From NCBI RefSeq assembly GCF_032884065.1, contig NC_088866.1, forward strand, positions 54,506,068 through 54,570,067: a stretch of 64,000 nt of DNA. The letters run 5' to 3'. Source of the stretch: Artemia franciscana (Eukaryota > Arthropoda > Branchiopoda > Anostraca > Artemiidae). The notes under the pieces were generated by a model. It was given only the letters and a program-made list of their open reading frames with translations. It was not told the DNA's origin and made no database searches. Of this stretch, positions 1 through 64,000 are shown one piece after another; position 1 is the stretch's first letter; each line of letters opens with the position of its first letter. A program made the position numbers and the translations under genes.

Positions 1-534
1 TTCTCTTTTGCGGTTGTATAACAAATGTGTGTTTACAATGCATATCTGTTTATCCGGGTTCTTAAATGGGGTGAGAATAGAAATAAGTGCAATGTTATCT
101 CGATTAAGTAAATCTATTCCATTCTTTAGCATTTCTAAGGAATGATCTTCTTTTAGACTAAATTCACATTTTTTAAAAAAGCTGGCACACCCATCAATCT
201 TTTCTTGGGTTTTTTGTTTAAACACTCCGTCATACCCCTGAGATTGAAAATACGATAAGTAGGTATTATAATAGTAGTCAGCATCCACTTCCTGTAAGCA
301 TACAATATCTGCATTTGACATTTTGAATTGGTTAAAAAGTCTTTTTTTCCTATCTGGCCATTTTAAATTTTCTTCGTTACAATTATAGTACAAATACGGT
401 ATTGTTTCGATATATCCTTGAGCTAGTACATTATATGACATAATTGTAAAATCTAAAGATTGAGTTTCTTGGTTTTCTTTTGGCCTTTGACAATTTCTTG
501 GAGTTTCCCACTTTCTAATTTCCGTTAGATTCAT
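1..534 (-). CDS. ANGEL/CCR4-type EEP-fold nuclease, partial (C-terminus beyond the window edge)
   Basis: The minus strand is open from ATG at 534 to base 1, giving 178 codons. The protein enters the endonuclease/exonuclease/phosphatase fold almost at once. Residues 32-38 read MSYNVLA, with the metal-site Asn at 35. Residues 79-83 read CLQEV, with the catalytic Glu at 82. A stretch at about 113-118 (DGCASF) and residues 168-174 (NTHLLYN) are typical of ANGEL, nocturnin and CCR4 proteins, and NTHLLYN points to ANGEL. Family members act on RNA 3' ends; human ANGEL2 removes 2',3'-cyclic phosphates. The Asp and His of the C-terminal half lie outside the window. There is no long N-terminal extension and no intron in the visible part. 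It follows a 2H phosphoesterase and a SOCS-box gene on the same strand downstream of a retroelement pol. Family assignment is firm; whether the gene is host or cargo is open. Confidence 0.85.
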   Translation of the reverse strand, partial: MNLTEIRKWETPRNCQRPKENQETQSLDFTIMSYNVLAQGYIETIPYLYYNCNEENLKWPDRKKRLFNQFKMSNADIVCLQEVDADYYYNTYLSYFQSQGYDGVFKQKTQEKIDGCASFFKKCEFSLKEDHSLEMLKNGIDLLNRDNIALISILTPFKNPDKQICIVNTHLLYNRKRE

Positions 535-1117
535 TTTCTTACAATCCTTCCCTTTTTTGGATTTTGAACTACAAATCAGTACCGATTTGTTTCTGTTTTA
601 CTAATTATTTGGTGTTAATTGGTATTATTATTAAGCAGTATATAAGTTTAAGGTTACCTGTTTGGCTTGGTATTCAGTTGATGATCTGGAAATATTATGG
701 TGTTAATTTATTTATGTCAGAAGGACTCAGCGCGTCGTAACCATTCTTTGGACATATTTATTAAATATATAACGATGTCTTGAAATAGTTAATATTTTAA
801 GCGTTAACTGGATTTTTAGGTAAATCTAATAGTTTCTATTTAATGAATATAAAGTGATTATACTTTTTAATTTTTTCTTGAATATAAACGAATTTATTTG
901 ACAAAATAATTTAGTTTCAGATAAAATTTAAACCTACCACTGAGATGTATCGCTGTGATTGGTTATTTCTTTAAATGCCTCCGGAGAAGCTTCATTGTAA
1001 TTGGTTAATTGAAAAGATGGGTGGTAACTTTTCTTGACTTTTGAGATCCGCTAGGCGGTTTTTTTTTTCAGCTATAATTTAAAATTCTTTTAAAACTGCT
1101 ACAGGTCTTTAAAGCGT

Positions 1118-1169
<52 letters not shown>

Positions 1170-1706
1170 TTTTGTTATGCGAAAAGTGTTTGTAGGGTGT
1201 TTATAATTGAAATTCATTTCTTGGTTGTAAAAATCATTCTTCCATTAACAGATGTACCTTAAGGGTTATTTATTATACAATGCATACATTGTATGTTTTA
1301 TGTGTTACGAGTCTATTAGATAAAATGTCTATTTGTGAATTTCACTTTCGTACGTCACTAGCAATTTTGCCCTTCAGAGATCTGTAATTTTGCCAGGTTA
1401 CAAAATATGTTTTTTTTTCAATGTTAGTACGCGCGAATTGAGTTGTTCATACTTTAAGATTTTAGGACTTACATTATAACAGAATTGGCATTTTTTTTGT
1501 AAGACGAAGCTAAAATTTGGTAAGATTAAAATTTTGTGCTTTTATTTTTTCCGTGTTACTGTCCTTTATTTTTTTTTTGTGTCTGTTTAGGTGATAAAAA
1601 TTAGATTGAGCTTCAAATTAATTTCGAAAAAATATATATATTATATTAAAAAGTTATGAATTTTTATGCATACACACAAAAAGGATTTTAATTTAAAAGA
1701 TACTCT

Positions 1707-1762
<56 letters not shown>

Positions 1763-2001
1763 GCTGGCTTTTATAATTATTAGATTGGTTAGTTTTATTC
1801 ACAGACATATTTGGTTACTTATTTGTTACAGACATCTCGATATACTTATTTCTACACTTGTAAAAGAAATTTTAATTGTAATAAAAGACATACATAGGTT
1901 AGTTACTATGCTATTAGTGGCACCAAAGGTTACTAATGATATATTACCTGTTAGTTGTATTATCTACTATATTTTCTTGTTCTCAATTCTTCCAGACTTC
2001 T
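535..2001. other. AT-rich spacer with two long T tracts
   Basis: No convincing gene is visible. Two uninterrupted T runs occur at 1120-1165 (about 46 nt) and 1710-1759 (about 50 nt). On the minus strand, the coding direction of the neighbours, they are A tracts. The second lies about 240 bp downstream of the 2H phosphoesterase stop and could be a fossil poly(A) tail. The plus-strand ORF at 1785-2027 is low-complexity and I do not consider it coding. Confidence 0.6.
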
Positions 2002-2631
2002 TTAGTTGGTTTTTTTGTCGAATTTAATTTCGGATAATATTTTATAATAATTTTCTTCGTTTTTTGTACTTCTCATTGAACAGAATTGAACGCTTTCCGC
2101 GGTTTCGATTCCAAATTTCATATTTTTAAAAATGGACGTTATTGATGGTGGTAGTTTTTTTGCCATCCTTTTTAGTCTAGCGACTTTTCTGAGATTTACT
2201 AAAGTCAAATGAGGCTTCCAGCATTCCTGGTTCGCGAACTGTATTCCTGTTTTACTGATTTCTTTAGTAATTCTATCTAAAAGAGGACTTAAGCGAGCTT
2301 TAAATTCTGTCTCATTATTTAACTGGGCATACAAAATTTGTTCTGAAAATTCTCCGACGCCTTGGAAGTCGAGTATTATTTGATTCTCACTGAGTTCTTG
2401 TTGAAAGGCAGATATTGCCTTCGCGAAAGCATTTTTTGTTAATTCGACTTCACTATTATTTTTTAGGTGGATAACCATTAGTGTAACGTGAAAAGTGCTG
2501 TGTAGTATAAGGGCCTGTGATATACTGGGGTCTATATTAATCATGTAGTTTTGTATCTCCGAGGCTTTTCTCTTTACTTGCGCGCTTTTGACTTGAATTG
2601 CGAAAAAATAATTTGGTGGGTGGTTACTCAT
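2002..2631 (-). CDS. 2H phosphoesterase (AKAP7/LigT-like), 209 aa, intronless
   Basis: The ORF is intact from ATG 2631 to stop 2002. Two H-x-T motifs of the 2H superfamily are present: HVT at residues 48-50 and HLT at 141-143. They are separated by about 90 residues, as in LigT, CPDase and the AKAP7 central domain. The surroundings, FAIQV near the N-terminus and WKPHLTLVNLRK around the second motif, resemble AKAP7 most. Family members cleave 2'-5' linked oligoadenylates or cyclic phosphates and cyclic nucleotides. Coronavirus and rotavirus homologues degrade 2-5A. No anchoring helix, signal peptide or membrane segment is seen, so it is probably cytosolic or nuclear. A T7-AG run that could act as a splice acceptor lies 36 nt upstream of the ATG (AG at 2668-2667, minus strand). 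The substrate is inferred from the family only. Confidence 0.85.
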   Translation of the reverse strand: MSNHPPNYFFAIQVKSAQVKRKASEIQNYMINIDPSISQALILHSTFHVTLMVIHLKNNSEVELTKNAFAKAISAFQQELSENQIILDFQGVGEFSEQILYAQLNNETEFKARLSPLLDRITKEISKTGIQFANQECWKPHLTLVNLRKVARLKRMAKKLPPSITSIFKNMKFGIETAESVQFCSMRSTKNEENYYKILSEIKFDKKTN

Positions 2632-3031
2632 TTTCCTTGACTTTCTTGGCAGATATTTTTCGGTTTCTAAAAAAATTAAGTTACATTAACTTAATGGTTT
2701 TTAGATTGGTACTCCAATCCAATTTTTTGAACTTCCAACGCACAATTTGTCGAAACGTAATACATTTTGTATCATAGCCTTTCTATCATTGTGCCTTGGA
2801 ATATATTCAACTCGGAAATATTGTAGTAAAATCATAGGAGACCATTTCTTAGACCTCTGCACATTAGAAAGAAAGAAACGAGTAAAAGAAACTAATTTAT
2901 TGTTAATTCACTGTTTAAAAGTGATATTAGTTAGATAAAATTTGAACAATCTAATTCATGGTCATTTGAAATACTTATTATATGCCCTTGGCTTGAAATT
3001 TGATTTATTTCAGATTTTAATAGGTGTGGAG
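2632..3031. other. Spacer between the 2H and SOCS-box genes
   Basis: About 400 bp of AT-rich DNA. The only ORF (2747-2938, plus strand) has no recognisable motif and I treat it as chance. It contains the possible acceptor upstream of the 2H gene; nothing else is seen. Confidence 0.5.
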
Positions 3032-3965
3032 TTAAAAAGTCAATCGATATTCTTGGTTGTTATTTCCATGAATATCTTCTATGTGTAGTAAATACCGTTT
3101 TAGGGTTTCAGGGAGTGTTAAGTTAGCCAAAGTGTAGAGAATGTCGGTTTTTTTCATCATAAAGCGTATGTTTTTTCTGCAAAACTCCTTTAAACTGGGG
3201 TTATTTGGAGTAATACAAACTCTTTTGAAAATCAGTTGTTTATGAAAACATAGCGGGCTTATGCAATTTATTATTTTTTTCATATATTAGAATATCTTTT
3301 CCTTTTACTAGTTTTGACCCAATGTTTTCGTCTATTGTATAAAACTTACTAATTAAACGTTTTAATAGTTCGTATTGTCCTAAATATAAGTGATGAATCG
3401 AGTTATTAATCCAGTAGTAATTTATATTGTTTTTTTTGTAGATTTTAAGGAGTAGATCTTTGTTAAATAGCCTATAATCTACTTCCATTAGTATTTCTAA
3501 GAACTTTGAAGGCCAAGGTAGCTCGACATTTTCTTCTTCAAGTGGTGTTAACCAAAAATTTTCACATATTAGGGACGCGATTAATGGATATTTCTTTTTG
3601 GGGATTGAGCAAAGAAGTACTGTAAAATTGTATAGGGCGAATCTGTGCCTGTATCCGTAGTCTTTTCTCATTACCTCTGGAGAAAAAGTACTTATTAGTA
3701 ATATGACCATTATTTCAATTATCAAACTATCACTAGGTATAATTGGAACGTGCAGTAAGGAACGAAGTAAATCGTAACGCAAATTTTTTACTGCATTTTT
3801 TACTGCTGATTCTAAGATTTTATCGTTCGTCTCATGGTTTATTTTTGAAAGATCTGGTAGACTTTGGGTTTTATTTGGAAGCCAAAAGTCTTGTCTTGAG
3901 GGTATGTGGTTTATGACGGGTTCTAGGGGTCTTAGAACATTTTCTAAGGTTCTATTATACGACAT
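3032..3965 (-). pseudogene. SOCS-box protein, interrupted by one frameshift
   Basis: The ORF from ATG 3965 runs 241 codons to 3240. A second frame (3283-3032) continues the same gene after a shift near 3245-3285, in a T-rich run. Its residues 29-70 (about 3199-3074) fit a SOCS box: a BC-box-like start PSLKEFCRKNIR, then LTLPETLKRYLL as in the Cul5-box half. SOCS boxes recruit Elongin B/C and Cullin-5 so that whatever the N-terminal domain binds is ubiquitinated. The N-terminal 240 residues are helical and Leu/Ile-rich; I see no SH2, SPRY or clear ankyrin consensus, so the target is unknown. A single indel with no scattered stops suggests a recent break or a base-calling error. A T6-AG acceptor-like site precedes the ATG by about 70 nt. 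Confidence 0.7.
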
Positions 3966-4044
3966 TTCCTCCGGTTAGTATAAGCTGTTAGTTGAGTGAA
4001 TTTTTACCTGATTTGGTTCCCTCTGGTTACAGATCTAAAAAATA

Positions 4045-4666
4045 TTATTTGTACTTTAGAACTTTAAAATTTTTGGTAGGCAAGTTGTCTTTGTAAGCGT
4101 CTTTTTTAGATTGTTTAGATTTTTTTCGTCTTAAGAAGATTTTATCCCCCTTATCGGCATATTCTCGTGTACTCGGGTCGTATAAAAATTTGGCGTAATG
4201 CCGGATTTCTTCTAATGGGTGATGAATTCCTTCATATTTAGTACAATTTTCATTTTCTTCGATTTTATAACATATTTTTGGGTTTTTACATTTATCAATT
4301 AGAAGAAGGTCAGTTTGTGTCGGCCCCTTGCAAAACCAGTAGCAGATATTAAATTTTTTCTGTAGTTTTCTTATTTTTAATTGTAAACTTGTTAAGTTAT
4401 TCCCTTTTTTGTTTTTATTTGAGTATTTGATTTTTACTTCTCCCCTTGCGGGTCGATATTTTTATCGATTTTTAAGCTAATTTTAGCCCAAATTTATACG
4501 TGTGAGGTTTAAATTTTGTCAAATCGTAATTTAGGTACCAACTTTCTGCGTATATTTCTTTACCGTTTTCATCTTGGACTAGCATAGCGGCCGAATATAT
4601 TATATTTTCCTTGGCATGAATAATTGAAATAAATTCTGTATCTATAATTCCCTTTATCATAGTCAA
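4045..4666 (-). pseudogene. Possible DnaQ/DEDD-fold exonuclease-like protein, frameshifted
   Basis: The first frame (4666-4472, 64 aa) begins with a hydrophobic strand ending in IDTEF, which resembles the ExoI motif D-x-E of DEDD exonucleases, followed by a second strand and ENGKEIYAESW. A shift near 4461-4475 leads into a second open frame (4461-4045, 138 aa). That frame has CYWFCKG, two further Cys residues and IHHPLEEIRHYAKFL, which could be an ExoIII-like helix, and ends in a Lys/Arg-rich tail. Together this is about 200 aa, the usual size of a DnaQ-like domain. The assignment rests on motif resemblance only; an unrelated alpha/beta protein is possible. It is the first gene after pol on the same strand. 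Some LTR elements of other animals are known to carry extra ORFs, including exonuclease types. Confidence 0.4.
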
Positions 4667-4730
4667 ATAATGTTTAAAAAAATATATTTAAGTGCGATCT
4701 TGATACCGCAGGGAGGATAAAGTAGATTTG

Positions 4731-4952
4731 ATGCCAAGTATGAATCTCTGTCAGATATTGCAAATTATGGCTATAATAACGTCGTTTTTTAGCTACAAGT
4801 TAATTTATTTGAAGCCACTAAATTTATATGATAGTAGGGAGGCGAACCAAGAATATGCCCGAAAGGAGTATGACAATTATAAAGTAAATTTGAATAAGTT
4901 TGGCTATGACTACAATTTACGAAGACGCTTGTTGTCACCTGACTATTTGTAA
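4731..4952 (+). CDS. Small putative membrane protein on the opposite strand
   Basis: A 73-codon ORF starts at ATG 4731 on the plus strand, against all its neighbours. Residues 5-28 are hydrophobic enough for one membrane helix. The rest is polar and rich in Tyr, Asn, Arg and Lys and ends LLSPDYL. The composition looks protein-like rather than translated low-complexity DNA, but I recognise no family. It lies divergently, 65 bp from the exonuclease-like start at 4666. It could be a chance ORF. Confidence 0.3.
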   Translation: MPSMNLCQILQIMAIITSFFSYKLIYLKPLNLYDSREANQEYARKEYDNYKVNLNKFGYDYNLRRRLLSPDYL

Positions 4953-5601
4953 TAATTTTTTTTTTTTTTATTAAGGTTATTAATGAGTTTTAATTTATTA
5001 TTATTTGATGGTTGTCTGTATAAGCTTTATGTTTTGTAATATTTTAGTTTTACGGTAAATAAGGGGACAGCGATTCCTATAGGGCAGGTGTTAGTTATAG
5101 TTGTGTTAATAAGCTTTTGCTTTAAGGAATTATTATTATAGTAACAAATTAGTTTTTGGATCTACTCACAATACTGAGCCCTTTTTGACGGAGCAGGCCA
5201 ATTTTTCAATCGGAGTTTATCAAACTTTTCTGAAAAGTATCCTTTTTTATTTTTGGATTCTTATTACGGAGTCACTTGGCGAGGAGCAAAAAAATTAAAT
5301 TAACTCTCTCTGAGTCACAACCCGACGCTGTCAATAAATACATCGAGTTATGATTCATAGAGAATTGATTCGATTCCCTTTCGTGCGACTACCAACTATT
5401 GGCTCACGGGGAATTTTGGATTATACCTTAATTTAGTTTATTCACTTTTTCACTGGTTGTAACACTGAAGAAGTAGCTTCAAGGAGTCCTTTCAAATAAT
5501 TACGGGATGGTTTCTTAGCGAAACCAATTAACAATTAAAAAAATGACTATTTTTAAATTTTTTTTTTATTTCGTTTTACACAAGGCTGATAGATTCTTTT
5601 A
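4953..5601. other. Non-coding stretch after pol
   Basis: This is where the polypurine tract and 3' LTR of a standard Ty3-type element would begin. I compared it by eye with the LTR at 11898-12386 and found no match, no TGTTAC/GCAACA termini and no clear polypurine tract. That absence is the main reason to consider that the element continues to the left. Confidence 0.5.
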
Positions 5602-7561
5602 TTAAAAATCTAATTTATCTGGTTTTTTGACAACCCGGCCGGATCTTGTTATTACCTGTTCTTCTTTAGACTCAGTTTTTTTCTTTGGTTTTGCTAGTGA
5701 TATTAAGTCAAATTTTTTATACTGTTTTTTCAGAAATTTTTGACCTTTTAATTGTGCTTTTTTTGCCTGGGCCGCTGCACTGGGGGGTCTCATTTCTTTT
5801 GATTCCTTGAACTTATCTGCGTCAGATTCACTATCCGTATCTGAGGAACTAGTATTTGTTGATTTATCGCCTGGTTCTTTTTAAGAAGAAGAAGTTTGAG
5901 ATTTAGGCGTTGACCCTGTTTGTGCTTCATAAATTTCTTCTCCTCGCGAAGTGGAGGGTCTACTAATAGATTCGTCCTGTTGATTTCTGGGCTCGGGAGA
6001 ATTGAAGGATTCTTGAGAGCTTTGGGAAGATTCGAATGTCTTCTTGGGGTGCCTCCATTGCTTGAAGCCATGTCTTCCGGGGGGTGAGGAATTGTTTGCA
6101 TTAAGGTTTCCTTCCAAGATACCCAGTCCTTTGGTTTTGCCTTTGAGACGGTTATATTGTGATACTGTTGGTCATCAGTAGGTGGATTAGTATAAAATGT
6201 ACTCTGTCTAGTCTTAATGGGGTAATTAATGATATCAATTGCTTCTCTTAATGTTGGTTTTTGGGGTTGATTGTCCCTTTGCGACTCTATGTCCCCAGGA
6301 GTCTGTATAGCCTTATTTAATTCATCGTGTAACGATAAGGTTCTGTCTATTGCTGAAATAGGTTTCACCAAATTGTCGGGGAAACGCTTTGGGGGGTAAG
6401 GGGTTAAAATTTTATCTGGAAAAAATTGTGACTTTAGAGAAATTATATAGTCCAATGGTTCTGACTCCTCACTGGAAGATGAGTCGCCCTTTTTCCGTCT
6501 CCGCGTGACGGGGGTACTTTTTGGTGGGGTAACCATATTTGTCATGGTCAGAAATTCATTAAATTTTTCTTCGTCACTACTGTTTTCAAAATACCCTTCT
6601 TGAAAATTAAAAGGTTTAAGCTCACTGAGTCTAGAGCGAGGTGGTTCATTTTCGTCCTCCGAGGTATTTGATGTTGAAGGTTGAGGGGTCCATGTTTCTG
6701 TGTAATTTGCCCTTTTTATACGACTAACATGGGTTTTATAGGTTTTTCCCGTTTGTGGTTTTAATAGTTTGAATGTAACGTCATTATCATATCTCTTAAT
6801 TATTCTATAAGGGCCAGCGTACCTATTAGAAAGCTTCTTGCCTTCCAATTTGGTTTCATTTTTTAAATAAACGCAATCTCCTACTTGAAAATTGAGTTCA
6901 CCTTAAACATTTGGAATATTTTTGGCCTCTTGTTGTCTTTTTGATTTTTCTATTTCTTGTTTTACAAGTTTGTAAGTTTTTCTCATTCTATTGATAAATT
7001 CTTGCCTATAATCTCGAGAATCGTTATAATATTGCCTCGATTCTATAATTTCCTTATAAGGGATTCTAAAGTCTCGTCCGAATAATATGTAGAATGGGTT
7101 ATCACGAATGACCTGGGAGTAAGCGGTATTAATTACATTTGTTAAATAAGGTAAGGTTTCGTGCCAATCTCTGCGATTTTCATTCGTATATTTGCTTAAA
7201 ATATTAGAGAATAGTTTGTGTCTGTTCTCGATCTTCCCGTTGGCCTGGGGGTGATAGGGGTCGATACCAATTTACTTATTTGAAGAAAAGACATTAAATC
7301 CTTAGTTACTTTCGATACGAAATTAGGGCCGTTATCGCTTGATACTGTATTAGGAATACCGAAATTAAGGAATATTTTAGCGAGAGCTTTCGACATTGTA
7401 TAGGCGCTTTGATTTTTTAATGGTTTAGCAAAAGTGAAACCAGAAAAGTGATCAATCACTGATAGTACACAGGTGTGTCCTTCATTAGACATGGGTAGTC
7501 CTCCGCTAGTACCATATAAATCAAAAGAAACTATATCAAAGGGGAACCGGGCCGTAGGCAT
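5602..7561 (-). pseudogene. Integrase catalytic core and C-terminal region (frameshifted)
   Basis: The core opens at 7561 with the first catalytic Asp (residue 14, VSFDLYG) and the second (residue 76, SSDNGPNF). A one-base shift near 7265 moves the region with the catalytic Glu into another frame, which runs to a TAA at 6905-6903. The same frame resumes at about 6902 with the C-terminal GPY/F-type module (NRYAGPYRIIKRY, near 6820). A long, polar, Ser/Pro/Glu-rich tail follows. It changes frame again near 6070-6110 and near 5880, and the last frame ends at 5602 with TRSGRVVKKP, a typical Ty3-type integrase tail. At least three indels and one stop are needed to explain the open frames; sequencing error in homopolymers is an alternative to decay. 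Confidence 0.8.
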
Positions 7562-7577
7562 TCTTCCTGTCCCTGGA

Positions 7578-9710
7578 TTAGGGTAGACTTGAGGATTTTT
7601 TTCTTAAATTACATGTTTCACAACTATTAACGTAATTTTTTAACTTTGTTAAGGCTGAAGCAACGAAAAAGTATTGTTTTAATCTATGGAAGGTCTTCTC
7701 TATTCCCAAGTGACCTCCTACTTCAGAATGAAAAAATTCAAAAGCGGGTTTTTCCAAAATTTGGGGTAACACTGGTATAATGGTCGTTTGATTTCTTTTA
7801 TTGTTATCGGTCATTATTTTACACAGTATTTGTTCATCTAAATCGTAATAATAATTATCAATTTCTTTTTTAAAGGATTTCATTTCATTGGGTAGGTCTC
7901 TATCATATAAGAAATATTCTATTAGAGCAGAACAAATATTATCTTTCTTTTGATGTATTTTTATATTATTTAAAGATAGTGGGCTGTCTTTGTGTTCTTC
8001 TTCTACCAAATTATTGGTCTGCATTTTTAAATTTTTATTTTTCGGAGCATGTTTTTCTTTTATCGTGTTAATTTCTTCATTTTCATTTTCTAATGGAGCA
8101 TTATCTGGAAACCTACTAAGATAGTCGCATGGGGTGTTTTGTTTTCCTTTAAGATGTTCAAATTCATAATCTAAATCTTGAATTTTTAAAATCCATCTCG
8201 CGAGGATTCCGGACGGTTTTTTGAAAGTCTGTAGGTATTGAAGACTTTTATGATCGGAACGTAGTTTAAATTTTCGTCCAACCAAGTAATGTTTAAATTT
8301 TTCTAAATGGTGAATAATCGATAATAATTCAAGTTGTGTCGCAGAATAATTACTTTCTCCAGGTGTAAGAGTACGCGAAGCATATGCTATAACTTTTTCT
8401 TCCCCGTTTATTATTTGGGAGAGAATCGCCCCAATCCCCTTGGTTGAGGCATCCGTAGTAACAACGAATTGTCCTGTTTGGAAGTCGGGTAAACATAAGA
8501 TAGGTTCTGAAGTCAAAGCCTTTTTTAAATGATCTAATGAATTTTGAGCTAATTTAAACCACGTAATTTTTTGGGGGTTCCCTCTAGTGAGGTCCGTGAG
8601 AGGTTTTGCTACTTGTGCGTAATTTCTTATAAATTTTCGAAAGTAGCTCATTAATCCTAAGATTCCTCGTAATTGTTTAATTGTTTGAGGGGGTTTTATA
8701 TTTTTAACAGATTCTATCTTTTCAGGGTCTGGGGAAATTTGTCCTTGTGTTACAACTACTCCTAAAAATTTTAGTTTGGTTTGAAAAAGATTTACTTTTT
8801 CAGGTCTACATTTTAAATTGCCTTCTCTAAATTTCTCAAACACTTTTGCTAGGGTCATAGGATGGTCTTCCGTATCTTTGTCCATAGCTATGACGTCATC
8901 AACAAAATGAATTATGTTATTTAGACCTCTTAATAAATGAAGGAGGGGTCTACACAATGCACTTGAACTGGTTTTTAGTCCAAATGGTACTCTTAAGTAT
9001 TCATAAGAACCACATTCTGATGTTGAAAAAGCTGTTTTAAAAATATCGGCACCTTTTATTTTTACTTGATGATAACCTTGTGTCAAATCTAGGGAAGTAA
9101 ATATTTTATTTTTATTTGATATTGAGTCTAGAATTTCGTCTATTCTAGGTAGGGGAAATTTGTCACTTTCTACCTGTTTATTTAAAGCTCTATAATCTAC
9201 CACTAATCTAAGGTCATTATTCTTTTTCGGGACTAAAATAACGGGGGCAGAGTATGGGCTTATGCTTGGCCTTATGATTTGATTTTTTTCAAGTTCATGT
9301 ATTTTATTTATTAGCCATTCTTTATGTTTATAAGGAATTCTGTATGGTTGTTTTGCAACTGGCGGCCCCGTGGTTTGTATTGCGTGTTCATAGAATCGGA
9401 TAAGTCCTATGTCGTCTTCAGATGTCGAAAAGACATCTTTATATTCCCATAATAAGTCGCATAATTTTTGTTTTAATGATATATCGGATATGTGACTTAG
9501 TTCGAATTTTTCAAGAAATTGAGATCGCGTCAGTGAAAATTCTTTGTCAACGTGAACATTAATATTATTCACTAAGTTTTTTCCCAAATTTTTCCAATTA
9601 TTAATATCGGATTCCGATACTATTTGTATCTCTACTAAACATGTACCTTTACTTAGGGTAATTAGGTCGTTTTCGTGGGTGTTCGTTACCCAAATATAAC
9701 TAACCTTCAC
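7578..9710 (-). CDS. Pol: reverse transcriptase, RNase H and integrase zinc finger
   Basis: One 710-codon frame. The RT domain covers about residues 110-340: SLDLTQGYHQV with Asp 208, and the FVDD box with Asp 271-272. RNase H covers about 410-530: Asp 420 in TTDAS, Glu 461 and Asp 486 in RSDHKSL. After a Lys/Glu-rich linker, the last 60 residues carry the integrase HHCC zinc finger (HSEVGGHLGIEKTF, then CETC). The frame overlaps the protease ORF by 11 bp. Pol is probably made as one polyprotein with protease by frameshifting, or the overlap marks an indel. It stops just before the integrase core, which continues in another frame at 7561. Confidence 0.93.
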   Translation of the reverse strand: MKVSYIWVTNTHENDLITLSKGTCLVEIQIVSESDINNWKNLGKNLVNNINVHVDKEFSLTRSQFLEKFELSHISDISLKQKLCDLLWEYKDVFSTSEDDIGLIRFYEHAIQTTGPPVAKQPYRIPYKHKEWLINKIHELEKNQIIRPSISPYSAPVILVPKKNNDLRLVVDYRALNKQVESDKFPLPRIDEILDSISNKNKIFTSLDLTQGYHQVKIKGADIFKTAFSTSECGSYEYLRVPFGLKTSSSALCRPLLHLLRGLNNIIHFVDDVIAMDKDTEDHPMTLAKVFEKFREGNLKCRPEKVNLFQTKLKFLGVVVTQGQISPDPEKIESVKNIKPPQTIKQLRGILGLMSYFRKFIRNYAQVAKPLTDLTRGNPQKITWFKLAQNSLDHLKKALTSEPILCLPDFQTGQFVVTTDASTKGIGAILSQIINGEEKVIAYASRTLTPGESNYSATQLELLSIIHHLEKFKHYLVGRKFKLRSDHKSLQYLQTFKKPSGILARWILKIQDLDYEFEHLKGKQNTPCDYLSRFPDNAPLENENEEINTIKEKHAPKNKNLKMQTNNLVEEEHKDSPLSLNNIKIHQKKDNICSALIEYFLYDRDLPNEMKSFKKEIDNYYYDLDEQILCKIMTDNNKRNQTTIIPVLPQILEKPAFEFFHSEVGGHLGIEKTFHRLKQYFFVASALTKLKNYVNSCETCNLRKKSSSLP

Positions 9711-10464
9711 CCTTTTCGTAATTTATAATTTGTTCTTCGCAAACTACATTTTTCGGGAGATCTTCCGACGGCGATGCTACCCAAGTTTCATTTTTATCAT
9801 TAACTGGTTCTAACATCTGTGATATTTGGACCCTCTGCATTGATTTAGGGGGAATCTTAGTTTTTCTCACTACGAATCCATAATTTTTTTCGTTATGACT
9901 TTCTTTTATTGAGTTTAGGATATTATCTTCTGGTTTTTTTCTGGGAGTTTCTATAATCGCTACTTTTTTCCATAAATATGAAATTTCTTGAATTTGTTTT
10001 TCTCTATACTCTTTCATGTGGCCTATGTTTTCCTTTACCTTGTTTGCTTGTATGTTATTTATTTCTGATTTGGTTTTTGTCGGATGTATAAACTTTGAAT
10101 TTGCTACATCTAATAATATTTTATTGGCTTTTAAAAAGTTAGCGTCTATTATCACTTCGTATGGAAAATTTTTACAAACTATAAATCGGGTATAGAAATT
10201 TCTGTCATCTTTGCGCAAGGTTAGGTACACAGTGCCTTTTACATCCAGGTCGAGTCCCGTCAAACTTGATAAATTGGGACATATATTGCTCATTCGTCGT
10301 TTAATATAATTGGGTAATTTGTTAAATACGGATGTATTTATCACATTTACTGTTGCCCCTGAATCTATAAGGGCTGAGAAATAAATATTTCCTGCATTAA
10401 AATTTTCAAATACTGGTAACATATTATTATTATTTGCACTTAAAAATGGTATAATCACTGGCAA
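9700..10464 (-). CDS. Retropepsin (aspartic protease) region of the LTR element
   Basis: The 254-codon frame has the retropepsin active site ALIDSGAT at residues 32-39 (Asp 34). A flap region follows and, near residue 107, VIIDANFL, which fits the conserved second strand of Ty3 proteases. The C-terminal half is a linker to RT and ends in the next frame at 9710. It lies between gag (ends 10500) and RT. The ATG at 10464 may not be used if the region is translated as a gag-pol fusion. Confidence 0.85.
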   Translation of the reverse strand: MPVIIPFLSANNNNMLPVFENFNAGNIYFSALIDSGATVNVINTSVFNKLPNYIKRRMSNICPNLSSLTGLDLDVKGTVYLTLRKDDRNFYTRFIVCKNFPYEVIIDANFLKANKILLDVANSKFIHPTKTKSEINNIQANKVKENIGHMKEYREKQIQEISYLWKKVAIIETPRKKPEDNILNSIKESHNEKNYGFVVRKTKIPPKSMQRVQISQMLEPVNDKNETWVASPSEDLPKNVVCEEQIINYEKGEG

Positions 10465-10499
10465 GGACCTATATATTATTTTGCCACCAAATTTTGGTC

Positions 10500-11587
10500 C
10501 TATGAATTTTGGGGGCTTGATTCGTTTCGCTGGGGTTCCCAGATTTCGGGTGTAGAGTTTTCATTAGTTCTATTTTGGTTTTCTTGATTATTAATTGAAG
10601 TTGAGTTGTTATATGGGTTCCGTCGGCTGATAAAGTTACCTCTTGTATTTCTATTCCAACCATTGTTAGGTTGGTTTATCCTTCCGCGATACCCTCCGCG
10701 ATACTGATTCGTACTGCGTTGGAAATTTCGGGTTGGATAATTACCTCTTGTTAAAAAGGTGTTCCCTCGATTGCCTCTAGGGGCGTACCCATTATAGTTT
10801 GTCCCCCTGGACAAATGGTTGCTCGATCCCCTAAAATACGGGCGATAATTATTGTTTGTAAAACAATTTCTTGCGATGTGACCTAACCGGTTACAGGTGT
10901 AGCACCTTAGTGGTTTTGGCGATGATTCTCTAGAGAAAAATCGCGGAGAGGGATCTCTTGATTTTATAGCTGTTTTACTTTCTACCGCATTTATTGATAG
11001 TTTTTGATGCTGCAGGACTATGGAATCAATTTCCACGTCTGTCTCTATCTCCTGAACTGCCAGTTCTAAGTCGTCGATTTTTTTTGGAAATTAAGAGACG
11101 ATATAGTTTTGGGTTGAGTCCCTGTTTAAATGCGTTTAGTATTATTTTTTCATACAATTCCCCTTCACCTGGACCGTATCGCGCTTCTGTTGCGATTCTA
11201 ATTTTATTTAAATATTCTCTTACGTTCTGGGTCTGTTCGAATGTTACTAACCCATTTTTTAGTTTGTTCAATGAACTAGTATCAATGAATCTTTTTTGAA
11301 AAGCCTGTTGCAATAATTTTATTGAGTTAATTGTTGAGGTGGTTTCAGTTCCTATGGTATTTTCAATTTGTTTCAAAAATGTCAGAGCCTGTCCTTTTAG
11401 TCTTAAGAGTAGCATGTTTTTTAATGCATTTAAGTCAATTTTTGTCATTTCAACAAATTGTCCGAAATGGATGTTAAAATTGATCTACATCTGTATCCCC
11501 TTCATAATCAGGTAATGACTTTGCAATTTCTACCGAAGTTGCAATAATTTGTTGCGCTTTTAATAATTCATCTTGTTCCTGAGCCAT
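10500..11587 (-). pseudogene. Gag with CCHC zinc knuckle, two frameshifts
   Basis: Gag appears to start at ATG 11587 (MAQEQDELL). That frame stops at 11476-11474 and coding continues in the frame 11448-11026, with capsid-like helices (LLLRLKGQALTFL, FKQGLNPKLY). A second shift in an A8 run near 11075-11085 leads to the frame ending at 10500. That last part has the zinc knuckle CYTCNRLGHIARNC (C-x2-C-x4-H-x4-C, 10904-10863), then a basic Arg/Gly/Asn-rich nucleic-acid-binding tail. An overlapping frame (10663-10469) probably connects to the protease. About 360 aa in total, normal for Ty3-like gag. Confidence 0.85.
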
Positions 11588-11879
11588 ATTTGTTATTTTA
11601 ATTCAGTTTTTTTCTTGAAGTTATGCGGTATATAAAATTTTAGTTTTCATTTAACATTTATTTATATTTAACTACTGAAGATTCTAATTATTTTAAGATG
11701 GGGTACACACAAAAAATACATAAGTAGAAGTAAAATTATACTACACTTAAATAATGTAAAATTAAATGCACTAAAAATCAAAAAATAATTCGTGAATAAA
11801 TCATATTTGATTTAATCATATTTGTCTAGGGTAGCAGGTAGTCATGTTGTTAGACATATACAGTTCCTTCAGTGTCTTT
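11588..11879 (-). other. Untranslated leader of the LTR element
   Basis: About 290 bp between the primer site and the gag ATG. It is AT-rich with no ORF and is presumably 5' UTR with packaging signals. I see no distinct motif. Confidence 0.5.
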
Positions 11880-11897
11880 TTTGACGTCCGCGCCAAA
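11880..11897 (-). promoter_or_regulatory. Primer binding site, putative
   Basis: Directly inside the LTR the minus strand reads TTTGGCGCGGACGTCAAA. TGGCGC at the LTR edge fits pairing with a tRNA 3' end (…GCGCCA). The tRNA is not identified. Confidence 0.6.
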
Positions 11898-12197
11898 TGT
11901 TACGGGGGGGGGGGGTTTCTTATAAAGTTTGTTCCATTTCTTGTAGTTTACTGATTGCTCATAAAGTTTACTTGATTTCTTATATAGTTTAAGTTGTTTG
12001 CGGTATGGGAGCTTTATAGTTAATGGATATAAATTGGGAAGGTTCTATTGACCAGTCTCTATAATCTTGGAGACGAATTCATTATCATGACGTTTAGGTT
12101 TGCCGAGATGGGCAGATTCCCTTGGGAACGAACCAGTAGACAATAGGAACTGTACCTGTACCTTGACTCAAAGACAAACACAATTATTGACAATAAT

Positions 12198-12203
12198 TTT
12201 ATT
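12198..12203 (-). terminator. AATAAA polyadenylation signal in the LTR
   Basis: AATAAA on the minus strand, about 115 bp downstream of the TATA box. This is the expected place for the R-region poly(A) signal. Confidence 0.5.
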
Positions 12204-12312
12204 TTCTTACTTCATACACAACTTCAGGTAAAATGGCTCCAATAATAGTAGTATAAAGTGCATCAAACAGTGACTACCAAAAAACTGAATTACACTCTTA
12301 ACTTTTAGTTCA

Positions 12313-12325
12313 CCTTATATATCCC
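12313..12325 (-). promoter_or_regulatory. TATA box in the LTR
   Basis: The minus strand reads GGGATATATAAGG about 65 bp inside the LTR start. This fits the U3 promoter of a short-U3 LTR. Confidence 0.55.
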
Positions 12326-12386
12326 GAATCAACCCGGATTTCTAAATTAAGCACTGGGTAGACTGACCTCAGAAATGTTGCAACAC

Positions 12387-13060
12387 AACTCTTTTTTTTG
12401 ATTATACAACATATGGCTTAACCTCCTTGCAAAGATTTATTATAACGAGGGTTTTCACCTTCAGTTTGTTGACCAGACCAGAAGTAGAAATCTGGTTTCT
12501 AATTGGCTTTATTCAAAAGTTTGAATCTAATTTTGGTAGTCAAAAAAAGTATCAGTTTTTGCTTGAAGGAAGATTTGTACCAAAGGTAAAAAGTATCATT
12601 TTTTGCCTGTTATAAAACTTGTACTAAAAAAGCACAAATCCTATGAGATAATTAACATGCACTTTAAAATCTTTATGTGTATAAGAGATTCTTATTTTAA
12701 AACTTTCTAAAGTAAATGAATGAGATTTGGTTTTGAGTTCTGAAAGGGGGAGGGGGTTTGCTGGTCCATATGTTACAAAGTCACCAGTTGCAATAAAGCA
12801 TAAACTGTGCTCTTTTATTTTTCACAAACATTTGGATAAACAAGAAGCACTAATGGCAAAAAGTATTTCAGATTGGTTATCATGGTAGTTTGTGGGCAGA
12901 TAAATATCTAGCACAATAAAATTCCAGATCCTGATTGCCAAAAAGTCACTTGCTGAATCAAAAATGGATTAAGGATAAATAGACTTCAGAAAGGTTGCTA
13001 GACTACCACAAGGCTGGCCAAAAGACTGAGATCAGTAAGCTGAGACCAAGAATACTTTAT
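12387..13060. other. Unassigned AT-rich DNA between the LTR and LINE remains
   Basis: No gene or clear repeat is seen. The plus-strand ORF at 12427-12615 looks like chance. Confidence 0.5.
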
Positions 13061-13067
13061 GATTGGT

Positions 13068-14001
13068 TTACAGTTCCAAAAGGCTCAGGCTCAAAGTAGT
13101 TTCAAATTGCTCCTGAATACACATTATGTCATACTTAGATAAAAAGTCCTTTAAAAGCACAGAATGATTTAGCAAATTTTCATTTAAATTCCATGAGACA
13201 AACGTATAAGAGATGGAGGATCCTTGGTTTATTTCTTCATTGAACCTTGAGTAGGCAGGTTTCAGACTCATTTTGATTGGGTTTAGCATTGTTTTTTGCC
13301 TGATTAGCCAGACATCTTACACTGTTGTATGTATGGCCTTTTTTTGCACAAAATGCAATACATATCTTTTGTACACTTATTATCCTTTGTGGAGGTGTGG
13401 TCAGAAGCACTACAGTAACCAAAAATAGGCACTAATACACAGTTGGCCACTATATGACAAACTTCATAACAGGAAAATAAACTTTTTGGGAGAAATTTGA
13501 AATCTTCTGCAGGCAGCTTCTCAAAGCCAACCCAAACTGATACCACAAGAAAATATTCAAGGTCCTCCCTGGTCCCAAAATATAGCTTAAACACTTTGGA
13601 ATGCTCAAAGTTGCTGATTTCTATTGTCCTTGATGCCCTTGGAACGAGGGATTCTACATCAGTACAAGTCATGTTAGGAGAAATTTACTTCAGGATGGCA
13701 ACAAACAGTTTCTCTTTGAGCATAGCAGTAATCTCAGGCTAACTAGCTTTCATTTTCTCAACAGATGATTTAGATTTGATGTACAATTTCCAGTCCTGTT
13801 TCAACTTTCTTAGCTCACTTATTTCCAATGAGTCAAGACAAATTCTGTACACAAACTGTTTACAAGGGTTTGAATAAAACTTAAACCCAAAATGCAATCC
13901 ATCATTTCATCAGCTCTTAGAAAAGGAATATAATGGAAATACCTAACTATATGTTGATGGATCTTTATGTGAAGAGGGATGTTGAAGTGGTTGCTTTTCA
14001 A
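13068..14001 (-). pseudogene. LINE 5' fragment: ORF1 zinc-knuckle end and start of the endonuclease
   Basis: Reading the minus strand, frame 13672-13304 has Cys/His groups (CYEVCHIVANC, GYCSASDHTS, CILCKKRP) typical of CCHC knuckles at the end of a LINE ORF1. The next frame (13289-13068) has FVSWNLNENLL and YDIMCIQEQF, the first two motifs of the AP-type endonuclease of ORF2 (Asn and catalytic Glu). The order ORF1-EN is right for a LINE. The fragment ends near 13068 before the rest of EN and RT. Frame 14001-13819 may be the preceding part of ORF1. Several indels are present, so it is dead. Confidence 0.65.
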
Positions 14002-14032
14002 AAGAGCAGAGCCTATGCATTATGGAAAAACA

Positions 14033-14331
14033 CATGTCAGGGACTAGTATCCCAACAGCTGAAGTAGCTGCTGTCAATTTGGGCTTAGAGACCCTAATTG
14101 AACTAAAGCAGAGCAATTAATGCATAGTAATATTCTCTGACTTTAAATCTGCTCTCAATATCTTAAGAAACCCTAAGTTTGAAACACTGGACATAGAGCT
14201 ACGTCAAACCAAAGTAAACCTAAACAGCCTTGGAAGATTAGGCTTTGTTATTAAATTTCAATATAGCCTATACCTAGTCATCTAGGTATAGAAGGAAATG
14301 AAAAAGCAGACAAGATAGCAAAGTAAGGAGC
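14033..14331 (+). pseudogene. LINE RNase H fragment in the opposite orientation
   Basis: The plus strand, in broken frames, has IPTAEVAAVNLG (Glu of RNase H), IFSDFKSALNIL (Asp motif) and SHLGIEGNEKADKIAK (the last Asp motif). These are the RNase H motifs of LINE ORF2. It starts about 30 bp after the minus-strand LINE fragment, so the two pieces face away from each other with RT missing between them. Confidence 0.65.
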
Positions 14332-14597
14332 AAAAAGCCAAATGGAACCAGTGAAAGCTCTAACTAGGCCTATAATGTATAGCCTATAACTAGATTATGA
14401 GTAAAAACATTACCTAAATTAAAGCCACCAAATTTATCCCCCTTTCAAACCAGGATACAATCAGTCTGGTTTCATTGTGTATGTACAAATACAGCTAATT
14501 TTTTACAGAGCTTTTAGTTAATTAGGTCTGAAGGCACAGTAATTTGGCCTGAAAGCTTACCTATTGCAATTACCTGATTTACTTCTTTACATATTAG
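14332..14597. other. Unassigned spacer
   Basis: AT-rich, with no recognisable gene. It could be LINE 3' sequence following the RNase H fragment. Confidence 0.4.
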
Positions 14598-15218
14598 GTA
14601 AAATTCTAGTTTACTGACTTTTGGCTATCTGGGAAAGGGGTTAGGAAAATGAAACTTTCAGGGATGAGTCTACAGGCTAAAGTATATCCCAGGAAGGTAT
14701 TTTGAAGTACCTACCTCTACTCCCTCTTTCTCCCTTTAGAGGACCCTGAAGTTCACCTACATGACAGGTCTATTCCTATTGAAATTTTAACAAAACAACA
14801 TTTTACCTTAATTTTCAGTTACCAGTTGCTTTTCCTCTGCCTTTAGATCTGAAAATGCAATTCCTGTTATTTGAGTAGAATTTCAAGCCATATCAATGTT
14901 TTTTTTTCAAAATTTAGGAAATGTTTTGGTGTATCTTTAAAACCTTATAAAATGGAATTGAGCTAAGTTATGAAGCTAAAAACAATTTGTTGTGCTTAAA
15001 TTAAGCAGAAGATCTATTTTGCACAGTTTCACTTTTATAACACAAATGTTTTTAAAGGTCAGGACCCTCTAGTGGGAGGAGTGGAGGTTGGTATTTCAAG
15101 ATATCTTCCCGGGACATACTTTAGCCTGTAGACCCATCCCTGAAAATTTCATTTTCCTAACCTAAACCCTTTCCAAGATAGCCTAGCAAGAAGTCAATTA
15201 ACTTGAATTTTACCTTTT
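14598..15218 (+). mobile_element. Foldback hAT-like MITE, copy a
   Basis: Starts GGTAAAATTCTAG and ends …GAATTTTACC. Inverted arms of roughly 150-190 bp match each other (for example GGGATGAGTCTACAGGC against its complement near 15140). No coding capacity. A second, partial copy begins at about 15224 and is split by the LINE insertion. Confidence 0.7.
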
Positions 15219-15773
15219 TTCAAAATTTAGGAAATGTATTTGTATATCTGTTTCTCCTTTATTATTTGCATTATTTCTAATCTTGTGGTACCCTAACCCT
15301 GTGTTTGTTTACTTGTCCAATGGGATTTTTACTAATCGAGGTTTAACCCCTAAAAGATAGCAACAAATACTTGTCTGGCCACGTGTCACTTAAACGGCAA
15401 GATTAATTGCGAGAATAACAACATTGGTCACGTGTAATTATTGCTTTAATGCTATGTGAAGTTCTGACAAGGAAGATGCTGGGAATTTGGGTCTGTTTCT
15501 TTCTAAAAAGAAACATTTCTAGTATTTGTAAAAAGAGACATTTCTAAGTATTTGTTTCTTTCTAAAAAGCCACAGATTACGTAAACAGAGCCGCTCATCT
15601 TCTTCATTTGGATTAACCTGTGCAAAAGAGAGCGATAACGAACACGAAGGGCAGTATTGGTATCGGCTGGATACTTGTCCTTAAACTGCTGGGGATAGGC
15701 AATTTGGGTATCTGCGCATCCCACAGGTCCAATCCAGTAAATAATTTTAAGACGGCAATTAATTTTTAATTTT

Positions 15774-15912
15774 GCACTGCGTTTTCATTCGCGCCGCATT
15801 TTCATACGCACTTACGGCGATTAATTTTTAATTTTGCACTGGGTTTTCATTCACCCTGCGTTTTCATTATCGCTGCATTTTCCTACGCGTTGCATTTTCA
15901 TTCGCGCTGCGA
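15774..15912 (+). repeat. Short GCRTTTTCAT repeat array in the LINE 5' region
   Basis: About seven degenerate units of the type GCGTTTTCATTCGCGCC occur, plus a repeated TTAATTTTTAATTTTGCACT block. This is more GC-rich than the surroundings. It may be the promoter-bearing 5' UTR array of the LINE. Confidence 0.55.
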
Positions 15913-16085
15913 TCTTTTTTACGCTAGCCACAGAATAAGAAATAAAGAAAAAGACCGACAAGAGCGTGAATCCAAAAAGTTACGCGAAAAACATGACTCC
16001 TAAACAAGACCGCAAACGGAAATTATCCAGTCCAAAAAGTCTCTAGATTTCTGCGCAGTGTAGAAACAAGGTCTTGAGCCAGAAT

Positions 16086-16723
16086 CTAAAGCCGTATTAT
16101 GCGATGGATGTGAAAAATGGCTGTGTATAGAATGCATAAACATGTCCATCCCAGAGTAGGAACTCTTTACAAAGATGTCAACCATTGGAGATATGCAGTG
16201 GTAATGTTCGGTTTGCAAGCACTCTGGTACATCAGCAGACTCCCCTTCATTAGCTGAAATCTCGAGCCGTATAACATCCAAGGTCCCAAGTGCCTTGGCT
16301 ATCGCGGACATAGTTAAAGGAGTGGTAGAGGATCTTAAACGTGATATCACCGAAACCATAGATGAAGTCAAAGAGCGTGTCGATGACCTTGAGAAAAACA
16401 TGGCGAAAAAATCTACTATCCTAGAAGTTAAACAGCATGTCGAAGCAGCAATGCTGCAGGAAACATCCAAGATCAAACAGGCCATTGATTCCCACCTCGA
16501 AGACGAAGTCCGCAGACTCTTTAGACAGGAAACAGACAGAGATAGCAGGAAATTTAACCTAGTTGCTTATGGCGTACCCCTGCAGCTAGGAATATACAGT
16601 GACAAGGCGTTCATTGAGAAATGTCTTACAGAGCAATACAAAATTCCTAACGCAAAGATTACTAATGTAAGACGAATTATAAGCCAATCGCCAGCTGTCA
16701 AAAAGGTTGGGGCCAATCAGTAA
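16086..16723 (+). pseudogene. LINE ORF1: PHD-like finger and coiled coil
   Basis: From about 16086 the plus strand encodes a Cys4-His-Cys3-like pattern (LCDGCEKWLCIEC … CSVCKH) interrupted by two stop codons. An uninterrupted 142-codon frame (16295-16723) follows, with long charged heptads (VVEDLKRDITETIDEVKERV), i.e. a coiled coil, then an RRM-like stretch (RKFNLVAYGVP, AKITNVRRI). This architecture is known from ORF1 of several LINE clades, where it makes an RNA-binding trimer. The stops show it is dead. Confidence 0.6.
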
Positions 16724-17024
16724 CCCATCAGACAAGCCGGAGCAAGCTATCAAGAATCAACTGAAAGCAGACCCCCTCCCATTCTTTTCTCTGTTCAAAA
16801 TTTAAACTTAAAAAAACGCATTCTACAAAGATCTTATGAGCTTGGTCAACAATTCAGTTTAGGGCAGATGCATCACGGGAAGACCGGGAGAAAAGAAAAG
16901 TCTTAGCCGCTGAACACAGACGCCAAAGTGAACTAGGAGAGCCGAACTTAGCTATCAACCGCGGACAGATCGTCTCAAAAAACTTTGTGCGCCCGGGTGG
17001 CGGATACTCTCACCAGACCATGGA

Positions 17025-19990
17025 ATGTTAGTTGCTCCATCTGCTAGCCCTGTACATAGTGTAAATAGTGACACAGTGAATACCGATAAACTAACAAGTA
17101 TTGATGAACTTCCTTACTCGTCCAGTCCTAATTCGTTCAAGTCCTTCACAAATGAAAGCGCCAATTCAACCGACGATAGTAGATCCTGCATCACTTTCTT
17201 GTCTATTGAAGATGAGCCAGTCCGAAATATCTACAATTACCAAAAGGAAGTATCTAACTCAAAAAGGAAGCAAGTAAGTCAAGATTTTTCCGCTCTAATC
17301 GCAAACGTTGACCAACTTCCTAACAAAATCAACGAGCTGAAATCTATGAGTTACGCAAATAACTATGATGTTATACTCCTTACTGGGGTCTGTCCTAAGA
17401 ACTCAAGAAATCAGCTCCTAGACTCACATGCTAATCTGCAAGGTTACCACACAATATCCAATTTATCATCTAGTCATTGCCGCCGTAGAACACTTGCATT
17501 AGTCAAATCCTCGTATGTTGCAACCGCCATTGCGCATCCCAGTGCAACCGCTATTGCGCATCCCTTACACTCAAACAATATTCTTCGATATTTCAGTTCC
17601 ACAGAGTAAAAACCATCCCATTGTTAGAATTGGCTGCGTGTACAGAAGCCCATCATCACCTTCACCCGAGCAAACAGATACAAAGCTAGCTGAGCTCATT
17701 TGGAAGATTGCAGACACCCAGAAGGGTGACCTATTAATTGCGGGCGACTTCAACCTGCCGACCATCACCTGGAAAGACCAATTCCCCTATGTCACCTTTG
17801 ATTCTGTGAATCCCATCATAGATATGATCCATGATACTTGCCGCCACCAAATTGTCGATCAACCGAGCCGTTTCATGAGCGGGCAGCTTCCAAGCCTCCT
17901 AGACCAAATATTTCTTTGAAGACCAGAATCCCTTCTTTATGCTAAGTACATGCCCCTAATCAGGAAAATCGACCATATTGCCATTGAAATAAAAACAACA
18001 TTCCTCGAAGTAACTAACAGCTACATCAAAAGGACCTTCATAGACTATGAGAATATTAGAATGGATCTCATCAACATCTCCTGGAATGAAGTCCTAATCG
18101 ACTCTTTAGAACAACAATGACAATGCTTCAAGGAATTACTGCTAAACAAAGCTGAGCAGTACACTTCGAGCAAGCTCATCCCAAAACCACGAAGACTACC
18201 GACAATGACAAAAGATATTACTTAAAAATTTAGCACGCGATTTATACACGAGCTTCGAATCTAAACTTGCAGACGAAGCTAAGACGAATCCAAAAAAATT
18301 TTGGAGATATGTGTTTAGCCAAGACCATAATAGACGAAGCATCAGGAAACTAGTAACTGAAGAAGGTGAAGAAATAACTGATATCAACAAGCTTGCAAAC
18401 TCACTGAATCAGCAATTCGTTTTTGTTTTCACCACTGAACCCGATGGTCCGTTACCCTCTTCACCTGAATACATTGTATAATCACCAATGGAAAGCATCA
18501 GTCTATCGCATACGGATATTCTCAGACGCTTACAGAAATTAGATACTAATAAATCGCCAGGACCAGATAACCTACATCCCAGGCTATTAAAAGAAACTGC
18601 AGCTATCATAGCAGAACCACTTAGGAGAAATTTCCAGACTTCACTTACCACGAGAGAGCTGCCAGCAGGCTGTAAAATAGCCAGTATTACATTTGTTTTA
18701 AAGAAAGGTAATCGTTCCAAGCCTGGAAACTATCGGCCAATTAGCCTGACCTCAGTCGTCGTCAAAATACTTGAGCGCATAGTCAATGATTCAATCCTTA
18801 AGCATTAGACAACCAACAAGATCTTGTCCCCCAAGCAGCATGGCTTCCAGTCAGGGAAATCAATTGAAAACAAACCTCTTGGAATCATACGAAGAAACCA
18901 CAGACCTAATTGACCAAAGAAATCCGGTTGACCTGCTCCTGCTGGACTTTGCTAAGGCCTTTGACAAGGTTCCTCACAGTCGACTGCACTCCAAAATATC
19001 CGCTATCGGTATCAATCAGGCTGTTGTAGACTGGCTGATAAATTTCCTTACAAAGCGCAAGCAGAAAGTTCGCTTATTTGCTACAGATGGCAAACCAATT
19101 AACTCTGACGAGGCTGAAGTAATGAGCGGAGTAAAACAAGGAACTGTACTGGGTCCAGCTTTCTTTCTGATTTCCATCAATGATATATTCAACCATATTG
19201 ATAATGGCATGCACCTGTTCGCTGATGATGCCAAACTTTTTGGTATTGCATGCCCTCAAAAAATCCAGCACGACATAGATGAGACACAAATTTGGACCCA
19301 TGACTGGCTTCTCCAATTTAATGCAGGAAAGTGCTGTGTATTACACCTTGGACCCAATGGCAAACTAAACAATGTATAACCCCACGACCAAAGTAAGAGA
19401 GAAACTAAAGAACAGAGCAGAATAAAGGGGTATAGGTGTCATTATTGATGATAAACTTAAATTTTACAGCCATGTCCAGCATGTTGTTTCCCCTGCAAGC
19501 TCCAGTCTTGGACTACTAAAACGAACCATCAACAGCAGACAGGCATCTATATTTATAAAATTATACAAGGCTCTCGTCAGACCTCATCTCGATTTTGGCA
19601 TATGTCTTGCTGGTCCTTCTTATCAACAAGATGTGAGACTCATCGAAAACATACGGAGACGAGCAACAAAATGCATAAAAAGTCTAGCATCAACCTCATA
19701 TGAGGACCGTCTCAAGTACCTCAAACTACCCACTCTGGTTTACTGACGCTTGCGCAGCGAAATGATGCTTACTTACAAGCTACAGAACAAAAAGTCAGCA
19801 ATCTTGGGCGGCAATCTCAGTACCAGCCAGCAATACACAAGAGGACACTCCAAGAAGCTACCAAAGTCAAGCTCCCGATCTAAAACTCGCCAAACGTTCT
19901 TTTCGAGAAGAGTCATAAATCATTGGAATAAACTGAAAGATTCAACTCTCATCCAGTCCTTCCATCCAGTCCTTCAAAAACCAACTTGAT
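17025..19990 (+). pseudogene. LINE ORF2: AP endonuclease and reverse transcriptase, broken
   Basis: Coding is spread over several frames. Endonuclease: 17300-17920, with LIANVDQLPNKINELKS, YDVILLTGVCPKN (the usual catalytic Glu appears replaced by Gly), IGCVYRSPSS and LLIAGDFNLP. RT: 18488-18808 with KSPGPDNLHPRLLK and NYRPISLTSV, then 18786-19379 with LLLDFAKAFDKVPH, GVKQGTVLGP and the catalytic LFADDAKLF. A C-terminal part (19440-19990) keeps LVRPHLDFG and FSRRVINHWNKL. At least four frame changes and several stops. The plus-strand RT is intact at its FADD box, but ORF2 cannot be translated as one protein. Confidence 0.85.
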
Positions 19991-20104
19991 AAAGAGTGGG
20001 AGAAGAAGCAGTGGAGGTTCGACTGGCAGTCATCAATTCAAGAGCACTACGGGACTGGAAGACCTTAAAGCTCTCAGATGGATTAAGGTAATTAAGGTAA
20101 GGTA

Positions 20105-20464
20105 ATCTTTAAAACCTAATAAATTGGGATTGTGCAAAGTTGTGAAGCTGAAAACAATTTTGGGCCAATGTTCCTATTACCTGAACAATTGTTTGGGGGC
20201 ATGGGACTATTGTTAATAGATGCATTTTGACTTTTGGAACATTTTTTCTCTCTTACAAAACTACCGGAAACTCACCGATATGGAGTTATTCCGGCCCAAA
20301 TATTCTTGTATTTACATATATAGAATTGCGATGACTTCCGTTTTTGTTGATTGGATATTTGAAATTGCGAATCTGTAATAGTTTAGAAACGAATTTGGGC
20401 TATATATTTGCACATTAGGGGGGTGGTGGTAAAGCATAGTATATATTAAATACATAAACTAACC
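20105..20464 (+). repeat. Rest of the interrupted MITE and Harbinger-related DNA
   Basis: 20105-20170 continues the MITE interior interrupted at 15250. Around 20398-20435 is a stretch (CTATATATTTGCACATTAGG) also found near 36560 and 40885 inside the Harbinger copies. No ORF. Confidence 0.5.
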
Positions 20465-20647
20465 ATTGCTGTATTTAATGACCGTGTCCGAAAGCTTATT
20501 TCTCAAAGAATGCTGCATCCAGATGCAGGGTTAATTCTGAATACTCAGTCCGAAAGCTGTTATCGTCATTTGTTCTTTGAAGCTCAAATCTCTACTCAAC
20601 AGCAACTCAGTAGTAGGAGAAGAAACAGAAATCAAGCATCAGATTGA
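20465..20647 (+). CDS. Orphan exon-like ORF ending in a stop
   Basis: Sixty codons, open to a TGA at 20645-20647, with ordinary amino-acid composition (DRVRKLISQRMLHPDAG …) and a basic Arg/Asn-rich end. It has no ATG at its start, so it would be a last exon. I see no strong acceptor just upstream and recognise no family. It is not repeated elsewhere in the window. It could be an exon of a host gene or a chance ORF. Confidence 0.3.
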   Translation: MAVFNDRVRKLISQRMLHPDAGLILNTQSESCYRHLFFEAQISTQQQLSSRRRNRNQASD

Positions 20648-20999
20648 AAACAGCTTCTATGTAGCTCCTAATCACTTTGCTACTACTGTAAATTAAAGTG
20701 CTGGACATGCTTTTGCTCTGTCTGATGGAGGAGCAATTTTTCTTTTACAGATAATGCATGCACAATTGTCAAGATTTTGTATAGCTTAGGTCAGACACTG
20801 GGTATATCTTGCATTTACCATAGTCTTTGGTAGGCCTATACCTAACAATAAGTAAGGCACAAGACTTTCTTATGATGTCAATCAAGATCGAAGTTCATCA
20901 CTAGATTCAAGGATCAAATTTTCTCTGGCCCTTGAAATCTAGTGGTCATGCAAATTGGGTGATCATTAGATTTGTAACATAGTGCATATCCACTTATGC

Positions 21000-22223
21000 G
21001 CTAAATATACCTCTAGAGAAAATAAAATGTAAATGTCTCCATAACCATCTAGACCATATCTAGTAGGCTAATAGAACTGAGATTGTCCATTGCCAAGCTG
21101 CTGCTAAGAATCAGAAACACAAAGAATTCAGAATAGAAAGTTGTTGTTTTTATAGGCATTGATTATTTAGACCAATAAGATCTGTCATATATTTCACCAC
21201 CTTTTAGCTGAATTCTTATGTTTTGCATTTGCTTTGCTAAAAAGTTGTCTTAAAAAGTGCCAAGTTTAGAGAGTTATGTTAATATTTTTTTGCTGATCAG
21301 AACAATTGTCTTAACAATTCTTTCTGTTAAAAGAATTTCAGAGAATTTATAAGTTCACCATGGGCATATTGCAATCTCAAATGAGCTTATGGAAAACAAG
21401 TAGGAAATATAATTTTTCTTATTTTGCATTATTTCAAGACTAGAATATCACAAAACTAAGCTTTCATATTGCTTATTGTATCTTAAGTAAATACAATTCC
21501 TGATGGAGTTTTGTTGATACCTGTCTTAAATTTACTTTGTCTAAATAAAATTCATGTTGTTTATGGGCAGCAACTATGGATTGAGTTTTTTTCAATATTT
21601 TCTTTTTTCAAACAATTGTTGTTCTTTGGTCACATTTGTGTTCTTTCCTAAGTGGCTGGCTCTCTAGCTTGAGAATCCTTGTCCAAAGGGCACAGGTTTA
21701 ATTCCTGGCATTACCAGTTTATTTGGTTTTGGACAGGGATCAGTGATGTGACTCTGTCAGCTTGGCCAAAATTGACCCAACTTTAAAAGGTTACCTAAAG
21801 AAATGTGGAGCAGTAAGCAGGAAGGGCATGCAAAAGCATAGGATGACTGGCCCCTAGCTTCCTATTGTACCTCCTGGCTAAAGGAACTCCTGGTCCTTTA
21901 CTGGCCTACTGACTTGGCCATATAAGCTTTCTTTTAAACTTATTAAACATAAGTACAAATCAATTTAAAGATTAAAAGACAATCATTTAGAATTCAAACA
22001 AGACAAATAAATAAATAAAAGTATCCCTTTATAGCAATTTAATGAATTGTCACAAATGTAGATCACTCTTAAGATTGAAATGAACAAAGCTTCAATTATG
22101 AATCTGTTTTTTTTTTTAAACAGACTGAAGGGGCAAACCTTCAAGCTTTGACAAATTCAATCTTACTTTTGGGCTCTTTTCAATGGGAACTTTCTTTGGA
22201 TTTTTTTTTACCAACTAAAAACA
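21000..22223 (-). mobile_element. Inverted fragment of the Harbinger family
   Basis: The complement of about 36715-38050 of Harbinger copy 2. For example 22085-22205 is the reverse complement of 36715-36815, and 21425-21560 matches 37790-37930 inverted. It includes the embedded SINE. It lacks the terminal GGGTGTGTTCC repeats, so it is a remnant, diverged from the other copies. Boundaries are approximate. Confidence 0.65.
21650..21925 (+). mobile_element. tRNA-derived SINE
   Basis: The head has GGTTTAATTCC (about 21686-21700), a near match to the tRNA B box, preceded by a tRNA-like 5' part beginning AAGTGGCTGGC. A tRNA-unrelated body follows, ending near CTACTGACTTGGCCA. The same sequence lies on the minus strand at 37433-37690. 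Confidence 0.6.
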
Positions 22224-22224
22224 G

Positions 22225-22412
22225 TGGGGAAAGCATCAGGTATAAGTGACTTAAGAGACTTGACAACATTTAGAAAATTCTACATGCAACCTGATCTAAA
22301 TAAGGATGCTATTGTAGAATATCAAAGAGAAGTCTACAGGTATATCCCAAATACAGTAAAGGCATATTACAAAGAACAAGAACAGGTTCATAGAATACCA
22401 TTGAAGTGGTAA
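22225..22412 (+). CDS. Orphan exon-like ORF
   Basis: Follows a possible acceptor (AAAAACAG ending at 22224) and runs to a TAA at 22412. About 61 codons of protein-like composition (ISDLRDLTTFRKFYM, QREVYRYIPNTVKAYY, HRIPLKW at the end). No family recognised. It begins exactly where the inverted Harbinger fragment ends, so it may be a real exon interrupted by it, or a piece carried by it. Confidence 0.3.
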
Positions 22413-23581
22413 AGAAACAAGAAATTTGCAAAAATTGAGATTAAAAGATTAACAAGAAACTATGAAAATTGCAAGTACAGTACTAGCCTCCTTCCAACAG
22501 GACAAATAAGGGGATTCACACCCCAAAGCTCTGACTATTTTCAATCACACCTTTAGGAGCCAAAAAAAGATTAAATACATTTTTTCACATATGTCAAATA
22601 TGACAGTTGACTCAGGAGTTCAGGGTTAGGGATTCAACACTCTGTGGTGCCACAAATGGAAGGACCTTTGCTGTCATAAGCATTGTTAATCCTAGCACAC
22701 ACCCACACTCAAATATAACATTCTGTAAAATCATAAACATCTTAAACAGCAAAAATAAAACTTTTTTTTTATTTTTGATAAATATTATTTGAAAAAGGAC
22801 ATTACAAGGCAAATATCAGATTCATCAGCATGCCAAATTTGATGTGTCAATGATAAGATTTGTTAAATCTTTTCTGGGATCAAATGTGTTAGCTATAGAT
22901 AACACAGACATAGCAATATCTATTTGTCCATCCATCTGTTTGATTGAGATTCTGAGACTAAGACCCTAAGTCAAAAAGGCTAAGGCTTTTAAAGTTTTTT
23001 TCATTGACCTTAGGTCAAATAGGGAAAGCAAAGGGGGTTCTATAAACAAAAAGTAGAATTTTTTGCTGATTTGCTGAAGTTAGTGAAAGGGGTATCAAAT
23101 TTAAATGAAAGATGGAATAAATGTACATAGCAAAATATCACCAAATTGGATCCTACTAGAATTTATCAGATTTGTTTAGTATAATTTCAAGTATAGGTAA
23201 GGTGCTGTCTCTGATATTTGACCAAGTTTAAAAAAAATCCTTTAGACCAAAAAGCTTAAAAATAAATTTGTGTCTCATACACAATATAGTTAAAGATATG
23301 TAGTTAAAGGAAACGCTATCATATTTTTGATCCCTGGGAAATTAGTTTAAAGCCCTATCCTGATTAGAAGAGGTAATTCACATCAGGTTACTCAAACATA
23401 ATTCTAAGGGAGCTAGACCATGGTTAAAATGCTAATACTGCACTGATACTTAGTCAACTATATTGCTATTTCAGCTTATTTGCATTGTGATGTTGACAAT
23501 GGGTTTGCAGCTTTAATGAGATGATTGCTTGAAGACAGGATTATCACCCTATTTAAGGCAGATCAATTTTATTTGAAAGAA
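22413..23581. other. Stretch without recognisable features
   Basis: AT-rich, with no gene, terminal repeats or internal repetition that I can identify. Confidence 0.5.
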
Positions 23582-23589
23582 AATCACTT

Positions 23590-24229
23590 GGTAAAATTCT
23601 AGTTGATTGACTTCTTGCTATCTCAAAAAGGGGTTATGTTAGGAAAATGAAACTTCCAGAGATGCATCTACAGGCTAAAGTATGTCCTGGGAAGGTATTT
23701 TGAAGTGCCTACCTCTATTATTTCTCTCTCTAGAGGGCCCTGACCTTTGATGACCTTTAAAATATGTGTTATAAAAGTGAAATATAACACAATTTTGTTG
23801 TACTTCACTCAAAGTGAAGTACAACAAAAGTGTTTTCAGCTTCACAACTTTACTCAATCCAAATTATACGGTTTTAAAGATATGCCAATACATTTCCTAA
23901 ATTTTGGAAAAAAAACATTGATATGGCTCAGAATTCTACTCATAACAGGAATTGCATTTTCAGAACTAAAGGCAGAGAAAAAGCAACTGGTACTAAAAAT
24001 TAAGATAAAATGTTGTTTTGTCAAAATTTCAATTTTGACAAACCTGTTAAAACTGTCAAACCTGTCATGTAGGCGAATTTCAGGGCTCTCTAGAGGGAGG
24101 AGTGGAGGTGGGTATTCTAGAATTCCTTCCAGGATATACTTTAGCCTCTAGACCCACCCCTGAAAGTTTCATTTTCCTAACCTTACCCCTCTGTGAGATA
24201 ACAAGAAGTCACTCAACTAGAATATTAAC
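23590..24229 (+). mobile_element. hAT-like foldback MITE, copy b, with perfect 8-bp target duplication
   Basis: Starts GGTAAAATTCTAGTTGATTG and ends …CAACTAGAATATTAAC. Flanked on both sides by AATCACTT (23582-23589 and 24230-24237). An 8-bp duplication is the mark of hAT transposition. Long inverted arms, about 640 bp in total. The ORF at 23747-24151 crosses the centre of the foldback and is not a gene. Confidence 0.85.
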
Positions 24230-24237
24230 AATCACTT

Positions 24238-24535
24238 TATTAAACACCTATCAACAACTGCTGATAAGCTACCACTCTGCTTAGAGATAACCTTTAGCAG
24301 GGCATGAGAAATTTTATCTTTTCTCTTTGTTTAAAACAGCTTAATTTTTTTGCTTCAAGAATAACAAAACAAGAAGTCAATGATCATTGTATTTAGCAGT
24401 TATCATAAAATTAAAGCTCTATGATCAATGAGCAAGGTGAAGATCTACATCCTTAATGATAATAATTTAAAAGCTGCTGATCACAAATGATTATTTTTTT
24501 AACTGAGATATTCTTAGCCACTTACATTGGAAGTT
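24238..24535. other. Spacer before Harbinger copy 1
   Basis: About 300 bp of AT-rich DNA with no feature. It ends in a T5 run directly before the Harbinger terminus. Confidence 0.5.
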
Positions 24536-24538
24536 TTT

Positions 24539-24720
24539 GGGTGTGTTCCAGCGACTTACTATAGTAACTGAATGGTAACTATTTCCGTTCCTGGCGGGAA
24601 AATGGTTACTGCCCAACCCGCTGGGAACGAGAATAGTTACTGCCGGCAGTAACCGCAGTAAGTGATTTTCTTACCGTGCTCAAAAGAATGGTTAGCGCAG
24701 TAAGTACATAATTCACCTTC
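24539..24720 (+). promoter_or_regulatory. Terminal and subterminal GTTACTGC-type repeats (left end)
   Basis: Within 180 bp of the terminus the motif GTAACTG/GGTTACTGC and its complement GCAGTAAC occur about six times, together with GGGAACG. The right ends (35440-35522 and 38105-38235) carry the same motifs inverted. In the Harbinger family the Myb-like partner binds such subterminal sites and recruits the nuclease; binding here is inferred. Confidence 0.55.
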
Positions 24721-24753
24721 TTCAACAAAAATCTCATTCAACAAAAAATAAAT

Positions 24754-27700
24754 ATGGACAAGAATGAAGTAATGGAATATCAAGTTATTTGCTTGGAAGA
24801 AGGTGGGACAGTGATTTTGCAAAAGAAAGAGGGATCTGAGCCAGGTTAGTAAATCACCATATTTTGGGATCAACATTAAAGGACACCCTGAGTAGTAGGC
24901 TATATTAGCAAGTAGGTTAAATCAATGAAAAACTTATTATTTAATTTAAAGATTTCCATGTTTTCTGGCATATCCAGGCATAATTGTTACCTTAAATTGC
25001 AATTTGGAATCATTATAAGGATTGACTTCTTCCAGATAACATTGTGAGGCTCCAGTAAATTGCCACATAGGAGCATTCTAAGCATTGACTCCTTTTAGGC
25101 TCTGTAAACAGGCCTTGGTGAAGTTTTACAGATAAGTTGAGGATTTATGGGCTGCCAAATCATTATTCTAAGAATGTCTTTAATCGTATTGAAGAAGTTG
25201 GCTAGGGTAGACTATTCAGAGTCTATTCCAAAGGATGGTAATTTTATCCAGTAAAATTCTAATTGATTGACTTCTTGCTATCACTGAAAAGGGTTAGGTT
25301 AGGAAAAAGAAACTTTCAGGGATGGGTCTACAGGCTAAAGTATGTCCTGGGAAGGTATTTCAAAGTACACATCTCTACTCATTCTTGCTCTAGAGGGCCC
25401 TGACCTTCAAAAATAGGCTATGTGTGTTATAAAAGTGAAACCTTACAAAATAGATCTTCAGCTGAAATGAAGTACTACGAAATTGTTCTCAGCTTCACAA
25501 CTTTGCTCAATCCCAATTTATAAGGTTTTAAAGATATGCAAATACATTTCCTAAATTTTGAAAAAAAATGTTGATATGGCTCAGAATTCTACTCAAATAA
25601 CAGGAATTGAATTTACAGAACTAAAGGCAGAGAAAATTGGTACCTGAAAATTAAGGTAAAATGTTGTTTAGTCAAAATTTCAATAGGTATAGACCTGTCA
25701 TGGAGTCAAATTTCAGGGCTCTCTAGAGGGAGAATTAGTGGAGGTGGGTACTTTAAAATACCTTCCCAGGATATACTTTAGCCTGTAGACCCATATCTGA
25801 AAGTTTCATTTTCCTAACCTAACTTCTTTCTGAGGTAGCAAGAAGTAACTCAACTAGAATTTTACCTTTTATCTGTCTGGTAAAAAACATCCTTCAAATT
25901 TTATATATGCTCTAATTCTACTCCATTAAATTGCCATATGGGAGCATTCTAAGCATTGACTCCTTTTAGGCTCTGTAAACAGGCCTTGGTGAAGTTTTAC
26001 AGATAAGTTGAGGATTTATGGGCTGCCAAATCATTATTCTGAGACTGTCTTTAATCCTATTGAAGAAGTAGACTAGGGTAGACTATTCAGAGTCTACTCC
26101 AAAGGATGGTAATTTTATCCAGTAAAATTCTAATTGATTGTCTTCTTGCTGTCACTGAAAAGGGTTAGGAAAATGAAACTTTCAGGGATGGGTCTACAGG
26201 CTAAAGTATGTCCTGGGAAGGAATTTCAAAGTACACATCTCTACTCATTCTTGCTCTAGACAGCCCTGACCTTCAAAAATAGGCTATGTGTGTTATAAAA
26301 GTGAAACCTTACAAAATAGATCTTCAGCTGAAATGAAGTACTACAAAATTGTTCTCAGCTTCACAACTTTACTCAATCCCAATTTATAAGGTTTTAAAGA
26401 TATGCAAATACATTTCCTAAATTTTGAAAAAAAATGTTGATACAGCTCAGAATTCTACTCAAATAACAGGAATTGAATTTACAGAACTAAAGGCAGAGAA
26501 AATTGGTACCTGAAAATTAAGGTAAAATGTTGTTTTGTCAAAATTTCAATAGGTATAGACCTGTCATGGAGTCAAATTTCAGGGCTCTCTAGAGGGAGAA
26601 GAAGTGGAGGTGGGTACTTTAAAATACCTTCCCAGGATATACTTTAGCCTGTAGACCCATATCTGAAAGTTTCATTTTCCTAACCTAACTTCTTTCTGAG
26701 GTAGCAAGAAGTAACTCAACTAGAATTTTACCTTTTATTTGTCTGGTAAAAAACATCCTTCAAATTTTAGATATGCTCTAATTCTACAGGAGCAAAAAAA
26801 AAATATTTTTTAAAATTGCCATCAAGAGATTAAATATCAGCTAAATTGCCTGATTAAAGCAAACCTAGGGAGCCAAAAAACTTTAAATATGCTTAACTGC
26901 TTCTTCAAGAGTTGCAAATGATCTGACAAAGAGTTAAGTAAAGAATTTAAGCCAGGAAGGCCTTTTATGCTTTTTCTATTCTCACCAGAATGAAACACAA
27001 ATCCAATATTTACTTGCACAAAAAACTCCAGGTAAGTTGTAATAATTGGTCCTTTAGCCTGATGTAGCTGCTATATGAGCACAGGAGCAAAAAAAAATGT
27101 TTTTTAAAATTGCCATTAAGAGATTAAATATCAGCTAAATTGCCTGATTAAAGCAAAGCTAGGGAGCCAAAAAACTTTAATCTGACAAAGAGTTAAGTAA
27201 AGAATTTAAGCTAGAAAGGCCTTTTATGCTTTTTCTATTCTCACCAGAATGAAACACAAATTCAATATTTACTTGCACAAAAAACTCCAGGTAAGTTGTA
27301 ATAATTGGTCCTTTAGCCTGATGTAGCTGCTATATGTTGCTATGAGTGCATTGTTTACAATGGGAGCTTAAAGTTGTCATGACAAGCTGCATGGTTGTGT
27401 GTACAACCCCTTAGGCAATTCTCTTTTCTTTATATGCTTATTGTTGTTTAAGAATGATCAAGCTTCACAGTAATCTCCTTTCATGACTTACAGTTTAAAA
27501 TTTGTTAATGTTTCATTGATTGCAGGAGGGCTAGAAAGATGGACATTAGAACAAGCTATGAATTTAGAAATTGACATAAGAGGAATACCATTTTCTGATT
27601 TATACAAACAGGCTGCACCTCCTGAGAGTCAGCAAACTATGGAAGAAACAACCCAAGAGAAAGTTGCAAAGAAGTTTTGTTCTGGGAAAGATATTGGTAA

Positions 27701-30700
27701 GTTAGTTATGGTTTCAGATCATAGCTGCAGAGAAGAGAAGATTGATGCCAGATGCACATTTTTTTTTGTTCTGTTCACATTAGCTTGGAAAACCCATTGA
27801 ATTTACTTAACATAAATCATACTTTCACTTAGCTCACTTAACTTAAGCTACTTTGGAAGTTAAACTTTTTTCAACTTAGAAGTGATCACTTATAAGTGAG
27901 AATTGTATTGCAGAAAAATGTCTTCAATTGTACATTTGATAATTGATTTTATCAGCCATTCCCTTTTTTCTTTGTACTCCTTTTTACATATAAAGCTATA
28001 GTAAAAAAAGAAAAATCTTCAGTGAATTAGCACACACAGAACCAAAAAAAAAAAAAAAACGCACACAAATACAAACTCAAACTCTCAAACACACCATAAT
28101 AATGGGTTTTTATTAGTGTAAGATTAGAATATCCCAAAGTAAAGCCTTGAATACGGCTCTTTGTTTCTTTTAAGTAAATACAAACCTGCTAGAACTTTGT
28201 TGATATCTGTCTTACAATTAATTTGTCTTATTAAAATTCATTGTTTATGGGACAGTAGTTAGATAACAGTAAATGTGAATTGGGTTATTTTTTTTGAAAG
28301 CATATAAAGCTATGTAGTTATCAATATTAGAAGTGAAATCTGGTATGACAAAGTTGAAATTGAAAAATCTCCTACACCTAAAATAATTTATCGTATCTTG
28401 ATTTGCTTTTTGCTTCATCCTATCTGTTATTTTACATATTTCCATGTGAACAGCAAGGTTTGAATGTGACAAGACCTACATAAAATCACTAAACTTGGCT
28501 ACTTAATTAAGTGAAGTGATGCCAATGTGCATCTGCCATGAATTTATTTTTACTATTTTTACCAGGACTAAGAGTTGCTTTTTGAAAATGAAATTCAGAA
28601 TATAAAAGAGTGAAAAAACTTCAAGCTTGAAAAAAAAAATCAGCTTTTGGCTCTTGTGATAGCAACAAAAAAAAGACTAAAAGTCTTATCAGGAGTTAAT
28701 TTGAATTAGGCCTAAAGTGAATGAAATAACTTAGATTGAATAATAGAATGTTTAAACTCTTCATTACAACCTGATTAAATCTTTGAAAGGAAGGGGGGGG
28801 TTGACTATTGAAAGGGGGTAAATCAGCATCATATCACTGGATATCTTCGATTGTGATAGATTATCTTTTGTACAAGGATAAGCTCTGCTGTACAAAGGTA
28901 AATATTTAAATTGTGTAGAATAGGCAATTTTCAGTAGGCTAATCTACTAAAAGTATCCTAAACTTGCCAGGGAAGTTTTATCCATTAGAAAATCACCACC
29001 TATCTTTGAACTCCGGTTATACAGTCATGTTTTATTTTTGTTCCCTTTAGCCTGTAACCAGTTCCTGAGTGGCATATAAATTCCATTTTGTCTGTTGCTC
29101 ATTTCTTATCAATATTGACCAGCCCTACTGAAGGGTCATAGTTAAGCACTAGGAAGTCATAGTTAAATAACATGTGCTTATGTATACAGACTATAGCTTG
29201 TTGCTATTTTTCCCTGGGTATAGAATGTTTGATTTTGTATAAGCCTAGAGAAGCATCTGTAGAGAAAGAAATACATTAAAAAAAAATTCATGCTTCATAA
29301 TTTTAGATAACGCATTTTACATACAATCTTGCTCTACTTTACCCCTAATCCTCTTAATATGAAAATGTATAGCTGACTTTTCATATTTCTCATTTGTTTT
29401 GTCAATCTTTCCCTCTTACTTCATCCCATGTACCTGTAAATTGAGTCAACTGTGCCAAAACAAGAACTAGAAAAACAGTAGTTAGAATGCATTGGAAATA
29501 TATATTTTGGGCCATATATATTAGGCCATACAGCTGCATAATTTTTCCCTTGGTATGTAGGCTAAGTGGAAGGTCACTTGTATCTGATGATGTCCCTTTT
29601 GTTTTATTTGGATAGAAAAAATCCAAAGTAAGCCCCCTTTAAAAAGGAAGGATCCTTAAAGTGAGATTGAGTTTGTCAAAGCTTGGAGGTTTTCCCCTTC
29701 TGTCTCTTTAAATAAAATAGATTCTTAACTGAAGCTTTGTTCATTTCTATCTTAAGGGTGACCGATAATTATGATAATTCATTCAATGGATATAAAAAGG
29801 TACTTTTCTTTATTCATTTAAAAGAAAATCAATTTAGATTTTCAGACTTCATTTGTACAACAAAAGGGTAATCTTGCCTAAACAGCTCAATATCAAAAAG
29901 CAAGTACATTTAGAACAGAGGCTTTTGTTAAAGTGTCCTTTATAGGCAGAATAGAGCTGGGCAGATCTGTTCACCAGCATTTAAATGAAACCAAGAGAAC
30001 TTATATTAAGCAGCAATTTCATTGCTGCTGAAAAATGGATTTTATTTACCCTCAGCTATCCACGGCTAAATTTCCTCTCTGTTTGCCATCTTAACTGAAA
30101 TATGTTTGTCACTAACTTTTTCTTTATCTCTTTTCTAGAAAGTGATAAATTTGATGAACAATGCAAACAAAAGTGGGACAGCACAGCTGTAACTGCCTTG
30201 CTGAATGTATGCCAAGAGCAAGAAAAGACAAATAAGTATATGGATCACAAGTTTTGGAAGCACATCTCAGAAAATCTTGCTGAAAATGGCTTCCCAATCA
30301 GTGCTGTGCAGTGCAAGTCCAAATACGAAAATTTGAAAAAACAATTCAAGCTACAAAAATTAAAGGCTGAAAGGAGTGGGGAGGGCCAAGTTAAATGGGA
30401 GTATTTTGAACTCATGAACAATTTTATGGGCAGCAAGCCAGAGATTGAACCTGTGGCAACTGCTAGCAGTAGTGGATTGTTTACTTCCAAGAGTACAAAA
30501 AGGCTATCTTCTGAGTCAGAAAACGCAGATAGCCAAGACGAAAACCGCTCCCCAACTGTTGAGAAAAGGCAAAGGAACTTGGGACCAAAGGACAAAATTC
30601 CTGTTGCCAGTGCTATTTTAAAGCTAAATGAAGATGCAAACAAAAGAAGCGAGGAGAGACTTAAGAGAGTGGACCAGGCTCTTGAACAAAAGAACAAAGC

Positions 30701-30737
30701 ACTTGACATTTTTCAGAAAATGTTAGACAAGCTTTAA
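24754..30737 (+). CDS. Harbinger Myb/SANT-like DNA-binding protein, three exons, about 286 aa
   Basis: Exon 1 is 24754-24844 (ATG GAC AAG …, donor G|GTTAGT). Exon 2 is 27526-27696 (acceptor TTGCAG, donor G|GTAAGT). Exon 3 is 30139-30737 (acceptor TTTTCTAG, stop TAA). Both junctions are phase 1, so the reading frame joins cleanly. Exon 3 holds a trihelix/Myb-like domain: the Trp of QKWDS, VTALLNVCQEQE, FWKHIS and QCKSKYENLKKQF, about residues 95-165. A Ser-rich linker follows, then a Lys/Glu-rich coiled-coil end (about 240-286). The protein should bind the element ends and carry the HARBI1-type nuclease into the nucleus. Exon 1 is preserved in copies 2 and 3 and exon 2 in copy 3, which supports the model. 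No transcript evidence is available here. Confidence 0.75.
25054..26787 (+). repeat. Tandem duplication of about 866 bp in intron 1, each unit with a MITE
   Basis: 25054-25919 and 25920-26787 are nearly the same. Each holds one foldback MITE (25251-25866 and 26120-26732). Copies 2 and 3 of the transposon have only one unit, so the duplication happened within copy 1. Confidence 0.8.
26787..27336 (+). repeat. Second tandem duplication in intron 1 (about 270 bp)
   Basis: 26787-27078 and 27079-27336 share CAGGAGCAAAAAAAAA, GCTAAATTGCCTGATTAAAG and GGTCCTTTAGCCTGATG. The second unit lacks about 45 bp. Copy 3 has a single unit (39634-39920). Confidence 0.75.
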
Positions 30738-31570
30738 GCCTATTGTGAAATTTATTTGCCAAGTCCTAATTGTAGTGACTTGTGTTTGTTTTTTTGATAA
30801 CCAGTTACATGACTATTTTATAACAATTAATATTATCTGAAGGAATCCTAGTGAATTTTATTGTGTAATCGTTCTTATTATATTTGATTCTATGGTATTT
30901 ATATCATATTTTTGATACTATAGTGATACCATATTTTGATTATATATTTGAAAACGAATTACATGATCATTTTATACCTGTTAATATTATCTGTATGAGT
31001 CCTAGTCAATTTTGTTGCGTACTCGTTCTTATTATATTTAATTCTATTCAGCTAATCAAGCAGCAAATACTGGGAAAAGGTGAAATACTGGTTAATTTGG
31101 ATGAATTAACAATTATGGTATGCTAGGGAAGGTTTTCAAAGATTTAAATTGCTTCCTACTAGTTTAAAAGTCCATAGAGTCAGGACATACTCGAAAATAA
31201 ACATTAATAAAAGTACACTCTTTTTAAGGTTGCAAATTAATAAAAGTACACTCTTAACTTCTAAGTTTTTTTCTATCTTTTTTTTCCTTCTTGACTTTAT
31301 CCATTTTCACAAGGAAATTAGCAACAGCTTCTCAATTTTAAGGGTTCAGCATGTTAATATACAAATCTGAATAGAGCCTTAACTAATCATAAGTGATTTT
31401 CCATCAGTAATTGCAAGACGAAATACTGCCAAACGTTTTAATGAGCAAATCCCATAGAATTGAGAACACTAATCCATTTAATTGGTTTTTCCATGAAAAT
31501 CTATATCTTAACAGGAAAAAATAATCAAAATAACTATATTAAAGTAATTAAGTGTGTACTGCTGTAAGCA

Positions 31571-32799
31571 TTACAAGGAAGCTGCAATCGCATCTCTTTT
31601 TGCTTTACCACACCTATCAGATTGTGGCATTGTTGTTGTAGAATCACCAGTAGGACTTGAAAATTCAACATCTGCAGGAAGCAGGTCATTTTGGTCAATA
31701 CAGATGTTATGAAGGACACAACATGCCATAATAGCTTTTACAACAAACTCTAGGTCAGGGGAAACAAAATATTTTAGCCGTCTAAATCTGCCTTTGAGGT
31801 GGCTAAAAGCCCTTTCTATTGCCATCCGTGTTGACGAGTGTTTAAAATTGTAGGTTTGCTTCATACTTGTTAGATTCCCTGTGTCACGATAGGGAGTCAA
31901 AAGTGTCTTACTCAGGGGATATGCAGAGTCACCAATAATGTGGCCATCTGTGGGAAATAGCTTGGTACCTCCTTCCATTTCCTGACCCAAAGGTGAAAGT
32001 CTAAAAACACGGGCATCATGAACTGACCCTGGTTGTCCAACATAGCAGTCAGTAAATTTCAATTTGTGCTGACACACAGCTTGCAACTGCAAAGAGTGAA
32101 AACCTTTTCGATTTATATATGATCCTTGGTAGTCTACAGGAGCCATGATTGGGATATGGGTGCCATCAATAGCTCCAACTACACCAGGGAAACCACTCTT
32201 TGCTTTAAAGCCATCTATAATACTTTGAGCTTCACTACCTTCAGGCCACTTTATCACCTTCAAGCTATTGATTGCATCCACACATCTCCTGAGGGCCCTG
32301 TATACTGATGATTTTGAGACATTGAACCGATTAGCAACTGATCGGTAGCTCTCTGGTGTTGCTAGTATCCAGAGAGTAATTAGGATCCGTTTCATGGGTG
32401 AGATGTCTGACTCACCATTTGAGGTCAATTGCAGTAGATGAGGGCCAATCTTTTCCAGTAGTACCTCAACTGTACCTCTCTTAAGCCTGAAATGTGATTT
32501 AAACTCTGCATCATTCATGTGATGGATTGTTTTTTCATAGTCCAGAATGTTAGACAATTTTTCTCTTGGCAAATCCCCTGCAGCCTCGGCGCAAGCCTGG
32601 AAAAGAAAAAACAATTACACTAACTCAATGATGTAAACAACAAAGTAGTAATTCCAATTCAAAGTGGAATAAGCAATATAGCATTTGAGATTCCATACTT
32701 TTGGATTCTTACTGGAAGCAAGATTTCCAAGATTTCCTTCAGTCCCCAATGAAGCAGCAGCAAAAAAAATTATATATATACATAAATGTATATATATAG

Positions 32800-32840
<41 letters not shown>

Positions 32841-33520
32841 TATATTCACAACATACATTAGAAAGACAGTCAAATAAGTTGTAGGTTTCAACTTTCCTAT
32901 GCTATACTCAAGATTATGATCATTAATATATATTTTTTTTTACACAATGGTTAGTTAAAGCCTTGAGCCTTGATGCAGGTATTCAAATATAGAATGGTTG
33001 GTTTTGTTAGATTCAGGTTAAAGTAACTGCTAATGCATAACCCTATTGAAACATAATGTCTTATGTTTTGATTTGAATTGTAAGTTACATGGGATTCTTG
33101 TGGAGAACCAGACTGGTTGGGGCAGGCTATCTATTCTAGAACATCCTAAGCCGCATTAAATGCACCTTTCAATAACTAAGAAGGTCAATGGTCATTTCAT
33201 TTTCAATTTTATAGTTTACAAAAAATCAACTCTGCAGTTAACTTAATTGAGTTAAATCAGATATGGCTCTACAATAATCTACAAGTAAGAACTCATGCGA
33301 ATTTATAAGGATTTAGGATTGATGGAGGAGAAGTAGATGTGCTAGGATTTGGTAAGTCTCAGAGTATCTAAGATAAACCTTTCCCTAGATATATTCTAGC
33401 AGGAAAAAAAGTCCAAACCTGCACATTAAATTCTTCCTCTTCAACAGAACTTTCATCAGTATCAAATATATTGTCAATTAGGAGACTTGCAACCATACAC
33501 AAGGATTTCTTTCTTTCCAT
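31571..33520 (-). CDS. HARBI1-type PIF/Harbinger transposase, two exons, 375 aa
   Basis: Exon 1 is 33520-33419 (34 codons from ATG; Asp/Glu-rich end, donor CAG|GTTTGG). Exon 2 is 32596-31571 (acceptor CTTTTCCAG, then GCT TGC GCC). The junction is phase 0. Exon 2 begins with a helical segment and a helix-turn-helix (SYRSVANRFNVSKSSVYRAL). The DDE nuclease follows: Asp in GVVGAIDGTHI (about residue 178), Asp in IIGDSAYPL (about 257) and Glu in MAIERAFSHLKGRF (about 295). All three catalytic residues and the normal length (about 350-380 aa) are kept, so it could be active. It cuts the element at its ends and needs the Myb-like partner encoded on the other strand. I reject the ATG at 32614 because it lies in the intron. 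Confidence 0.88.
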
Positions 33521-35270
33521 CTTTTCTGAGCTGATCCTTAGATTTCACCAAAATGTGAAAGCCTGGAAAAGAATAATAAATTAAATTGAACCAATGATAG
33601 TTAACAACAAACTTTTTTTCAAAGTCGAATACAGCAAAATAGCATTTGAGATTTAACACTTATGCACAGCATGCATAATTTACAGTCCTTATACTTACAC
33701 TCAAGGTCCTGACCCTTTCTATATTGTTTTTTGGTAAGGAAGTATTAATCAACACCTTGATGTATGTATTCAGATATAGAATTTTTGGTTGTGTTAAATT
33801 CAGGTAAAAGTAACTACCTATGCTAAACCCTCATCAAAACAAAACATCTTTTGTTTTTAAAATTGCAAGTTGCATGAGATTATTTTGAAGCAGCAAATTT
33901 TGATTGATTGAAAGCAAGCCATTCTATAACATACTGAGCTGTGCTTAATTCAACTTTCAGTTCATCAAGATGGTCAAGCTGTTATTTTATTCATAATTCT
34001 GAGTTAACTAGAAGTAATTTCAATTTATATTTATCTCCTTCAACATTAACTTACATTTGACATTCTAATTAAAAACCCCAAGAAACTGGGACTTGTCTTC
34101 AGTTAACTGAGAAAGGAGGAAATAAATTCAAATGTTCAACACCATGGAATATACATTTAAGTGGATTCAAAAAGATGGGAACACTTTCATGTACTAATAC
34201 TTTTTTGGACATTTTTTGGAATAAATATGAATATTTTTTTTTTTTTGGGGGGGGGGGGGTTCCTTATGCAAATAGAATAACAATCTTCCCTGGCCATTCT
34301 TGGCCCATAGTAATTATATTAAGTCTTTGCACTCAGAACAGCAGTGGAGCTACATCTGACATCTCATTTGTTGTAATTTTTCAGAGGAGCAGGTTGCAAG
34401 CCAGCTCCCCAATCATCCTCTTTCTTAGTCAGGCTCAGGACTAGACATGGCAGATTATCAAAAAAATCTTGGGCAAATGGGAACCAAGGTAAAAACTCAT
34501 GAACTAAGCCTTTGCCTAGGAATATTCTTTCTGCAAATAATTCCCAAGTATAAAATATTTTTGATCAAATAAGTTTTGTATTTATACTCAAGGTTATAAC
34601 CCTTTCTACATTGTTTTTCTTTGTAGGGAAGTATTAATTAAAACATTGATTTTACAACATCCTGAGCTGAACATAATTTAACTTTCAGTTCATCAAGATG
34701 GTCAAGCTGTTATTTTATTAATTCTGAATTAACTAAAAGTGTTCAATTAATCTCTATCTCCTTCAACATAACTTATATTTAACATTCAAAAACCCCAAGA
34801 AACTGGGAGTTGTCTTTAGTTAACTGATAAAGGAGGCAGTAATTTCAAATTTTTAACACCATGTAATAGCCTATGAATTTAAGTGGATTCAAGATGATGG
34901 GAATACTTTCATGAACAAATGCTTTTTTGTAAATAGATACTTTTTTTTTGGGGGGGGGGGGGGGTTCCTTATGCAAATAGAATATCAATCTTCCAGGCCA
35001 TTATTGGCCTATATGGCATCTATTCAGTCTTTGCACTCAGAACATCAGTGGAGCTAGCCTACAACTGACATGTAATTTCCAGTCATTTTTCACAGGAGCA
35101 GGTTTCGAGCAAGCTGCCCAGTCATTCTTTTTCTTTAGTCAGGCTCAGGACTAGAAATGGCAGATTATTTAAAAAAAATTCTGGGCAGGTGGGAACCAAG
35201 GCAAAGACTCATGATCTAAGCATTTGCTTAGGAATATTCTATCTGCAAATAATTTCCAAATATCAAATAT
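32630..35270 (+). repeat. Three diverged tandem segments of 0.7-0.9 kb
   Basis: Segments near 32630-33420, 33560-34520 and 34560-35270 share landmarks such as ATAGCATTTGAGAT, AAGTATTAAT, TCATCAAGATGGTCAAGCTG and TTCCTTATGCAAATAGAAT. The last two also share a T9G12-type run (34236-34259 and 34938-34966). HARBI1 exon 1 lies between the first and second segment. Confidence 0.6.
32773..32837. repeat. (TA)n-rich tract in the HARBI1 intron
   Basis: Imperfect TA dinucleotide repeat of about 65 bp. Confidence 0.8.
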
Positions 35271-35525
35271 TTTTAATCAGAAAACTAGGCTATCAACCAT
35301 AAACGGGGATTCAATTTCTTTACACCTTCTCGGAGCTGTTCCTTAAATTCAAACAAAATGACTAATCCTTCCTCCAGTTCCAAAAATTCCTTAGGCTCAT
35401 GTAAATTTAATTTGAAAACAACGCTACTGCTTGTCAGCTTACTGTGCCGTTCCCACTGGCAGTTACTGCAGTAAAAATGGGCAGTTACCGCGCAGCTACT
35501 GAAAAACCGTCAGAACACACCCTTT

Positions 35526-38235
35526 GGGTGTGTTCCAGGGACTTACTGTAGTAACCGAATGGTTACTATTTCCGTTCCTAGTGGGAAAATGGTTACTGCC
35601 CAACCCGCTGGGAACGAGAATAGTTACTGCCGGCAGTAACCGCAGTAAGTGATTTTCTTACCGTGCTCAAAAGAATGGTTAGCGCAGTAAGTACATAATT
35701 CACCTTCTTCAACAAAAATCTCATTCAACAAAAAATAAATATGGACAAGAATGAAGTAATGGAATATCAATTTATTTGCTTGGAAAAAGGTGGGACAGTA
35801 ATTTTTCAAAAGAAAGAGGGATCTGAGCCAGGTTAGTAAATCACCATATTTTGGGATCAACATGAAAGGACACCCTGAGTAGTAGGCTATCTATTAGCAA
35901 GTAGGTTAAATCAATGAAAAACTTATTATTTAATTTAAAGATTTCCATGTTTTCTGGCATATCCAGGCATAATTATTACCTTAAATTGCCATTTGGAATC
36001 ATTCTAAGGATTGACTTCTTCCAGGTAACATTGAGGCTCCATTAAATTGCCACATGGTAGCATTTTAAGCATTAACTCCTTTTAGGCTCTGTAAACAGGC
36101 CTAGGTGAAGTATTACAGATAAGTTGAGGATTTATGGGCTGCCAAATCATTATTCTGAGACTGTCTTTAATCCTATTGAAGAAGTAGGCTAGGGTAGACT
36201 ATTCAGAGTCTATTCCAAAGGATGGTAATTTTATCCAGTAAAATTATAGTTGATTGACTTCTTGCTATCACTGAAAGGGGTTAGGTTAGGAAAATGAAAC
36301 TTTCAGGGATGGGTCTACAGGCTAAAGTATGTCCTGGGAAGGTATTTCAAAGTACACATCTCTACTCATTCTTGCTCTAGAGGGCCCTGATCTTTGATGA
36401 CCTTCAAAAATATATATTGCTGAAGTTACATGTTTCCCATTGATTCTGCCAATCTATCCCTCAACCTTTAACTCCCTGTTAATTGAAGCAACTGTAACAA
36501 AGCAAGAATGGGGGAAAAGGTAACAGGTGACAGAATACATTGGAACTACTTAATTTTGGCTATATATTTGCACATTAGGCAGGTTGGAGGTAAATTATAG
36601 TATAGAGATGCATGCTTTTCCTTGTGGTATGTAGGCTAAGTAGAAGGTCACTTGTACCTGATGCTGTCCGTGTTGTTTTTAGTTGGATGGGAAACATCCA
36701 AAGAAAGTTTCCTTTGAAAAGGAAAGGTGAGAATGCCCAAAAGTGAGATTGAATTTGTCAAAGCTTGGAGGTTTGCCCCTTGAGTCTGTTTAAAGGAAAA
36801 TGGATTCATAATTGAAGCTTTGTTCATTTCAATCTTAAGAGTGACCTATATTTGTGACAATTCATTAAATGGTTGTAAAGGGTACTTTTGTTTATTCATT
36901 TGTCTTCTTTGTTTTCTAACAGTTTTTTTAATCTTTAAATTGATATCCATTTCTTACAAATTTTTATTGATACTAGAGGTTCATTTGCAAGTTTTCACCT
37001 ACTTTGTAATCTTTGGTCTCACAATTACATTTAAATTTACTGAAGCTAGGAAACATAGAGCTACTATCTATTTAAAGAAAATCAATGGATATAAGTAGGT
37101 TTTATTGTATTTAAGCCCTAGGGCCATGGCAATTAAAGACAAATTAAAGAAGATTAACTTTAAAATACTGGACATTAAATAAGCATGATAGTCACAAAGA
37201 AAAACAAATAAGAAAAATTATACTTCTGTGTTCAGTTGCCAACCTGAGCAACAGTCATAAATTTTTTTAATCTTGCAGAACATTCACCCCAATTATATTC
37301 ACAAGCTATCTCTCATGACCCACACTCTTGTCCATACATCCACATTTCAGGGAAATAGAAGGACCATCATACTGGTATTCTTCATTTTTACTTATATTTA
37401 ATGGGTTTAGAAAGATATTTTCTATGGCTAAGTCAGTAGGCCAGTAAAGGACCTGGTGGTCCTTTAGCCAGGTAGTGCAATAGGAAGCTAGGGACCAGCC
37501 AGCCTACGCTCTTACATGCCCTTCCTTCTTACTGTCCCTATATTTCCATCTATACTCATTTAAAGTTAGGCCAATTCTAGCTGAAGTTAGTCATATCACC
37601 AACCCCTATCCAAGACAAAATAAACTGACAATGCCAGGAATTAAACCTGTACACCTTGGACAAAGCATTCCAGCCCAGAGTGCCTACCACTTACCAAGGA
37701 AAACAAATTTGATCAGTGAACAATAATTATTTAAAAACAAGTAGAATATTGAAAAAAAAAAATGCTAGTTGTCCCATTACTATCCTGTAAATGCTATAGG
37801 CCCATTTTATTTAGACAAATCAATTTAAGACAGGTATCAACAAAACTCCATCAGGGACTGTATATGCTTAAGATACAATCAAGCTATTTGAATGCTTAGT
37901 TTTGTGATATTCTAGTCTTGAAATAATAAAACAAGAGAAAAAGTATATGATCTATTTATTTTTCACCAGCTCATTTGAGCAAAATCATTTGTGACAGCCA
38001 AATGCCCATGGTTGGCTTAGAACCTCTCTAAATGCTCTGAAACAGAAGGAATAAAAAAATTATACTAATCAGCATTAAACTGTCCCTTAAATTTAAACAC
38101 GTTCATTTAATTCGAAAATGACGCTACTGCTAGTCAACTTACTGTGCCGTTCCCACTGGCTCTACTGCAGTTAGAAATGGGCAGTTACCGCGCAGTAACT
38201 GCAGTTACTGAAAAACCGTCAGCTGGAACACACCC
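35526..38235 (+). mobile_element. Harbinger copy 2, internally deleted (2.7 kb)
   Basis: Both termini are present (GGGTGTGTTCC at 35526, GGAACACACCC ending at 38235). It keeps exon 1 of the Myb gene (35741-35831, donor intact) and half a MITE (36236-36410). It then jumps to DNA matching the part downstream of exon 2 in copies 1 and 3. Exons 2-3 and HARBI1 are gone, so it is non-autonomous. It contains the SINE on the minus strand. Confidence 0.8.
37433..37690 (-). mobile_element. tRNA-derived SINE inside Harbinger copy 2
   Basis: Minus-strand copy of the SINE at 21650-21925; the B-box-like motif is at about 37636-37650. Both copies sit at the same place within Harbinger-related sequence. They therefore descend from one insertion into the transposon rather than two. 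Confidence 0.6.
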
Positions 38236-38238
38236 ATT

Positions 38239-41200
38239 GGGTGTGTTCCAGGGACTTACTGAAGTAACCGAATGGCTACTATTTCCGTTCCTAGTAGGAA
38301 AATGGTTACTGCCCAACCCGCTGGGAACGAGAATAGTTACTGCCGGCAGTAACCGCAGTAACTGATTTTCTTACCGTGCTCAAAAGAATGGTTAGCGCAG
38401 TAAGTACATAATTCACCTTCTTCAACAAAAATCTCATTCAACAAAAAATAAAAATGGACAAGAATGAAGTAATGGAATATCAAGTTATTTGCTTGGAAGA
38501 AGGTGGGACGGTGATTTTGCAAAAGAAAGAGGGATCTAAGCCAGATTAGTAAATCACGATATTTTTGGATCAACATTAAAGGACAACCAGAGTAGTAGGC
38601 TATCAATTAGCAAGTAGGTTAAATCAATGAAAAACTTATTATTTAATTTAAAGATTTCCATGTTTTCTCGCATATCCAGGCATTATTGTTACCTTAAATT
38701 GCCATTAGGAATCATTCTAAGGATTGACTTCTTCCAGGTAACATTGTGAGGCTTCATTAAATTGCCACATGGGAGCATTCTAAGCATTGACTCCTTTTAG
38801 GCTCTGTAAACAGGCCTAGGTGAAGTATTACAGATAAGTTGAGGATTTATGGGCTGCCAAATCATTATTCTGAGACTGTCTTTAATCCCATTGAAGAAGT
38901 AGGCTAGGGTAGACTATTCAGAGTCTATTCCAAAGGATGGTAATTTTATTCAGTAAAATTCAAGTTGATTGACTTCTTGCTATCACTGAAAGAGGTTAGG
39001 TTAGGAAAATGAAACTTTCAGGGATGGATCTACAGGCTAAAGTATGTCATGGGAAGGTATTTCAAAGTACACATCTCTACTCATTCTTGCTCTAGAGGGC
39101 CCTGACCTTTGATGACCTTCAAAAATAGGCTATGTGTGTTATAAAAGTAAAACCTTACAAAATAGATCTTCTGCTTGAATGAAGTACAACCAAATTGTTC
39201 TCAGCTTCACAACTTTGCTAAATTCCAATTTATAAGGTTTCAAAGATATGCAAATACATTTCCTAAATTTTGAAAAAAAAAATGTTGATATGGCTCAGAA
39301 TTCTACTCAAATAACAGGAATTGAATTTTCAGAACTAAAGGCAGAGAAAAAGCAAATGGTACCTGAAAATTAAGGTAAAATGTTGTTTTGTCAAAATTTC
39401 AATAGGTATAGACCTGTCATGGAGTCAAATTTCAGGGCTCTCTAGAGGGAGAAGAAGTGGAGGTGGGTACTTTAAAGTACCTTCCCAGGATATACTTTAG
39501 CCTGTAGACCCATCCCTGAAAGTTTTATTTTCCTAACCTAGCTTCTTTCTGAGATAGCAAGAAGTAACTCAACTAGAATTTTATCTGTATGGTAAAAAAC
39601 ATCCTTCAAATTTTAGATATGCTCTAATTCTACAGGAGCGCAAAAAAAAAATGCTTTTTAAAATTGCCATCAAGAGATTAAATACCAACTAAATTGCCTG
39701 AGTAAAGCAAACCTCGGGAGACAAAAAACTTGAAATATGCTTAACTGCTTCTTCAACAGTTGCAAATTATCTGACAAAGAGTTAAGTACAGAATTTAAGC
39801 CAGAAAGGCCTTTTATGCTTTTTCTATTCTCACCAGAATGAAACACAAATCCAATGTTGACTTGCACAAAAAACTCCAGGTAAGTTGTAATAATTGGTCC
39901 TTTAGCCTGATGTAGCTGCTATTTGTTGCTATGAGTGCATTGTTTACTATTGGAGCCTAAAGTTGTCATGACAAGCTGCATGGTTGTGTGTACAACCCCT
40001 TATGCAATTCCCTCTTCTTTATATGCTTATTGTTGTTTAAGAATGATAAATCTTCACAGTAATCATGTAATCACAGTAAAATGGTTCATTGATTGCAGGA
40101 GGGCTAGAAAGATGGACATTAGAACAAGCTATGAGTTTGGAAATTAACATAAGAGGAATACCATTTTCTGATTTATACAAGCAGGCTGCACCTGCTGAGA
40201 GTCAGCAGACTATGGAAGAAACAACCAAAGAGAAAGTCGCAAAGAAGTTTTGTTCTGGGAAAGATATTGGTAAGTTAGTTATGGTTTCAGATCATAGCTG
40301 CAGAGAAGAGAAAATTGATGCCAGATGCACATTTTTTTTTGTCCTGTTCACATTAGCTTGGAAAACCATTAGTCACATTAGCTGAGAAATGAGGAACAGA
40401 CAAAAATGTGACCAGCAGTCACATTAGCTGGGAAATGAGCAACAGACAAAATTTCATTTTGTCTGTTGCTCATTTTTGGTCAATATTACTGAGGGGTCAC
40501 AGATAAGCACTAGAGTCCTCATTGATAAATAATATGTGCTTGCATATATATAGCTTGTTGCTACTTATTTTTCTCTGGGAATACAATGTTTGATGTGGCA
40601 TAAACCAAAGGAAGGACCTGTAGGCCTAGAGAAAAATATGTTAAAAAAACCGATTTTTTATAATTGCACAATAATTATGGCTTACACAATTTTACATGCA
40701 GTCTTGCTCTACTTTACCCCCAACCCTCCTAATGTAGAAATATATAGCTGAAGTTACATGTTTCCCATTGATTCTGCCAATCTATCCCTCAACCTTTAAC
40801 TCCCTGTTAATTGAAGCAACTGTGACAAAGCAAGAATGGGGGAAAAGGTGACAGGTGACAGAATACATTGGAACTACATAATTTTGGCTATATATTTGCA
40901 CATTAGGCAGGTTGGAGGTAAATTATAGTATAGAGATGCAAGCTTTTCCTTGTGGTATGTAGGCTAAGTAGAAGGTCAATTGTACCTGATGCTGTCTGTG
41001 TTGTTTTTAGTTGGATGGGAAACATCCAAAGAAAGTTTCCTTTGAAAAGGAAAGGTGAGAATGCCCAAAAGTGAGATTGAATTTGTCAAAGCTTGGAGGT
41101 TTGCCCCTTCAGTCTGTTTAAAGGAAAATGGATTCATAATTGAAGCTTTGTTCATTTCAATCTTAAAGGTGACCTATATTTGTGACAATTCATTAAATGG

Positions 41201-41300
41201 TTGTAAAGGGATACTTTTGTTTATTCATTTGTCTTCTTTGTTTTCTAACATTTTTTTTTAATCTTTAAATTTATATCCATTTCATACAAATTTTTATCAA
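38239..41300 (+). mobile_element. Harbinger copy 3, right end missing
   Basis: Starts GGGTGTGTTCCAGGG at 38239 and follows copies 1 and 2 until about 41300, where an unrelated repeat begins. No right terminus. Carries MITE 38951-39582. The segment 40745-41300 is very close to 36415-36970 of copy 2. Confidence 0.75.
38454..40269 (+). pseudogene. Myb-like gene remnant in Harbinger copy 3 (exons 1 and 2)
   Basis: Exon 1 (38454-38544) is still open, but the donor is changed from GT to AT at 38545 (CCAG|ATTAGT). Exon 2 (40099-40269, 171 nt as in copy 1) keeps both splice sites. Exon 3 is absent. The gene cannot make the protein. Confidence 0.75.
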
Positions 41301-41319
41301 ACAGTTCGTGGTAATGAAC

Positions 41320-42560
41320 TGTAGTAAGGAATGACCCGGCTCAATAGTAACCAAAACTCTAATAAATGGAATTTTGATACCAATACCTACATCAAAAGAA
41401 TCGCATTTTAATGCTGATTTTGAATATATAAGTTCAGTACGTCTTTCACAGTACTGAGTACTGACAATTCAACTGAAGAACGTGAAACAAAACTTGTAAT
41501 GTACCCCCCAACTCCACCAAAGAGGGCGTATCCGGTCCGGTTATGTCAGTCACCTATCTTGGACTTGCGCTTATTCTTTCCACCAAATTTCATCCTGATC
41601 TCTCCGCTTTAAGCGTTTTCTAAGATTCTCGGTCCCCCCCCTAATTACACTCGATCCGGTCGGGATTTAAAATGAAAGATCTGGATTTCGAGGTCCTTCT
41701 GAATATGAAATTTCATTAAGATACGATCTCTCTTTCGTAAGTTAAAAATACCTCATTTTTCTAATTTTTTAGAGCTAACCCCCCCCCCCAACTCCCACAA
41801 AGAGAGTGGATCCGTTCCGGTTATATTAATCACGTATCTAGGGCTTGTGCTTATTTGTCCCACCATGTTTCATCTCGATCCCTCAACTCTAAGCGTTTTC
41901 AAAGATTTTAGGTTCCCTCCCTCAATTCCCTCAATGTCACCGGATACAGTCGGGATTTAAAATAAGAGCTCTGAGACACGATATCCTTCCAAACTTCAAA
42001 TTTCATTAAGATCCGATCACTCCTTTGTAAGTTAAAAATATCTCATTTTTTCTAATTTTTCAGAATTAACCCCCCCCTGACTCCCACAAACAGAGCAGAT
42101 CCGTTTCGGTTATATAAATAACGTATCTAGGACTTCTGCTTATTTTTTCCCACCAAGTTTCATCCCGGTCCCTCCACTCTAAGCGTTTTCCAAGATTTTC
42201 GATTTCCCCCCTCCAACTCCCCCCTATGTCACCGGATCTGGTCGGGATTTAAAATAAGAGCTCTGAGACATGATATCCTTCCAAACATCAAATTTCATTA
42301 AGATCCCATCACCCGTTCGTAAGTTAAAAATACTTCATTTTTTTCTATTTTTTCCTAATTGACCGGCCCCAACTCCCCCCAGATAGTCAAATCGGGAAAA
42401 TAATTATTTCCAATTTAATTTGGTCCAGTCCATGATACGTCTGCCATATTTCATCGTCCTAGCTTACCTGGAAGGGCCTAAAGTAAAACAAAACGGGACA
42501 GAACGACAGACAGACCGACAGAATTTGCGATCGCTATATGTCACTTAAAACTATAAAAAC
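41320..42560 (+). repeat. Dispersed repeat with about three internal units of 270-290 bp
   Basis: Units beginning near 41505, 41776 and 42068 share a C-run followed by AACTCCCACAAAGAG, CTAAGCGTTTTC, GTCGGGATTTAAAAT, AAATTTCATTAAGATC and GTAAGTTAAAAATA. It ends with ACAGACAGACCGACAGAAT. The opening motif CCGGCTCAATAGTAA recurs at 43745. No ORF. It is much less AT-rich than its surroundings and truncates Harbinger copy 3. Confidence 0.65.
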
Positions 42561-42814
42561 TATTTTTGTGAAACGGTGCTATTGAGTTTTTTGAATTGGT
42601 GATTGTTCTGGCTAAAAGTGTTAACAACATTAATGCTGAAAAAGAAATACAAAGAGGCCTTCGAGGTCTTTGACAAAGATAAAGGATTAGCGTAAAGAGC
42701 GGGGCGTTGAGGAGGGAACAGCCCCTGTCATATACGGAGTGATTTCTGTTCGTTTTTAAGTTTTTACCCCTAATAAATAAGCTTTACGAGTAAAATCAAG
42801 GAGTTTTCACTTAC

Positions 42815-43340
42815 TCTAAGATGACAGCTCCATCTGGCATGGTGACCATGTTCTCCCCATGCTGAGGGGCTGCCCAGAGCGCATTCTTGCCTTTTATGGG
42901 GAACACAAGTATCGAAGGCATAGCAAATGTATTTCCATGGGGCTCCAGACTTTGCAGAGTGGTTGTTTCTGCATCGCAGGCCTTTACCCTTCTTGGAGGA
43001 GGGAAACATTGGTACATAGTTTCCTCAGAAAAAAAAAATCAAATTCTAGTTTGAGGTACGTGCCTGCTAAAATATGATGAAAATATAATGTTTTAGTAAC
43101 AAAATTACGGAAACTGCAACAGAGAATTATGGAAAGCATGCCATCCAGGACCCATTATATCAAATACCTAGTCTAATCACCACAAAATACTAAATGTTTA
43201 ATAAAAATATACCTGCATAGATACCGTTTATCTCGCTCATGCTAAGCTGATCATCTCCGAGTGGACATAGAAAAACAGTTTCGTCACAGATCAAGAACAG
43301 TGTTGTCACTCTCTGAGTCAAGTTGAAATTCACAACATGA
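42815..43340 (-). CDS. Two possible exons of an unrecognised host gene
   Basis: The upstream exon runs from about 43340 to 43214. It is open in only one frame (LTQRVTTLFLICDETVFLC, then GDDQLSMSEINGIYA) and ends GCAG|GTATAT. The downstream exon is about 43023-42815: acceptor TTTTTTCTGAG, donor GA|GTAAGT. Its most protein-like frame reads LEPHGNTFAMPSILVFP, then WAAPQHGENMVTMPDG. The composition is unlike the neighbouring repeats and could belong to a beta-propeller-type protein, but I do not recognise it. The exon phases as read do not match by one base; an error in the T10 run next to the acceptor, or a different acceptor, would explain that. Confidence 0.4.
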
Positions 43341-43380
43341 GATATGACACTCTTTAATGGAGAAGGTAGAAACGCAAGTT

Positions 43381-43698
43381 ACTCTATGTATACCTTTGAG
43401 GCGGCTATTAGTGATCGTTTGGCAGATTATTGAACCATTTTGCAATTTACCGTTTGCCAAAAAACTTGGTTGATGAGACGCACATTACTCTACATATACC
43501 TTTGCTGTGGCTATTAGTGATCGTTCGGTAGATTACTGAACCATTTGGCAATTTATCATTTGCCAAAAAACTTGGTTGATGTGACGCACATTACTCTATG
43601 TATACCTTTGCTGAGGCTATTAGTGATCGTTTGGAAGATTATTATACCATTTTGCCATTTACCATTTGCCAAAAAACTTGGTTGATGTGACGCACATT
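43381..43698 (+). repeat. 106-bp tandem repeat, three units
   Basis: Units start at 43381, 43487 and 43593, each ACTCTAYRTATACC … GACGCACATT. They differ from one another at roughly 10% of bases. A fourth unit breaks off after ACTCTACATATACA. Confidence 0.9.
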
Positions 43699-43877
43699 AC
43701 TCTACATATACATTTTAAATGAAACTATTAAATTAAATTGAGCGAACCGGCTCAATAGTAAACAAAACTCTAAAATACAGACTGTTGATATCAATAGATA
43801 CATCGAAGGAATCGAATTTTTATGCTAATCTATATATATAAAAATACGTTGTCTGTGTGTGTGTGGGTCTGTCGGGT

Positions 43878-43980
43878 GACGTCATGTTTGTGTGTTGACT
43901 GACGTCATGTTTATCGACTGACGTCATTATGAGGATTGAGTTGTATGCGTCATGAAGTTGTTTGTTGACTGACGTCATGT
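43878..43980. promoter_or_regulatory. Cluster of TGACGTCA palindromes
   Basis: Three perfect TGACGTCA sites and a fourth-like GTGACGTCAT lie within about 100 bp behind the Helitron 5' end. The same motif follows other 5' ends (45165-45245, 45680-45755, 50995-51025, 54025-54055). TGACGTCA is the binding site of CREB/ATF-type factors in animals. Use here is inferred only. Confidence 0.45.
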
Positions 43981-43998
43981 TTGTCAACTGATGAAATT

Positions 43999-44372
43999 AC
44001 ATACCGGGACACAAATGACGACCGGGACACAGGGAATATAAATGACGATCGGGAACCTCAAAGAGAAATTACAGACTGGGACACCCGGACACAAATCACG
44101 ACCGGGACACAGGGAATATAAATGACGACCGGGACATAGGGATACAACTACAACGGGGACGCCAGGGGCACAGGCGGGATATATAAATGACGACCGGGAC
44201 ACAGGGATTGTTCGAATAGAAATTTGAGACCGAGACACAAATGACGACTGGCACAGGGAATATAAATAACGATCGGGACACTCAAAGAGAAATTACAAAC
44301 TGGGATACCGGGACACAAATGACGACTGGGTCACAGGGAATATAAATGACGACCGGGACACAGGGACACATC
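43999..44372 (+). repeat. 27-bp Helitron minisatellite (GACCGGGACACAGGG type)
   Basis: Three unit types alternate: one with CAGGGAATATAAATGAC, one with CCGGGACACAAATGAC and one with CTCAAAGAGAAATTACAGAC, each 26-27 bp. The same arrays recur at about 44790-44925, 45257-45385, 46020-46425, 48738-48890 (inverted), 49670-50150 (inverted), 52330-52580, 57755-58250, 59200-59345 and 60050-60305. Confidence 0.85.
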
Positions 44373-44524
44373 ATTCGAATAATGAAGTATAGGTCTAAAT
44401 ACGGATTGTTTTTCCCAAGGACAATTATATGTTGCATGTTCAAGAGTCAGTAAACCTGACAATCTATTTATATGCACAGACAATGGGACAGCGAAGAATG
44501 TTGTATATTCGCATGTTTTACGTA

Positions 44525-44655
<131 letters not shown>

Positions 44656-45067
44656 ATCTTCTATTATTATATATATAAAAATAAGTTGTTTGTCTGTCTG
44701 TCGACTGACGTCATTAGGATTGAGCTGTATGTCGTCATGAAGTTAGTTGTCGTCATGTTTGTTATGACGACGTCATGTTTGTCAACTGATGAAATTACAG
44801 ACCGGAACACCGGGACACAAATGACGACCAGGACACCAGGAAACAGGGAATATAAATGACGACCGGGACACTCAAAGAGAAATTACAGACAGGGACACCG
44901 GGACACAAATAACGACCGAATCGATCTATATATATAAAAACTACCGTTGGGGGACATATAAATAGATTGTCAGGTTTACTGACTCTTGAACATGCAAAAT
45001 AAAAAAAAACTAAAAACTGAAAAACAAAAAAAAAACAAAAAAAGGAAAAAAACTGAAAAATAAAGGA

Positions 45068-45135
<68 letters not shown>

Positions 45136-45616
45136 ATATATATAAAAATAAGTTGTTTGTCTGTCTGTCGACTGACGTCATTAGGATTGAGCTGTATGTC
45201 ATCATGAAGTTAGTTGTCGTCATGTTTGTTATGACGACGTCATGTTTGTCAACTGATGAAATTACAGACCGGAACACCGGGACACAAATGACGACCAGGA
45301 CACCAGGAAACAGGGAATATAAATGACGACCGGGACACTCAAAGAGAAATTACAGACAGGGACACCGGGACACAAATAACGACCGAATCTATCTATATAT
45401 ATAAAAACTACCGTTGGGGGACATATAAATAGATTGTCAGGTTTACCGACTCTTGAACATGCAACATAAAAAAAACTAAAAACTAAAAAACAAAAAAACT
45501 AAAAAAAGGAAAAAAGTCAGGTTTATTGACTCTTGAACATGCAACATAATAAAAAACAAAAAACTGAAAAACAAAAAAAAACTAAAAAAAGGAAAAAAAC
45601 TGAAAAATAAAGGAGG

Positions 45617-45647
<31 letters not shown>

Positions 45648-46747
45648 AATAAGTTGTCTGTCTGTCTGTCTGCGGATCAGGTGACGTCATGTTTCTGTGT
45701 CGGCTGACGTCATGAAATTAGTTGTCGTCATTTTTGCTTTGACGGTGACGTCATTAACGGTATTTGAACGCAAAACCGCGCAGTTAGATGAAAATCCACC
45801 TGGACAGCGAGAGTCAAAACATATCAAAACTGAAAATGATAGCGATGATGATTGGGTTTGGGATTTTGACTTGGATAAGGTCATCAATGCCTACCAGATT
45901 TAAGTTAAAAAAACAAAGGTTCGTCGATATGTACTTCATAGTGACGCTGAAAAATAAAGAAGAAAAAGAAAACTGAAAAAAGAAAAAAGGTAAAAAACTA
46001 AAAAAAAACTAAAAAGAAAAAAAAACTCAAAGAGAAATTACAGACCGGGACACAAATGACGACCGAGACAGAGGGAATATAAGTTACGACCGGGAACTTC
46101 AAAGAGAAATTACAGACTGGGACACCCGGACACAAATCACGACCGGGACACAGGGAATATAAATGACGACCGGGACACAGGGACACAACTACAACGGGGA
46201 CACCGGGGGCACAGGCGGGATATATAAATGACGACCGGGACACAGGGATTGTTCGAATAGAAATTACAGACCGGGACACAAATGACGACCGGGACACCGG
46301 GACACAGGGAATATAAACGACGACCGGGACACTCAAAGAGAAATTACAAACTGGGACACCGGGACACAAATGACGACCGGGACACAGGGAATATAAATGA
46401 CGACCGGGACAAAGGGACACATCATTAGAATAATGAGGTATAGATCTGAATACGGATTGTTTTTCCCATGGACAATTATATGTTGCATGTTCAAGAGTCA
46501 GTAAACCTGACAATCTATTTATATGCACAGACAATGGGACAGCGAAGAATGTTGTATATTCGCATGTTTTACGTAGTTAAAAACATATATTTAAATCTAT
46601 TTCTATTCACAGGTGGGACACAGGGACACAACGACAATGGCGCGTAACTAATATGGCGCTTAACGACTTACGCGCGCGGGGGGGCTTGGGGGGCGCGAAG
46701 CGCCCCACCAACTAGGTGTTGGGGTGGCGCGAAGCCACCATTAATAT

Positions 46748-47692
46748 TGCTTGCGGGAGATTTCAGGCAAACATTACCTATAATACCTAGATCAACTCCT
46801 GCAGACGAAATGAATGCTTGCCTGAAAAATTCTAATTTATGGGCACACGTAAAAACCTTAAAATTAACTACAAATATGCGTGTCCGATTGCAAAACGATG
46901 ACTCTGGTCAAACATTTTCAGATCAATCGCTGGCAATGGGAAACGGAAAGCTCCCAGTAGACTCAATTTCAGGACGTATACAACTACCTGCTGATTTCTG
47001 TAATTTAGTGACGTCCAAAAATGAATTGATTGAAAAAGTATTTCCGAATATTCTAAAAAATTATAAAAATAATAAATGGCTAAGTGAAAGAGCGATTCTC
47101 GCACCCAAAAATATAGACGTCCACGAAATCAACAATATTGTTTTGACCAAGATTCGAGACCAGGCAGTCCTTTACAAGTCAGTCGACACAGTTTTGGAAC
47201 CAAATGAAGCGGTTAATTATCCATCTGAATTTTTAAATTCCGTGGATCTTTCAGGGTTTCCACCACACGTGCTACAACTAAAAATAGGCGTACCAATAAT
47301 ACTTTTAAGAAATATCAACCCACCAAAGCATTGCAATGGCACGCGACTTGCCGAAAAAAAAAACAATGGAAAACCTAATAGAGGCCACAATCTTGACAGG
47401 GCCTTTTGAGGGTGAGACTGTTCTTATTCCTCGCATTCCCATGATTCCAACGGATCTGCCTTTTCAATTTAAAAGATTGCAATTCCCAATTCGATTAGCA
47501 TTTGCAATCACCATTAACAAAGCTCAAGGTCAATCATTAGAAAAATGTGGTATAGATTTCAATACTGATTGTTTTTCCCATGGACAATTGTACGTTGCAT
47601 GTTCGAGGGTCGGTAAACCTGACAATTTATTTATATGCAGCGACAATTGGACAGCGAAGAATGTTTTGACAGCGCAAGTTTTACGCAGTTAA
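46748..47692 (+). pseudogene. Helitron helicase, C-terminal half (Pif1 family), one frameshift
   Basis: The frame begins abruptly with LLAGDFRQTLPI (Pif1 motif III region) right after a truncated Helitron 3' hairpin, so the Rep domain and helicase motifs I-II are missing. It continues 220 codons to about 47409. A shift in the A9 run near 47352-47360 moves it to the frame ending at 47692. That frame has FAITINKAQGQSLEK (motif V) and [10 protein letters not shown] (motif VI). The family unwinds DNA during rolling-circle Helitron transposition. Apart from the truncation and one indel the sequence is well kept, much better than the short relics elsewhere in the nest. Confidence 0.88.
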
Positions 47693-47699
47693 TTTGTAT

Positions 47700-48047
47700 T
47701 GTATCTATCTATCTATCTATCTATATAAAAACGAGTTGTGTGTATGTATGTTTGTTTGTTTGTAAAAAGAGCGTTTGCATATGACGTCATTATTAGTACG
47801 TACGGCTTTGTATATGGAGAGACAATGGGAAAGCCAAGAATGTTGTATATTCGCAATTTTTATGTAGTTTGAAACACATATATAAATCTATCTATATTCA
47901 CAGGTGGGACACAGGGACACAACTACAATGGCGCGTAACTAATATGGCGCGTAACGACTTACGCGCGCGGGGGGGCTTGGGGGGGCGCGAAGCGCCCCAC
48001 CAACTAGGTGTTGGAGTGGCGCGAAGCGCCACCCCAACAGCTAGTAT
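47700..48047 (+). mobile_element. Helitron end with a 3' hairpin and CTAG terminus
   Basis: From a TCTA-repeat start (47700-47735, then GAGTTGTGTGTATG) to the 3' end at 48047. The end has a strong hairpin (GTGGCGCGAAGCGCCAC) followed by CCCAACAGCTAG and then T, the standard Helitron 3' signature. Its body carries the GTGGGACACAGGGACAC and GCGCGTAACTAATATGGCG blocks seen in the other copies. Confidence 0.8.
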
Positions 48048-48283
48048 ATATATATATATACTAGCTGTTGGGGTGGCGCTTCGCGCCACCCCAACACCTA
48101 GTTGGTGGGGCGCTTCGCGCCCACCCCCAAGCCCCCCCGCGCGCGTAAGTCGTTACGCGCCATATTAGTTACGCGCCATTGTAGTTGTGTCCCTGTGTCC
48201 CACCTGTGAATATAGATAGATTTATATATGTGTTTCAAACTACGTAAATATTGCGAATATACAACATTCTTGGCTTTCCCACT
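47818..48283. repeat. Large near-perfect palindrome of two Helitron 3' ends
   Basis: Arms of about 225 bp (47818-48047 and 48060-48283) are reverse complements, separated by about a dozen bases of TATATA. Tail-to-tail CTAG termini form the centre. The two arms differ at a few positions, so this is not simply a folded sequencing read. Confidence 0.85.
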
Positions 48284-48382
48284 ACTGGGAGCTTTCCGTT
48301 TCCAATTGCCAGCAATTGATCTGAAAATGTTTGACCAGAGTCATCGTTACGCAGACAGACAACTTATTTTTATATATATAGA

Positions 48383-48385
<3 letters not shown>
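48059..48385 (-). mobile_element. Very short Helitron, about 325 bp
   Basis: On the minus strand it runs from TCTTCTATATATATAAAAATA (48385) to the hairpin and CTAG (48061-48059). It holds a 60-bp piece matching helicase coding DNA at 46896-46958 inverted (complement of GATCAATCGCTGGCAATGGG), fused to the common 3' part. An internal-deletion derivative with both ends. Confidence 0.75.
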
Positions 48386-49177
<792 letters not shown>

Positions 49178-49189
49178 ATCTATATTCAC

Positions 49190-49337
49190 AGGTGGGACAT
49201 AGGGACACAACTACAATGGCGCGTAACTAATATGGCGCGTAACGACTTACGCGCGCGGGGGGGCTTGGGGGGGGGGTGCAAAGCGCCCCCACCAACTAGG
49301 TGTTGGGGTGGCGCGAAGCACCACCCCAACAGCTAGT
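49190..49337 (+). mobile_element. Helitron 3' end with hairpin and CTAG
   Basis: Same 3' module as at 47900-48047, ending CCCAACAGCTAG at 49337 and followed by T. The hairpin has one mismatch (GCGAAGCACC). It is directly preceded by a TA tract of about 210 bp. Confidence 0.8.
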
Positions 49338-51072
49338 ATATATATGTATATGTTTTTAACTACGTAAAACTTGCGAATATACAACATTCTTTGCTGTCCC
49401 ATTGTCTGTGCATATAAATAGATTGTCAGGTTTACCGACTCTTGAACATGCAACATATAATGGTCCATGGGAAAACAATCCGTATTCAGATCTATACCTC
49501 ATGATTCTAATGATTGCCCTTGAGCTTTGTTGATGGTGATTGCTAATCGACCATTCCCTGAGTCGCCATCGTCATTTATATATCCATCGTATTTTATATA
49601 TTTTTTTCTTTTTAGTTTTTTTGTAGTTTTTACCTTTTTTTTTAGTTTTTTTAGTTTTTTTTACTTATGTCCTGGTCGTCATTTATACTCCCTGTGTCCC
49701 GGTGCTTTGTTGATTGCTAATCGAACATTCCTTTTGTCCCGGTCGCTTTCTCTTTGAGTGTCGCATTTATTTAGATTGTCAGGTTTACCGACTCTTGAAC
49801 ATGCAACATATAATTGTCCATGGGAAAAACAATCCATATTCAGATCTATACCTCATGATTCTAATGATTGCCCTTGAGCTTTGTTGATGGTGATTGCTAA
49901 TTGAACATTCCCTGTGTCCCGGTCGTCATTTATATTCCCAGTATCCCGGTCGTCATTTGTGTCCCAGTGTTCCAGTCTGTAATTTCTCTTTGAGCGTCCC
50001 GTTCGTCTTTGTTTGATGGTGAGCTTTGTTGATGGTGATTGCTAATCGAACATTGCCTGTGTCCCCGTCGTCATTTGGCGTCACCGTTGTAGTTGTTCCC
50101 TGCGTCCCGGTCGTCATTTATATTCCCTGTGTCCCGTTCGTCATCCCGGTATACATTCGTTTTTGAATTGGTATATGATGAAATAAATTTTTAATTTTTT
50201 CCCTTTTTTTCCTTTTAGTTTTTTTTTTATTGGTTTTGACCTTTTTTAGGTTTTTTAGTTTTTTTATTTTTTCTTTTTAGTTTTTTTTGAAGTTTTTATC
50301 TTTTTAGTTTTTTTTATTTTTATTTATATTTTTTTTTAGTTTTCTTTTTCTCCTTTATTTTTCAGTTTTTTCCTTTTTTTAGTTTTTTCTTCTTTTTTAG
50401 TTCTTTTAGTTTTTACCTTTTTTAGTTTTTTTTAGTTTTTTAGATGAAAGTTTTTTTTAGTTTTTTTCCTTTTTTTCTTTTTAGTTTTTTATTGGTTTTT
50501 ACCTTTTTTTTTAGCTTTTTCAGTTTTTTTCGTTTTTTCTTTTTACTTTTTTAGTTTTTATCTTTTTTATTTTTTTTATTTTTATTAATTTTATTAGTTT
50601 TCTTTTTCTCTTCTATTTTTCAGTTTTTTCCTTTTTTTAAGTTTTTTTTTAGTTTTTAGTTTAGGTTTTTTTTTAGTTTTTAGTTTTTTAGTTTTTTAGT
50701 TTTTTTAGTTTTTTAGCTTTTTTATTTTTTTTATTAGTTTTTAGTTTTTTTTTTGTAGTTTTTGCCTTTTTTTTTGTTTTTTCAGTTTTTTTTTTAGTTT
50801 TTAGTTTCTTACCTTTTTTAGCCTAACCAGGATTTGAACCTGGGACCTTCATTCTCCATTCTGACACCCTCTCTCATCGAGTGACTACTCCAGAATGTTC
50901 ATTTTGGTGTTTTAAATGGTATATTATTAACCAAATTAATGTGTTTTACAATATACTAAGCATCGTCAAAGCAAAAATGACGACAACTAATTTCATGACG
51001 TCAGCCGACACAGAAACCTGACGTCACCTGATCCACAGATCCACAGACAGACAACTTATTTTTATATATATA
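49338..51072 (-). mobile_element. Minus-strand Helitron copy with T-rich array
   Basis: The 5' end lies at about 51072 (complement TCTATATATATAAAAATAAG), followed by TGACGTCA sites and a tRNA T-arm-like hairpin (complement of 50821-50845). A 650-bp T-rich array (50190-50820), inverted minisatellites (49670-50150) and the helicase relic (49345-49560) complete it. Closely repeated at 52660-54107 and 60370-61815. Confidence 0.7.
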
Positions 51073-51079
51073 GATAGAT

Positions 51080-51155
<76 letters not shown>

Positions 51156-51159
51156 TGAA

Positions 51160-51190
51160 AAGAGAAATCACCAATGCTACAGCACAAACA

Positions 51191-51243
<53 letters not shown>

Positions 51244-51745
51244 AGACAGAAGGAGAAAAGGAAGACTGTTTTCCTAAATTAGTGATTAATATAGACCAGC
51301 ACTTGAATGAGGCCTTAACCCTACTCATCCATACAATCACATAGGTCAAACAGCATAGCCACACACAATCAACCATAAAGAATAATCCATGGACAGGCAG
51401 TCATGTCGTCAATAAGTATAAGTCGTCATTTACCAAACCATAGAAAAAATAATATAGACAAATAATTCAGAGGCAACACCCAACATAAGGGCTCATCAGG
51501 AGAATACACTGGCCTATATAGGGTTTCGCCACTCTAAATTCTCTACCCAGCACAGTGTTGTGGCTACCACAGAATATCCATGGCATCCCCGCGTCAGGTA
51601 TCACCCCCAAAATACATGTCTATGAAAAAAAAACAGCAAATGTAAAACAACCAAGTAAAACCAAAACAAGCTTATCCTGTTAATATATCCCTCCCTTTAG
51701 CAACAATAGGTAAACTAAATATTATAAACTAAAAGACACAAGGAC
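51160..51745. other. Single-copy-looking insert with an A50 tract
   Basis: About 0.58 kb unlike the Helitron DNA on either side, with an A run of about 50 nt near its left end (51191-51241). It contains moderately GC-rich stretches (for example CCACTCTAAATTCTC, GTGTTGTGGCTACCAC). It could be the end of a retroelement on the minus strand; I cannot name it. Confidence 0.4.
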
Positions 51746-52101
51746 ACAACTACAATGGCGCGTAATTAATATTGGTAGAGCGTTATGTTTCAGGTTGTAG
51801 ATCTGAAAGGTTCAACCCTGAATACAAAAGAAGAAAAAAAACTAAAAAAGGTAAAAACTACACAAAAAAAACTAAAAAAAAGAAAGAAAAACTAAAAACA
51901 AAAAAATTATTTCATAAACCAATTCAAAAACGAATGTATTCAAACCCGAGTAGCTGAGTTGGTAACGCGTTATGTTCCAGGTTCTAGGTCTGAGAAACTA
52001 CAAAAAAAAATAAAAAGAAAAAACTAAAAAAACTAAAAAAACTAAAACAAGGTAAAACAAGGTAAACTACAAAAAAAAAACTAAAAAGAAGAAAAAACTA
52101 A
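51746..52101 (+). repeat. A-rich array with tRNA-like boxes
   Basis: A 20-50 bp degenerate AAAAACTAAAAA array. Two tRNA-like pieces lie in it: 51773-51830 (TTGGTAGAGCG … GGTTCAACCCTG, A- and B-box-like) and 51950-51992 (TAGCTGAGTTGGTAACGCG). Confidence 0.5.
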
Positions 52102-56440
<4,339 letters not shown>

Positions 56441-56518
56441 GCAGAGGTGCAGAGGTGAATTTTCTGCTTGTTACTAGATATCCTTTTATGTTTACATGAT
56501 ACTGTTTTTCCTAAAACC

Positions 56519-56619
<101 letters not shown>

Positions 56620-56689
56620 ATATATATAAAAATAAGTTGTCTGTGTGTGGATCTGTGTATGGATCAGGTGACGTCATGTTTGTCCGCAT

Positions 56690-59700
<3,011 letters not shown>

Positions 59701-59713
59701 CGTAACTATTATG

Positions 59714-59813
59714 NNNNNNNNNNNNNNNNNNNNNNNNNNNNNNNNNNNNNNNNNNNNNNNNNNNNNNNNNNNNNNNNNNNNNNNNNNNNNNNNNNNNNNN
59801 NNNNNNNNNNNNN
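59714..59813. other. Assembly gap, 100 N
   Basis: Exactly 100 N, the conventional size for a gap of unknown length. ORFs running through it are meaningless. Confidence 1.

Positions 59814-64000
<4,187 letters not shown>

What the first reader, a model, noticed from the sequence alone, without database searches (positions are those of the whole stretch)
1..12386. A Ty3-type LTR element that may carry four extra genes after pol
Downstream of pol and on the same strand lie, without introns, an exonuclease-like gene, a SOCS-box gene, a 2H phosphoesterase and an ANGEL-type nuclease. No 3' LTR is seen where pol ends (5602) nor anywhere down to base 1. If the genes lie between the LTRs, this is an element of more than 12 kb with a set of RNA-end, nucleotide-signal and ubiquitin functions otherwise typical of large viruses. 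LTR elements with captured ORFs are known in other animals, but I do not know this combination. Alternatives: a truncated retroelement beside host genes or beside another integrated element.
Basis: partly seen in the sequence, partly recalled or inferred. Interest (0 to 1): 0.9.

Follow-up and report, generated by a model that had tools for sequence, protein, structure and literature searches.

The report
Giant brine-shrimp retrovirus with captured genes
A brine shrimp genome holds many copies of a 20,000-base retrovirus-like element that carries, besides the usual retroviral genes, a block of enzyme and protein-destruction genes that look suited to disarming the host's antiviral defences.

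Summary
The assembly matches Artemia franciscana. The missing 3' LTR lies 6.8-7.7 kb left of base 1. The LTRs are 880 bp (not 489), 98.5% identical and flanked by the duplication ACTT. The element is 20.5 kb on the minus strand: gag, pol, exonuclease-like, SOCS-box 1, AKAP7-type 2H phosphoesterase, ANGEL-type nuclease, SOCS-box 2, baculovirus-F-type Env. It is an Env-bearing Ty3/errantivirus-type provirus with a five-gene cassette. Three other copies read keep this full order. Matching 4-5 bp duplications flank all 9 copies, full or partial, whose two ends were read. A second lineage (LTRs differing at 1 of 1,216 columns in the copy read) has exo, two SOCS-box genes, 2H and env. Between lineages six genes show dN/dS 0.07-0.20; cassette synonymous divergence is 1.7-2.3 against 0.3-0.6 for gag, RT and env. 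Two copies are mosaics: lineage-A LTR, gag and RT with lineage-B exo and SOCS genes. So the genes are under selection and swap as modules. Mini-exon-like motifs precede three cassette genes. Immune antagonism is inferred, not shown. The exonuclease label rests on motifs only. New variant of a known kind.

The parts
12778..12781 (-). target-site duplication ACTT beside the 5' LTR; its partner is at L009:2291-2294 (C4:54498358-54498361)
11898..12777 (-). 5' LTR (880 bp). The 3' LTR is L009:2295-3175 = C4:54498362-54499242, outside the window
   Evidence: 13 mismatches in 879 columns between the two LTRs
11883..11895 (-). primer-binding-site-like TGGCGCGGACGTC, 2 nt after the 5' LTR
   Evidence: TTTGGCGC follows the 5' LTR in the other copies whose 5' LTR end was printed
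10500..11587 (-). gag (frame-broken here; 344-aa open frame in another copy, zinc knuckle, Retrotrans_gag just below its cut-off)
9700..10464 (-). aspartyl protease part of pol (weak matches)
   Evidence: RVP 0.0021 in another copy, below its cut-off
7578..9710 (-). reverse transcriptase, RNase H and integrase zinc-binding part of pol
7196..7561 (-). integrase core
5602..6902 (-). integrase C-terminal SH3-like domain and long tail (two frames here)
4045..4687 (-). exonuclease-like gene, two frames here; open as one frame in some other copies
   Evidence: motif only, no profile match
4008..4034 (-). mini-exon-like motif (pyrimidine tract-AG, 27 nt ending AG, GTAA) before SOCS1
   Evidence: prediction only
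3032..3965 (-). SOCS-box gene 1 (frame-broken here; 344 aa in its relative P0001)
2667..2680 (-). acceptor-like pyrimidine tract + AG before the 2H gene; a similar site in lineage B
   Evidence: read by eye
2002..2631 (-). AKAP7-type 2H phosphoesterase, 209 aa, both HxT motifs present
1710..1759 (-). A50 tract behind the 2H gene, AATAAA 40 nt before it; a tract at the same place in five other copies
658..685 (-). mini-exon-like motif before the ANGEL gene
   Evidence: prediction only
1..534 (-). ANGEL-type EEP nuclease, first part; continues to L009:9416 (C4:54505483). SOCS-box gene 2 (L009:8259-9284), Env (L009:4851-8090) and the 3' LTR follow outside the window

Best explanation
This is one copy of a 20-kb, Env-bearing Ty3 (Metaviridae, errantivirus-type) endogenous retrovirus family of Artemia. 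A cassette of accessory genes sits between pol and env: exonuclease-like, SOCS-box 1, 2H phosphoesterase, ANGEL-type nuclease, SOCS-box 2. Shown: one unit bounded by LTRs and target duplications, copied as a unit, genes under purifying selection between lineages, and cassettes that change partners (two mosaic copies). Inferred: the cassette genes are made from spliced subgenomic RNAs and blunt host defence. The SOCS-box proteins would act as Cullin-5/Elongin adaptors that mark host restriction factors for destruction. The 2H enzyme would cleave 2'-5'-linked nucleotide signals. The ANGEL enzyme would act on 2',3'-cyclic phosphate RNA ends or 2'-5' linkages. The exonuclease-like protein would trim RNA or cDNA ends.
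For: 3' LTR and ACTT duplication. Matching 4-5 bp duplications in 9 of 9 copies with both outer flanks read: seven (window ACTT, C4802 GATA, C3 CTTG, C9 GTAT, C14 ATAT, C18 ACACT, C63 GTAAG), lineage B C15 GACA, C12 GTTG. Full gene order in C18, C13 and C63, parts of it in other copies. Co-location: 49 of 63 RT places, 97 of 150 exo places with 2H behind them; opposite-strand controls 0. Env C-terminal half is Baculo_F 8.1e-31. 2H and SOCS profiles. dN/dS 0.07-0.20 for six genes between lineages A and B. Mosaics: C9 and C14 have LTR, gag and RT nearer lineage A and exo and SOCS genes nearer lineage B. Both 2H HxT motifs in all 15 rows (12 distinct copies). Young LTR pairs: 0.08-1.5% divergence. 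Mini-exon-like motifs before SOCS1, ANGEL, SOCS2 and lineage-B SOCSa.
Against: No transcript, protein or activity data. The exonuclease has no profile match. SOCS2 reaches the SOCS_box cut-off in the window copy but not in the C18 copy (21.7 bits against 23.5). The targets of the SOCS-box proteins are unknown, and whether Artemia uses 2'-5'-linked signals was not examined. 14 of 63 RT places showed neither exo nor 2H in the scored lists; three of these 14 hold cassette genes or remnants when read directly, and the other 11 were not read. Four copies read share an env deletion, so part of the family may spread without its own Env.
Confidence: 0.85

Rival explanations
1. A truncated Ty3 element beside host genes or beside another integrated element; the four genes are not part of it.
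For: No 3' LTR inside the window; pol is broken in this copy.
Against: 3' LTR with matching duplication found beyond all the genes; same order between LTR sequences in three other copies; 150 scored matches each for 2H and exo in the genome, linked on one strand.
Confidence: 0.01
2. The cassette is a separate mobile unit or a piece of a large DNA virus that landed once in an ancestral element and now hitch-hikes without function.
For: A-tracts lie in the spacers; a tandem array of rearranged element pieces exists on contig C3608; cassette and backbone have different synonymous depth.
Against: dN/dS of 0.07-0.20 across lineages and open frames at 50% amino-acid identity do not fit passive cargo. 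The lineages carry different cassettes. No relative in 4 viral-contig scans, which with single proteins find close relatives only.
Confidence: 0.07
3. The genes serve the element's own RNA handling (3'-end repair, deadenylation, particle RNA processing) rather than host-defence evasion.
For: ANGEL and exonuclease-like proteins act on RNA ends (recalled); DEDDy exonuclease ORFs in bdelloid LTR elements have been discussed in that sense (PMC5408684, passages read).
Against: Several SOCS-box proteins and a 2H enzyme fit countering host factors better. SOCS1 and 2H have much higher dN between lineages (0.35-0.47) than gag, RT or env (0.06-0.08), though their dS is also higher.
Confidence: 0.2

Closest known systems
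Errantivirus-type insect endogenous retroviruses (gypsy, 17.6, 297 and kin; Metaviridae)
   Same: Ty3-type pol order, LTRs with TG...CA ends, 4-bp duplications in 7 of 9 copies here, Env of the baculovirus F family
   Different: about 20 kb instead of roughly 7-9 kb (recalled); five extra genes between pol and env
Bdelloid rotifer Juno and Vesta LTR elements (PMC5408684, passages read)
   Same: extra ORF behind pol, including DEDDy exonuclease-like ORFs; different ORF3 types shared among elements
   Different: the passages report DEDDy and GDSL ORFs, no 2H, ANGEL or SOCS-box gene; exonuclease there is DEDDy, here DEDDh-like by eye
Burro giant Gypsy-like elements of planarians (PMC6431247, passages read)
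   Same: giant Ty3 element (over 30 kb) with host-like domains (MATH, BCL-2, ubiquitin-like) and an Env-like region
   Different: other domains, and Env in frame between gag and pol; here a block of separate genes between pol and env
Viral AKAP7-like phosphodiesterases of nidoviruses and rotaviruses (PMC10835031, search listing and start of abstract only)
   Same: AKAP7-type 2H enzyme captured by a virus
   Different: here in an LTR element of an arthropod, beside an ANGEL-type nuclease; activity untested
Lentiviral accessory-gene layout (HIV-1 vif; recalled)
   Same: SOCS/BC-box protein gene behind pol, small exon with a donor just before its start codon
   Different: different virus family, no sequence relation shown, splicing here only predicted

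Membership tests
Ty3/Metaviridae LTR element | two direct LTRs, short target duplication, PBS and purine tract | tested here: met
   GGGATAGGGGATA before the 3' LTR
Ty3/Metaviridae LTR element | pol order PR-RT-RNaseH-IN | tested here: met
   (PR only by weak matches)
Errantivirus | Env homologous to baculovirus F protein, downstream of pol | tested here: met
   (PF12259 8.1e-31 for the C-terminal half; the whole 1079-aa frame gave no Pfam match); C-terminal membrane-anchor-like stretch by eye
Errantivirus | RT falls in the errantivirus clade in a tree | not tested
   no labelled reference set at hand; among the 120 RT hits listed, those outside this family are about 32-42% identical
LTR element with captured ORFs | extra genes lie between the LTRs in independent insertions | tested here: met
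AKAP7-type 2H phosphoesterase | PF10469 match and two HxT/S motifs | tested here: met
AKAP7-type 2H phosphoesterase | cleaves 2'-5' oligoadenylate or related nucleotides | not testable with these tools
   needs an enzyme assay
ANGEL/CCR4-type EEP nuclease | best match to ANGEL, EEP catalytic motifs | tested here: met
   second part just below the Pfam cut-off; QEVD, GDLN and SDHY read by eye
SOCS-box Cullin-5 adaptor | SOCS box with BC box and Cul5-box-like end | tested here: met
   (C18 SOCS2 below cut-off); weak PDB match to ASB9 at E 0.097
SOCS-box Cullin-5 adaptor | binds Elongin B/C and Cullin 5 | not testable with these tools
   needs a binding assay; AF2 model of P0001 was poor (pLDDT 36.5)
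DEDDh exonuclease | profile or structure match to RNase T/DnaQ exonucleases | tested here: not met
   no match to an exonuclease in Pfam with E limit 5-10 and none in the PDB at E up to 1; only motifs by eye, so kept as 'exonuclease-like'

The most novel reading that the evidence does not exclude
A complex, lentivirus-like arthropod retrovirus arose independently on an errantivirus backbone. It uses acceptor/mini-exon/donor sites to make a set of accessory proteins (several SOCS-box degraders, a 2'-5' phosphodiesterase, an ANGEL nuclease) that jointly silence a nucleotide-signalling antiviral pathway of the host, and it swaps whole accessory cassettes by recombination between lineages.
Probability: 0.35. 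Interest if true: 0.95.

Novelty: new variant of a known kind. Interest (0 to 1): 0.86.

Why it matters
Elements that keep several host-like, defence-related genes under selection point to the host pathways they must beat. An AKAP7-type phosphoesterase, an ANGEL-type nuclease and Cullin-5-type adaptors together in an arthropod endogenous retrovirus would predict 2'-5'-linked nucleotide signalling and Cullin-5-targetable restriction in a crustacean, which can be tested enzyme by enzyme. It also shows that a Ty3-type element can reach 20 kb, move recently and exchange accessory cassettes.

Tried and rejected
Host genes beside a dead element: rejected by the 3' LTR and the copies. Virus contigs in IMG/VR: 4 scans with SOCS (P0001), 2H, ANGEL and RT found no relative. 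AF2 of P0001 was too poor to use. PDB profile search of the exonuclease: none. A-tract as a captured mRNA tail: the tract behind 2H sits at the same place in six copies including the window, with AATAAA 40 nt before it in two of the six; but A-runs of 20-47 also appear at other places in single copies, so slippage is not excluded. Literature: 10 of 10 searches used; no title or abstract start in the lists shown named an LTR element with AKAP7-, ANGEL- or SOCS-box genes, or this Artemia element. That is absence from those lists of an open-licence library only. A genome search with the Env half did not complete. Reading the empty site (one LINE on both flanks) was not pursued.
Full report
OBSERVATION. 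On the minus strand of the window, Pfam finds a Ty3-type order: zinc knuckle, weak protease, RT, RNase H, H2C2, integrase core, SH3 below its cut-off. Behind pol lie a 209-aa AKAP7-type 2H gene (PF10469 7e-38; AKAP7 8e-25 in the PDB), an ANGEL-type gene cut by the window edge (ANGEL2 5.3e-31) and a SOCS-box gene that is frame-broken here; its relative P0001 is 344 aa with SOCS_box 1.8e-6. The 'exonuclease' has no match that reaches a curated cut-off, none to an exonuclease family, and none in the PDB. It shows IDTEF near the start and, in lineage B, HRPLDE near the end, motifs I recall as DEDDh-like. No second LTR lies inside the window.

ORGANISM. 2H relatives include two proteins named Artemia franciscana. 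The window's assembly has 1,270,528,402 bases in 6,468 contigs. A published A. franciscana assembly has 1,270,721,445 bases, 6,486 scaffolds and 34.71% GC (PMC11492255, passages read). I infer that this is A. franciscana.

THE ELEMENT IS WHOLE. The 10 kb left of base 1 (L009) contains the LTR in the same orientation. The repeat is 882 columns at 98.2%, so the LTR is 880 bp (window 11898-12777). It is flanked by ACTT on both sides, with TGGCGCGG two bases after the 5' LTR and GGGATAGGGGATA before the 3' LTR. Between base 1 and the 3' LTR lie the rest of ANGEL, a second SOCS-box gene (2.5e-5) and a 1079-aa stop-to-stop open frame. That frame as a whole gave no Pfam match, but its C-terminal half matches Baculovirus F protein at 8.1e-31. 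From LTR to LTR the element is 20,483 bp (coordinates).

COPIES. Nine other places with this LTR were mapped with the single proteins. C18, C13 and C63 have the full order gag-pol-exo-SOCS1-2H-ANGEL-SOCS2-env. C3 has it without most of env. C4802 lacks SOCS2, the end of ANGEL and the first half of env. C7 was read in part and has exo-SOCS1 twice before 2H and ANGEL. C11 was read in part and goes from 2H to an env remnant without ANGEL or SOCS2. C9 and C14 have exo and other SOCS genes, no 2H or ANGEL match, and mostly deleted env. Both outer flanks were read for nine copies in all (window, C18, C63, C4802, C3, C9, C14, C15, C12), and all nine have identical 4-bp (seven) or 5-bp (two) duplications. 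For C13, C7, C11 and C18:17.18 Mb only one outer flank was read.

GENOME-WIDE. Scored: 2H 150 of 329 candidates, ANGEL 94 matches of 104 candidates, exo 150 of 386, RT 63 of 2,663; counts are lower bounds. The first 23 2H rows have no internal stop. With typed coordinates, 49 of 63 RT places have exo and/or 2H downstream on the same strand, 97 of 150 exo places have 2H 0.8-5 kb behind them, and 36 of 55 ANGEL places have 2H before them; the three opposite-strand controls gave 0. Of the 14 RT places without a listed partner, C9 and C14 do carry exo and SOCS genes and C18:17.18 Mb carries 2H and SOCS remnants, so the scored lists miss weak ones; the other 11 were not read.

SECOND LINEAGE. Two copies with about 50% identical 2H (L038, L039) are about 95% alike over their longer shared stretches (88-91% over three shorter ones) and read exo-SOCSa-SOCSb-2H-env without an ANGEL match. 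The C15 copy has 1.2-kb LTRs with 1 mismatch in 1,216 columns, duplication GACA, and long open gag and pol frames. LTR pairs of the other copies compared differ by 0.4-1.5%; for C18 and C63 only about 470-500 columns were compared.

SELECTION AND MODULARITY. Nei-Gojobori values between one lineage-A frame and one lineage-B frame per gene: gag dN 0.076 dS 0.637; RT-RNaseH 0.061/0.343; env part 0.083/0.540; exo 0.119/1.698; SOCS1 0.467/2.312; 2H 0.353/2.164. The ratios are 0.07-0.20, so constraint dominates. Fourfold sites differ at 0.23-0.39 for the backbone and 0.61-0.66 for the cassette. The cassette thus looks several times deeper than the backbone. A direct comparison shows why: C9 and C14 have LTRs (95-97% to A; only 113 bases align to the B LTR), gag (93-96% to A, 81-84% to B) and RT (98% to A, 90% to B) of lineage A, but exo (93-94% to B, 78% to A), SOCSa (87% to B, no hit to A) and part of SOCSb (93-95% to B) of lineage B. 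Cassettes have changed backbones. C63 and C18, the controls in that call, are nearer lineage A in every gene compared; note that some reference sequences came from these two copies and give 100% by construction. Limits: one pair per gene for dN/dS, cassette dS near saturation, changes after insertion included. Close 2H pairs (dS below 0.03) within lineages give ratios of 0.58-1.76 on very few changes.

EXPRESSION. Upstream of 2H both lineages keep a pyrimidine tract plus AG. A scan for tract-AG, short exon ending AG, GTAA found three hits in the window copy: before SOCS1, before ANGEL and before SOCS2. It found all three in C63, the first two in C18, and one before SOCSa in lineage B (none in L040 or L041); block shuffles gave 0.1-0.3 per piece. 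The pattern was written after I had seen the SOCS1, ANGEL and SOCSa sites; only the SOCS2 site is out of sample, and the block shuffle is a rough control. No hit lies before exo, 2H or env. The layout recalls the small exon before vif in HIV-1 (recalled). No RNA data were available.

FUNCTION (inferred). Both HxT motifs of 2H are present in all 15 rows, 12 distinct copies. AKAP7-like enzymes have been captured by nidoviruses and rotaviruses and antagonise OAS-RNase L (PMC10835031, title and start of abstract). SOCS boxes recruit Elongin B/C and Cullin 5; ANGEL2 removes 2',3'-cyclic phosphates (both recalled). Hence the proposal that the cassette blunts a nucleotide-signal or RNA-end-based defence and degrades host factors. 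Confidence is high for the anatomy and moderate for the function.

KNOWN VERSUS NEW. Captured ORFs behind pol are known in bdelloid LTR elements (DEDDy, GDSL; passages), and giant Ty3 elements with host-like domains are known in planarians (passages). The lists of the 10 literature searches showed no LTR element with this gene set. I rate it a new variant of a known kind.

Noticed in passing
L031, L032, L033, L034 (C9 and C14): Two copies are mosaics: lineage-A LTR, gag and RT with lineage-B exo and SOCS genes.
   Followed up: yes
G000:C3608:246000-315000 (L042 = 246000-255999): Ten 2H matches some 5-10 kb apart; the piece read holds a repeat about 6.8 kb apart (95% identical) of rearranged element parts (2H, SOCS2, env start, integrase tail, exo, SOCS1): a tandem array of element fragments.
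   Followed up: partly
L031, L034, L043, L044: Four LTR-bearing copies (C9, C14, C12, C18:17.18 Mb) show much the same env deletion (about residues 875-992 missing, nothing matched before 793), as if an env-less subfamily had spread.
   Followed up: partly
L030:6673-8478: At C3 the 5' end has two LTRs 45 bp apart with a PBS-like start between them, probably a recombination product.
   Followed up: no
window 1710-1759, L022, L025, L029, L035, L037: A-tract (23-50 nt) at the same place behind the 2H gene in six copies including the window, with AATAAA 40 nt upstream in two of the six; possibly a fossil poly(A) tail from gene capture, possibly slippage.
   Followed up: partly
window 12778-13672 and L009:1-2294: The element seems to sit inside a decayed LINE: endonuclease- and RT-like frames lie around the flanks in one orientation; read by eye.
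   Followed up: no
window 16295-19379, 31571-32614, 46747-47692: LINE pieces with endonuclease and RVT_1 matches, a Harbinger-like transposase frame by eye and a PIF1-like helicase as in Helitrons.
   Followed up: no
P0001-P0018 except P0009, P0012: Proteins 64-98% identical to the element's SOCS, 2H and RT occur in JGI and ENA entries without a species name, possibly brine-shrimp DNA in environmental samples.
   Followed up: no
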